This document shows positions 1 to 64,000 of a DNA stretch of 64,000 nt, piece after piece. Position numbers and translations under genes: made by a program. This DNA comes from Aegilops tauschii subsp. strangulata (Eukaryota; Streptophyta; Magnoliopsida; Poales; Poaceae): positions 371,301,054-371,365,053 of the forward strand of contig NC_053041.3 of assembly GCF_002575655.3 (NCBI RefSeq). Reading direction: 5' to 3'. How positions within the stretch are numbered: the first letter of the stretch is position 1; every line of letters begins with the position of its first letter. The notes below the pieces were generated by a model. It worked only from the letters and a program-made list of their open reading frames with translations, was not told the origin of the DNA and did no database searches.

Positions 1-344
1 AGATCCTCCTCATCACCTATTTCATCATGAGAGACAATAGGAGGGAAAGTGGAAATTTTTACCCTTTTATTAGTATTCGTTTTATATTCTATTGGTTTCC
101 CATCTGTCTATAGTTGGCAATATAAGCATGCTCATTGCAATTTACCATGCAAAACTTATAGATATTTTTTAGATTAGTTTCAATGTCATCTGTGAGAATG
201 AATACTTCAAACCAACTATTTTTATCTGTCAATTCTTCAATCCCCAAAGAAAAAGTTTGCATTGGAAATTAGGATGACCAACCTTATTGCAAAGTTCACA
301 AGTAATAGGACAAAGAGAACATAATTTTGTAGCAAATTAATCTA

Positions 345-728
345 TCAATTTGAGCAAAAAATTGGTTCCATCATGTTTATGCTTCTTACAAAATCTATCT
401 TCCCTACCAGGCATGTCTTCACAAACTTTATGCACTCCACAAAATTGACATGCTTATGAGAAACATTTTTATCACGACTAGTGCAATCATCATTAGTATT
501 TTGGATATTCATAGAATTCATACAAACAACATTGCAATCATGCGCATCATTCATACCAATTATTTTATTGAATTCGTCTTCTATCAATGGAGCACAATTT
601 TCCTTTCCATCATTTTCAAGAAAGACATGATCAAGACGAATAATATGAGGCCACCTCAAGTCCATTTTTAGTTCTATTTTATAAACCAAACTAGTGATAA
701 AACAAGAAACTAAAAGATTCAATTGCAA
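345..728 (-). pseudogene. Decayed ORF in gag position of element F
   Basis: A 127-codon minus-strand frame starts just inside the primer-binding site, where gag normally lies. Its residues around RWPHIIRLDHVFLENDGKEN align with the start of the W1 frame at 32262, which establishes shared descent. The protein is acidic and Asn/Asp rich, with no zinc knuckle, protease or polymerase motif. I do not recognise a function. It may be a gag relic or the leader ORF of a non-autonomous family. Beyond the aligned part the two copies diverge, and the F copy ends at a stop where W1 continues. Confidence 0.5.
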
Positions 729-758
729 GATCTAAAGATATACCTTCAAGCACTCACC

Positions 759-776
759 TCCCCGGCAACGGAGCCA
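759..776 (-). other. Primer-binding site (tRNA-Asp) of element F
   Basis: The minus strand reads TGGCTCCGTTGCCGGGGA. It differs at one base from TGGCGCCGTTGCCGGGGA, the exact complement of the 3' end of plant tRNA-Asp, and lies 10 bases inside the LTR end. The mismatch would weaken priming, and the site is probably a decayed copy. Confidence 0.85.
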
Positions 777-786
777 GAAAAGAGCT

Positions 787-2451
787 TGATGTCTACTATA
801 CAACTTGTTCTTGTAGACTCGTGTTGGGCCTCCAAGCACAGAGTTTTGTAGGACAGTAGCAAATTTCCCTCAAGAGGATGACCTAAGGTTTATCAATCCG
901 TGGGAGTCGTAGGATGAAGATGGTCTCCCAAATAATCCTACAACCAAATAATAAAAGTCTCTTGTGTCCCCAACACACCAAATAGAATGGTGAATTGTAT
1001 AGATGCACTAGTTCAGCGAAGAGATCGTGATACACTGTAGTAATGACGGTAGATATTGTTTTCGTAATAGGAACAATAAAAAACAGCAAGGTAGCATTGA
1101 ATAAAACGGAGCACAAACGGTATTGCAATGCTTGAAAATGGGGCCTAGGGTCTGTACATTCGCTAGTGCAATCTCTCAACAATGCTAATATAATTGGATC
1201 AAATAACCATCCTCAACGTGCGATGAAGAATCACTCCAAAGTTCTTATCTAGCAGAAAACATAAGAAGAAATTGTTTGTAGGGTATGAAACTACCTCAAA
1301 GCTATTCTTTATGATCAATATATCCTAGAGTTCGTACTAAAATAACACCAAGCTATTCTTTCCCATCGATCTAACCAAGAGTTCGTACTAAAATAACACC
1401 ATATGATACACATCAACAAACTCTAATGTCACCTAGACACTCCAATGTCACCGCGAGTATCCGTGAATTGATTATACGATATGCATCAAACAATTTTAGA
1501 TTCATAACACTCAATCCAACACAAAGAACCTCAAAGAGTGCCCCAATATTTCCACCGGAGAAACAAAGACGAGAACGTGCATCAACCCCTATGCATAGAT
1601 TACCCCAATGTCACCTGGGGAATCCGCGAGTTGAGTGTCAAAACACATATCAAGTGAATCAATATGATACCACATTGTCACCACGGGTATTCATAGCAAG
1701 ACACACATCAAGTGCTCTCGAATCCATTAAAGTATTCAATCCGATAAAGCGAAATCTCAAAGGCAAAACTCAATTCATCACAACAAGATAGAGAGGGAGA
1801 AACACCATATGTTCCAACTATATTAACAAAGCCCGCGATACATCAAGATCATGACATCTCAAGAACACGAGAGAGAGAGAGAGAGAGGTTAAACACATAG
1901 CTACTGATACAAACCCTCAGCCCCGACGGTGGACTACTCCCTCCTCATCATGGTGGCCGCCGGGGATGATGAAGATGGCCACCGGTGATGATTTCCCCCT
2001 TCGGCAGGGTGCCGGAATGGGGTCTAGATTGGTTTTTCGAGGCTACAGAGGCTTGCGGCAGCAGAACTTCTGATCTTTGGTTATTTCTGATGGTTCCTCT
2101 ATTTATAGGATTTTTTGGCGTCGGTTATACGCGAATATGGCCTCGAGGTGAGCACAACCCACCGGGGCAAGCTAGGCCCCTTTGGCGCGCCCTGGTAGGT
2201 TGTGCCCTCCTCGTGGCTCTTTTGGCCCTCCCACGAAGCTTCTAGTGCCTCTTTTGTTCCAAAAAATCATCAAAAAGTTTCGTTGCATTTGGAGAACTTT
2301 TAGTTCTGCACAAAAAGCAACACCACGGTAGTTCTGCTGAAAACAGTGTCAATCCGAGTTAGTTCCATGCAAGTCATACCAAAACCATATAAAATTATTG
2401 TAAACATGACATGAATACTTCATAAATTATAGATACGTTGGAGGCGTACCA
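787..2451 (-). repeat. 5' LTR of element F (minus strand)
   Basis: On the minus strand the LTR starts TGGTACGCCTCC at 2451 (mutated from TGATACGTCTCC) and ends GTAGACATCA at 787, giving 1,665 bp. It is the same family as the W1 5' LTR at 30482-32142 (1,661 bp), matching along its length. It carries a GC-rich paired-arm segment near 2145-2205, a TATA box at 2100-2107 and a GA microsatellite near 1870-1890. The host sequence outside 2451 is LTR S2. Open frames in this LTR (for example 883-1182 and 1426-1791) recur only as LTR sequence and are not genes. Confidence 0.88.
2100..2107 (-). promoter_or_regulatory. TATA box of F LTR
   Basis: The minus strand reads TATAAATA inside CCTATAAATAGAGG, the same context as in the W1 LTR (30826-30833). 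It follows the GC-rich paired arms by a few tens of bases, which marks the U3/R boundary region. Confidence 0.65.
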
Positions 2452-4237
2452 GGCCATTATTTAAGTAGAACGTGCAAGTGCAGAAATAGAAATGCCTATC
2501 GGCTAAACCGATTGGCTCTAAATTGAAAATAAAAACTGGTCTAATAAAATAAAACCTAACTGTTCTTCGAACTAATCTAGGCCGTACATGTAGGATCGGA
2601 TGGAGGTTGTCATACCACGGTGATGGGACGACGACGACGATGGGCGGCGGCTCGTGTGGCGGTGGCGCGGCGGCTCTGGTGGTCCGGGAAGACGGTGGAG
2701 TGGCCTTGTGGGTTCAGCTCGACGAGGCGAGGTTAGTGGTGGCATCGGTTGTGGTTGGGGACAACGAAGACAGCGAGACGACGGTGGTAGAGCTTGGGCG
2801 CTCTCCGGGTCCAGTGAGGTGCGTGCGAGCTCGGGGTGCTCCCTGTGGACGACGAATGTGAGCAAAAACGTGTCAAAGCGAGCTATGAGGTTGTTCTAGG
2901 CCAATTGCTGAGAGTTGAGCGGCTGAGAGGGCTCACCAGCGTCAATAACGGCGTCGGACTGTGGCAGTGGTCGCGAGATCGGGATGGAGAGGGTGGCGGC
3001 TGTGGAGGGTTTTGGCGATGGTTTCTAGGGGGGTCAAGGGAGTAGGGAGTAGGGTCTATATAGGGCCTCATTCCTGGGGAAGGGGTGACTCTGGATAGAG
3101 TCCCCGAAGAAATCGGACGTGGCGGCACTCTAGGCGTGCTCCAGTGCGGCAAAGCATGGGCGAGGGGTTAGGGACGAGGCGGGGCCCGCCTATCGGTGTA
3201 AGAGAGAGGAGGGGGTGCGGTGCGATCGACTGAGCCAGAGGGGCTTCGGGTGCGGGTGAGGCAGGCCGGCTCGGGTGGCGCTGGTAGGCCGCGGAGGTGG
3301 CTCGGCCGGTTGGCCTGTCACCTAGGTGCGGTTAGGGTTTAATACCTTTTTTTTAATTTTGTTAGAAAAGGAACTAAAGAAAAAAAATTGAGAAAATAAA
3401 AATACTGTTATATACGACATATATATATTAAATGATCAGGAAAATAAATCCTAAAACATGAGCTATTTTGCAAAGTGAAACAAAATCCACAAAAATTCGA
3501 ATAAAGCAAACAGTGTTAGTATTGCATTAAAAATTCAAATAAAATTGTTTTAAAATATCAGAATGGTTTCAAATTTATTTTTCTCCAATTTTCCACAGAA
3601 GGGAATCATTTTACCCTATTTTCCAAATATTTTTATTTTCAAGAAAAATAATTTGAATAAAAACCAAATAACTCCCAATTGGATTTAAATTTGAATTTCA
3701 AACCAATTTTAACTCTTTTTTGTTTTCCTTGGCCAAAATATGTCTAATCCCTCTGAATATTTGAAGTGTCATATTACTTCTCTCTTTTTGGAATATATTG
3801 CCAGAGGTTTTGAAATAAAAATTTCAAATAACTCCGAATGAAAGTGGGTTTTAAAATACCATCAAAGGGACTTTCAATTCATATTTCATATAATTTTACG
3901 AAGTCATTTTATCCTCTCTCATGAAAATCATAGAGTTGCATAAAGTCCTTGGTTTGAAAATATTTCAAATGAAATTCCAATCATTTTAAATCCCTTCTTC
4001 ATTTCTTTAAAATGGAATAAGTCATATCATCTTCACTCTAGGGTTTTGGGATGAAATGATTTTGAATTCCTAAGGATCAAAATGCAAAGCGAAAGTTTGG
4101 GAAAGTCATTTCATTCCCTCTCATTAAACTTTCAGAAAGTTTCAAATTTCACTCACTTTCAGTCAATCAATCAAACAATCAAACATATTTATTTAATTAA
4201 TATAACATTCCAGAATTTTAAATTTTGGGATGTTACA
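2452..4237 (-). repeat. Partial LTR S2 of the TGTAACATCCC family
   Basis: Reading leftward from 4237 the minus strand starts TGTAACATCCCAAAA and matches the first several hundred bases of solo LTR S1 (11953-14938). The shared part includes the AT-rich U3 with long runs around GAAGATGATATGACTT. The proximal part is AT-rich and the distal part (2452-3340) GC-rich, with a TATATAG at 3057-3063, as expected for U3 followed by a promoter. The far end is cut off by the F LTR at 2451, so F probably inserted into S2. GC-rich open frames at 2572-3152 are not conserved and are not treated as genes. Confidence 0.7.
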
Positions 4238-4563
4238 TTTGTGGTACCCACAGGCAACCCTAAGTATGTGAAGGGCAAAGATCCTACCTGACAACCAAAA
4301 ATTGCAGCCAACCTACTAGTTTCTTCAGGGGAAACATTAATTGAGAAAGGCAGGATTTGTGGAAGTTCACTTTGAGACCAGTTGATTGTGAGAAAGAAAT
4401 TAGCATATCCTTAAGAGCAATCAACTGGGAGCTTGTACAATCAGTAGAGTATCATCAACATATTGAACTATTAGGAAGTATGGATCATTGGATGGAATTG
4501 GTAAACAAAACATACCCCCTAAAGCATTTTGCTTATAATTGTCAGGAGCAAATCAGCAGCTAT
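4238..4563 (-). pseudogene. LINE (non-LTR) reverse transcriptase fragment
   Basis: The minus strand translates, with frameshifts and one stop, into a stretch typical of plant LINE reverse transcriptases: an I-A-A-D-L-L-L segment, then Q-Y-V-D-D-T-L (the catalytic YxDD box, near 4435-4460), then S-T-G-L-K-V-N, then L-P-F-T-Y-L-G-L-P-V-G-T next to 4250. It covers only the middle of the RT domain. It is cut on the left by LTR S2, probably with TTTGT as the adjoining target, and on the right exactly at the CACTA-1 terminus. The rest of the LINE is not in view. An RT-derived host gene is less likely. Confidence 0.75.
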
Positions 4564-4974
4564 CACTACAAAAAAAGACACATCCGAGATATTATGGGCC
4601 GAACGATTTTTTTTCCTGTCATGGTTATGACACTTCTATGACAATAATTGTGACAAAAACACGTATCATCATAGATGTGGTGGGATCCTACTTCTATGAA
4701 AAACAATCATGACAGAAAATGGGCTTTTTGTCCTGGCGGGCTAGAGACGCACCTGCATGACATTCTTTGGGCCATCCATGACGGAAAAAATCATGGTAGA
4801 AACGAGGGCGAGGAAAATATTGGGGAGTTCCCGGTTACGGTGGGTGGTCTAGGCCGAGGGATGTAGTGTGGTGTGCGCATTTCTCTCTCGTACGCGCGTG
4901 TGTGCGAGGCGTTGGCTCTAACTGAACCCGAGCGATCGCACTAGCTACATTACGGAACCTGAGCAATTGATCCC

Positions 4975-5130
4975 TTGGCTATTAATTGAACCCGAGCGAT
5001 ACATTCGCTGCTGACTGAACCCGAGCGATTCCTTCGCTGCTGCTGCTGCTAACTGAACCCAAGCGATCAATCGCTGCTGCTGCTAACTGAACCCAAGCGA
5101 TCAATCGCTGCTGCTGCTTACTTAAGCCGA
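4975..5130. repeat. Short tandem array inside CACTA-1
   Basis: Degenerate units of about 40-45 bp alternate CTGAACCCGAGCGAT (or CCAAGCGAT) with GCTGCTGCTGCT runs. Unit copies are visible near 4985, 5025, 5065 and 5105. The CTG runs vary in length between copies, as expected of replication slippage. Confidence 0.8.
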
Positions 5131-5244
5131 TCGAGCCCCCATGCGAGACATTGCCAACTGGTGTTGGGTTGCCTATTGATGAACAATGACCATTGCTACC
5201 ATGCGCGCAGTACGTAGAACGAGTCGAGATGTGGTGAGTCGAGC

Positions 5245-5790
5245 CGGTTGGTCGGTTGTGGATGAACAGTTCCCAGTGGGGGTTGGATGAATAGCACCCC
5301 GTGGTACTAGGCCATTGCCGCTGGATGAACAGGACCTCGAGGAGGCCGCCACACCCCTGCCGGTTGGGGGTGGATGAACAGGACCCCGTGGAGGCTCTAT
5401 GAACAGTAGCCGGTGGAGGCTGGATGAGCAGTATCCCGTGGATGAACAGTAGCTGGTGGAGGTAGGAGGAAGATGCGATGGATGAATAGTAGCAGGTGGA
5501 GGCTGGAGGAAGTCGACGGTGGATGAACAGTAGCCCGTGGAGTCCCGTTTTGCGGTAGGCCACACCCCTCCCGATGAACAGGACCCCGTTGCGACCGTAG
5601 GCGCTCGAACAGAAGTCTGTTTCCTCTGTTTTGCGGTACGCCAGACCCCTCCCGATGAACAGGATCCCGTTTCGACCGTAGGCGGTCGAACAGAAGTTCG
5701 TTTCCTCCGTTCTGCGGTACGCCAGGCCTCGTTTCGGCTGTTCCGTCCAAGCCGGATGGCTTCCGATGAACAAGACACATTCCATTGCCT
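5245..5790. repeat. Minisatellite block inside CACTA-1
   Basis: From 5245 to 5545 a 20-35 bp motif around GATGAACAGTAGCCCGTGG recurs about ten times. From 5548 to about 5790 an 82-bp unit repeats two and a half times, carrying GCGGTACGCCAGACCCCTCC and then CGATGAACAGGA. The GATGAACAG core is common to both, so the 82-bp unit appears to be a higher-order form. A long minus-strand frame across this block (4982-5890) is produced by the repetition and is not a gene. Confidence 0.8.
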
Positions 5791-6305
5791 CCTGATAAAC
5801 ATGACGCAGTTTCGCCGTTCCGACCCAGCCGGTTGGCTGCCGATGAACGGGACGCCGTTGCTGCCGTCCGCTGCCTCTCCATGTACACAAGCCCTAGCCG
5901 TATGTATGCGAGAGTAGGCGTTCGAGACCCCGCCCGTATGTACGTACCTAGCTGTATTTTTGGCATGTGGTTATACATATGTGTACACAGTTTAGAAGGG
6001 ACTGGCTGAACTGCTACGTCGGGGGCTCTACTACTACACGTGCCGCTGCTTGCTCGGCCATGGTTCATCGTTGGAGGGAGACCGATCGACCATTATGTAC
6101 GTACACGTTCATGACCGGACAGACAACACTACGTACGCCTCGACAGGGTGGGTCCGAGCTGTCAGGGAGGATAAGGAGCACTTCCTTCTATGTGAAGCTA
6201 TAGCCGGTGGGTCCCAGCTATTAGGGGGAGGAATCATTTTTTTGCATAATATGGAGGCACTTCCTTGTGTTCGAAGTTGTAGCTGGTGGGTCCAGCCATC
6301 AGCCT

Positions 6306-7613
6306 CACTGACTAAAGTCATCTTCCGACATCTATCATTCGTTGACCCCGTTGACCATGCCATGCCGAGAGCATCAGGGCGGCGGACAACGGCGAGGCCT
6401 AGGAAAGGAATGTCTTGGAGGCAGGGAAGACGAGGTAGGTGGATGCCCATGCGGAGGGAGTACGAGGGTTCATTGGTTCGACTGCGGTGTAAGGCTGCCG
6501 TCGCCGGAGAATAACAGGGGGTGTGGGTTAGTAGGGGCAAGGCCTGGCGAGTGATAGTATGGTCGGGCGGTGAGGCCTACGCGGTAGGACAGCCGGCCAC
6601 GGGAGGCTGGAGCAGGCGGTACGATGGGCGCTGGTTTGGGCGGCTGGAGCAAGAAGACCAGAGGTTGAAGACGAAATACGGCCGTTGGATTAACATCCAA
6701 CGGTCACTGCAGCTAGAATCGTTTATTGACTAAGTTGACAAAGCCCTACATACGCGTCAACTTAGTAGGCCCACAAGCCAGCCTCCAAATTGGGTGGGTC
6801 CCAGCTAGCAGGGGGTGAATCATTTTTTGCGCGTAATAAGGTGGCACTTCCTTGTGCGCGAAGATGTTTTCTGGGTTTTTTAATTTCTTATTTTTTGAGT
6901 TAGAATAAAAAGAAAACAATTTAGCATCTTTACTACAATCTATATTTTCATGAAATGGATCATAATAAAGCTTGTGGGTCCCAGCTGTCAGGGAGAGGAA
7001 ACTTTTTTCCGCATAATAAAGGGAGCACTTCCTTGCGTGCGAAGATGTAGCTGGTTGGTCAAACCTGTTAGGGGAGAAATCATTTGGTTTCGCATAATAA
7101 GCAGGCATGGGCCATGTGGGTCCCTACTGTCAGCCACTCCACGTACATGCCTCTTCCGATGGTTGTCGTTTGTTGACAAAGTTGACCACGCCTCGTCGAG
7201 TCAACCAACGCGGTGGACGATGGCGAGGCCTAGGAAGGGAACAACCCGAAGCCGGCAAAGACAAAATAGTGGATTCCCATGCGGAGGGGAGTACGAGGGT
7301 TCACTGGTTTGGCTACGGTGTGAGGCTGCCGTCGCCGGAGAATAACAGGTGGTGTTGGTGAGTAGAGGAATGGCCTGGACGGTGATGGGAGTAAGGTGGG
7401 CCGGTGAGGCCTATGCGGCGGCACAGCCGGCCACGGGAGGCGGTAGCAGGCGGTACCACCTGCGGTGGTTTGGGCGGCTGAAGCAAGAATATCCGAGATT
7501 GAATAAGCACGACAGTCGTTGGATGGACATCCAACGGACACCGCTGCTAGAATCGTGTGTTGACTATAAGTTGACAAAGCCTCGCGTACATGTCAACTTA
7601 GTAGGCCCACAAG
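6306..7613. repeat. Tandem duplication of an approximately 470-bp block in CACTA-1
   Basis: Positions 6306-6777 and 7140-7613 are diverged copies offset by about 835 bp. Shared landmarks are GGCGAGGCCTAGGAA, GAGTACGAGGGTTCA, GTCGCCGGAGAATAACAG, AGCCGGCCACGGGAGGC and CAACTTAGTAGGCCCACAAG. Between and around them, shorter units built on GTGGGTCCCAGCTGTCAGGG and GGAGCACTTCCTTGCGTGCG recur (near 6180, 6250, 6795, 6975, 7015), and a diverged one lies at 27500-27560 beyond element A. This ties the two sides of A to one parent transposon. Confidence 0.75.
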
Positions 7614-8390
7614 TGAGCATCACATCTGTGGCAGAGAACATATAGCCCATTTTTGATTTGTAATAATGTACAACCCATTTTTGAATTCTAATGGAGTTTA
7701 CTACAACCCATTTATAGTTTGTTAAAATTACAACCCATTTTCTAGCCAGGACAACTGTTAATAATTTCAACCAACCGCTCAAAACAGAATTCAACAAAAT
7801 TTCCCACATTTTGATGGGATCCAAAATATTTTTATCCCGGAAGTTCGAGTCAGATTAAATATAATTTCAAAATAAATTTGTATTAGGTCAAATCCAACGA
7901 AATTTTGCGCGCCCAACAAGTAATGAAATTAAAAATTTCAAAATCCAAAAATAATATTTTTGAAAATAATTACCTGTTTGGTGCTTTTTATATTTACAGC
8001 CCCATCTCTATAATTATATCCCATTTATTATTTCTTAAAGCCCATTTTCTTGTTAAGCCTAATGCATCCCTCCTATGAAAGATTTGCAGCCCAGGGGGCA
8101 CAGAATAACAAGTTGACCTGGGTTGGGTATTCCTCAAAAAAAAGTATAGCCGGGCTAGCCATTTTCACCTTGAAAAATTAATATCTAGGCTAGATATTTG
8201 GTAGACATAAAATAATAGCCTAGGATAGACGGGCCACAGCTCGCCCAGTTGACACCCTGCTCATCTGAACAACAACAAATACATCGCTCAAGAAAAACTC
8301 TGCTCACAGCTCAAAAAAACAAATACTACTCGAGCTACTGGGTCCCAGCAGTCGGCCGCTCCTTGTGCAATTCTCTCGTTTGTTGACTAC

Positions 8391-9909
8391 TGATACGTCC
8401 ATTTTGCATCATGTTTACCTACTGTTATTTATGATGTTTTTATCCATAATAATGCTTTTTGGAGTAATTCGATGCCTTTTCTCTCATAATATGCAATGTA
8501 CACACAAAGAGGGAGAATTCCGGCAGATGGAAATCTAGACCAGGAAAAGCTACGTCAGGCCACCTATTCTGCACAATTCCAAATGAGCTGAAACTTTACG
8601 GGGAATTTTTATGGAATATATAAGAAATATTGGAGCCAATAAGTACCAGAGGGGGCCCACCAGGTGGGCACAACCCACCTGGGCGCGCCAGCGAGCCCAG
8701 GCGCGCCCTGGTGGGTTGTGCTCCCCTCGGCCCACCTCCGGTGCCCATCTTTTGGTATATAAGTCATTTTGACCAAGAAAAATTAAGGAGAGGACTTTCG
8801 GGACGGAGCGCCGCCGTCTCAAGGCGGAACTTGGGCAGGAGCACTTTTGCCCTCCGACGGAGCGATTCCGCCGGGGGAACTTCCCTCCCGGAGGGGGAAA
8901 TCATCGTCATCATCATCACCAACAACTCTCCCATCTTGGGGAGGGCAATCTCCATCAACATCTTCAATAGCACCATCTCATGTCAAACCCTAGTTCATCT
9001 CTTGTGTTCAATCTTTGTACCGGAACTATAGATTGGTGCTCGTGGGTGACTAGTAGTGTTGATTACATCTTGTAGTTGATTACTATATGGTTTATTTGGT
9101 GGAAGATTATATGTTCAGATCCATTATGCTATTTAACACCCCTTTTATCTTGAGCATGTTCATCACTTGTGAGTAGTTACTTTTGTTCTTGAGGTCACGG
9201 GAGAAATCATGTTGCAAGTAATCATGTGAACTTGATATGTGTTCGATATTTTGATAGTATGTATGTTGTGATTCCCTTAGTGGTCTCATGTGAACATCGA
9301 CTACATGACACTTGACCATATTTGGGCCTAAGGGAATGCATTTTGGATTAGTTCTTAGATGATGGGTTGCGAGAGTGACAGAAGCTTAAACCCTAGTTTA
9401 TGCGCTATTCCATAAGGGACCGATTGGATCCAAAAGTTTAATGCTATGGTTAGAATTTATTCTTAATACTTTGCTCGTAGTTGCGGATGCTTGCGAGGGG
9501 GTTAATCATAAGTAGGAGGTTTGTTCAAGTAAGAAACAGCACCTAAGCACCGGTCCACCCACATATCAAATTATCAAAGTAGCGAACACGAATCGAATCA
9601 ACATGATGAAAGTGACTAGATGAAATTCCCGTGTACCCTCAATAACGCTTTGCTTATTATAAGAGACCGTTTTGGCCTGTCCTTTGCCTCAAAAGGATTG
9701 GGCTACCTTGCTGCACTTTTGTTACTATGATCGTTACTTGCTCGTTACAAATTGTCTTGCTATCAAACTACTCTGTTACTTACAATTTCAGCACTTGCAG
9801 ACATTACCTTGCTGAAAACAACTTGTCATTTCCTTTTACTCCTCGTTAGGTTTGACACTCTTACTTATTGAAAAGACTGCAATTGATCCCATATACTGGT
9901 GGTTCATCA
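8391..9909 (+). repeat. 5' LTR of element A
   Basis: It runs 1,519 bp from TGATACGTCCATTTTGCAT to GTGGTTCATCA and is followed 11 bases later by the primer-binding site. It is homologous along its length to 20022-21535, 24000-24915 plus 26922-27469, 39938-41411, and 58229-58237 plus 59609-60580. It contains the paired-arm and TATA promoter core at 8666-8762. The small open frames in it recur in every copy at the same place and are LTR sequence, not genes. Confidence 0.92.
8666..8762 (+). promoter_or_regulatory. GC-rich hairpin plus TATA box of A LTR
   Basis: The arms 8667-8689 and 8700-8723 are near-perfect inverted copies built on CACAACCCACCTGGGCGCGC with a loop of about ten bases. TATATAA follows at 8756-8762 and would place transcription start near 8790. 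The same arrangement is present in the other copies of this LTR. Confidence 0.7.
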
Positions 9910-9920
9910 AGGCTCTTTTC

Positions 9921-9938
9921 TGGCGCCGTTGCCGGGGA
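9921..9938 (+). other. Primer-binding site (tRNA-Asp) of element A
   Basis: TGGCGCCGTTGCCGGGGA is an exact complement of the 3' end of plant tRNA-Asp, CCA included. It begins 11 bases after the LTR end. Confidence 0.93.
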
Positions 9939-10016
9939 GTGAAGTGCTCTTGGTAAGTGGAAATTGGTAAGGAAAAAATTATTACTAGGTGCTGAAATTT
10001 ATTGTCACTTGTTACC

Positions 10017-10814
10017 ATGCAAAACAAGCCTTTGAGAGGTTTGTTCGAGGTATCTTCACCTCGACTGGAACCACAATTAGTTACCCTTCAACCTACTGCA
10101 CCTACTGAAAATATTGAATATGAAATTCCTTCCGGTATGATAGAACAACTGCTCGCTAACCCTTATGCAGGAGATGGAACCGAACATCCTGATATGCACT
10201 TGATATATGTGGAAGAAATTTGTGGATTGTTTAAGCTTGCAGGTTTACCCGGAGATGAAGTTAATAAGAAGGTAAAATCATTGGCATGGTATAGGCTATG
10301 CGATGATATTGGATCTTGGAATTGAAACCGATTGAAATTGGAATTTCACCAAAACATTTATCCTATGCATCTAGTTCATCGTGCTCGGAATTACATATAT
10401 AATTTTTGGCCTCGTGAAGGAGAAAGTATTGCTCTTGCTTAGGGGAGGCTTAAGTCAATGTTATATTCATGCCCCAATCATGAGCTCTCAAGAGAAATTA
10501 TTATCCAGAATTTTTATGCTCGGCTTTCTCATAATGATTGATCCATGCTCGATACTTCTTGTACTGGTTCTTTTATGAAGAAGACTATTGAATTCCGGTG
10601 GGATCTTTTGGAAACAATTAAACGCAACTCTGAAGATTGGTAACTCGACGAAGGTAAAGAGTCTAGTATTAAGCTTAAGTTTGATTGTGTTAAATCTTTT
10701 ATGAGTACCGATGCTTTTCAAAAGTTTAGTACTAAATATGGACTTGACTCTGAGATAGTAGCCTCCTTTTGTTAATCATTTGATACTCATGTTGATCTCC
10801 CTGAGGAGAAGCGG
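10017..10814 (+). pseudogene. gag: gag of element A (broken)
   Basis: The ATG at 10017 begins MQNKPLRGLF and matches the start of gag in element C (41499). The capsid-type region with A-D-G-T-E-H-P-D and G-L-P-G-D-E-V is present. Compared with C, A has lost a short segment just before the A-W-Y-R-L motif, then meets a stop at about 10326, a TAA at about 10642 where C has a glycine codon, and another TAA near 10774. Downstream blocks (Y-A-R-L-S-H-N-D, E-F-R-W-D-L-L) are still alignable in shifted frames. A gag would normally form the virus-like particle in the cytoplasm; this copy cannot. Confidence 0.8.
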
Positions 10815-11952
10815 TTGAAATATCACCCACCTATTAAAGAAGAAATTAAAGAACCGGTACTAGCTAAAGAGGAAACCATTATTTATAGTGTCGATCCAGT
10901 TGTTCCTACTGCTTATATTGAGAAACCACCTTTTCCTGTTAGGATGAAGGAACATGGTAAGGTTTCAACTGTGGTCAACAAAAGTTATATTAAAACACCT
11001 AAACCTGATGAACAAATCTATGTAGAACCTAGTGCTGCTATGGTTAAGGATCTCCTAGAAGAAAATATAGATGGGCATGTTATTTACTTCTGTGATGAAG
11101 CTGCTAGAATTGCCAAACCCGATAAAAAGGATAAACATAGACCTGTTGTTGGTATGCCCATTGCCTCAGTTCAAATAGGAGATCGCTGTTATCATGGTTT
11201 ATGCGACCTAGGTGCTAGCGTGAGTGCTATTCCTATTACCTTATATCAAGAAATTATGAATGACATAGCACCCACAGAGATAGAAGACATAGATGTTACT
11301 ATTAAACTTGCTAATAGAGATACTATTTCACAAATTGGGATTGTTAGAGATGTTGAAGTCTTGTGTGGGAAAATAAAATACCCTACCGTTTTTCTTGTTC
11401 TTGGTTCCCCACAAGATGATTTTTGTCCCATTATCTTTGGTAGACCTTTCTTGAACATCGTTAATGCTAAAATAGATTGTGAGAAACAAACTATCGTGTT
11501 AGCTTTGGTGATGAGTCTATGGTTTAATTTTTCCAAGTTTAGTAGAAAACCTCATAAAAAAGAATTGCGTAGTAAGGATGAAATAATTGGTCTTGCTTCT
11601 ATTCTTGTGCCTCCTACTGATCCTCTAGAACAATATTTGCTAGACCATGAAAATGATTTACATATGCATGAAAGAAATGAAATAGATAAGATTTTGTTTG
11701 AACAATGTCCTCTTCTTAAACACAATTTGCCTATTGAAACTCTAGGAGGTCCTCCTCCACCTAAAGGTGATCCTGTGTTTGAATTAAAACAATTGCCAGA
11801 CACTTTGAAATATGCTTATCTTGATGAGAAGAAGTTATATCATGTTATTATTAGTGCTAACCTTTCAGAATATGAAGAAGAAAGATTATTAAAAGTTCTA
11901 AGGAAGCACAGAGCTGCTATTGGATATACTCTTGATGATTTAAAGGGCATTA
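10815..11952 (+). pseudogene. pro: Protease region and start of pol, element A
   Basis: An open frame of about 380 codons carries a retropepsin-type active site C-D-L-G-A-S (catalytic Asp codon 11205-11207), then S-A-I-P, and the flap-to-dimer segment F-G-R-P-F-L-N at about 11437. The second half leads into the linker before reverse transcriptase (P-P-P-P-K-G-D-P-V-F and H-R-A-A-I-G-Y-T-L-D-D-L-K-G-I). The frame is cut after the GGCATTA target by solo LTR S1 and resumes at 14939. This is one of the better-preserved parts of A, and the break is caused by insertion rather than point decay. Confidence 0.85.
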
Positions 11953-14938
11953 TGTAACATCCCAAAAGTCTAAATCTTGGAATGTTATATTAAATAAATA
12001 GTTTTGATTGATTGCTTGATTGTGGTGTGCTTGCTTGTGTGAAATTGAGTGAAATTTGAAACTTTTTGAAAGTTAAATGAGAGGGAATAAAAGGACTTTC
12101 CCAAACTTTCAGCTTGCATTTATGATCTCCATGAATTCAAATTCATTTCATCACAAAACCCAAGAGTGAAGATGATATGACTTCTTCCATTTAATTAAAT
12201 GAAAAAGGGTTTTTGAAAAGGTTTGAATTCCATTTGAAAATATTTCAAATTCAGAAATTTTATGCAACTCAATGAGTTTCATTAGAGAAGATAAAATGAC
12301 TTCTTCAAATGCTAAGAAAGATATTTGGAAGTTTCAAAGAATCAAATTTAAAGTCCCTTTGAAAGTATTTTCAATTTGGAGTTATTGGTTTTTATTCAAA
12401 TTATTTTTCTCCAAAAATAAAATATATGGAAAATAGGGAAATATGATTCCCTACAGGAGAAAATTGGAGAGAAATAAATTTGAAATCATTTTGGTATTTT
12501 TTAAAATGATTTTTATTCGGTTTTATTGCAGCAGTAGCGCTGTTTGCTTTATTTAAATTTTTTGGCTTTTATTTGACGCTAGAAAAATGTTCATGTTGTA
12601 TGAAATCTTTTTCTGAAAATTTTGATATATTATATGCCTATAGTATATTTGTTTTTCGTTTTATTTTATTTTTTGTTTTCTGTAAAATTATTAAAAAATA
12701 AACTCTTTGGGCTAGCTGGGCCAAAGCCCAGCCGCCGGCCCGCTCCCGCGCCGCCTTCCCCGTCGTGGCCGACCAGGACTCCACCGGAGTCCGGCGCCGA
12801 CACGGCCCCCGCCGGCCCCTCCTCCAAGCCAGCCGCCCCCGGGGCCTATATAAGCCGCCGCCCCACCGCCTCCTCGACACACCGCCGCCGCCTGCCGCGC
12901 CCACCGCCGTCGCCGCCGTGACGCACCCGAGCCGCCGCCGTCTCCCCACCGTAGCCTCACCGCCCCACCCCGCCATCGCCGCTGAAGCCGCCGCCGCCGG
13001 ATCTCGCCGGTTTTTCTTGTATAAACCCTAGATCGATTTTTCCCGGTTCGATCGGTTTATTTTTTTAGGTTAGTTTATTTAGCAGACGTTCGTCCGTAAG
13101 TTCCCGGTAGCGAACGGTATTCATTAGATTAGGTTCTGCAGCGAACGTTCGTTCGTTAGATTTTTATTTTCAATTTTATTTTTGGCCAGGGATCTATCCA
13201 TGAATAGTTTTCTTACAGATTAGTCGCTAATCTTTAAACCCTTGCAACTTTTTCTCGTTTTTCCAAATCCAACGAAACCAACGCCAATTTATTCGTTATG
13301 ATCCCCTTTGTCCAGATAACCAACGTAAAATATTTTTGAAGGTTTAAAATTTGCTTTCAAACAGATTTGAATTTGAACTTCTTTTGTTCATAACTCGAGT
13401 TCTATAACTCCGATTTAATTGATTCTTTTTGCTAATTGAAGCTCTTGACCGAAACTTTCTGATAAGAACCCAATTTTGGTACTGTTAGAAATTTATTCTG
13501 TTGCAAGAGTTAATTCCTTGTTTTCGAAGTTTTCCGAGATCTTTTCTTCAATTCTTTTGCAGGAGTGCTTATGTATGCAATTGTTTGCTCACGATAGATT
13601 GAACGGATTGTGACAAGTAGAACTATCAAGAATTATGAGTGCGAAGGATCTTCATCAACAGTACAAGGCAAGTTCACACTTTGATCATATCCCTTTATTA
13701 CCCAGTTTTAATGCATTAGTTTTATCCCTCAAACATTGCATGAGTAGGATTGGTTTACATGTGGGTGTGGGAAGTAGTTGTTGAGGTAGGAACCTATTGT
13801 CTTTTATCAACCCTGGTAACATAAATTATGCTCATAATGCTTTGTTATGCTCGTAGACGTGGATTGGTATGTGAGATTCATGAAAGTTGCGAGAGTAATA
13901 TTAACCATTTGTTAAAGTTAAGGCGGCTACTTGAATACACATCTGGGTGGAATGGTTGGGGCACCCTAGAGCACCCAGTGGTTTGCCCGGGCACCTGGAG
14001 AACCCAGTGCTTTCCCAAGGGGATCCCAGAGTACCCGTGTGATCATCCTATGGAATGCCACCCAGGCTCAAAGGGATCGTAAGATTATTCATGCTAGAAA
14101 CTTCCGTGTGCAGCCACAAGCCATAATGGGCTCTGGCATAGTTGAGTATGTTGTGTGACCTCTTTCAGTGGTAGGCTAGCAGATGTAGGGGAAAGTAGGT
14201 GGTACTGTCTACCCAGAGTAAAGAGTTAATGCTTCGGAAAGACTGTGTCTCGATCATCTGTTTCTCAAACATCATGTAGTGCGAGAAATTCAACAGAGGG
14301 GATCGAGTCTTGTGGGGAAAAGTGCGCAAACCTCTGTAGAGTGTACAAACTAATCATGATTAGCCGTGTCCCCGGTTATGGACATCTTGAGTATCTGGTA
14401 TTTGAATTATTGGTTGATATCATCACTTTACTTAATGAATTTGTTGTGTTATTAATAATTTTGGGGATTGAGTTGGAGGAACCTTCTCAATAATGGCATC
14501 AACTTGGTAGAAAAATAAAATTTATTCCTTTGTTGTAGGAAAAAATTGGCTTTATGCAAAATTAAACTTAGAGCCTCCACCAACCAAATATGCATGTAGC
14601 GATAGTTATTATTCATCATTATCCTATGGTGTGAATTTGCCAGTACATTCAATGTACTGACCTACATGGCTGCAATGTCTCATATTGCAGGAATCTTACG
14701 ACGAGTAAGTGATACGTTAGGGTTACGATGTGTACACTCAACTTTGCCATTGGTGTTGCTGGGACTCCACAACTTTGTTGTTACTTCCGCTATATGGAGT
14801 GAGGTAATAGTATTTACATTAATTTATACATGTGATTTAGCTCTGTTATAAATCCTCGAGTACTGTGTGTGTTAGCATACCGATCCAGGGATGACACTTA
14901 TGCACAGAGACTTGATCCATTCGGGTCGGGTCGCTACA
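11953..14938 (+). repeat. Solo LTR S1 (2,986 bp) inserted in element A pol
   Basis: It starts TGTAACATCCCAAAAG and ends GGTCGCTACA, flanked on both sides by the 5-bp duplication CATTA (11948-11952 and 14939-14943). Joining the flanks restores the sequence seen uninterrupted in element C at 43440-43470, so both boundaries are certain. With one LTR and intact duplications it is a solo LTR left by recombination between the two LTRs of a full element. The first 700 bp are AT-rich, 12710-12990 is strongly GC-rich, and the rest is leader-like. Pro- and Arg-rich frames in the GC-rich part (12622-13031) are compositional. It is the same family as S2. Confidence 0.93.
12847..12854 (+). promoter_or_regulatory. 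TATA box of solo LTR S1
   Basis: TATATAAG lies in the GC-rich segment of the LTR, roughly 900 bp from its 5' end. It is the expected core promoter of this family and would fire rightward into the RT half of element A. Confidence 0.6.
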
Positions 14939-15790
14939 CATTAGTCCCACTCTATGTCAGCACAAGATTAATATAGAACATGATGCTAAACCCGTTGTTG
15001 ATCACCAACGTTGGTTAAATCCGAAGATGAAGGAAGTGGTAAGAACGGAAATATTAAAACTTCTGGAAGAAGGTATAATCTATCCTATAGCTGATAGTAG
15101 ATGGGTAAGTCATGTTCGTTGTGTTCCTAAGAAAGGAGGTATTACTGTTGTTCCTAATGATAAGAATGAACTCATTCCACAAAGAATTGTTACAGGCTAT
15201 AGAATGGTAATTGATTTTAGAAAATTAAACAAAGCAACTAGAAAAGATCATTACCCTCTGCCTTTTATTGATCAAATGCTAGAAAGATTATCTAAGCACA
15301 CACATTTTTGCTTGCTTGATGGATACTCTGGTTTTTCACAAATACCTGTTTCTCAACCTGATCAAGAAAAAGACCACTTTCACTTGTCCCTTTGGAACTT
15401 ATGCTTATAGATGTATGCCTTTTGGTTTATGCAATGCACCTGCTACCTTTCAAAGATGTATGACTGCTATATTCTCTGAATTTTGTGAAAAGATTTTTGA
15501 AGTTTTCATGGATGACTTTTCTGTTTATGGGAAGTCTTTTGATGATTGTTTAAGCAATCTTGATCGAGTTTTGTAGAGATGCGAGCAAACAAATCTTGTC
15601 TTGAACTGGGAGAAGTGACACTTTATGGTTAATGAAGGTATTGTTTTGGGCCATCAAATTTCTGAAAGAGGTATTGAGGTGGACAAAGCTAAGGTTGATG
15701 CAATTGAGAAAATGCCATGTCCTAAAGATATCAAAGGTATTCGTAGTTTCTTAGGTCATTCTGGTTTCTATAGGAGATTTATCAGACTTT
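14939..15790 (+). pseudogene. pol: Reverse transcriptase of element A (broken)
   Basis: After the S1 insertion the frame resumes with K-E-V-V-R-T-E-I-L-K-L-L, the start of a Ty3/gypsy RT domain. V-P-K-K-G-G, R-M-V-I-D-F-R-K-L-N and M-P-F-G-L-C-N-A-P-A-T-F-Q follow. The catalytic box is F-M-D-D-F-S at 15505-15522, the F/Y-x-D-D form with both aspartates present. One extra A near 15366-15372 shifts the frame, TAG at 15574-15576 and TGA near 15616 are nonsense changes relative to C, and a 2-base loss near 15782 breaks the thumb segment Y-R-R-F-I. Known role: it copies element RNA into DNA in cytoplasmic particles. Confidence 0.88.
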
Positions 15791-16300
15791 TCTAAAATTT
15801 CTAGGCCCCTTACAAATCTTTTGCAAAATGATGTTCCTTTTGTTTTTGATGATGATTGTTTAGAAGCCTTCGAAACACTCAAGAAAGCCTTAATTTCTGC
15901 ACCTATTGTTCAACCACCTGACTATAACTTGAATTTTGAAATTATGTGTGATGCTAGTGATTATGTTGTTTGTGATGTTCTAGGACAATGAGTTGATAAG
16001 AAACTAAATGTTATTCATTATGCTAGTAATGCTCCAGACAGTGATCAAAGAAAATATGCTACTACTGAAAAAGAATTTCTAGCAGTGGTGTTTGCTTATG
16101 ATAAATTTAGATCTTACATTGTTGATTCAAAAGTAATTGTTCACACCGACCATGCCGCTATTAAATATCTTATGGAAAAGAAACATGCTAAATCTAGGCT
16201 TATTCGATGGGTTCTCTTGCTACAAGAATTTGATTTACATATCACTGATAGAAAAGGAGCAGAGAACCCCGTAGCTGATAACTTGTCTAGGTTGGAGAAT
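15791..16300 (+). pseudogene. pol: RNase H region of element A
   Basis: The RNase H motifs are in order: M-C-D-A-S-D near 15947, T-D-H-A-A-I near 16147 and [15 protein letters not shown] near 16250, the last being the usual C-terminal block of gypsy RNase H. A TGA at about 15991 replaces an Arg codon of C and breaks the frame. From 16085 onward the frame is open into integrase. The element C equivalent is interrupted by element D between the first and second motifs. Confidence 0.85.
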
Positions 16301-17338
16301 GTCAATGATGACCCACTACCTATTGATGATAGTTTTCCTGATGAGCAGTTAGCTGCAAAAAATATTTCTCATAACACTCCTTGGTATGCTGACTATGCTA
16401 ATTACATTGTTGCTAAATATTTACCACCTAGCTTTACATACCAACAAAAGAAAAAATTCTTCTATGATTTAAGACATTACTTTTGGGATGACCCACATCT
16501 TTATAAAGAAGGAGTAGATGGTATTATTAGACGCTGTGTACCTCAGCATGAACAGGGACAAATCCTACGGAAATGTCACTCCGAATCTTATGGAGGACAT
16601 CATGCGGGAGACAGAACTGCTCACAAGGTATTGCAATATGGGTTTTATTGGCCTACTCTTTTCAAGGATGCTCGTAAGTTTGTCTTATCTTGTGATGAAT
16701 GTCAAAGAATAGGTAATATCGGTAAGCGTCAAGAAATGCCCATGAATTATTCACTTGCTTTTGAACCATTTGATGTTTGGGGATTTGATTACATGGAACC
16801 TTTTCCTTCCTCTAATGGGTATACGCATATTTTGGTTGCTGTTGTTTATGTTACTAAGTGGGTAGAAGCTATTCCAACTAGTAGTGCTGATCACAACACC
16901 TCTATTAAAATGCTTAAGGAAGTTATTTTCCCAAGGTTTGGAGTCCCTAGATATTTAATGACTGATGGTGGTTCACACTTTATTCATGGTGCTTTTCGTA
17001 AAATGCTTGCCAAGTATGATGTTAACCATAGAATTGCATCACCCTATCATCCTCAGTCTAGTGGTCAAGTTGAACTTAGCAATAGAGAAATAAAATTAAT
17101 TTTGCAAAATACTATTAATAGGTCCCGGAAGAATTGGTCTAAGAAATTAGATGATGCACTTTGGGCTTATAGAACAGCATATAAAAATCCTATGGGTATG
17201 TCTCCTTATAAAATGGTTTATGGAAAAGCATGTCATTTGCCTCTTGAGTTAGAACATAAAGCTTATTGGGCAATCAAAGAACTAAACTATGATTTTAAAC
17301 TTGCCGATGAAAATAGGTTATTTGAAATTAGCTATTAG
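16301..17338 (+). CDS. pol: Integrase of element A, open through the catalytic core
   Basis: The open frame 16085-17338 runs from the end of RNase H through integrase. The zinc-binding region H-x-H...C-x2-C is visible (H-H-A-G-D-R near 16597, C-D-E-C-Q near 16690). The catalytic triad is intact: Asp in W-G-F-D-Y (16787-16789), Asp in T-D-G-G-S-H (16974-16976) and Glu in G-Q-V-E-L-S-N-R-E (17072-17074). There are 35 residues between the last two, the D-D-35-E spacing. It stops at TAG (17336-17338) after a frameshift, and the C-terminal part continues in another frame. No chromodomain is visible. Integrase inserts the DNA copy into the chromosome; this copy lacks its C-terminus and upstream frame. 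Confidence 0.88.
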
Positions 17339-17340
17339 AT

Positions 17341-17680
17341 GGATGGAGAACCCAAGTTTATAAAAATGCCAAGTTATTTAAAGAAAAGGTTAAAATCTGG
17401 CATGATAAAAGAATCCAAAAGCATGAGTTCAAAGTTGGAGAATATGTTCTTTTGTACAACTCTCGTTTCAGATTCTTTGCAGGAAAACTCCTCTTCAAAT
17501 GGGAAGGACCCCATGTTATCGAGGAGGTTTATCGAAGGTACTAACCCGAAGGTTGTTAATGGGCAACGAACAAAACATTATATCTCTGGTACGCCCATTA
17601 ATGTTGAAAGTAATATTATCCAAACTATGAAACCGGAAGAACACATAAACGAGACCTTTTGGACCACTCCAGAATCGTGA
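17341..17680 (+). pseudogene. pol: C-terminal tail of pol, element A (shifted frames)
   Basis: Frames here match the C-terminal 110 residues of the element C polyprotein (55238-55777): the D-E-W-R-T-Q-A block, the V-L-V-Y-N-S-R-F-R-F-F block, the K-W-E-G-P-Y-V-I-E-E block and the ending I-K-H-Y-I-S. The last two resemble the G-P-Y/F module of gypsy integrases. At least two frameshifts separate them in A. The original stop was near 17680, just before the promoter-like module at 17691. Confidence 0.75.
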
Positions 17681-17690
17681 AAAAGAGGAG

Positions 17691-17983
17691 TGATACGGTA
17701 AGTAAACGGACTCCAAAAAATCTACAAAAATATTTTTTGTCCGTTTTGGAAAATAATAAAAATGAAAATAAGAAACAACCAGGAAGGTCACCCTGGTGGG
17801 CACAAGACACCAGCCAGGCGTGCCCAGGTGGGTTGTGCCCACCTCAGGTACCTTCCGGACTCCGCTTTTCTCCCATTTGCTTATTTACTAAGATAAAAAA
17901 TCTTTATATACCCCCCCCGAACCTATTGACCACCGTATCGCGGAGAAATCTTTTGTTTTCTTTTCCTTGTTGTTCCCTGACAG
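17691..17983 (+). promoter_or_regulatory. U3-like module (hairpin, TATA) with intron-like ends, element A
   Basis: The segment begins TGATACGG, the signature of this clan's LTRs. It continues with AAACGGACTCC as in the G/K-type U3, then has inverted arms around CCTGGTGGGCACAAGACACC and CAGGTGGGTTGTGCCCACC (17790-17850), then TTTATATA at 17903-17910. It therefore has the layout of an LTR promoter but sits between pol and the small ORF at 17996. It also starts with a consensus 5' splice site (ACG|GTAAGTA at 17698) and ends in a pyrimidine tract plus CAG (17981-17983), so it could alternatively be an intron. The same layout recurs in C at 55792-56111. Confidence 0.55.
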
Positions 17984-17995
17984 ATCCCATCTACC

Positions 17996-18513
17996 ATGGC
18001 CGCTCAAAGCTCCTCCAAGGACAAGTTCTTCAAGAATGTCATCAACCCATATTTGCGGGAGGTGGTGCAGCACCCTCAAGTTATCCAGATGCATGAGGGG
18101 TGCTTCACATCTGCGATGTGCAAGGTCCCAAGGGGACGGGAACCGTGGAGGCCAGGCTTGAAGCTATGGAGCAGGCGGTCTTCCGGTGCAAGGGGATGGT
18201 GTAACATGGACTCAGTGCCAATCACCTAATGATCGCGGACTACACCGTGATATAAGGTGGATGGCAAGTCCATGAAGGACATCGTCTTCACCCTCAACGA
18301 GCAAATCAACTTCCTCCAAAGCCAGATCTACGATCTCCAAAACCAAGTCTTTGAATATGAGGCGAGGTTTAAAGGTATGAGTTTGGCTGCCGGTTGCAGG
18401 ACCCGTGAGACTCATTCTTCCTCTTATGATGGTGGACCTCTGCCATGGAAACCAGAGGACAAGATCGCCTCTACTTCATCACCACCACCTTCTTCATCAC
18501 CAAAAGAAAACTG
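17996..18513 (+). pseudogene. Small 3' ORF with predicted coiled coil, element A
   Basis: ATG at 17996, in a favourable ACCATGG context, starts MAAQSSSKDKFFKNVINPYL. After a frameshift near 18100 the protein continues in other frames and finishes with a heptad-like, Leu/Ile-rich helix (I-N-F-L-Q-S-Q-I-Y-D-L-Q-N-Q-V-F near 18305-18355) and a Ser/Pro-rich tail ending P-K-E-N and TGA at 18513. It lies downstream of pol where envelope-like ORFs sit in some plant gypsy elements. There is no signal peptide or transmembrane segment, so env-like is unsupported. C carries a diverged counterpart at 56131-56635 with the same tail. Function unknown. Confidence 0.5.
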
Positions 18514-20007
18514 AGTATCGGGTATGGGCACTCCCCTTGGCTTCCGCTATCTTTTGCCTTTACTTATTTTAGTTTGATCCTTAGTTATCTTTTTCTTTAG
18601 ATGAATAAAAGTTTAGTTCAATCATTTCTTTTTGAGAGTTTGCTTAGTGATCTATCCTTGTAATCGTGTGCGAGATATATAATAAAGTTTAGTTTGAGTT
18701 TTTGCTTTCTTTACTTTCATGTTCCAATAAAAATAAAGGAAATAAATGAAAAAGATCATATGCTAATCTTATGGTAGGTAACGACACCACATAAGTAAAA
18801 GTAAAAGTAGAAAATTTTATTAGAGATTGACAAACATAGAATTGGTCAATGATGCAACTCATGAAAGAATTAATAAGGGAAGAGAAGATTCACATACAAA
18901 TACACTATCCTGGAAATCTTTTGTGATTGTGAGCCCCCATCAAAATATTATATGCCCAAATTGTTGACGTTGGACAAGGAACACAACGTAATGATTTATG
19001 TTTGTTCATATTCACATAGAAGTTATATTGTCATAGATCCTTCAACACGTGGTGCTTGGCCCCAATCTTTTCTAGCCAATAATTATGCACTAAGTAGAGA
19101 TACTACTTGTGCATACAAAAACCCTTAAATCCAAATCGTATTTTCAAGAGTCCAGCATACCTACCTAGGGATTGAGCAAGATCCCTCAAGTAAGTTGTCA
19201 TCGGTGCAATAAGGCAATAAAAATTGCCTCTAAAAGTGTTAGATCATTTAGTGTAAGAGAAAATTGAGCGTTGTGCGAACTTGTGATAGCATAGAATAAA
19301 AGCGACAGACTGGATAATAAAGGTTGCTATCATAAGAGGCAATATAACGTGACATTCTTTTGCACTAAGGGGTTGAGCATACAAACAAATAAGCGCATGG
19401 CAACCTCTGCTTCCCTCTTCGAAGGGCCTATCTTTTACTTTTATGCTAGAGTCAAAGTTTTTCTCTCTATTTCTTTTTATTTTTCTCCTTTGGCAAGCAT
19501 CATGTGGTGAGGAAAGATCTAGGCACATATGTCCAGTTGAATATGGGTAGCATGAGCTATTATTGTTGACATCACCCTTGAGGTGAATACGTTGGGAGGC
19601 GAAATTATAAGCCCCTATCTTTCTATGTATCCGGTTGAAACGTTTTGCTCATGTGTATGCGATGACTGTTAGCAATCATAGAAGACTATATGATGGTTGA
19701 GTATGTGGACTTGCCTAAAGGCTCCGATACGTGACCCTTCCTGAGATGATGAATTGTAGTTGCAAAGTTGACTGAGAACATAGTTTGTTGGTTTCCAATA
19801 GAGTTTATGTTGTATACTTCGATAGTGTGATGAATTGCTACTTATTCATGAGAAGTCTATGATAAAAGTTTATGTTAAAGTTTGTTGTCGTTATAATAAT
19901 TCACATGATGCTTCTATGTCCGTATTTTGTTTTTATCGACACCTCTCTCTCTAAGCATGTGGACATGTTTTTCGATTTCGGTTTTCGCTTGAGGACAAGC
20001 GAGGTCC
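18514..20007 (+). other. 3' untranslated region of element A
   Basis: There is no coding potential here. It aligns with 56640-58214 of element C. It includes the cross-family blocks near 19069-19110 (ending ACTACTTGTGCA) and 19400-19432 (CTGCTTCCCTCTTCGAAGGG). It ends with GAGGACAAGCGAGG just before the polypurine tract. Confidence 0.8.
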
Positions 20008-20021
20008 AAGCTTGGGGGAGT
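20008..20021 (+). other. Polypurine tract of element A
   Basis: AAGCTTGGGGGAGT directly precedes the next LTR start. The same string stands before the 3' LTRs of C (58215) and D (52735). Confidence 0.85.
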
Positions 20022-21535
20022 TGGTACGTCCATTTTGCATCATGTTTACCTACTGTTATTTATGATGTTTTCATCCATAAATAATGCTTTTTGGAGTAAT
20101 TCTAATGCCTTTTGTCTCATAATATGCAAGGTACACACAAAGAGGGAGAATTCCGGCAGCTGGAAATCTGGACCTGGAAAAGCTATGTCACGCAACCTAT
20201 TCTGCACAACTCCAAACAAGCTAAAACTTTACGGAGATTTTTTATCAAATATATGAGGAATATTGGAGCCAATAAGTACCAGAGGGGGCCCACTAGGTGG
20301 GTAAAACCCACCTGGGTGCGCCAGGGAGCCCAAGCGCGCCCTGGTGGGTTGTGCTCCCCTCGGCCCACCTCCGGTGCCCATCTTCTGGTATATAAGTCAT
20401 TTTGACCTAGAAAAATTAAGGAGAGGACTTTCGGGACGGAGCGCCACCGTCTTGAGGCGGAACATGGGCATGAGCACTTTTGCCCTCCGGCGGAGCGATT
20501 CCGCCGGGGAAACTTCCCTCCCGGAGGGGGAAATCATCGTCATCATCATCACCAACAACTCTCCCATCTTGGGGAGGGCAATCTCCATCAGCATCTTCAA
20601 CAGCACCATCTCATCGCAAACCCTAGTTCATCTCTTGTATTCAATCTTTGTACCAGAACTATAGATTGGTGCTTGTGGGTGACTAGTAGTGTTGATTACA
20701 TCTTGTAGTTGATTACTATATGGTTTATTTGGTGGAAGATTATATGTTCAGATCCATTATGCTATTTAATACCCCTCTTATCTTGAGCATGTTCATCACT
20801 TGTGAGTAGTTACTTTTGTTCTTGAGGTCACGGGAGAAATCATGTTGCAAGTAATCATGTGAACTTGATATGTGTTCGATATTTTGATAGTATGTATGTT
20901 GTGATTCCCTTAGTGGTGTCATGTGAATGTCGACTACATGACACTTCACCATAGTTGGGCCTAAGGGAATGCATTGTGGAGTAGTTATTAGATGATGGGT
21001 TGCAAGAGTGACAGAAGCTTAAACCCTAGTTTATGCGCTATTCCGTAAGGGACCGATTGGATCCAAAAGTTTAATGCTATGGTTAGAATTTATTCTTAAT
21101 ACTTTTCTCGTAGTTGCGGATGCTTGCGAGGGGGTTAATCATAAGTAGGAGGGCAAGTAAGAACAACACCTAAGCACCGGCCAACCCACATATCAAATTA
21201 TCAAAGTTGCGAACACGAATTGAATCAACATGATGAAAGTGACTAGATGAAATTCCCGTGTACCCACAAGAACACTTTTCTTATTATAACAGACCATTTT
21301 GGCCTGTCCTTTGCCTCAAAAGGATTGGGCTACCTTACTGCAATTTTGTTACTATTATCGTTACTTGCTCGTTACAAATTATCTTGCTATCAAACTACTC
21401 TATTACTTACAATTTCAGCACTGGCAGACATTACCTTGCTGAAAACCACTTGTCATTTCCTTCTGCTCCTCGTTGGGTTCGACACTCTTACTTATTGAAA
21501 AGAGCTACAATTGATCCCATATACTTGTGGGTCAT
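20022..21535 (+). repeat. First 3' LTR copy of element A
   Basis: It starts TGGTACGTCC right after the polypurine tract and runs 1,514 bp to GTGGGTCAT, lacking only the final CA of the family. It is then joined to the interior of minus-strand element G. Segment 20148-20408 is almost identical to 59729-59989 in element C, while neighbouring sequence is clearly more diverged. TATATAA is at 20389-20395. Confidence 0.88.
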
Positions 21536-22441
21536 GTAATTTTCTAGGAATTGAAACTTCTAATTCCAAATTTTCTTCTAAAGCATTCATCATAGCATCA
21601 ACAATATGTTTAGTAAAAGCTTTATTTTTTTCATAAGCATGGGGTGAATTTATCATGGATTGCAACAAAGAAATACAATCAATCAAAGAGCAGCTATCAT
21701 AATTAAAGTCTTTGTAATCCAAAAGAGTGGGCACATCACTAGTTAAAGTCTTGACCTCTTCAAACCCACTTTTATCAATTTTCTCAACAAGATTTTCACC
21801 CTCCGAATTCTCGGGACGCCTTCTAACTAAAGTTGGCTCTTCTCTAGTCCCTTTTTCATCAATCTTAATTTTACTAAACAAGGAATCAATAGAAGAAACA
21901 CCAATCATTTAAGATCTTCATCTTTTTTTATCTTCTAGCGAGATTGGTTTAGCAGCCATTTGATTTACTAGGGTAGCTTGTGCATTAGATATTTTTCCTA
22001 GCAAACTTTCAACAAAAGCACACTTAGATTGGAGATTGCAAACTTCTCTACTTATATCATCAAGTTATTTGGTTATAGCATCAAGCACAATGGAGTGCTC
22101 CTTAAGTTCTTCGGTAAAATATTTATTGTGCTCAAATTGTGTAGTCATATATTCCTTAGTACTTTTCTCAATTTCAAGCAAAATATTAGGGTAAGGAACA
22201 TCATAATATTTTCTTTGAGGCATCATGACTACGCAAACAAGATTGCACTCAAAAACAGATCCGACAGGAAAACAGCAAACGAAAAAGAGAGCGAATAAAA
22301 CGGCAATTTTTTGTGAAGTGGGGGAGAGGAAAACGAGAGGCAAATGGCAAATAATGTAAATTGCGAGGAGATGATATTTGTGATTAGGAACCTGGTAGAT
22401 GTTGATGATGTCTCCCCGGCAACGGCGCCAGAAATTCCTTT
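21536..22441 (-). mobile_element. Element G, 5' internal region (truncated)
   Basis: The minus-strand leader follows the G LTR. A frame starting near 22226 with MMPQRKYYDVPYPNILLEIE continues in the same register down to 21540, broken by in-frame stops at about 22065 and near 21910. It is rich in Glu, Lys and Leu and sits in gag position, but I recognise no domain. The element is cut at 21536, where it meets the end of the first 3' LTR copy of A, so most of its interior and its 3' LTR are gone. Confidence 0.7.
22413..22430 (-). other. Primer-binding site (tRNA-Asp) of element G
   Basis: The minus strand reads TGGCGCCGTTGCCGGGGA, an exact match to the tRNA-Asp complement, 11 bases inside the G LTR. 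Confidence 0.92.
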
Positions 22442-23999
22442 TGATGTCTACTAGAACTACGTCGGTATTTCCCCAAAGAGGAAGGGGTCATGCAGCACAG
22501 TGACGGTAGGTATTTCCCTCAGTGATGAGACCAAGGTTATCGAACCAGTAGGAGAACCAAGCAACACTACGTAAACAGCACCTGCACACAAATAACAAAT
22601 ACTCGCAACCCGGCATGTTAAAGGGGTTTTCAACCCCTTTCGGGTAATGGCGCCAGAAATTGGCACGTGGACGGGAGAAAGTTGTAAATATTGATAGATC
22701 GAACGCCAAATAAAATAAAGTACAGGAAGGTATTTTTGGTTTAATAGATCTAAAAATAAAAAGCAAAGGAAAATAGATCACAAAGGCAAATATATTAAAG
22801 AAGAGACCCGGGGGCCGTAGATTTCACTAGTGGCTTCTCTCGAGAAATATAGCAAACGCTGGGTAAACAAATTACTGTTGGGCAATTGATAGAACTTGAA
22901 ATAATCATGCCGACATCCAGTGAATGATCATTATATAGGCATCACGTCCAAGATTAGTAGACCGACTCCTACCTGCATCTACTACTATTACTCCACACAT
23001 CAACCGCTATCCAGCATGCATCTAGTGTATGAAGTTCATGGAGAAATGGAGTAATGCAATAAGAACAATCACATGATGTAGACGAGATCTATTTATGTAG
23101 AAATAGACCCCATCTTGTTATCCTTAATGGCAACGATACATATGTGTCGGTTCCCCTTCTGTCACTGGGATCAAGCACCGTAAGATCGAACCCATCAGAA
23201 AGCACCTCTTCCCATTGCAAGATAAATAGATCAAGTTGGCCAAACAAAACCCAAATATAGGAGAAGAAATACGAGGCTATAAGAAATCATGCATATAAGA
23301 GATCAAAGAAGACTCAAATAACTTTCATGGATAAAAAGATAGATCTGATCATAAACTCAAAGTTCATCCGATCCCAACAAACACACCGCAAAAAGAGTTA
23401 CATCATATGGATCTCCAAGAGACCATTGTATTGAGAATCAAACGAGAGAGAAGCCATCTAGCTACTAACTACGGACCCGTAGGTCTACAAAGAACTACTC
23501 ACGCATCATCGGAGAGGCACCAATGGAAGTGGTGAGCCCCTCCGTGATGGTCTCTAGATTGGATCTGGTGGTTCTGGACTTTGCGGCGGCTGGAATTGAT
23601 TTTCGTTGACTCCCCTAGGTTTCTGGAATATTGGGGTATTTATAGAGCAAAGAGGCGGTTCAGGGGGCACCCGAGGTGGGCGCAACCCACCTGGGCGCGC
23701 CTGGGCCTCTAGGCGCGCCCTGGTGGGTAGTGATCCCCTCGGAGCACCCCGAGGTGCTTCTCCGGCCCACTGGATGTCTTCTGGTCCAAAAAATCCACAA
23801 AAAGTTTTGCTGTGTTTGGACTCCGTTTGGTATTGATTTCCTGCGATGTAAAAAACATGCAGAAAACAACAACTGGCATTTGGCACTATGTCAATAGGTT
23901 AGTACCAAAAAATGATATAAAATGATTATAAAACATCCAAGAATTAAAATATAATAGCATGGAACAATCAAAAATTATAGATACATTGGAGACGTATCA
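22442..23999 (-). repeat. 5' LTR of element G
   Basis: On the minus strand it starts TGATACGTCTCCAATGTATC at 23999 and ends GTAGACATCA at 22442 (1,558 bp). The paired-arm segment is near 23678-23735 and TATAAATA at 23637-23644. Its outer end adjoins ACGTC (24000-24004), which belongs to the start of an A-type LTR. The same family sits at the same position of an A-type LTR in element C (58238-59608), there as a solo LTR. Confidence 0.9.
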
Positions 24000-24915
24000 A
24001 CGTCCGTTTTGCATCATGTTTTCCTACTGTTATCTATGATGTTTTAATGCGTAATAATGCTTTTTGGAGTAATTCTAAAGCCTTTTCTCTCATAATTTGC
24101 ATAGTACACACAAAGAAGGAGAATTTCGGCAGCTGGAAATATGGACCTAGAAAAGCTACGTCACGCAACCTATTCTGCACAACTCCAAACAAGCTGAAAC
24201 TTTACGGAGATTTTTTACGGAATATATGAGGAATATTGGAGCCAATAAGTACCAGAGGGGTCCCACCAGGTGGGCACAACCCACCTGGGCACGCAAGGGA
24301 GCCCAAGCGCACCCTGGTGGGTTGTGCTCCCCTCGGCCCACCTCCGGTGCCCATCTTCTGGTATGTAAGTCATTTTGACCTAGAAAAAAATAAGGAGAGG
24401 ACTTTCGGGACGGAGCGCCACCGTCTCGAGGTGGAACTTGGGCAGGAGAACTTTTGGCCTCCAGCGGAGCGATTCCACCAGGGGAACTTCCCTCCCGGAG
24501 GGGGAAATCATCGTCATCATCATCACCAACTACTCTCCCATCTTGCGGAGGGCAATCTCCATCAACATCTTCAACGGCACCATCTCATCTCAAACCCTAG
24601 TTCATCTCTTGTGTTCAATCTTTGTACCGGAACTATAGATTGGTGCTTGTGGGTGACTAGTAGTGTTGATTACATCTTGTAGTTGATTACTATATGGTTT
24701 ATTTGGTGGAAGATTATATGTTTAGATCCAATATGCTATTTAACACCCCTGTGATCTTGAGCATGATTATCATTTGTGAGTAGTTATTTTTGTTCGTGAG
24801 GTCACGGGAGAAATCATGTTGCAAGTAATCATGTGAACTTGATATGTGTTTGATATTTTGATAGTATGTATATTGTGATTCCCTTAGTGGTATCATGTGA
24901 ACGTCGACTACATGA
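24000..24915 (+). repeat. Second 3' LTR copy of element A, left part
   Basis: It lacks the first four bases (TGAT) of the family and begins at ACGTCCGTTTTGCAT, the G insertion target. It continues as a normal A-type LTR to CTACATGA at 24915. A TATGTAA replaces the TATATAA of other copies. The rest of this LTR is at 26922-27469, beyond H and K. Confidence 0.85.
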
Positions 24916-25398
24916 AAGCACCAATGTCGGTGTCAAAACCGGCAGATCTCGGCTAGGGGGTCCCGAACTGTGCGTCTGAGGATCGAAGGTAACAGGAGAC
25001 AGGGACACGGTATTTTTACCCAGGTTCAGGCCCTCTCGATGGAGGTAATACCCTACTTCGTGCTTGATTGACTTTGATGAATATAGGGGTTACAGGAGTT
25101 GATCTACCTCGAGATCGTAATGGCTAAACCCTAGATGTCTAGCATGTATGATTATGATTGCCCCTACGGACTAACCCCTCTGGTTTATATAGACACCGGA
25201 GGGGCCTAGGGTTGTACAGAGTCAGTTTACAGAGAAAGGAATCTAAAGATCCGAACACCAAACTTGCCATCCACGCGAAGGAGAGTCCCATCCAGACACG
25301 AGGGAGGGCCTTCTGTCTTCATATCTTCACGGCCCATCAGTCCGGCCCATCTTGAGTAATCCAGACACCCGAGGACCCTGTAATCCAGGACTCCCTCA
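24916..25398 (-). repeat. Truncated LTR H (TGAGGGAGTCC family)
   Basis: The minus strand starts TGAGGGAGTCCTGGATTAC at 25398 and ends TGACACCGACA at 24925 (474 bp). Nine further bases (24916-24924) look like the first bases after the LTR, so it is a 5' LTR plus a sliver of interior rather than a solo LTR. No matching target duplication flanks it. It contains TATATAA-type sequence in minus orientation near 25185-25190. Element family not assigned. Confidence 0.65.
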
Positions 25399-26921
25399 TG
25401 CATGATGTTATATTATCATTCTTGGATGTTTTAAAATCATTTTATAGCAAGTTTATATCATTTTTCGGGACTAACCTATTGACCCAGTGCCCAGTGCCAG
25501 TTGCTGTTTTTTTGCTTGTGATATCGCCGGAAATCAATATCAGACGGAGTCCAAACACCGCGAAACTTTTTGTGGATTTTTTATGGACCAGAATACATCC
25601 AGTGGGATAGAGAAGCACCTCGGGGGTGCCCCAAGGGGGGCAAAACCCACAAGGGCGCGCCTGGGGGCCCAGGCGCCCCCAGGTGGGTTCTGCCCACCTG
25701 GGTGGCCTCCCGCACCCCCTCTTTGTCCTGTAAATCACCAAATATTCCCAAAACCCTCGAGGCAACCCTAGATTGTAAGTTCTGCCACCGCAAGCCTCTG
25801 TATCCATGAAAACAAATCTAGACCCTGTTCTGGCACCCTACCAGAGGGGGGAATCATCACCGATGGCCATCTTCATCATCCCGGAGGCCACCATGATGAG
25901 GAGGGAGTAGTCCACCCTCAGGGCTGAGGGTTTGTACCAGTAGCTATGTGTTTGATCTCTCTATCTCTTGTGTTCTTGAGATGTCACGATCTTGATGTAT
26001 CGCGGGCTTTGTTAATATAGTCAGATCATATGGTGTTTTCCCCTCTCTATCTTGTTGTGATGAATTGAGTTTTCCCTTTGAGATTTCGTTTTATCGGATT
26101 GAATACGTTTATGGATTTGAGAGCACTTGATATATGTCTTGCATATGAATACTCGTGGTGACAATGGGGTTTCGTATTGATTCACTTGATATATTTTTTG
26201 GCACTCAACTCGCGGATTCCCGAGGTGACATTGGGTTAATCTATGCATAGGGGTTGATGCACATTCTTGTCTTTGTTTCTCCAGTAGAAACCTTGGGGCA
26301 CTCTTTGAGGTTCTTTGTGTTGGATTGAGCATTATGAATCTAAAATTATTCGGTGTTATTTTAGTACGAACTCTTGAATAGATCGAACGGAAAGAATAGC
26401 TTTGAGGTGGTTTCGTACCCTGCAAACAGTTTCGTCTTATGTTCTCCGCTAGATAGGAACTTTGGAGTGATTCTTCATCGCACTTTGAGGGATGGTTATA
26501 CGATCCAATTATATTAGCATTGTTGAGAGATTGCATTAGCGAAAGTATGGACCCTAGGCCTCAGTTTCAAGCATTGCAATACCGTTTGTACTCCGTTTTA
26601 TCAATTGCTACCTTGCTGTTTTTTATTGTTCATATTACAAAAATCAATATCTACTATCCATATTACACTTGTATCACCATATCTTCGCCGAACTAGTGCA
26701 CCTATACAAATTACCATTGTATTTGGTGTGTTGGGGACACAAAAGACTTTTTATTATTTGGTTGCAGGGTTGTTTGAGAGAAACCATCTTCACCCTACGC
26801 CTCCCACGGATTGATAAACCTTAGGTTATCCACTTGAGGGAAACTTGCTACTGTCCTACAAAACTCTACGCTTGGAGGCCCAACACGTGTCTACAAGAAT
26901 GAAGTTGCGTAGTAGACATCA
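25399..26921 (+). repeat. LTR K (truncated at its 5' end), inserted in A-type LTR
   Basis: It ends GTAGACATCA at 26921, followed by ACGGG (26922-26926). In copy K' at 60581 the left flank is ATGGG, so it went in at ATGGG/ACGGG. Its first bases are missing and replaced by H. The U3 half (CATTCTTGGATG, CCAGTGCCCAGTGCCAG) is of G type, and the half after the promoter (CAATCTAGACCCTGTTC onward) is of W1 type, making it a chimeric LTR. The paired-arm segment is at about 25648-25700. Confidence 0.82.
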
Positions 26922-27469
26922 ACGGGTTGCGAGAGTGACAGAAGCTTAAACCCTAGTTTATGCGCTATTCCGTAAGGGACCGATTGGATCCAAAAGTTTA
27001 ATGTTATGGTTAGAATTTATTCTTAATACTTTTCTCGTAGTTGCGGATGCATGCGAGGGGGTTAATCGTAAGTAGGAGGTTTGTTCAAGTAAGAATAGCA
27101 ACTAAGCACTGGTCCACCCACATTATCAAATTATCAAAGTAGCGAGCATGAATCGAATCAACATGATGAAAGTGACTAGATGAAATTCCTGTGTACCCTC
27201 AAGAACGCTTTGCTTACTATAAGAGACCGTTTTGGCTTGTCCTTTGCCTCAAAAGGATTGGGCTATCTTGCTGCAGTTTTGTTACTATTATCGTTACTTG
27301 CTCGTTACAAATTATCTTGCTATCAAACTACTATGTTACTTACAATTTTAGCACTTGCAGACATTAACTTGCTGAAAACCACTTGTCATTTCCTTCTGCT
27401 CCTCGTTGGGCTCGACACTCTTAATTATTGAAAAGACTACAATTGATCACATATACTTGTGGGTCATCA
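26922..27469 (+). repeat. Second 3' LTR copy of element A, right part
   Basis: It resumes at GGGTTGCGAGAGTGAC where LTR K ends and reaches the family end GGGTCATCA at 27469. ACTAC follows and matches the duplication left of the 5' LTR at 8386, so this is the true right end of element A. Confidence 0.9.
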
Positions 27470-28130
27470 ACTACAGAACTATATAGGCTAACAATGGTGT
27501 GAAACCAGGAGGAAGCAATTTTTTATAGTTGTAATAAGGAAGCACTTGCGTATGTACGGCTATGGCCCTAGTGGGGTACTGTCATCCTGTCCACGTAAAG
27601 TCATCTCCTAATTCCTCATGTTTGTTGACCATGTTGACAACATGAGACGACGACGCCACGTGGAGCGCAACAACTCGAAGGGTGACGGAGAGGGCCTCGC
27701 AGGCCCTACGGATGGTCTGATACATTGCTCGCTGCTCATTCAGGAAGCCAGGACCATAGGGCCACATGTCCACGATGGCATTGTCGTTCGCTTGTTCACC
27801 GGTGATTCATCCCTCCATGAGCCGGTGCTTGTTGAGGAGACGGATAGCACCTGGTCCTCCTACGCTTTCCCGAATGCTGATTCCGGCGGTGCTGGTAGCT
27901 CTTCTGCCATTAGGGCGCCGAAGTGCAGCCGCACCTTCTCTATGGTGAACATGACATGAATCGGCGCGGGCGGTGGCGCCGGCTCCTGGTCGGAAGCCTT
28001 GTCCATCGTCTAGTCCTGGCCGTTGAGCTCAGCGAGCTCACCGACGAAGAAGACGGGATTAATCAGAAAAAAGAGACGGGATTAGGAAGACCTGTGCTAT
28101 GTAGCAACTTACTGCATCTATAGCTGGACA
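27470..28130. mobile_element. Probable continuation of CACTA-1
   Basis: The sequence directly right of element A repeats motifs found left of it: a diverged AATAAGGAAGCACTTGCGT unit near 27535 and CATGTTTGTTGACC near 27618. From about 27640 to 28130 it becomes GC-rich and unlike the left side. A 113-codon frame (27618-27959) shows no motif I recognise. The CACTA right terminus was not found, so the end coordinate is arbitrary. Confidence 0.5.
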
Positions 28131-29115
28131 CTGACCAGTGAAGCCTCAAATTTGCTCATCTGCATCCGGATACCTCATAGTAGAAATCTTAAACCATACA
28201 TACAAAAGCATGCAAATGAAAAAAAACCTAAGTACTACGTAGATCAAGTAGCCTACTCATCGTCGCAGATGTCCACTATCTCTATGCCCGGCGCTGGGTA
28301 CATGGCCGGCAGCCTTAGCTGCGCTCCTCCGGCTACTCCACATCCATATCCGCTTTGACCTCATCAAAGAGGGCATCGGTCGCTACCTGTACCTACTCGA
28401 TGAAGCGCCGATTGTCTTCCACATAGGCCTCATCCTGGATGGACTCCGGGATGGCCTTCTGCTCCGTCGTCTCGTCGGCATAGGCGACGGCGAACTGCGC
28501 CTCTGCGTCCTCTGTCTTGATGCCCGGAGCTGGCGCCAGCTCTTGCTCCGGCTGCTCTACCTCCTCGTCGTCTTCCATATCCACCACCTCCATCAGAGCC
28601 GGCTGCTTCTCCTATCCCTCCTCCTCCTCCTCCGGCTCCAGCGAGTCCGGAGGTAGCCCGGCAGCGGTGCAGGCGGTGCGCCTCGGCTGGATCTCCTGGT
28701 CGATCTGGTACAGATACTCCGGTATGAGCATAGCATAGGTGGTTATCTTCTTCTTGGCCATGGCGAATTAAGCAGGAGAGCATGGGAAGGGTGCCGGAGC
28801 GGGAGGAATTATTGGCCTCGGGCAGCATGCCAGACCCGGCACCATGCACCATTCACACCGCCCTCCCCCCACTGGAGGAGGCGTCCGTCGGCCCGCTGGG
28901 TTTTCGGGCGATCCTACGTGGGACCCCGGCGTCAGTCCGACGTGGCGGACGCACTCGGGCGCACCATATCCGCCCCATATTCGGGTTGTATAATAGGGGT
29001 CCCGGTCGGCTCGGGCGTTTCACACCCATTTGAGGAGCCCGTCTAGGTCGAATTTCGTGGCCGAAATGTCCGCCCTGTTGTTTGAGGTGGGTTAGGGGTG
29101 TCCGACTGTAGATGC
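28131..29115. other. GC-rich segment, possibly part of a DNA transposon
   Basis: It holds the broken acidic ORF at 28393-28761 and ends in a sequence whose minus strand reads CTAGAGCATCTACAGTCGG (near 29115), resembling GAGCATCT-type termini of some grass DNA transposons. A matching left terminus was not seen, so the assignment is tentative. Confidence 0.3.
28393..28761 (-). pseudogene. Acidic hypothetical protein, one internal stop
   Basis: ATG at 28761 (minus strand) begins MAKKKITTYAMLIPEYLYQI. The frame reaches an in-frame TAG after an E-E-E-E-E-G stretch and continues in the same register to a stop at 28393, about 122 codons in total. The second part is very acidic (E-V-V-D-M-E-D-D-E-E-V-E-Q). 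GC-rich third positions suggest a former coding sequence. I do not recognise the family. It could be a captured gene fragment or an accessory ORF of a DNA transposon. Confidence 0.4.
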
Positions 29116-30481
29116 TCTAGTTTCTTAAAAGAAAAAGAGGTGGTAGATGCTCTTACGATTGCAAGGCCGGAGAATTGAAGTTATTCCGTACATTTCTATT
29201 TTATAACATAGGTTATGCATGAAATTGTAAGATTTTTTGAACACAGTACAGACGCATGCGCTCATACATACGCGCATACACTCATCCCTATGAATGCACA
29301 CACGCACACCCTACCCCTATGAGCACCTTTGAGAGACTGAGCCGGCATGAAACGATGAGATGATGAGTTGGTCTGAAGATCATATGGTTTCACCTCTAGC
29401 CTACCCGAACTAGTTGTCGTATAGGCTATGAATGAAACATAAGACGATGAACTACTTAAGCATAGAAACAACAGAAGAGGATGATCTTCTTAAAATGCAA
29501 ATCACTGACATTAGATCTGCATGCAAAACAATACGAAGCATTATTCTCAGGAGGCACGGTGAACAGCTCATCATGCCTTGTGCCACAGCATTCCAAACTC
29601 AACTTTGCAATCAAACTCACAAGGTATGTCATTTCATAGATAATATTCAGAACAAACTCTTAAAATACCATACATAAGTCAAAATTCATGATTATGCATC
29701 TCATTAGAGCCAATATTTACTTCTGAACTGAACATGTGAATAGGAAAAAAAAACGGTTGACGCTGCTCATGGCAAAGGGTGTCCCATTCCAAAATACCAA
29801 ATGAATGTCTTCTGGCTAACATCAATGAGCAAAATTTGACAAGGTTTTCCAATTCCAAAATATCAAACGAATGAATTTTTGCTAACATTAATGATTAAAC
29901 TTTGACAAGCTTTTCCCATTCAAAATATCTAATGCCTATGATTATGGAATGGGCGGGGTTTGTCATTAGTTTGCACATTTAAATGAAAGATGGAGCAGGA
30001 TTAACCATCTTATCTTTTTGTGCAATTCCACTGAAATCAACCAATGTCTTGTGTAGCATGGTGGATTTCGTATTCATATGTTGAAAGGCCTTGAAGACAT
30101 TGGTAGCTCCTTTCATGTAGATAGTCCGGTGGCTCGAGGTGACAACGAATGATTAGCGAACCATTCAATGTATTATTCATGATGAAGTATTATGGAGGAC
30201 ACGAACCATCTAAACATTTTGTGCAGTTCCACTAAAATCAAGCTAAGCATCCCTGTCTGCATAATTAGAGAAAAAGTGTGATGAATATAATAGTGATACT
30301 AGTTGATTAAATATACGCTCACAAATATAATCATATTCATTATCTTAACAGGAAAAGATAGCAATACAATAGCTTAAATTAAACATTTATTCAGAAGAAT
30401 ACAACAATATAAGTAGCACAACATAACAAAGCACGATCATGTGGATGAAGGCGGATACTGACCTTGTTTGTTGCAGCTGCG
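29116..30481. other. Unassigned AT-rich flank left of W1
   Basis: No gene is recognised. Near 29227-29345 lies a low-complexity stretch with alternating CATACA/CGCACA units (ACAGACGCATGCGCTCATAC, then ACACGCACACCCTACCCCTA), which looks like a dispersed interspersed repeat. An 81-codon frame at 29432-29677 ends in a GT-containing splice-like context but has no recognisable domain. The remainder appears anonymous up to CTGCG, the base string before the W1 LTR. Confidence 0.4.
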
Positions 30482-32142
30482 TGATACGTCTCCAACGTAT
30501 CTATAATTTATGAAGTATTCATGCCATGTTTACAACAATTCTATATGGTCTTGGTATGATTTGAATGGAACTAACCCGGACTGATGTTGTTTTCAACAGA
30601 ACTACCCTGGTGTTGTTTTTTGTGCAGAAATAAAAGTTCTCCAAATGCAACGAAACTTTTTGATGATTTTTTTGGAACAAAAGAGGCACTAGAAGCTTCA
30701 TGGGAGGGCGAAGAGCCACGAGGTGGGCACAACCCACCAGGGCACGCCAGAGGGGCCTGGCTTGCCCAGATGGGATGTGCTCACCTCGAGGCCCATCTTC
30801 GCGTGAAACCAATGCCAAAAAATCCTATAAATAGAGAAACCATCAGAAATAACCATAGATCAGAAGTTCCGCCGCCCAAGCCTCTGTAGCCATGAAAAAC
30901 CAATCTAGACCCTGTTTGGCACCCTGTTGGAGGGGGAAATCATCACCGGTGGCCATCTTCATCATCCCGGCGGCCACCATGATGAGGAGGGAGTAGTCCA
31001 GCCTCAGGGTGAGGGTTTGTACCAGTAGCTATGTGTTTAATCTCTCTCTCTCTCTCATGTTCTTGAGTTGGCATGATCTTGATGTATCGCGAGCTTTGTT
31101 AATATAGTTGGATCATATGGTGTTTTCCCTCCTCTATTTTGTTGCGATGAATTGAGTTTTCCCTTTGAAATTTCATTTTTGTTGGATTGAATACTTTTAT
31201 GGATTTGAGAACACTTGATGTATGTCTTGTTATGAATACCCATGGTGACAATGGGGTATCATATTGATTCACTTGATATGTGTTTTGGCACTAAACTCGC
31301 GGATTCCCGAGGTGACATTGGGGTAATCTATACATAGGGGTTGATGCATGTTCTCGTCCATGTTTCTCTGGTAGAAATCTTGGGGCACTCTTTGAAGTTC
31401 TTTGTGTTGGATTGAGTATTATGAAGCTGAAATTCTTTGATGCATATCGCATAATCAACTCACGGATACTCGCGGTGACATTGGAGTATCTAGGTGACAT
31501 TAGAGTTGGTTGATGTGTATCATATGGTGTTATTTTAGTATGAACTCTTAAATAGATCGATCGGAAAGGATAACTTGTGGTTATTTTAGTACGAACTCTT
31601 GGATAGGTTGATCGGAAAGGATAACTTTGAGGTTGTTTCGTACCCTACAAACAATTTCTCTTATGTTCTCTGCTAGATAGGAACTTTGGAGTGATTCTTC
31701 ATCGCACGTTGAGGGATGGTTATATGATCCAATTATATTAGCATTGTTGAGAGATTGCACTAGCGAAAGTACAGACCCTAGGCCTCATTTTCAAGCATTG
31801 CAATATCGTTTGTGCTCCCTTTTATCAATTGCTACCTTGTTGTTTTTATTGCTACTATTAAAAAATTAATATCTACTATCATTACTACACTTGTATCACC
31901 ATCTCTTCGCCGAACTAGTGCACCTATACAAATTACTACTGTATTTGGTGTGTTGGGGACACAAGAAACTTTTTATTATTTGGTTGCAGGGTTGTTTGTG
32001 TTAGACCATCTTCATCCTACGCCTCCCATGGATTGATAAACCTTAGGTCATCCACTTGAGGGAGAATTTCTACTGTCCTACAAAACTCTGCACTTGGAGG
32101 CCCAAGACAAGTCTACAAGAACAAGTTGTGTAGTACACATCA
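30482..32142 (+). repeat. 5' LTR of element W1
   Basis: It runs from TGATACGTCTCCAACGTATC to GTAGTACACATCA. The paired arms span about 30720-30783, followed by TATAAATA at 30826-30833. CT-rich microsatellite follows near 31040. A roughly 50-bp local duplication (CGGAAAGGATAACTT, around 31560-31625) is present here. Confidence 0.92.
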
Positions 32143-32152
32143 AGCTCTTTTC

Positions 32153-32170
32153 TGGCGCCGTTGCCGGGGA
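32153..32170 (+). other. Primer-binding site (tRNA-Asp) of W1
   Basis: TGGCGCCGTTGCCGGGGA, exact complement of the plant tRNA-Asp 3' end, 10 bases inside the LTR. Confidence 0.92.
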
Positions 32171-32261
32171 GGTGAGTGCTTGACGATATATCTTTAGATC
32201 TTGCAATTGTATCTTTTAGTTTCTTGTTTTTTCACTAGTTTGGTTTATAAAATAAAATAAA

Positions 32262-32900
32262 ATGGAATTGAGGTTGCCTCATATTATTCGTCTTTATCAT
32301 GTCTTTCTCGAAAATGATGGGAAGGAAAATTGTGCTCAATTGATAGAAGGGGAATTCTATAAAATGTTTGACAAAAAATCTTTGAATGATGAGCATGATT
32401 TCAATATTGTTGGTATGAATTCTTCGAATATCCATGATGATAATGATATGCAAAGCCATAAGCTTGGGGATGCTATGTTTGATGAAGATGATATTTTTAG
32501 TCCCCCAAGTTTTGATGAGAAAATTTATTATGAAGATTGCATGCCTCCTATTTATGATGATTATATTGATGAAAGTGGGTTTGGAAGAGTGTGAACTCTA
32601 GGTAATAATGATCCCACTATTTTGGAGGGTGTTGAATCTTATTGTAATAATGATGAAAGTGGATTTGGAGAGGTCATGACTTTATTTAGTGATGAATCCA
32701 CTATTTTGGAAGAGGTTTCAATTGACTATGACAACAAAGTTGCTATCTATGATTATTATGGTGATGACATGTATGATATAAAGAATAATGATAACCATGA
32801 AACTTGTCATCATGATTTTAATTTTCAATCCCATGATAGTTATTTTGTTGATTTTGCTCGCACTACTATCCGTGAGAATAAATTTGCTTATGTGGAGTAA
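32262..32900 (+). pseudogene. Acidic ORF in gag position of W1 (two pieces)
   Basis: ATG at 32262 starts MELRLPHIIRLYHVFLENDG and runs to a TGA at about 32592. A second open piece runs from 32622 to 32900. Both are dominated by Asp, Asn, Tyr and Glu, and a D-E-S-G-F-G motif repeats (near 32572 and 32655). The start matches the F relic at 345-728. There is no gag, zinc-knuckle or enzyme motif. More short frames continue to about 33218. It may once have been a nucleic-acid packaging protein or may be untranslated; function unknown. Confidence 0.45.
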
Positions 32901-35900
32901 CAAAATTTCTATGCTTATGTGTCATGAAAAGAATGCTTTATGTGATAGTTATAGTGTTGAATTCATTCATGATGCTACTGAAATTATTATGAGAGGGGAA
33001 CATATGCATTTACATATTGCAATAATATCAAGTTGCCCCTCGATGTGTTGAAAATCTTGAAGTTTTGCTTGTTTTACCTTCCTATGCTAGTTGATTCTTG
33101 TTCCTATAAATTGTTTACTCACAAAATCTCTATGCATAGGAAGTTGGTTAGACTTGAATGTGCTAGTCATATGCTTCATGATGCTCCCGTTATGTTTCAA
33201 TTCTTATCGTTTATGTGAGCATCATTGAAATCATCATGCCTAGCTAAAAAGGCATTAAAGAAAAGCGCTTATTGGGAGACAACCCAACATTTACCCCTAC
33301 TGTTTTCATGTGTTTACATGATTAAGCTACTATATTGATCATGTTTTATAGCCTTTTCTTCAATAAAAGTACCAAATAAAGCCTTTGGGATAGTATGGAT
33401 GATAGTTGACTTGATTCTGTGCAAAAACTTTTGCGCCCAGTAACAAAATTGATCTGCGCTGCTGGAACGTGATAAATTCTTGAATTTTTATTAGAGATGA
33501 TTTATATAGAAATTACCTATGTTGTCCTAGGTTTCAGAATTTTTGGAGTAGCAGAAGTATGGTGGTTGTCCAGATCATTACAGATTGTTCTGATTTTGAC
33601 AGATTCGGTTTTCAATACATAGTTTGCTTATTTCGTAGTTTCTATGGCTTATATTGCTCAATATAATTTGTGGAAATGATAAGGCACAGTAGGAATTGTG
33701 TGAGAACAATTATTAATCTTGTGTTTGACAATACCAAAGTGAATGATTTGTCTTTATCATAGTAACCTATCTCACGAAGTTCCGTTAAGTTTCGTGTGAT
33801 TGAAGTTTTCAAGTTTTGGGTGAGATGTCGATATGAGGAGAATAAGGAGTGAAAACACCCGAAGATTGGGGATGCCTAAGGTACCCCAAGGTAATATTCA
33901 AGGAAGACCCAAGCAACTAAGCTTGGGCATGCCCCGGAAGGCATCCCCTCTTTCGTCTTCAACATTATCCGTAACCTCACTTGGAGCTATATTTTTATTT
34001 GTCACATGATATGATTTTTTCTTGGAGCGTAATTTTATTTTATTTGTATTTGCTTGCTGCTATTTATATTGATGTTTTGCATCTTTCATTTCAATAAAAA
34101 TGTCAAGGATAGCCTTTACCATGCTTATTTTGCAAGTCTACATGTTGCTGTTTGAAAACAGAAAGTTTTCTATCATTATCTGAGTTCTTCTAGAATGACA
34201 GAACAAGATAAAATCTTGAAATTTTTACACAGTATGCTATGATAAATTTTCTACAGTGTGGTAATTTTTCAGAATTTTTGGAGTTACAGAAGTATGAATC
34301 TTCTTGCATTCTTTACAGATTGTCCTGTTTAGACAGATTGGCTTTATGTTTGCATTGTTTGCATATGTTTGCTTGTTTAATGATTTTATTTGAGGATAGG
34401 GGTATTAAATATGCAGAGGCATTTAGTATGCAATGTTAAATTATAATTTTAATGATTTTCTACAGTATAGAATGATAAGGTTATTGCATTGATCTATACT
34501 AACTTATCTCAGGACTTCTTGTTGAGTTTTGTGTGGGTGAAGTTTTTAAGATTTAGGGAAACCCTGATATAAAAGGAATTAAGGGGATACAAAATCTCAA
34601 GCTTGGGGATGACCAAGGCATCCCAAAATATTATTTCAAGAAGTCTAAAGCATCTATGCTTGGGGATGCCCGGGTAGGCATCCCACCTGTCTTCATCAAC
34701 AATTATCGGTTAGCCTCAGTTGAGCCTAAGTTTTTGCTTCTTCGCATGATGTGTGCTATTCTTGGAATGTCATTTTATTTTTTTAGATTTTTGTATTATT
34801 AAAATACTTAGATCTGAAGGTTTTTAAATAAGAGAGAGTCCTCAAATGGCTACCCATTTACTTAACTACTCGCTTGATTTTCACTTATATCTTTTTGGAG
34901 TAGTTTGTCATTTACTATTGTGCTTCACTTATATTATTTTGAGAGTTGATAATAGTGATGACAATTTTCACAAGCTATGAAATTGGTACCAAAGTGATGG
35001 ATATTCAAGAAGGATATAATAAAAACTTTCATGTAGATCATTAGATATGATAAGTTTCATTCCTTGCAATATTTTTGCAATATGGAGAAAATAATATGTG
35101 AGTCATGTTGGTGAGTAATTATGCTTTAGTAAGAATATTGGTGTTAAGGTTTATGATTCCCTATGCAAGCACGAAAGTCTATAGTTATGCAATGAAGTTA
35201 CATAACTATTATTCCCTATGTGGTGCATTATTCGGTGTTAGTTATGTTTAATGCTCGTTTAAGACCGTTTTTGTTTATTGGTTGGTCACTTCCCAATCTA
35301 TTTGCTAGCCTCCATTTGTACTAAGTGGGAATACTACTTGTGCATGCAAATTCTTAAACCCAAAGTTGTGCCAAATGAGTCCGCCATACCTACCTATATG
35401 CGGTATTTTAATGCCGTTCCAAGTAAATTTGTATGTGCCAACTCTAATTTTTAAAATAAATTTCCTTTTTGTGTGCCCGTACTTCTCATGAAGCGGTAGG
35501 GGGTGGCCAATATTTTCCATGCTAGATGTGATTCTCAAGATGAGTGTTTATTCACTTATCATTGCACAAGAGTGTGGCAAGGTAATAGGGATGCCCTGTC
35601 CCAAAATGCAAAAAAAAAAATATTTATGCTGCTCAATAATAAATTTCTTGGAAACTGCTGGTATGGAAGGCACCCATGGATACGTCTAGCCATGGATTGT
35701 AAAATAATGGTGGAAAAAAGAATAAACTTTATTGTCTATTTGGGAACCGCCTATGATGTATCTAGCATGGAAAGTGTTGGGAGTTCTAGGTCGTTTTCAT
35801 TGACGGGAAAAGTATGCCTCTCAAAATATTTTATCTCTCAATTTAAGCTTTGAGCTATGGCACCTCTACAAATCTCTGCTTCCCTCTGCGAAGGTCCTAT

Positions 35901-36398
35901 CTATTTACTTTATGCAATTTTTATTTGAGTCTCCATCTTCCCTTATAAAGCACCAACTAGGGAGCACTATGATCATACTTGTGCATTGGATGTAGCTAAT
36001 ATTCGAGTGTGTTTCATGAATGGATCAATGATTGAGCATAATGGGCTAGGGATAGCTTTCTTTAGCATTGATATTTTGAAAGACATGGTTGCTTGTTAGT
36101 ATGCTTGAGCATTGATGTCTTCATGTCAAATTATAGACTATTGCTTTGAATCATTCAAGTCCAAATGTCCATGCTACAAAATAAAGAGTATATGATGAAT
36201 ATAATAGGTAGCACTCCACAAAAAAATCCGTTTTCAATTGCTACTTTATCATGATGAGTTTTATGAGAAAGATTTGATGTTATGATGCTAGGAAAAGTGA
36301 TTGAAATTATCATTGATCAAACTTATGCACTTTGCTAGCATTCACACTTCATAAATTATTTCTTTTATCATTTACCTACTCGAGGACGTGTAGGAATT
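32901..36398 (+). other. Noncoding interior and 3' untranslated region of W1
   Basis: There is no coding potential beyond short frames. It starts with a GGGAGACAACCCAAC motif near 33275, carries the duplicated hairpin module at 33475-34795, and from 35281 aligns with the pre-polypurine region of element D (51633-52734). It ends with CTCGAGGACG just before the polypurine tract. Confidence 0.75.
33475..34795 (+). repeat. Duplicated approximately 590-bp module with hairpins in W1
   Basis: Units 33475-34060 and 34205-34795 are diverged copies sharing CAGAATTTTTGGAGT, TTACAGATTGT, a Y-rich block and paired GGGGATGCC/GGCATCCC arms. Clear hairpins lie at 33921-33950 (GGGCATGCC, loop, GGCATCCCC) and 34662-34685 (GGGGATGCC, loop, GGCATCCC), with a second pair upstream in each unit (33864-33890 and 34601-34626). 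Confidence 0.75.
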
Positions 36399-36412
36399 AA
36401 GCTTGGGGATGC
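36399..36412 (+). other. Polypurine tract of W1
   Basis: AAGCTTGGGGATGC directly precedes the 3' LTR. It differs from the AAGCTTGGGGGAGT of A, C and D, and matches the tract of element E (minus strand, 62989-63002). Confidence 0.85.
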
Positions 36413-37460
36413 TGATACGTCTCTAACATATCTATAATTTATGAAGTATTCACGCCATGTTTACAACAATTCTATATGGTTTTTGTATGATTTGACTGGA
36501 ACCAACCCGGACTGACGCTATTTTCAGCAGAACTACCATTGTTGTTTTTTGTGCAGAAATAAAATTCTCCAAATGCAATGAAACTTTTTGATGATTTTTT
36601 TAACAAAAGACACACTAGAAGCTTCATGGGAGGGCTAGAAGAGCCACGAGGTGGGCACAACCCACCAGGGCGCGCTAGAGGGGCCTGGCTTGCCCGGATG
36701 GGTTGTGCTCACCTCGAGGCCCATATGCGTGGGAAAGCAACGCCAAAAAAATCCTATAAATAGAGAAACCATCAGAAATAACCCTAGATCAGAAGTTCCG
36801 CCGCCGCAAGCCATTGTAGCCACGAAAAACCAATCTAGACCCTGTTCCAGCACCCTGCCGGAGGGGGAAATCATCACCGATGGCCATCTTCATCATCCCG
36901 ACAGCCACCATGACTAGGTGGGAGTAGTCCACCCTCGTGGCTGAGGGTTTGGACCAGTAGCTATGTGTTTAATCTCCCTCTCTCTCTCTCGCTCTCTCTC
37001 TCTCTCGTGTTCTTGAGTTGGCACGATCTTGATGTATCGCAAGCTTTGTTAATATAGTTGGATCATATGGTGTTTCTCCTTCTCTATCTGGTTGTGATGA
37101 ATTGAGTTTTCCCTTTGAGATTTCTTTTTATCGGATCGAATACTTTAATGGATTTGAGAGCACTTGATGTATGTCCTTCTATGAATACCCGTGGTGACAA
37201 TGGGGTATCGTATTGATTCACTTGATATGTGTTTTGGAACTCAACTCGCGGATTCCCGAGGTGACATTGGGGTAATCTATGCATAGGGGTTGATGCACGT
37301 TCTCGTCTTTGTTTCTCCGGTAGAAATCTTGGGGCACAATTTGAGGTTCTTTGTGTTGGATTGAGTATTATGAATATGAAATTGTTTGATGCATATCGCA
37401 TAATCAACTCACGGATACTGGCGGTGACATTGGAGTATCTAGGTGACACTAGAGTTGGTT
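36413..37460 (+). repeat. 3' LTR of W1, interrupted by CACTA-2
   Basis: It starts TGATACGTCTCTAACATATC and follows the 5' LTR to GTGACACTAGAGTTGGTT at 37460, about 60% of the LTR. The expected continuation (GATGTGTATCATATGG) is absent, and a CACTA terminus begins at 37461. A CT microsatellite lies near 36974-37010. The missing part should lie beyond the right end of CACTA-2, outside the window. Confidence 0.88.
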
Positions 37461-37720
37461 CACTATTGGAATCAGAGAATTTGCCGTCTGTTAGTTCTTT
37501 GATGTCCGCTAGCTGATGGCGAAGAAGCTTACAAAATCAGACGACAAAGAATTGGCTGATGGCAAAGGTGCAATTTCCCATCAGCCAGTTCTTTGTCATC
37601 CGGTAGCAGATGGCAAAGAGGTCGGGTGGAATGGCCCACCCCCAACCTCTCTGCCGTCTGCTAGCGGACGGCAAAGATTGTTTGCCGTCCGCTAGCAGAC
37701 AGCAAAGAGGTTGGCCCCAT
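37461..37720. repeat. Subterminal repeats of CACTA-2
   Basis: Multiple direct and inverted copies of a core around TTTGCCGTCCGCTAGCAGAC are packed into 260 bp, for example GCCGTCTGCTAGCGGACGGC near 37650 and the following copy at 37680. Such arrays bind the element's own protein in CACTA transposons (known for the superfamily). Confidence 0.8.
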
Positions 37721-38703
37721 CCAAACTAACGGTATCCCCCTGCCTCTCTCTCCCTGACCCCACCTCTCTCTCTCTTTCTCTCTCTCCCCTCTCTCTCCGC
37801 CGCCGCCCCACCACCCCGTCGCCGCACCACCCCGCCGCCCCATCGCACACCGCACCACCCCGCCACCGGAGCCCCCGGGCCCTGTCGCGGCCACCCCAGG
37901 CCGCCCCCTCCTCCATCGGCCTCCACCTCCCCCTCTCTTTTTTCATTTTTTCTCTAGTAGTGTAGTTAGTTTAGTTAGATTTATTTTAGGTTTAGGTTTA
38001 GGTTTAGATTTAGTTTAGTTTAGGTTTTTTCTGTTTTTTAGGTTTAGGTTTAGATTTAGTTTTGTTTAGGTTAAGAAGAAAGAAGAAAGATGAAAAAAAT
38101 AAGAAGAAGAAGAGGAAGAAGAGGAAGAGAAGAAGAAGAGGAAGAATAAGAAGAAGAAGAACCCGGTCGAGGTTAGGGGTGCGTTGGCGCCGACGGAACC
38201 GGGACGAGGATCGCCGGTCGCCAAAACTAGGGTCGAGGGTCGAGGGGATAGATGGTGGAGCCAGTGGGTCCCGCCGGTCCCGTCGCCGTCGCCCAGGAAG
38301 AGAATCACCCAGTCCGAGTGTGACCCGTCGCCTGTGCGTCGCCATACCTGAGGGGTGCGTCTGCACCGACGGAACCGGGTCGAGGATCGCCGGTCGCCAA
38401 GGGGTCGAGGGTCGAGGATCGCTGGTCGCCAATGGGTCGAGGGTCGGGGTAGAGGGTCGAGGATCGCTGGTCTCCGAGGGGATAGATGATGGAGCCAATG
38501 GGTCCCGCCGGTCGCGGCGCCATCGCCTAGGCTGAGAATCCCCCGGTCTTAGTGCTGACCCGTCGACCGTGCATCGCCATATCTGAGGGTGCCCAAGGAC
38601 GAGCGGGTTAGGGGGTTCCTCGGTGTTGATGGAACCCTAAATGATGGCTATTTAGGTTACGAAGTGTCAATGCTTTAGGTTACGAAGCAGCAACAGTTCT
38701 CGG

Positions 38704-39307
38704 GGCCGATGGCGGTCGAACACCTTGGCGAATTTGTCTTGGAGCCTCTGTGATGAGGAATAAAAGCCAAGTGTTGAAACTTGAAACACCCAAACTGACT
38801 CATGACAAAAAATCAAAGCGTAGAAAGAGAAACCAAAGACGAAAAAATACGTAGTGAGAGTTTGTGCAACTAGGATGATATTTTGTAATAGCTTTTTAAA
38901 CAAATTTGAGAGGATGATGGTGAAGAACTCGAGAGCCAATGGTGTATTGTGGTCGTTTCCATACATTCTGCTACAGCACAACAACTCTTCTTCTGACCAC
39001 TATTGGTGTCTTGCGGTCATAAGAAGGGTTGTTACGCTGTAGCAGAATGTACGGAAATGACCACAACACACCAATGGCTTTCGAGCTCTTTGCCATCATC
39101 CTCTCTAATTCATTAAAAAAGCTGGTACAGAAAATCATCCTAGTTGCACAACCTCTCACTATGTACTATTTCGTCTTTCATTTCTCTTTCTACGCTCTGA
39201 TTTTTTGTCATGAGTCAGTTCGGTTGTTTGAAGTTTCAAAAGTTGGCTTTTAGTCCTCATTGCAGAGTCTGCCAGACAAATTCGCCAAGGTGTCGATGCC
39301 AATGGCC
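38704..39307. repeat. Large inverted repeat (arms about 290 bp, short loop) in CACTA-2
   Basis: The left arm 38704-38997 and right arm 39015-39307 are reverse complements with scattered mismatches and an unpaired centre of about 15-20 bases (TATTGGTGTC near 39001). Landmarks are ACCTTGGCGAATTTGTC in the left arm against GACAAATTCGCCAAGGT in the right, and ATTCTGCTACAGC against GCTGTAGCAGAAT. A transcript would fold into a long imperfect hairpin. Similar-looking open frames on opposite strands here simply reflect the repeat. Confidence 0.9.
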
Positions 39308-39454
39308 ATATATATTGTTAGGTCATGTTAGGTATTCAATTTTTTTATGTTGTACTTGATGATGATACACTTAAGTTATATACATATTGTTATTCATGTC
39401 GGTATTAAATGTTTTTATGTGTTGTACTAATTTCGTTTACTCTTTGTCAAGCAG

Positions 39455-39937
39455 GTGTTGAAAGATGGCGGCACGGGTAAGGAGCGCTCTGAGGCTCCTT
39501 CTTGTCAGCGCGTGGTGGGAGTGGTACTTCTATTCCACCCGTACCTCTCCGAAGAGCGTTGTACGAGGGTATGGCTTCATCAGTGGGCGCTTCTTCATCG
39601 GCGTCATTGCCCATCGGGAGAGGAGGTCGTGGAGGGTGGAAGAGAGGAGGTCGAGGAGGATGTGGCCGTAAGAAGAGGTAGGCAGGCTCCTACGCCTTCC
39701 TCGCATCCACCCCCAGCTAATTCACCCAAGCATAGGACTGCTAGGGTGGACACGTCTAAAGAGGAGGCTACGCGGACTCCTGTCCACGAGCCTCGGGTCG
39801 ACGGGCCTTTGGACCACGAGACTTTGGACCAGGGTACATCCCAGGAGACGTCCAGATGGGGTACCTGGCGGGATCTACCTGAGGGGCCGAGTGGCCATGC
39901 TGATGGTGGTGGGGATCCGGCTGATAGCGAGGACGAG
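39455..39937 (+). CDS. Exon-like ORF of CACTA-2, cut by element C
   Basis: An open frame starts after a good 3' splice site (pyrimidines then CAAGCAG at 39454) and stays open for 161 codons until the LTR of element C supplies the stop. The product has an unremarkable N-terminal half, a Glu/Arg-rich middle, then a Pro/Ser/Thr-rich part with P-T-P-S-S-H-P-P-P-A-N-S and an acidic end. There is no catalytic motif. By position it would be an internal exon of a CACTA protein upstream of the transposase. An alternative frame opening with ATG at 39465 stops at 39671. Confidence 0.45.
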
Positions 39938-41411
39938 TGATACGTCCATTTTGCATCATGTTTTCCTACTGTTATTTATTATGTTTTTATGCATGATAAT
40001 GCTTTTTGGAGTAATTCTAATGCCCTTTCTCTCATAATATGCAAGGTACACACAAAAGAGGTAGAATTCCGCCAGCTGGAAATCTGGACCGGGAAAAGCT
40101 ACGCAGGCCACCTATTCTGCACAACTCCAAACAAACTAAAACTTTATAGAGATTTTTTATGGAATATATGAGGAATATTCGAGCCAATAAGTACCAGAGG
40201 GGGCCCACCGGGTGGGCACAACCCACCTGGGCGCGCCAGGGAGCCCAGGCGCGGCCTGGTGGGTTGTGCTCCCCTCGGCCCACCTTCGGTGCCCATCTTC
40301 TGGTATATAAGTCATTTTGACCTAGAAAAAATAAGGAGAGGACTTTTGGGATGGAGCGCCGCCTCTCGAGGCGGAACTTGGACAAGAGCACTTTTGCCCT
40401 TCGGCGGAGCGATTCCGCTGGGGGAACTTCCCTCCCAGAGGGGGAAATCATCGTCATCTCCAACAACTCTCCCATCTCATCTCAAACCCTAGTTCATCTC
40501 TTGTGTTCAAACTTTGTACCGGAACTATAGATTGGTGCTTGTGGGTGACTAGTAGTGTTGATTACATCTTGTAGTTGATTACTATATGGTTTATTTGGTG
40601 GAAGATTATATGTTCAGATCCAATATGCTATTTAATACCCCTATGATCTTGAGCATGATTATCATTTGTGAGTAGTTACATTTGTTCTTGAGGTCACGGG
40701 AGAAATCATGTTGCAAGTAATCATGTGAACTTGATATGTGTTTGATATTTTGATAGTATGTATGTTGTGATTCCCTTAGTGGTGTCATGTGAACGTCGAC
40801 TACATGACACTTCACCATAGTTGGGCCTAAGGGAATTCATTGTGGAGTAGTTATTATATGATGGGTTGCGAGAGTGATAGAAGCTTAAACCCTAGTTTAT
40901 GCGCTATTCCGTAAGGGACCGATTGGATCCAAAAGTTTAATGCTATGGTTAGAATTTATTCTTAATACTTTTCTCATAGTTGCGAATGCTTGCGAGGGGG
41001 TTAATCATAAGTAGGAGGTTTGTTCAAGTAAGAAAAAACACCTAAGCACCGGCCCACCCACATATCAAATTATCAAAGTAGCGAACAAGAATCGAATCAA
41101 CATGATGAAAGTGACTAGATGAAATTACCGTGTACCCTCAAGAACGCTTTGCTTACTATAAGAGACCGTTTTGGCCTGTCCTTTGCCTCAAAGGGATTGG
41201 GCTGTCTTGCTGCACTTTTGTTACAATTATTTTTACTATTATCATTAATTTCTCGTTACAAATTATCTTGCTATCAAACTACTCTGTTACTTATAATTTC
41301 AGCACTTGCAGACATTACCTCGCTGAAAACCACTTGTCATTTCCTTCTGCTCCTCATTCTGTTTGACACTCTTACCTATCGAAAAGAGCTACAATTGATC
41401 CCATATACTTG
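39938..41411 (+). repeat. 5' LTR of element C (3' end deleted)
   Basis: It runs from TGATACGTCCATTTTGCAT to CCATATACTTG at 41411. The last nine or so bases of the family (TGGGTCATCA) are missing. Paired arms are at 40208-40272 and TATATAA at 40304-40310. Confidence 0.9.
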
Positions 41412-41498
41412 TTGTCGGGGAGTGAAGCGCCTTTGGTAAGTGGAATTTGGTAAGGAAACATTTATATAGTGTGCTGAAATTTACTGTCACTTGTTACT
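41412..41498 (+). other. Leader of element C with deleted primer-binding site
   Basis: Only TTGTCGGGGA remains of the primer site (one mismatch to TTGCCGGGGA). The first eight bases TGGCGCCG, the spacer and the LTR end are missing, a deletion of about 30 bp. The leader then continues as in A to the gag start. Confidence 0.8.
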
Positions 41499-42312
41499 AT
41501 GGAAAACAATCCTTTGAGGGGTTTGTTTGGGGTATCTTCACCTCGGCCGGAACCACAATTAGCTACCCCTCAACCTGTTGCACCTACTAATAATATTGAA
41601 TATGAAATTACATTGGGTATGATAGAACAACTGCTAGCTAATCCTTATGCAGGAGATGGAACCGAACATCCTGATATGCACTTGATATATGTGGAACAAA
41701 TTTGTGGATTGTTTAAGCTTGCAGGTTTACCCGGAGATGAAGTTAAGAAGAAGGTTTTCCCTTTATCTTTGAAGGGAAAAGCATTGGCATGGTATAGGCT
41801 ATTCGATGATATTGGATCTTGGAATTGGAATTGATTGAAATTGGAGTTCCACCAAAAAAATTATCCCATGCATCTAGTTCATCGTGATCAGAATTACATA
41901 TGTAATTTTTGGCCTCGTGAAGGAGAAAGTATCGCTCTAGTTTGGGAGGCTTAAGTCAATGTTATATTCATTCCCCAATCATGAGCTCTCAAGAGAAATT
42001 ATTATCCAGAATTTTTATGCTCGCCTTTCTCATAATGATCGATCCATGCTTGATACTTCTTGTGCCGGTTCTTTTATAAAGAAGACTATTGAATTCCGGT
42101 GGGATCTTTTGGAAAGAATTAAACGCAACTCTAAAGATTGGGAACTCGATGAAGGTAAAGAGTCAGGTATTAAGCTTAAGTATGATTATGTTAAATCTTT
42201 TATGAATACCGATGCTTTTCAAACGTTTAGCTCTAAATATGGACTTGACTCTGAGATAGTATCCTCCTTTTGTGAATCATTTGCTACTCATCTTGATCTC
42301 CCTAAAGAGTAG
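41499..42312 (+). pseudogene. gag: gag of element C (one main break)
   Basis: ATG at 41499 starts MENNPLRGLFGVSS and runs 111 codons to a TGA after S-W-N-W-N. It includes F-P-L-S-L-K-G-K-A-L-A-W-Y-R-L, the classical retrotransposon gag motif that A has partly lost. A second open piece (41959-42312) carries Y-A-R-L-S-H-N-D-R-S-M-L-D and E-F-R-W-D-L-L-E, ending at TAG near 42310. It is better preserved than the A copy. Confidence 0.82.
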
Positions 42313-43048
42313 TGGTTTAGATATCACCCACCTATTAAAGAAGAAATTAAAGAACCGGTGCCAGCTAAAGAGGAAACTATACTTTATAATGTTGATCCAG
42401 TGGTTCCTACTGCTTATATTGAGAAACCACCATTCCCTGTTAGGATAAAGGAACATGCTAAAGTTTCAACCGTGGTCAACAAAAGTTATATTAGAACACC
42501 TAAACCTGATGAACAAATTAAGGTAGAGCCTAGTGTTGCTATGGTTAAGGATCTCTTGGAAGAAAATATAGATGGGCATGTTAGTTACTTTTGTAATGAA
42601 GCTACTAGAATTGTCAAACCCAATAAAAGGGATAATCATAGACCCGTTGTTGGCATGCTCGTTGTCTCAATTAAAATAGGAGATCACTGTTATCATGGTT
42701 TAGGCGACATAGGTGCTAGCGTGAGTACTATTCCCTTTACTTTATATCAAGAAATTATGAATGACATAGCACCCGCTGAAATAGAAGAAATAGATGTCAC
42801 TATTAGACTTGCTAATAGAGATACCATCACACCACTTGGGATTGTTAGAGATATTGGAGGTCTTTTGTGGGAAAATAAAATACCCTACTGATTTTCTTGC
42901 TCTTGGTTCCCCACAAGATAACTGTTGTCCCATTATCTTTGGTAGACCTTTCTTGAACACCGTTAATGCTAAAATAGATTGTGAGAAACAAACTGTCGGT
43001 GTTAGTTTTGGTGATGAGTCTCATGAGTTTAATTTTTTCAAAGCTTAG
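42313..43048 (+). pseudogene. pro: Protease region of element C
   Basis: The open frame 42358-42891 contains the active site as G-D-I-G-A-S (catalytic Asp 42705-42707) where A and most relatives have D-L-G. A frameshift near 42865 moves the remainder (F-G-R-P-F-L-N, near 42940) into another frame, ending at 43048. The Asp is retained, but the upstream Cys seen in A is Gly. Confidence 0.82.
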
Positions 43049-44330
43049 TAGAAAGCTTCATGAAAAAGAATTGCCTAGTAAGGATGAAATAATTGGTCTT
43101 GCTTCTGTTGATGTGCCTCCTACTAATCCACTAGAACAATATCTGCTAGACCATGAAAATGATTTACATATGCATGAAAGAAATGAAATAGATACGATTT
43201 TCTTTGAACAACGTCATCTGCTTAAACACAATTTGCCTATTGAAACTCTAGGAGGTCCTCCTCCACCTAAAGGTGATCCTGTGTTTGAATTAACACAATT
43301 GCCAGACACTTTGAAATATGCTTATATTGATGAAAAGAAGATATATACTGTTATTATTAGTGCTAACCTTTCAGAACATGAAGAAGAAAGATTATTGAAA
43401 GTTCTAAGGAAGCACCGAGCTGCTATTGGATATACTCTTGACGATTTAAAGGGCATTAGTCCCACTCTATGTCAGCACAAGATTAATATGGAACCTGATG
43501 CTAAACCCGTTGTTGATCACCAACGTCAGTTAAATCCGAAACTGAAGGAAGTGGTAAGAACGGAAATATTAAAACTTTTGGAAGCAGGTATAATATATCC
43601 TATAGCTGATAGTAGATGGGTCAGTCCTGTTCATTGTGTCCCTAAGAAAGGAGGTATTACTTCCTAATGATAGGAATGAACTTATTCCACAAAGAATTGT
43701 CACAGGCTATAGAATGGTAATTGATTTCAGAAAATTAAACAAAGCAACTAGAAAAGATCATTACCCTCTGCCTTTTATCGACCAAATTCTAGAAAGATTA
43801 TCTAAGCACACACATTTTTGCTTCCTTGATGGATACTCTGGTTTTTCACAAATACCTGTTTCTCAACCTGATCAAGAAATACCACTTTCACTTGTCCCTT
43901 TGGAACTTATGCTTATAGATGTATGCCTTTTGGTTTATGCAATGCACCTGCTACCTTTTAAAGATGTATGACTGCTATATTCTCTGACTTTTGTGAAAAG
44001 ATTGTTGAGGTTTTCATGGATGACTTCTCGGTTTATGAGAAGTCTTTTGATGATTGTTTAAGCAATCTTGATTGAGTTTTGCAGAGATGCGAGCAAACAA
44101 ATCTTGTCTTGAATTGGGAGAAGTGCCACTTTATGGTTAATGAAGGTATTGTTTTGGGCCATAATTTTTTTAAAGAGGTATTGAAGTGGACAAAGCTAAG
44201 GTTGATGCAATTTAGAAAATGCCATGTCCTAAAGATATCAAAGGTATTCGTAGTTTCTTAGGTCATGCTGGTTTCTATAGGAGATTTATCAAAGACTTTT
44301 CTAAAATTTCTAGGCCCCTTACACATCTGT
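43049..44330 (+). pseudogene. pol: Reverse transcriptase of element C (broken)
   Basis: The frame from 42981 carries the linker and the RT start through V-P-K-K-G-G and breaks near 43660, where five bases present in A are missing. The next frame (43636-43971) has R-M-V-I-D-F-R-K-L-N. The catalytic box F-M-D-D-F-S is at about 44012-44029. Stops include TAA near 43959 (a Gln codon in A), TGA near 44072 and TAA near 44331. The region around 43452 reads through the site where S1 interrupts A, which fixes the S1 boundaries. Confidence 0.86.
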
Positions 44331-44571
44331 TGTAAAAGGATGTTCCTTTTGTTTTTGATGATGATTGTTTAGAAGCCTTTGAAACACTCAAGAAAGCCTT
44401 AATTTCTGCACCTATTGTTCAACCACCTAATTGGAACTTGCCTTTTGAAATTATGTGTGATGCTAGTGATTATGCTGTTGGTGTTGTTCTAGGACAAAGA
44501 GTTGATAAGAAACTGAATGTTATTCATTATGGTAGTAAAACTCTAGACAATGCTCAAAGAAATTATGCTAC
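44331..44571 (+). pseudogene. pol: RNase H of element C, left part (cut by D)
   Basis: The first RNase H motif M-C-D-A-S-D-Y-A-V-G is intact near 44455, followed by V-L-G-Q-R. The frame then runs into element D at 44572. GCTAC (44567-44571) is the left target duplication of D. The continuation is at 54149. Confidence 0.85.
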
Positions 44572-45981
44572 TGATACGTCTCCGTCGTATCTAGTTTTCC
44601 AAACACTTTTGCCGTTGTTTTGGACTCTAACTTGCATGATTTGAATGGAACTAACCCGGACTGACGCTGTTTTCAGCAGAATTGCCATGGTGTTATTTAT
44701 GTGCAGAAATAAAAGTTCTCGGAATAACCTAAAACTTCACGGAGATTATTTTTGGAAATAATAAAAAATACTGGCGAAAGAATCAAGGCCAGGGGGCCCA
44801 CACCCTTTCCACGAGGGTGGGGGCGCGCCTGCCCCCCTGGGCGTGCCCCCTGCCTCGTGGGCCCCCTGGTGCTCCACCGACCTCAACTCCAACTCCAAAT
44901 CCATATATTCGTGTTCGGGGAGAAAAAAATCAGAGAGAAAGATTCATCGTGTTTTACGATACGAAGCCGCCGCCAAGCCCTAAACTCTCTCGGGAGGGCT
45001 GATCTGGAGTCCGTTCGGGGCTCCGGAGAGGGGAATCCGTCGCCATCATCATCATCAACCATTCTCCATCACCAATTTCATGATGCTCACCGCCGTGCGT
45101 GAGTAGTTCCATCGTAGGCTTGCTGGACGGTCATGGGTTGGATGAGATTTATCATGTAATCGAGTTAGTTTTGTTAGGGTTTGATCCCTAGTATCCACTA
45201 TGTTCTGAGATTGATGTTGCTATGACTTTGCTATGCTTAATGCTTGTCACTAGGGCCCGAATGCCATGATTTCAGATCTAAACCTATTATGTCTTCATGA
45301 ATATATGTGAGTTCTTGATCCTATCTTGCAAGTCTATAGTCACCTACTATGTGTTATGATCCGGCAACCCCGAAGTGACAATGAACGGGACCACTCCCGG
45401 TGATGACCGTGGTTTGAGGAGTTCATGTATTCACTATGTGTTAATGCTTTGGTCCGGTACTCTAATAAAAGGAGGCCTTAATATCCCTTAGTTTCCACTA
45501 GGACCCCGTTGCCACGGGAGGGTAGGACAAAAGATGTCGTGCAAGTTCTTTTCCATAAGAACGTATGACTATATTCGGAATACATGCATACATTACATTG
45601 ATGAATTGGAGCTAGTTCTGTGTCACCCTATGTTATGATTGTTACATGATGAACCGCATCCGACATAATTCTCCATCAACTATCCAATGCCTACGAGCTT
45701 TTCACATATTGTTCTTCCCTTATTTACTTTTCCGTTGCTACTGTTACAATCACTACAAAACCCAAAAATATTACTTTTGCTACTGTTACCGTTACTTCCA
45801 TACTGCTTTCCTACTAAATACTTTGCTGCAGATATTAAGTTATCCAGGTGTGGTTGAATTGACAACTCAACTGCTAATACTTGAGAATATTCTTTGGCTC
45901 CCCTTGCGTCGAATCAATAAATTTGGGTTGAATACTCTACCCTCGAAAACTATTGCGATCCCCTATACTTGTGGGTTATCA
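44572..45981 (+). repeat. 5' LTR of element D
   Basis: It runs from TGATACGTCTCCGTCGTATC to GTGGGTTATCA (1,410 bp). Paired arms built on CCACGAGGGTGGGGGCGCGC and its near complement lie at about 44808-44862, followed by CATATATTC near 44902 as a weak TATA. Only scattered differences from the 3' LTR are visible. Confidence 0.93.
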
Positions 45982-45992
45982 AGACTATTTTC

Positions 45993-46010
45993 TGGCGCCG
46001 TTGCCGGGGA
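45993..46010 (+). other. Primer-binding site (tRNA-Asp) of D
   Basis: TGGCGCCGTTGCCGGGGA, exact match, 11 bases after the LTR end. Confidence 0.93.
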
Positions 46011-46059
46011 GCATAGCTCTATTCTTTGAGTCACTTGGGATTTATATCTGTTGGTCACT

Positions 46060-48848
46060 ATGAAGAACTTGAAAGACGAGAAAACTAAAATTTATCTCTC
46101 AACTACGAGGGGAGGTAAGGAACTGCCATCTAGCTCTGCACTTAATTCACCTTCTGTTTTGAGTAAGCTTGCGACACCTAAACCTGCTTCTGCTATTAAT
46201 TCTGATATGTCGCATGTTATTGATGATGCCACTTCTACTATGCATGATACTTATGATGAAACTACTTCTATGCTTGATACTACTGTGCCACTTGGTGAAT
46301 TTCTTGATGAACAACTTGCTAGGGCTAGAGAGAATGAAATTATTGAAATTGATAATATTGATGAAAGTGATGATGAAGATTCTCCCCCTAGATATGAATT
46401 GCCTGTTGTGCCTGAGGGCTATGTTATGGATGAAGAAACTGCTAGAGACTTTCTTGCTTGCAATGATAGGAGTGATCTTAAGAAACTATTAGCTAAGCTG
46501 AAACAAAAAACTCTGAATGCTAGAATGAAATATGATCCTGCTTATGCTACTTCACCTATCTTCGTTACTGATAAGGATTATGAATTCTCTGTCGATCCTG
46601 ATATAATTACTTTGGTTGAATCTGATCCTTTCTATGGTTATGAATCTGAAACTGTTGTGGCACATCTTACTAAATTAAATGATATAGCCACCCTGTTCAC
46701 TAATGATGAGAAAACTCGCTACTATTATATCCTTAAGATATTTCCGTTCTCATTAAAGGGTGATGCTAAGATATGGTTTAATTCTCTTGATCCTGGTTGT
46801 GTGTGTAGTCCCCGGGATATGATTTATTACTTCTCTGCTAAATATTTCCCTGCTCATAAGAAACAAGTTGCCTTAAGGGATATATATATAATTTTGTGCA
46901 AATTGAAGAAGAGAGTCTCCCACAAGCTTGGGGGAGGCTTCTCCAATTACTTAATGCTCTGCCTGATCATCCTCTTAAGAAAAATGAAATACTTGATATC
47001 TTTTATAATGGACTAACTGATGCTTCCAGAGACCACCTGGATAGTTGTGCTGGTTCTGTTTTCAGGGAAAGAACACCAGATGAAGTTGAAATTCTATTGA
47101 ATAATATGTTGACTAATGAAAATAATTGGACACTTCCTGAGCCAACTCCTGAGCCTATTCCTAAACCAACTCCGAAGAAAAGGGGTGTTCTATTTCTCAG
47201 TCCTGAAGATATGCAAGAGGAAAAGAAATCTATGAAAGAAAAAGGTATAAAAGCAGAAGATGTTAAGAATTTACCTCCTGTTGAAGAAATACATGGTCTT
47301 AATTCATCACCTATTGAAGAAACACATGGTCTTGATAACCCGACACAGGTAGTAAAGGTAAATTCTCTCTATAGATATGATAAAGCTGAAATCCCTCCTA
47401 CTAAGTTTGCTAGCCATTGTTTGGATGAGTTTGATAACTTTATGGTTAAGCAAGAAGATTTTAATGCTTATTTTGGTAGACAATTAAAACAAAATGCTTA
47501 TATGATTGAACACTTGAGTGATTATATGTCTAGAGTTAAAGGTGAACTTAAACTCATTAGTAAACATGCTTCTATGGTTACCACTCAAGTAGAACAAGTA
47601 CTTAAAGCTCAGAATGATTTGCTCAATGAATTGAATAGTAAGAATAATGATTTTGCTGTTAGAGTGGCTACTGGAACTTGTAAAATGACTCAAGAACCTT
47701 TGTATCCTGAAGGCCATCCTAAGAGAATTGAACAGGATTCTCAGAGAAATAATATTGATGCACCTAGTCCTTCTAAAAAGAAGAAAAAGAAAAATGATAG
47801 GACTTTGCATGCTTCTGGTGAACCTGTTGTAGACACACCTAAGAATCCTAATGATATTTCTATCTCTGATGCTGAAACACAATCTGGTAATGAACATGAA
47901 CCTAGTGATAATGTTAATGATGATGTTCATGTTGATACTCAACCTAGCAATGACAATGATGTAGAAATTGAACCTGCCGTTGATCTTGATAACCCACAAT
48001 CAAAGAATCAACGTTATGATAAGAGAGACTTTGTTGCTAGGAAGCACGGTAAAGAAAGAGAGCCATGGGTTCAGAAACCCATGCCCTTTCCTCCTAAACC
48101 ATCCAAGAAAAAGGATGATGAGGATTTTGAGCGCTTTGCTGAAATGATTAGACCTATCTTCTTGCGTATGCGTTTGACTGATATGCTCAAAATGAATCCT
48201 TATGCTAAGTATATGAAAGAAATTGTTACTAATAAAAGAAAGATACCGGAAGCTGAAATTTCCGCCATGCTTGCTAATTATACTTTTAAGGGTGGAATAC
48301 CTAAGAAACTTGGAGATCCAGGAGTACCCACTATACCATGCTCCATTAAAAGAAACTATGTTAGAACTGCTTTATGTGATCTTGGAGCCGGTGTTAGTGT
48401 TATGCCTCTCTCTTTATATCGTAGACTTGATTTGAATAAGTTGACACCTACTGAATTATCTTTGCAAATGGCCGATAAATCAACTGCTATACCTGTCGGT
48501 ATTTGTGAGGATGTGCCTGTTGTGGTTGCAAATGTTACTATTTTAACGGACTTTGTTATTCTTGATATTCCCGAGGACGATAGCATGTCTATTATTCTTG
48601 GAAGACCCTTTTTGAATACTGCAGGGGCTGTTATTGATTGCAACAAAGGCAATGTCACTTTTCATGTTAATGGTAATGAGCATACGATACACTTTCCGAG
48701 GAAACAACCTCAAGTCCATAGTATCAATTCTATTGGAAAAATTCCATCGATTATTTTTGGAGGTTTTGAATTTCCTCTTCCTACTGTCAAAAAGAAATAT
48801 GATATTCTTATTATTGGGGATGTGCATATCCCCGTTGAGGTAACATAG
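46060..48848 (+). pseudogene. gag-pro: gag-protease polyprotein of element D (one frameshift)
   Basis: ATG at 46060 starts MKNLKDEKTKIYLSTTRGGK. An acidic N-terminal part (about residues 80-130, with D-E-S-D-D-E-D) is followed by the retrotransposon gag domain: F-P-F-S-L-K-G-D-A-K-I-W-F near 46745, then A-W-G-R-L-L-Q-L-L near 46930 and F-Y-N-G-L near 47010. A surplus dinucleotide in an ATATAT run near 46880-46893 shifts the frame once, and otherwise both frames are open to 48848. After a Pro-rich linker (near 47140-47180) and a Lys-rich stretch (near 47780), the retropepsin site C-D-L-G-A-G lies at 48375-48392, with L-G-R-P-F-L-N near 48600. No zinc knuckle was noticed. It would form particles and process them. 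Confidence 0.87.
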
Positions 48849-48999
48849 TGTTATTCGAAAGTTCTCTGGTTCCATGTTATTCAGAATGAGTTTGTTAACA
48901 AGACCTGATCAACCTTGTTAGTGGATTCCTTTTGATGAGCATGAGATGGATGAAGTTAGAAAGCACAACTCTCTGTACCCTCCTTTTACTTTCTGTTAT

Positions 49000-49260
49000 T
49001 TAGAATAAATAAAGCAAAAATAGTATTTATGTCTGTTTTCTAAATTATCCGTGCAATATAAAAATCCCCAAAAATAAAAGTTCTCCAAATGACCTGAAAT
49101 TGAAATATGATTTTTTTGGAATATTTGAGAATATCTGGCACTGAGAACACAGCAGGGGGAGCAAGCACCTGGCCACGAGGGTCCAGGGAGCGCCCCCTGC
49201 CTCGTGGGCCCACGGTGGCTCCCCTCCACTTATTCCAGCCACCACACACTTCTTCTTCCT
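49000..49260 (+). promoter_or_regulatory. U3-like module inside element D
   Basis: AAATAAAAGTTCTCCAAATG at 49073 and the bases that follow (GACCTGAAA, TTTTTTTGGAATATTTGAGA) align with the U3 of this element's own LTRs (44705-44770 and 52885-52950). Paired arms CCACGAGGGTCCAGGGAGCG against CGCCCCCTGCCTCGTGG follow at 49175-49210. No clear TATA box follows. It lies between the protease stop and the ATHILA-type ORF, so it may act as an internal promoter. It could also be a relic of recombination with an LTR. Confidence 0.5.
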
Positions 49261-49373
49261 CCCAAAAAAGTCACCAACCAGCTCAAGCACGAGTTCTAGC
49301 CCATTTTGCTGCGATTTTCGATCTCCTTGCTCAAAGCACCTCTCACAAAACTGCTTTGGGGGATTGTTCCTTG

Positions 49374-49604
49374 GTATGTGACTCCTCCATTGGTCTAATT
49401 AGTTTTTGTTCTAGTGCTTTATTCATTGCAAATTTGTGCTGCCTAGGTGACCATGTTCTTGAGCTTGCATGTCAAATTTATATGGTTCCAAGTAGTTCTA
49501 ATGCATGATATAGTCTCTAGGCACTTGTAGGAGTAGTTTCTATCAATTTTGTTGAGCTTGGTTCACTTTTATTTGAAGTTACTAAAAATTTCAGAAATTT
49601 TCAG
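49374..49604 (+). other. Candidate 5' UTR intron before the ATHILA-type ORF
   Basis: CCTTG|GTATGT at 49374 is a good plant 5' splice site and TTTTCAG (ending 49604, with an alternative CAG ending 49594) a good acceptor. The segment between is T-rich, as plant introns are, and the ORF's ATG follows at 49608. Splicing is inferred only from sequence. Confidence 0.4.
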
Positions 49605-49607
49605 AAA

Positions 49608-50629
49608 ATGATGAAGAGATTTTTGAGGGGCTCTTCGAGCCGAAGCTCGAAGGATAAGAAAAGTGAAGAAGCGAGAGGCCCAAATATAACCTGCCTCGCA
49701 CCGCGGAGGTTCGGCCGTGTGAATGGCCTTGCGATGATTTCTTGAGAGCGGCCGGGATTTATGATGATTTTTATGAGTTGGCTGAGAATGCAGGCCTCAC
49801 CGACTTCCTCCGCGACAAACGCGAACATTATCTCTTACTCACCAATACCTTTGTGCAAAATTTTTGTTTCCATTCTAGGAGGTCACCTCCTATGGTGGAT
49901 TTCTATTTATATGATGAGTATAAGGAGATGACCCTTCGTGAATTCTGTGAGGTTTGCAAGTTACCTTTTCCGGGTTTCATAGAAGAACCACATAGTAACG
50001 ATGTGGAGGGGTTTATTGATACAATTGTTGCAGGGGAAACGAGGAAGGTTTCCGACGCACGAATCACTAGCATACATTTTCCTGTTCTACGTTATTTTGC
50101 TATATTTGCTAGTAGATGCTTAATTGGTCGCGGAAACTGTGGAAACCGGAGTGTCCCTGATATTATTATTTTGTGCCATGCCTTATTTCGTGATGATACA
50201 TTTAGTATCGGCGCTATTGTTGCAAAGCGGTTAAATCTTAACCGTACTAAGGTCCCCATCTTGGTAGGCATCTTCGCCACACGCCTCGCTGCATACTATA
50301 ACATACCTATTAGGCACTATGAGAAAGAAGAAAAATTGCCGCCTACTGTTTATTTAGATTATAAGAGTATGGTAGCACATGATTTTATTGTTAAGAATAG
50401 GGAAAGGGCGCTTAAATACAAATTGTTATTTGGTATAAATCACCCTGAGACTATTACCTTGCCTGCTCCTTCCTTGTTTGATTTATCTGCAGGCCAGTAT
50501 CTCGTTCCGCTAGCGACCATCCAAGCGTACCGGAACCCTACATCAGCCACAGAGCCAGAGCCGGAACCACAATTTGATCCTCCACGACAGTCTAATTACC
50601 AGTGGGATCCGGAGGCGATTGCCAACTAG
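49608..50629 (+). pseudogene. ATHILA ORF-1-like protein of element D (one frameshift)
   Basis: Tandem ATGs at 49608 and 49611 start MMKRFLRGSS with a basic Ser/Arg/Lys-rich head. A frameshift near 49710 leads into the main open frame (to 50629) with E-W-P-C-D-D-F, then G-I-Y-D-D-F, F-H-S-R-R-S-P-P-M-V, L-R-E-F-C-E-V-C-K-L-P, Y-F-A-I-F-A-S-R-C-L-I-G-R-G-N and L-P-P-T-V-Y-L-D-Y. This is the pattern of the plant ATHILA ORF-1 family, about 330 residues here. Its molecular role is unknown. There is no signal peptide or clear membrane segment. Past the stop, similar sequence continues (Y-D-P-N-Y-N-Y-V-Y-P-P) to about 50705. Confidence 0.65.
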
Positions 50630-52734
50630 TGGCAATCCGAGGCTTCTTCACAGTACGACCCCAATTATAACTACGTTTATCCGCCAGGCCAGCCGTGGCC
50701 ATAGACCAACTTAGGCCAAAAGCCTAAGCGTGGGGGGTACGTATTTCTCACCGACATTACATTCATGTTCACACACTTATTGCTAGTTGTCGGTGCTCAT
50801 ACTTTTTCACTGTAATATCCATGCTAGTTTATTTTCCTTTTTTATGCTTTCTTCTTGTGTCTTTGAAAAATCTTAAGAAAAACAAAAAAATTAGTAATAG
50901 CTTATAGCTAGTTTATTTTCTTGCTGTAGTAATAATAATTAAAGAAAACAAAAAAAGAATATTTCCTGTTCTTCTTTTGCTTATTGGGAGCTTTCCCGTG
51001 TAAATAGTTTTATTTCTTTTCTTTTCTTTGGGGGTCGATAGGAGAAGACCATAATTAAATTGTTGAAGTGGCTCTTATATGCATTATTGTTGATTTAACC
51101 AACAGCCCATATTGCCTTGTCTTCTCCTGTTTATTGAATGCTTGCAGATTCCAGCTTAGTCCAATGCACGTGCACTATTATTATTATTCACATCATTTGG
51201 TCATGCAAGTGAAAGGCAATTATGATGATATATGATGGATTGATTGAGATGAGAGAAGCTGGTATGAACTCGACCTCTCTTGTTTTTGTAAATATGATTA
51301 GTTCATCGTTCCTGATTCAGCCTATAATGAATAAACATGTTTGCAATGACAATTAGAGATTATAGTTGCTTATGCCATGGTTAATTAGCTAGGAGTTTAT
51401 AATGGTTTACCTTGCATGCCAACATGCTATTAAAATGGTTGTGATGTGGTATAATAGGGTGGTATCCTCCTTTGAATGATTCAAGTGACTTGACTTGGCA
51501 CATGTTCACACATGTAGTTGAAACAAAATCAACATAGCCTTCACGATATTTATGTTCATGGTGGATTATATCCTACTCATGCTTGCACTCAATGTTCATT
51601 AATTTTAATGCATGTTCATGACTGTTGTCGCTCTCTAGTTGGTCTCTTCCCAGTCTTCTGCTAGCCTTCACTTGTACTAAGCGGGAATACTGCTTGTGCA
51701 TCCAATTCCTTAAACCCCAAAGTTATGCCATATGAGTCCACTATACCTTCCTATATGTGGTATCTACCTGCCGTTCCAAGTAAATTTGTATGTGCCAAAC
51801 TCTAAACCTTCAAATGAAATTCTGTTTTGTATGCTCGAATAGCTCATGTATCAACTAGGGTTGTCTGTATCTTCCATGCTAGGCGGGTTATTCTCAAGAG
51901 GAGTGGACTCCGCTCCTCACTCACGAGAAAATGGCTGGTCACCGGGATGCCCAGTCCCATGCTTTATGCAAATCAAATCAAAATAATTGCAAACAAAACT
52001 CCCCCGGGACTGTTGTTAGTTGGAGGCACTCGTTGTTTTGAGCAAGCCATGGATTGATACTTGTTGTGGAGGGGGAGTATAAACTTTACCATTCTGTTTG
52101 GGAACCGCCTATAATGTGTGTAGCATGGAAGATATTGCCATCTCTTGGTTGTTATGTTGACAATGAAAGTATGCCGCTCAAAATATTATTTATCTCTATT
52201 TCAAAATCGAGCTGTGGCACCTCTACAAATCCCTGCTTCCCTCTGCGAAGGGCTTGTCTATTTACTTTTATGTTGAGTCATCACCCTCTTATTAAAAATC
52301 ACCAGCTGGAGAGCACCGCTATCATTTGCATCCATTACTATTAATTTATATTGGGGACGACTATGACTGGATCTCTTTTACCATGAATTACAATGTTTAG
52401 TCAGTCCTTGATCTTTAAAGGTGCTCTGCATTTATGTTTTGCGGTCTCAGAAAGGGCTAGCGAGATACCATCTTGTTATATCATATTATGATTGTTTTGA
52501 GAAACTGTTATCATCCGAGATTTATTATTATTGCTCGCTAGTTGATTATGCCATTGATATGAGTAAACATGAGACCTAAGAGTTATTGTGAATATGGTTA
52601 GTTCATAATCTTTGCTGAAAACTTGAATGCTAGCTTTACATATTTACAACAACAAGAGCAAATAGAGTTTGTAAAAGTTTTTCTTTATTACTTTCAGTTT
52701 ATCAACTGAATTGCTTGAGGACAAGCAAAGGTTT
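50630..52734 (+). other. 3' untranslated region of element D
   Basis: Noncoding. The segment 51633-52330 aligns with 35281-35990 of W1 and, in shorter blocks, with A, C and E. Landmarks are CTAAGCGGGAATACTGCTTG near 51678 and CCTGCTTCCCTCTGCGAAGG near 52231. It ends GAGGACAAGCAAAGG before the polypurine tract. Confidence 0.8.
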
Positions 52735-52748
52735 AAGCTTGGGGGAGT
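52735..52748 (+). other. Polypurine tract of D
   Basis: AAGCTTGGGGGAGT, identical to those of A and C, directly before the 3' LTR. Confidence 0.88.
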
Positions 52749-54148
52749 TGATACGTCTCCGTCGTATCTACTTTTCCAAACACTTTTGCCCTTGTTTTGG
52801 ACTCTAACTTGCATGATTTGAATGGAACTAACCCGGACTGACGCTGTTTTCAGCAGAATTGCCATGGTGTTATTTATGTGCAGAAACAAAAGTTCTCAGA
52901 ATGACCTGAAAGTTCACGGAGATTATTTTTGGAAATAATAAAAAATACTGGCGAAAGAATCAAGGCCAAGGGTCCCACACCCTTTCCACGAGGGTGGGGG
53001 GGGCGCGCCTGCCCCCTGGGCGTGCCCCCTGCCTCGTGGGCCCCTTGGTGCTCCTCCGACCTCAACTCCAACTCCATATATTCGTGTTCGGGGAGAAAAA
53101 AATATCAGAGAGAAAGATTCATCGCGTTTTACGATACGAAGCCGCCGCCAAGCCCTAAACTCTCTCGGGAGGGCTGATCTGGAGTCCGTTCAGGACTCCG
53201 GAGAGGGGAATCCCTCGCATCATCATTATCAACCATCCTCCATCACCAATTTCATGATGCTCACCGCCGTGCGTGAGTAATTCCGTCGTAGGCTTGCTGG
53301 ACGGTGATGGGTTGGATGGATTTATCATGTAATCGAGTTAGTTTTGTTAGGGTTTGATCCCTAGTATCCACTATGTTCTGAGATTGATGTTGCTATGACT
53401 TTGCTATGCTTAATGCTTGTCACTAGGGCCCGAGTGCCATGATTTCAGATATGAACCTATTATGTTTTCATGAATATATGTGAGTTCTTGATCCTATCTT
53501 GCAAGTCTATAGTCACCTACTATGTGTTATGATCCGGCAACCCCGAAGTGACAATAATCGGGACCACTCCCGGTGATGACCGTGGTTTGAGGAGTTCATG
53601 TATTCACTATGTGTTAATTCTTTGGTCTGGTACTCTATTAAAAGGAGGCCTTAATATCCCTTAGTTTCCACTAGGACCCCGCTACCACGGGAGGGTAGGA
53701 CAAAAGATGTCACGCAAGTTCTTTTCCATAAGCACGTATGACTATATTCGGAATACATACCTACATTACATTGATGAATTGGAGCTAGTTCTGTGTCACC
53801 CTATGTTATGATTGTTACATGACGAACCGCATCCGGCATAATTCTCCATCACCTATCCAATGCCTACGAGCTTTTCACATATTGTTCTTCGCTTATTTAC
53901 TTTTCCGTTGCTACTGTTACAATCACTACAAAACCCAAAAATATTACTTTTGCTACCGTTATTTCCATACTAGTTTGCTACTAAATACTTTGCTGCAGAT
54001 ATTAAGTTATCCAGGTGTGGTTGAATTGACAACTCAACTGCTAATACTTGAGAATATTCTTTAGCTCCCCTTGTGTCGAATCGATAATTTTGGGTTGAAT
54101 ACTCTACCCTCGAAAACTATTGCAATCCCCTATACTTGTGGGTTATCA
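52749..54148 (+). repeat. 3' LTR of element D
   Basis: 1,400 bp from TGATACGTCTCCGTCGTATC to GTGGGTTATCA, followed by GCTAA (54149-54153). It differs from the 5' LTR by scattered substitutions and a few short indels, for example the extra G run near 52997 and the loss of TACTGTTACC-type bases near 53955. Confidence 0.93.
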
Positions 54149-55260
54149 GCTAATACTGAAAAAGAATTCCTAGCTGTGGTGTTTGCTTGTGATAAATTTA
54201 GATCTTATATTGTTGATTCAAAATTAATTGTTCACACCGATCATGCTGCTATTAAATATCTTATAGAAAAGAAAGATGCTAAACCTAGACTTATTCGATG
54301 GGTTCTCTTGCTACAACAATTTGATTTATGTATCACTTATAGAAAAGGAGTTGAGAACCCCGTAGCTGATAACTTGTTTAGGCTTGAAAATGTGCTTGAT
54401 GACCAACTACCTATTGATGATAGTTTTCCTGATAAGCAGTTAGCTGCAATAAATGTTTCTCATAACACTCCTTGGTATGCTGACTATGCTAATTACATTG
54501 TTGCTAAATATTTGTCGCCTAGCTTTACATACCAACAAAAGAAAAAAAAATTCTTCTATGATTTAAGACATTACTTTTGGGATGACCCACATCTTTATAA
54601 AGAAGGAGTAGATGGTATTATTAGACGTTGTGTACCTGAGCATGAACAGAGACAAATCCTACGGAAATGTCACTCTGAAGCTTATGGAGGGCATCATGCT
54701 GGAGACAAAACTGCTCACAAGGTATTGCAATCTGGGTTCCATTGGCCTACTCTCTTCAAGGATGCCCGTAAGTTCGTCTTATCTTGTGATGAATGTCAAA
54801 GAATAGGTAATACCGGTAAGCGTCAAGAAATGCCAATGAATTATTCACTTGCTGTTGAACCATTTGATGTTTGGGGATTTGATTACGTGGGACCTTTTCC
54901 TTCCTCTAATGGGTACACACATGTTTTGGTTGCTGTTGATTATGTTACTAAATGGGTAGAAGCTATTCCAACGAGTAGTGTTGATCACAACACCTATATT
55001 AAAATGCTTAAGGAAGTTTTCAAGGTTTGGAGTCCCTAGATATTTAATGACTGATGGTGGTTCACACTTTATTCATGGTGCTTTCCATAAAAATGCTTGC
55101 CAAGTATGATGTTGACCATAGAATTGCATCACCTTATCATCCTCAGTCTAGTGGTCAAGTTGGACTTAGCAATAGAGAAATAGAATTAATTTTGCAAAAG
55201 ACTGTCAAGTCCCGAAAGAATTGGTCTAAGAAATTAGATGATGCACTTTGGGCTTCCTAT
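54149..55260 (+). pseudogene. pol: RNase H (right part) and integrase of element C
   Basis: The frame resumes after D with [11 protein letters not shown] and is open to 55039. It includes T-D-H-A-A-I-K, the end block N-P-V-A-D-N-L-F-R, the zinc-binding region (H-H-A-G-D-K, C-D-E-C-Q near 54785) and the first integrase Asp in [10 protein letters not shown] deletion of five bases near 55019 shifts the frame before T-D-G-G-S-H. The catalytic Glu codon of A is GGA (Gly) here, at 55162-55164, within [10 protein letters not shown] further deletion near 55255 removes the segment A-Y-K-N-P. Confidence 0.86.
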
Positions 55261-55777
55261 GGGTATGTATCCTTATAAAATGGTTTATGGAAAAGCTTGT
55301 CATTTGCCTCTTGAGTTAGAACATAAAGCATATTGGGCAATCATAGAACTCAACTATGATTTCAAACTTCCCGGTGAAAAGAGGTTATTCGATATTAGCT
55401 CATTAGATGAATGGAGAACCCAAGCTTATGAAAATGCCAAGCTATTTAAGGAAAATGTTAAAAGATGGCATGATAAAAGAATTCAAAAGCGTGAGTTTGA
55501 AGTTGGAGAATATGTTCTTGTGTACAACTCTCGTTTTAGATTCTTTGCAGGAAAACTCCTCTCCAAATGGGAAGGACCCTATGTTATCGAGGAGGTTTAT
55601 CGGTCTAAAGCTATCAAAATAAATAATGCCGAAGGCACTAACCCGAAGGTTGTTAATGGGCAACGAATAAAACATTATATCTCAAGTACGCCCATTAATG
55701 TTGAAAATAATATTATCCAAACTTTGACACCGGAAGAACACATAAAAGAGTCCTTCCAGAACACTCCAGAATTATGA
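55261..55777 (+). pseudogene. pol: C-terminal end of pol, element C (open)
   Basis: An open frame (55238-55777) continues from integrase through D-E-W-R-T-Q-A-Y-E-N-A-K, W-H-D-K-R-I, V-Y-N-S-R-F-R-F-F-A-G-K-L and K-W-E-G-P-Y-V-I-E-E-V-Y, ending with TGA at 55775-55777. The last block is the usual end of gypsy integrases without a chromodomain. It is intact here and broken in A. Confidence 0.8.
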
Positions 55778-55791
55778 AAAAAGGAGGTACA

Positions 55792-56111
55792 TGATACGGT
55801 AAGTAAACGGACTCCGAAAAATCCGCAAACATATTTTTTGTCAGTTTTGGAATATAATTTTTTTTTGGAAAATAAGAAACAACCGGGAAAGTGACCCTGG
55901 TGGGGACAAGACCCCAGGGCGCGTCTGGCTTGGCAGGCGCGCCTAGGTGGGTTGTGCCCGCCTCGGGTACCTTCCGGACTCCGTTTTTCTACTGTTTGCT
56001 TGTTTCCCAAGATAAAAAAATCTTTATATACCCCCCCCCCCCCCCCGAACCTATTGATCACCGTATCGTGGAGAAATCTTCTATCATCTTTTCCTTGCTG
56101 TTTTCTGACAG
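55792..56111 (+). promoter_or_regulatory. U3-like module (hairpin, TATA) with intron-like ends, element C
   Basis: It starts TGATACGGTAAGTAAACGG, then AAACGGACTCCGAAAAATCC, paired arms around GACCCTGGTGGGGACAAG and GTGGGTTGTGCCCGCC (about 55895-55965), TTTATATA at 56023-56030 and a run of C residues (about 16, 56031-56046). A pyrimidine tract and CAG end it at 56111. It corresponds element by element to 17691-17983 in A, although the downstream ORF is poorly conserved. Confidence 0.55.
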
Positions 56112-56130
56112 ATTCAGCTAGGCTAGCATC

Positions 56131-56635
56131 ATGTCTTCCACATCATATCTTCTGTCTAGGAAGATGCAGGGTTGGTTCAGGAGGATCTAAGGAGAGAGGA
56201 AGCTGAAGAGGTTGCTATGGAGAACGAGGAGGAAAATCTTTTTGGGGTCCACCCTCCGGCTCCTGAGAGAGGCACATTGGCAGGCATCTCCACTCATCCT
56301 AATCCTCATCAAGCTATGAGATCATCAAACAATCAGGAGAGTCTCAAAGAGCATGAAGGACTCCCACCAAGAAGGCCTTTACATAGGTTACATCATATTT
56401 CACAATTTGATTCACAATTATGGGTTCAAGAATACTCCTCGTGTGCACATACCGTCCAATTGGGACATATCTCGCCCAAGAGAAAGCAATGCCGGAACAA
56501 ACCCCTGGGGCCCGGAAAATAAACAAATAATGGCTGAGGTGAAGAAAAACAATGAGTTACTTCATCGAGCCCTTCGGGAGATTCAAGGCTTGAAGGATCT
56601 ACTCATGGTTATATTGGAGAATACCACTACTTAAT
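56131..56635 (+). pseudogene. Small 3' ORF of element C (broken, coiled-coil end)
   Basis: ATG at 56131 starts MSSTSYLLSRKMQGWF, but the frame stops within 20 codons. Further frames (56172-56522, 56353-56634) cover the rest. The last ends with a short heptad-like helix (I-M-A-E-V-K-K-N-N-E-L-L-H-R-A-L) and is followed by the same S-P-P-P-S-S-S tail seen in A near 18480. The body differs from the A ORF, so the two may be swapped or very diverged. Function unknown. Confidence 0.35.
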
Positions 56636-56639
56636 CACC

Positions 56640-58214
56640 ACCACCTTCTTCTTCATCACGAAAAGAAAATTGAGTATCGGGTATGGGCACTCCCCTTGGC
56701 TTCCGCCAAGCTTGGGGGTGGTAACCCGGTATCGCATCACCCCCACTATCTTTTGCCTTTACTTATTTTAGTTCGATCTTTTGCTTTAGATGAATAAAAG
56801 TTTAGTTCGATCCTTTCTTTTCAAGAGCTTGCTTAGTGATCTATCCTTGTAATCGTGTGCGAGATATATAATAAAGTTTAGTTTGAGTTTTTTTCTTTCT
56901 TTACTTTCACGTTGCAATAAAAAGAAAGGAAATAAATTTAAAACATCATATGCTAATCTTATGGTAGGTGATGACACCACATAAGGAAAAGTATAAGTAG
57001 GAAATTTTATTAGAGATTGACAAACATAGCATTGGTCAATGATGCAATTCATGAAAGAATTAATAAGGGAAGATAAGATTCACATATAAATACACTATCC
57101 TGGAAATCTTTTGTGATTGTGAGCCCCCATCAAAATATTATATGCCAAAATTGTTGACGTTGGACGAGGAAGACAACGTAATGATTTATGTTTGTTCATA
57201 TTCGCATAGAAGTTATATTGTCATAGATCCTTCAACATGTGTTGCTTTCCCCCTATCTTTGCTAGCCAAAAATTCCACACTAAGTAGAGATACTACTTGT
57301 GCACCCAAAAACCCTTAAACCCAAATCTTATTTTCAAGAGTCCACCATACTACCTAGGGATTGAGCAAGATCCCTCAAGTAAGTTGTCATCGGTGCAATA
57401 AGGCAATAAAAATTGCTTCTAAAAGTGTGAGATCATTAAGTGCAAGAGAAAATTGAGCATTGTACGAACTTGTGATGGTGAAGAATAAAAGCGACAGACT
57501 ACATGATAAAGGTTGCCATCACAAGGGGCAATACAACATGGTGTTCTTTTGCACTAAGGGGATGAGCATACCAACAAATAAGCGCATGGCAACCTTTGCT
57601 TCCCTCTGCGAAGGGCCTGTCTTTTACTTTTATGTATTTACTTTTATGCAAGAGTCAAAGTTTTTCCCTCTATTCCTTTTTATTTTTCTCGTTTGGCAAG
57701 CATCATGTGGTGAGGAAAGATCTAGGCACATATGTCCTGTTGAATATGGGTAGCATGAGTTATTATTGTTGACATCACCCTTGAGTTGAATACGTTGGGA
57801 GGCAAAAATATAAGCCCCTATCTTTCTATGTGTCCGGTTGAAATATTTTGCTCATGTGTACGCGGTGAGTGTTAGCAATCATGGCAGACTATATGATGGT
57901 TGAGTATGTGGACTTGCCTAAAGGCTCCGATACGTGACCCTTCCTGAAAACATGATGAATTGTAGTTGCAAAGTTGACTGAGAAAATAGTTTGTTGGTTT
58001 CTAATAGAGTTTATGCTTTATACTTCGATAGTGTGATGAATTGTTACTTATTCATGAGAAGTCTATGATAAAAGTTTTATGTTTAAATTTGATGTTGTTT
58101 CAATAATCTACATGATGCTTCTATGTCCGTATTTTGTTTTTATCGACACCTCTCTCTCTAAGCATGTGGACATGTTTTTCGACTTCGGTTTCCGCTTGAG
58201 GACAAGCGAGGTCT
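56640..58214 (+). other. 3' untranslated region of element C
   Basis: Noncoding and collinear with 18514-20007 of A. An insertion near 56706-56740 repeats a polypurine-like CCAAGCTTGGGGGTGG string. The shared blocks are at 57262-57305 and 57590-57622. Confidence 0.8.
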
Positions 58215-58228
58215 AAGCTTGGGGGAGT
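58215..58228 (+). other. Polypurine tract of C
   Basis: AAGCTTGGGGGAGT, directly before the 3' LTR start at 58229. Confidence 0.88.
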
Positions 58229-60580
58229 TGATACGTCTGATGTCTGCTAGAACTACGTCGGTATTTCCCCAAAGAGGAAGGGATGATGCAGCACAATGAC
58301 GGTAGGTATTTCCATCAGTAATGAGACCAAGGTTATCGAACCAATATGAGAACCAAGAAACACTACGTAAACAACACCTGCACACAAATAACAAATACTC
58401 GCAACCCGACATGTTAAAGGGGTTGTCAATCCCTCTCGGGTAAAGGCGCCAGAAATTGGCACGTGGACGGCAGAAAGTTGTAACTATTGATAGATCGAAC
58501 GCCAAATAAAATAAAGTAAAGCAAGGTATTTTGGTATTTTTGGTTTAATAGATCTAAAAATAAAAACAAAGGAAAATAGATTGGAAAGGCAAATGTATTA
58601 AAGAAGAGACTCGGGGTCCGTAGATTGCACTAGTGGCTTCTCTCGAGAAAAATAGCAAACGATGTGTAAACAAATTACTGTTAGGAAATTGATAGAACTT
58701 CAAATAATCATGATGATATCCAGGCAATGATCATTATATAGGCATCACGTCCAAGATTAGTAGACCGAATCCTGCCTGCATCTACTACTATTACTCCACG
58801 CATCGACTGCTATCCAGCATGCATCTAGTGTATGAAGTTCATGGAGAAACGGAGTAATGCAATAAGAATGATCACATGATGTAGACAAGATCTATTTATG
58901 TAGAAATAGACCCCATCTTGTTATCCTTAATGGCAACAATACATATGTGTCGGTTCCCCTTCTGTATGGATCACACCGCAAAAAGAGTTACATCATATGG
59001 ATCTCCAAGAGACCATTGTATTGAGAATCAAACGAGAGAGAGAGGAAGCCATCTAGCTACTAACTACGGACCCATAGGTCTACAAAGAACTACTCACACA
59101 TCATCGGAGAGGCACCAATGGAAGTGATTAGCCCCTTCGTGATGGTGTCTAGATTGGATCTGGTGGTTCTGGACTCTGCGGCGGCTGGAATTGATTTTCG
59201 TCAACTCCCCTATGGTTTCAGGAATATTGGGGTATTTATAGAGCAAAGAGGCGGTTCAAGGGGCACCCGAGGTGGGCACAACCCACCTGGGCGCGCCTGG
59301 GCCTTCAGGCGCGCCCTGGTGAGTTGTGCTCCCCTCAGAGCACCCCTCCAGGTGCTTCTCCGACCCACTGGATGTCTTCTGGTCCAAAAAATCCACAAAA
59401 AGTTTCGCTGTGTTTGGACTCCGTTTGGTATTGATTTCCTGCGATGTGAAAAACATGCAGAAAAAAACAACTAGCACTTGGCACTATGTCAATAGGTTAG
59501 TACCAAAAAATGATATAAAATGACTACAAAATGATTATAAAACATCCAAGAATGATAATATAACAGCATGGAGCAATCAAAAATTATAGATACATTGGAG
59601 ACATATCAACGTCCATTTTGCATCATGTTTTCCTACTGTTATTTATGATGTTTTTATGCATAATAATGCTTTTTGGAGTAATTCTAGTGCCTTTTTCTCA
59701 TAATTTTCAAGCTACACACAAAGAGGTTGAATTCCGGCAGCTGGAAATCTGGACCTGGAAAAGCTATGTCACGCAACCTATTCTGCACAACTCCAAACAA
59801 GCTAAAACTTTACGGAGATTTTTTATCAAATATATGAGGAATATTGGAGCCAATAAGTACCAGAGGGGGCCCACCAGGTGGGTAAAACCCACCTGGGTGC
59901 GCCAGGGAGCCCAAGCGCGCCCTGGTGGGTTGTGCTCCCCTCGGCCCACCTCCGGTGCCCATCTTCTGGTATATAAGTCATTTTGACCTGGAAAAAATAA
60001 GGAGAGGACTTTCAGGACGGAGCACCGCCGTCTCGAGGCGGAACTTGGGCAGGAGCACTTTTGCCCTCCGGCCGAGCAATTCCGCCGGGGGAACTTCCCT
60101 CCCGGAGGGGGAAATCATCGTCATCATCATCACCAACAACTCTCCCATCTTGGGGAGGGCAATCTCCATCAACATCTTCAGCAGCACCATCTCATCTCAA
60201 ACCCTAGTTCATCTCTTGTGTTCAATCTTTGTATTGGAACTATAGATTGGTGCTTGTGGGTGACTAGTAGTGTTGATTACATCTTGTAGTTGATTACTAT
60301 ATGGTTTATTTGGTGGAAGATTATATGTTCAGATCCAATATGCTATTTAATACCCCTGTGATCTTGAGCATGATTATCATTTGTGAGTAGTTAGTTTTGT
60401 TCGTGAGGTCACGGGAGAAATCATGTTGCAAGTAATCATGTGAACTTGATATGTGTTCGATATTTTGATAGTATGTATGTTGTGATTCCCTCAGTGGTAT
60501 CATGTGAACGTCGACTACACGACACTTCACCATATTTGGGCCTAAGGGAATGCATTGTGGAGTAATTATTAGATGATGGG
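58229..60580 (+). repeat. 3' LTR of element C, split by solo LTR G'
   Basis: TGATACGTC (58229-58237) is followed by the G' insertion (58238-59608). ACGTC is then repeated (59609-59613) and the A-type LTR continues to GATGATGGG at 60580, where K' begins. The last third of the LTR is missing. TATATAA is at 59970-59976. Segment 59729-59989 is nearly identical to A. Confidence 0.9.
58238..59608 (-). repeat. Solo LTR G' in the C 3' LTR
   Basis: The minus strand starts TGATATGTCTCCAATGTATC at 59608 and ends at 58238. It is flanked on both sides by ACGTC, a 5-bp duplication of the A-type LTR, so this is a solo LTR. Compared with G (22442-23999) it has lost about 200 bp near 58967 and is 1,371 bp long. 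Paired arms are at 59268-59325. Confidence 0.92.
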
Positions 60581-61729
60581 TGATACGTCTCCAAAGTATC
60601 TATAATTTATGAGGTATTCATGCTATTATATTATCATTCTTGGATGTTTTACAATCATTTTATAGCAACTTTATATCATTTTATGGGACTAACCTATTGA
60701 CCCAGTGCCCAGTGCCAGTTGCTGTTTTTTGCTTGTTTTTTACATCACAGGAAATCAATATCAAACGGAGTCCAAACACCGCGAAACTTTTTGTGGATTT
60801 TTTATGGACCAGAAGACATCCAGTGGGACAGAGACGCGCCTCGGGGGTGCCCCGAGGGGGGCAAAACCCACTAGGGCGCGCCTGGGGGCCCAGGCGCACG
60901 CAGGTGGGTTCTGCCCACCTCGGTGGCCTCCCACACCCCCTCTTTGTCCTATAAATCACCAAATATTCCGAAAACCCTTGAGGCAACCCTAGATTGTATG
61001 TTCCGCCGCCGCAAGCCTCTGTATCCACAAAAACCAATCTAGACCCCATTCCGGCACCCTGCCAGAGGGGGGAATCATCACCGGTGGCCATCTTCATCAT
61101 CTCGGCGGCCACCATGATGAGGAGGGAGTAGTCCACCCTCGGGGTTGAGGGTTTATACCAGTAGCTATATGTTTGTTCTCTCTCTCTCTTGTGTTCTTGA
61201 GATGTCACGATCTTGATGTATCGCGGGCTTTGTTAATATAGTCGGATCATATGGTGTTTTCCCCTCTCTATCTTGTTGTGATGAATTGAGTTTTCCCTTT
61301 GAGATTTCATCTTATCGGATTGAATACTTTTATGGATTTGAGGGCACTTGATATATGTCTTGCATAAGAATACTCGTGGTGACAATGGGGTATCGTATTC
61401 ATTCACTTGATATATGGTTTGGCACTCAACTCGCGAATTCCCGAGGTGACATTGGGGTAATCTATGCATAGCGGTTGATGCACGTTCTTGTCTTTGTTTC
61501 CCTGGTAGAAATCTTGGGGCACTCTTTGAGGTTCGTGTTGGATTGAGCATTATGAATCTAATATTATTTGGTGTCATTTTAGTACGAACTCTTGAATATA
61601 TCGAACGGAAAGAATAGCTTTGAGGTGGTTTCGTACCCTACAAACAATTTCGTCTTATGTTCTCCGCTAGATAGGAACTTTGGAGTGATTCTTCATCGCA
61701 CTTTGAGGGTTGGTTATATGATCCAATTA
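60581..61729 (+). repeat. LTR K' (3' part lost by fusion to E)
   Basis: It starts TGATACGTCTCCAAAGTATC after ATGGG (60576-60580) and has the same chimeric build as K: G-type U3, paired arms at about 60863-60923, CCTATAAATC, then W1-type sequence. It ends at ATCCAATTA (61729), where sequence switches to the inside of a minus-strand G-type LTR. The expected continuation in K is ATCCAATTATATTAGC. Confidence 0.88.
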
Positions 61730-62988
61730 ATAGATCTAAAAATAAAAGCAAAGGAAAATAGATGCGAAGGAAAATATTTTAAAGAAGAGACCCGGGGGCC
61801 GTAGATTTCACTAGTGGCTTCTCTTGAGAAAAATAGCAAACGGTGGGTAAACAAATTACTATTGGGCAATTGATAGAACTTCAAATAATCATGACGATAT
61901 CCAGGCAATGATCATTATATAGGCATCACGTCCAAGATTAGTAGACCGACTCCTGCATGCATCTACTACAATTACTCCACACATCGGCCGCTATCCAGCA
62001 TGCATCTAGTGTATGAAGTTCATGGATAAATGGAGTAATGCAATAAGAACGATCACATGATGTAGACAAGATCTATTTATGTAGAAATAGACCCCATCTT
62101 ATTGTCCTTAATGGCAACGATACATACGTGCTGGTTCCCCTTCTGTGATTGGGATCAAGCACCGTAGGATCGAACCCATCACAAAGCACCTCTTCCCATT
62201 GCAAGATAAATAGATCAAGTTGGCCAAACAAAACCCAAATATCGGAGAAGAAATACGAGGCTATAAGCAGTCATGCATATAAGAGATCGAAGAAGACTCA
62301 AATAACTTTCATGGATAAAAAGATAGATCTGATCATAAACTCAAAGTTCATCCGATCCCAACAAACACACCGCAAAAAGAGTTACATCGTATGTATCTCC
62401 AAGAGAAAATTGTATTGAGAATCAAACGAGAGAGAGGAAGCCATCTAGCTACAAACTACGGACTCGTAGGTCTACAAAGAACTACTCACGCATCATCGGA
62501 GAGGCACCAATGGAAGTGGTGAACCCCTCCGTGATGGTGTCTAGATTGGATCTGGTGGTTCTGGACTCTGCGGTGGCTGGAATTGATATTCGTCGACTCC
62601 CCTAGGGTTTCAGGAATAATGGGGTATTTATAGAGCAAAGAGGCAGTTCAGGGGGCACCCAAGGTGGGCACAACCCACCTGGGCCTCCAGGCGTGCCCTG
62701 GTGGGTTGTGCTCCCCTCAGAGCACCCCAGGTGTTTCTCCGGCCCACTAGATGTCTTCTGGTCCAAAAATAATCAACAAAAAGTTTCGCTGCGTTTGGAC
62801 TCTGTTTGGTATTGATTTCCTGCGTTGTAAAAAACATGCAGAAAATAGCAACTAGCAATTGGCACTATGTCAATAGGTTAGTACCAAAAATGATATTAAA
62901 TGACTATAAAATTATTATAAAACATCCAAGAGTGATAATATAACAGCAAGGAACAATCAAAAATTATAGATACATTGGAGACGTATCA
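61730..62988 (-). repeat. 3' LTR of element E (minus strand, truncated)
   Basis: The minus strand starts TGATACGTCTCCAATGTATC at 62988 and runs as a G-type LTR to about 61730, where it is fused to K'. Paired arms are near 62668-62712 and the TATA context is TATAAATA near 62626-62633. Its outer neighbour at 62989 is the E polypurine tract, so this is the 3' LTR. Confidence 0.87.
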
Positions 62989-64000
62989 GCATCCCCAAGC
63001 TTATTTCCTGCTCGTCCTCGAGTAGGTAAATGATAAAAATAGAATTTTTGATGTGGAATGCTGCCTAACATGTCATCTCATATTCTTTTCTTTATAGCAT
63101 GGACATTTGGACTTCTATATGGTTCAAAGCAATAGTCTAGTTTTGATATGAGACTTAAATACTCAAGCATATCAACAAGCAACCATGTCTTTAAAATATC
63201 AATGCTAAAATAAGTTATTCGTAGCCCATCATGCTCAATCATTGATCCATTCATGAAACACACTCGCATATTAGCTACACCCAATGCTCAAGTACGATCA
63301 TAGTGCCCCCTAATTGGTGCTTTATAAGAGAAGATGGAGACTCAAATTAAAAATGAAAATTGCATAAAGTAAAATAAAGGCCCTTCGCGGAGGGAAGTAG
63401 GGATTTGTAGAGGTGCCAGAGCTCAAAGCGAAAAACTTAGAGACAAAAACATTTTGAGAGGCATACTTTTCCCACCACCGAAAATGACTTAGAGCTCCCA
63501 ACACTTTCCATTCTAGATATATCATAGGCGGTTCCCGAACATAAAATAAAGTTTATTCCTTTTTCCACCATACTTTCACTTTCCATGGCTAACCGTATCC
63601 ACGGGTACACTCCACACCAACACTTTCCAAGGAATTTATTATTCTACAACATAAAGTAAATTCATTTTTCATTTCGGGACTGGGCATCCCTAATACATTT
63701 GCCTTACTCTCGTGCAATGACAAGTGAATAAACACTCATCGCGAGAATAACACATCTAGCATGGAAAATATTGGCCACCCCTTACCACCTCGCGAGCGGT
63801 ACGAGCACAAAAGAGAAATTTATTTTGAAAATTAGAGATGGCACATACAAATTTTCTTAGAACGGCAAAAGAATACCGCACATAGGTAGATATAGTGGAC
63901 TCATGTGGAAAAACTGGTTTAAAGGATTTTGGATGCACAAGTAGTGATCATACTTAGTGCAAAATGAAGGCTAGCAAAAGATTGAGAAGCGACCAACCAA
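62989..64000 (-). mobile_element. Element E, 3' internal region (runs off right edge)
   Basis: The minus strand has the polypurine tract AAGCTTGGGGATGC at 62989-63002. The region aligns with the end of the W1 interior (about 35281-36412), including the block near 63378-63415 (CCTTCGCGGAGGGAAG) and the block at 63925-64000. It is noncoding, so the short open frames here are not genes. E therefore combines a W1-type interior end with a G-type LTR. Confidence 0.82.

What the first reader, a model, noticed from the sequence alone, without database searches (positions are those of the whole stretch)
22442..27469. Same two nested insertions at identical sites in the 3' LTRs of A and C
In A, a minus-strand G-type LTR sits at ACGTC and a plus-strand K-type LTR at ATGGG/ACGGG of an A-type LTR. 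In C (58238-61729) the same two LTR types sit in the same orientation at the same two sites. A and C have different target sites (ACTAC, ACGAG), so they inserted independently. Two coincidental double hits are very unlikely, so one 3' LTR complex must have been copied to the other by unequal crossing-over or long conversion, about 34 kb apart.
Basis: partly seen in the sequence, partly recalled or inferred. Interest (0 to 1): 0.75.

Follow-up and report, generated by a model that had tools for sequence, protein, structure and literature searches.

The report
Retrotransposon LTR pile copied between neighbours
Two neighbouring wheat-type jumping genes carry the same two younger jumping genes at the same two spots, most likely because one pile-up was copied to its neighbour by a misaligned exchange; one of the two spots is also a place that such elements hit again and again.

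Summary
A minus-strand G-type LTR at ACGTC and a plus-strand K-type LTR at A(T/C)GGG sit in A-type LTRs of A and C, same base, same orientation. Shared parts differ equally: G 6.2%, host LTR 6.0%, K 6.5% (p=0.91).

The genome beyond the window changes the picture. C does not end at 61729: its true 3' LTR, followed by C's own target repeat ACGAG, ends at 71840 and carries the complex once more. C's end is a tandem duplication. A has an extra whole LTR (20022-21537), sister to its 5' LTR. A's complex-bearing LTR groups with C's LTRs (bootstrap 85-92, one conversion-like tract masked), yet ends in A's repeat ACTAC.

Best reading: the complex arose in C and was copied to A by exchange inside 3' LTRs, with a join at microhomology TCAT.

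The coincidence argument is weakened for G: six unlinked loci carry a G/K-type LTR at exactly this ACGTC, a hotspot. Common origin rests on trees, on nested and host divergence being closest within A, C and D, and on K's absence from its site in eight other LTRs examined. A genome-wide K search did not complete.

The parts
8391..9909 (+). a5: 5' LTR of element A, preceded by target repeat ACTAC (8386-8390)
20022..21537 (+). a2: whole A-type LTR (lacks last 2 bp) directly after A's polypurine tract; sister of a5, probably A's original 3' LTR
21536..22441 (-). 906 bp of G internal region with primer-binding site (name recalled), joined to a2 at 4-bp microhomology TCAT
   Evidence: 46/903 differences from the third copy
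22442..23999 (-). gA: 5' LTR of a minus-strand G element, inserted at ACGTC
24000..24915 (+). a3 left part: A-type LTR from base 5, C-type by phylogeny
24916..25398 (.). foreign piece, LTR-like by its ends (recalled), that replaces about 94 bp over the LTR/K left junction
25398..26921 (+). kA: K-type LTR lacking its first ~35 bp
26922..27469 (+). a3 right part, then ACTAC (27470-27474); matches d3 at most sites where d3 differs from a5=a2 up to LTR base 1395, A-type at 1475 and 1483
39938..41412 (+). c5: 5' LTR of element C, preceded by ACGAG; its end and the primer-binding site are deleted
58229..58237 (+). first 9 bp of C's inner 3' LTR (TGATACGTC)
58238..59608 (-). gC: solo G LTR with ACGTC on both sides; about 220 bp deleted
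59609..60580 (+). c3: A-type LTR up to ATGGG
60581..61729 (+). kC: K-type LTR, left part only
61730..62990 (-). g2: 3' LTR of a second minus G element; its left edge is the same K|G boundary that recurs at 70510 in the third copy
62995..64000 (-). internal region of that G element; it runs on to g3 (66835-68411), A-type LTR d3 (68412-69369), K (69370-71292, holding a 397-bp G fragment at 70510-70906), LTR end (71293-71840) and ACGAG, all right of the window

Best explanation
Element C inserted (ACGAG on both sides). A full G element then inserted at ACGTC (bases 5-9) of C's 3' LTR and a K element at ATGGG (bases 974-978). A misaligned exchange between C's 3' LTR and the 3' LTR of neighbour A joined the C complex to A's LTR end and A's target repeat ACTAC. 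A join at the 4-bp microhomology TCAT brought the end of A's original 3' LTR (a2) next to the middle of the copied G element. This may have been two events (unequal crossing-over, then deletion) or one repair event (strand invasion, copying, end joining). [quoted passage not shown] Later C's left G became a solo LTR, and a 261-bp patch shared with c3 appeared in a2. Shown: the structures, junctions, target repeats and divergences. Inferred: order, direction and recombination steps.
For: Equal divergence of the three shared parts: 83/1344, 55/912, 72/1111, p=0.91. Gap between host-LTR and nested-LTR divergence is 0.4-2.1 points in the 3 pairs of A, C, D, and 3.7-9.3 points in the 12 pairs with or among L038, L039, L040. 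G tree: the four local G LTRs separate from eight other copies, 94.7/94. LTR tree with outside copies (((a3,c3)85,d3)87,c5)92, (a5,a2) apart 98. a3 is C-type at 8 of 10 strict sites, A-type at bases 1475 and 1483, then ACTAC. ACTAC flanks A and ACGAG flanks C. TCAT junction, with the unbroken G sequence seen in the third copy. The K|G edge at 61730 equals that at 70510, as a tandem crossing-over predicts. The 261-bp a2/c3 tract has 1 mismatch, permutation p=0.00015 for that pair, ten pairs tested.
Against: Nominal age of the complex copy (2.50 +/- 0.17 My) is above that of A's a5/a2 pair (2.10 +/- 0.24), although A must have been in place; the gap is 1.4 standard errors. Of ten strict sites a3 is A-type at 1089 and 1475, and only 1475 fits the proposed switch. 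Support depends on masking the a2/c3 tract: unmasked, (a3,c3) falls to 51 and (a5,a2) to 65 on five LTRs, 52 and 78 on six. Without outside copies, a topology with a3 beside (a5,a2) is not rejected (AU 0.105; 0.144), and with a2 left out (a5,a3) is not rejected (AU 0.204). Host LTR is more diverged than nested LTR in the local pairs too, if less, and one search used only 179-190 bp of nested LTR. The G site is a hotspot, so one of the two coincidences is weak evidence.
Confidence: 0.7

Rival explanations
1. Independent insertions: G and K each landed separately in A's and C's 3' LTRs because both sites are hotspots.
For: The ACGTC site is a real hotspot: six unlinked loci with a G- or K-type minus LTR at the same base. 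Divergence of gA/gC (6.2%) is about that of unrelated copies. Without outside copies the LTR trees do not exclude it.
Against: G tree keeps the local copies together and puts the hotspot copies L038 and L039 outside. K at ATGGG in none of eight other A-type LTRs in which that site could be read (a5, a2, c5, L038, L040-L043). With outside copies a3 falls with C's LTRs. A and the third copy also share the G internal region (46/903).
Confidence: 0.15
2. Copying ran from A to C: the complex arose in A's 3' LTR and was transferred to C.
For: The unrooted five-LTR topology fits both directions.
Against: With L038, L040, L041 added, a3 falls among C's LTRs, 92% for (a3,c3,d3,c5). A would then need a second origin for a2, the sister of a5 (98-100% with the tract masked; 65-78% unmasked). 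d3, which has the complex, keeps C's own ACGAG.
Confidence: 0.09
3. Element A is an ordinary three-LTR complex inserted as one unit (template switching), and the rest is later nesting.
For: Three A-type LTRs between two ACTAC repeats, as in the Triticeae complexes of PMC1950507 (passages).
Against: That model needs the outer LTRs to be the most alike; here a5 pairs with the inner a2, and the three tested trees with (a5,a3) as sisters are rejected (AU 0.005 or less, 12 trees tested). It does not explain the complex shared with C. With a2 left out (a5,a3) is not rejected (AU 0.204).
Confidence: 0.05

Closest known systems
Recombinant complexes of adjacent LTR retrotransposons in Triticeae (Sabot and Schulman 2007, PMC1950507, abstract and passages seen)
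   Same: Third LTR, attributed to unequal recombination between neighbours; 20 such complexes counted in about 7 Mb
   Different: Here the exchanged LTR carried two nested elements, and A kept equal target repeats on both sides
Tandem LTR-retrotransposon structures (PMC11899658, passages seen)
   Same: LTR arrays flanked by one target repeat; C's 3' end is an array
   Different: Crossing-over in C would have run between nested G sequences, not between the element's own LTRs
Same-position nested pairs surveyed in 12 plant genomes (PMC6911290, sections 7 and 8 and passages read)
   Same: Nesting has preferred regions
   Different: There similar nested copies always differed by at least 50 bp and LTRs were least targeted; here the base is identical, in an LTR
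Gene conversion among LTRs (PMC7251063, passages seen)
   Same: The a2/c3 tract is a conversion-like patch
   Different: That paper finds conversion within elements much more frequent than between elements; here it is between elements

Membership tests
LTR-retrotransposon nested insertion | TG...CA ends with a 5-bp target repeat | tested here: met
   gC: ACGTC both sides; L039: TGATACGTG|G|ACGTCC with one base changed; K in the third copy: ATGGG both sides
Product of unequal exchange between elements | Recipient LTR is a mosaic of donor and own sequence, ending in the recipient's target repeat | tested here: inconclusive
   a3 C-type at 8 of 10 strict sites, A-type at the end (1475, 1483) plus ACTAC, but A-type also at 1089
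Product of unequal exchange between elements | Copied LTR groups with donor LTRs, not with its own mate | tested here: met
   (((a3,c3)85,d3)87,c5)92; (a5,a2) apart 98; rests on masking the a2/c3 tract and on the outside copies
Template-switching complex | Outer LTRs most alike | tested here: not met
   a5-a2 5.5%, a5-a3 6.8%; (a5,a3) sister trees rejected
Insertion hotspot (G site) | Independent insertions at the same base elsewhere | tested here: met
   L038-L043, six unlinked loci; L042/L043 may be one event
Insertion hotspot (K site) | Independent insertions at the same base elsewhere | tested here: inconclusive
   0 of 8 other A-type LTRs; the genome-wide junction search did not complete

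The most novel reading that the evidence does not exclude
The start of these LTRs (TGAT|ACGTC, bases 5-9) is a base-exact, orientation-biased landing site for a set of related gypsy-like families whose own LTRs begin with the same nine bases, so their integration machinery may recognise LTR ends. Such hotspot nests then act as dispersed homology that drives crossing-over between neighbours.
Probability: 0.3. Interest if true: 0.6.

Novelty: new member of a known kind. Interest (0 to 1): 0.42.

Why it matters
A nested insertion shared at one base is naturally read as a near-unique mark of common descent. This locus shows both sides: a case shared by copying, and a site at which the same kind of nest arises repeatedly. 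Which LTR is taken as a mate (a2 or a3; c3 or d3) also changes how an element is dated. The hotspot, if confirmed by counts, makes a target-choice question for plant gypsy-like elements directly testable.

Tried and rejected
Dating alone: rejected as a test, because complex divergence (6.2%) equals that of unrelated copies.

A inserted into the G element of an older complex: left of A (2500-8390) a six-frame comparison with the window found similarity only to the insertion at 11.9-12.7 kb, none to G or K internal sequence, and five ORFs there had no Pfam match. The middle of the G internal region is not in the window, so this is weak. ACTAC also speaks against it.

61729 as a simple deletion between K and G: my first reading (notes); dropped when the same K|G edge appeared in the third copy.

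Public collections: viral contigs 0 hits; genome contigs 4 hits to a 19-base pattern, none similar to the window, about the number expected by chance by my own estimate. Searching papers for the LTR start: 70 papers, 10 listed, none on these elements by title. G000 is 4.10 Gb.

On re-checking: the ACGTC position was corrected from bases 4-8 to 5-9; the statement on nested against host divergence was too strong and is now given in numbers; for that reason the confidence went from 0.74 to 0.70 and the first rival from 0.12 to 0.15.
Full report
What was checked. Self-alignment shows 22442-26511 and 58238-61729 collinear. Both have a minus G LTR ending at ACGTC of an A-type LTR and a plus K LTR at A(T/C)GGG. 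G and K LTRs begin TGATACGTC and end ...ACATCA.

Anatomy the finding left out. Element A is flanked by ACTAC (8386-8390, 27470-27474) but has three A-type LTRs: a5, a2 and a3. a2 follows A's polypurine tract and is complete but for 2 bp. It is then joined to 906 bp of G internal sequence, whose primer-binding end leads into gA. So G in A is the 5' LTR of a G element, while in C it is a solo LTR with both ACGTC repeats. In A, about 94 bp over the left K junction were replaced by a foreign piece.

Divergence. Substitutions: gA/gC 83/1344 (6.2%), a3/c3 55/912 (6.0%), kA/kC 72/1111 (6.5%); homogeneity p=0.91. Background is similar: gA/g2 5.9%, gC/g2 7.3%, a5/c5 6.4%; A against C along the elements: 5' LTR plus internal 272/3480, internal blocks 62/1117, 154/1900, 107/1552. 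At 1.3e-8 per site and year (recalled) the complex pair is 2.50 +/- 0.17 My, a5/a2 2.10 +/- 0.24, c5/c3 2.32 +/- 0.33.

Beyond the window. The genome search answered and placed the window on contig C7 of G000 (4.10 Gb). In that list (41 matches, a capped list) gA's best other match is 2.8 kb right of the window (93%); gC has 91%. Fetched DNA shows a third complex: g3, d3, K with a 397-bp G fragment inside it, the LTR end, then ACGAG. ACGAG is C's left target repeat, so C spans 39938-71840 and d3 holds its 3' LTR end. The edge K|G at 61730 is the same edge as at 70510. [quoted passage not shown] The unbroken G internal sequence in the third copy shows that a2 and G in A meet at a shared TCAT. 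A's K lacks the G fragment, so A's copy probably predates it (inference). Distances to the third copy: gA/g3 84/1553, a3/d3 87/1442, kA/kD 97/1483, c3/d3 51/954, G internal 46/903.

Trees. With the a2/c3 tract masked in a2, five LTRs give (a5,a2) 100 and (a3,c3) 92; masked in c3 instead, 96 and 73; unmasked, 65 and 51. AU over all 15 topologies (tract masked): best ((a5,a2),(a3,c3),c5) 0.961; ((a5,a2),(c3,c5),a3) 0.144; each of the 12 topologies that break (a5,a2) has p-AU below 0.03, though two of them pass the SH test. With a2 left out, the four-LTR test favours (a3,c3) but does not reject (a5,a3) (AU 0.204). Six LTRs: (a3,c3,d3) 75, (a5,a2) 99; unmasked 42 and 78; of 12 trees tested, one with a3 beside (a5,a2) keeps AU 0.105. 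Nine LTRs, with L038, L040, L041 from other chromosomes, tract masked: (((a3,c3)85,d3)87,c5)92, (a5,a2) apart 98. G: gA, gC, g3, g2 against six copies nearest to a 459-bp piece of gA, split 84-88; with L038 and L039 added, 94.7/94 (the 196-bp L040 piece falls inside and is too short to weigh). Three G sites are fixed for one base in the four local copies and another in the six. On three G copies alone the pattern is near star-like: private sites g2 37, gC 34, gA 25 of 1032.

Mosaic of a3. At ten sites where a5=a2 differs from d3=c5 (tract excluded), a3 is C-type at eight and A-type at 1089 and 1475. Right of K, four further sites (1103, 1143, 1195, 1395) match d3 against a5=a2, a one-base gap at 1483 matches a5, and several other sites are mixed. 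Together with ACTAC this suggests a switch to A's own LTR between 1395 and 1475; one strict site and one gap carry it, so it is suggestive only.

Patch between a2 and c3. 261 bp (alignment columns 128-388; window 20148-20408 and 59729-59989) with one mismatch; the longest-run permutation gives 0.00015 for that pair among ten pairs tested. It shows exchange between these elements, or with a common donor.

Hotspot. A 121-bp junction query returned 40 scored places of 495 candidates. Two were local (gA, g3), six others spanned the junction into A-type LTR; the rest matched the G end with at most 15 bases beyond it, or the LTR part only. gC itself was not listed, so the list is a lower bound. The six (L038-L043): L038 a G element in the 5' LTR of another A-type element; L039 a solo G with its left repeat visible; L040 a G piece in a 5' LTR; L041 a K-type element; L042 and L043 diverged relatives (about 75%). 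None of the five in which the K site could be read has K there (L038, L040-L043); nor do a5, a2, c5. Host LTR (first 420 bp) exceeds nested LTR (last 190 bp) in divergence in all 36 pairs: by 0.4-2.1 points within A, C, D (nested 4.5-5.6%, host 5.7-7.7%), by 3.7-9.3 points in the 12 pairs with or among L038-L040 (for example L038-L039: 5.0%, 14.3%). Pairs with L041 (K-type, deletion in its host LTR) and with L042/L043 compare different families; L042-L043 (19.7%, 23.2%) may be one event. So the G site is hit repeatedly, yet A, C and D look like one hit. The six G copies near gA elsewhere that were fetched (L007-L012) do not sit in an A-type LTR at ACGTC (0 of 6).

Literature. Sections and passages seen only: PMC6911290, PMC7251063, PMC11899658, PMC1950507. 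The searches listed no paper that I recognised from titles and abstract starts as describing either this copied complex or this LTR-start hotspot; some listings were capped and the library lacks most subscription journals.

Conclusion. The shared double nest is real and most likely copied from C to A by exchange in the LTRs. The kind of event is known. The repeatedly used ACGTC site is the more surprising part, and it needs counts that could not be obtained.

Noticed in passing
LTR bases 5-9 of A-type LTRs; L038-L043: G- or K-type minus-strand LTRs recur at the same base (TGAT|ACGTC) at six unlinked loci.
   Followed up: partly
window 20148-20408 and 59729-59989: a2 and c3 share a 261-bp tract with one mismatch, against about 6% elsewhere.
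   Followed up: yes
window 38720-39293: Inverted repeat of 279-bp arms, 86% complementary, 16 bp apart.
   Followed up: no
window 41412: C's 5' LTR end and primer-binding site are deleted.
   Followed up: no
window 11952-14939: Insertion in A's internal region, with inverted similarity to 3349-4238.
   Followed up: no
window 44572-45981 and 52749-54148: LTR pair (95%) of another element nested in C's internal region.
   Followed up: no
right of the window, 70510-70906 in window numbering: 397-bp fragment of a G LTR inside K, with about 25 bp of K missing; no target repeat seen, perhaps repair filler.
   Followed up: partly
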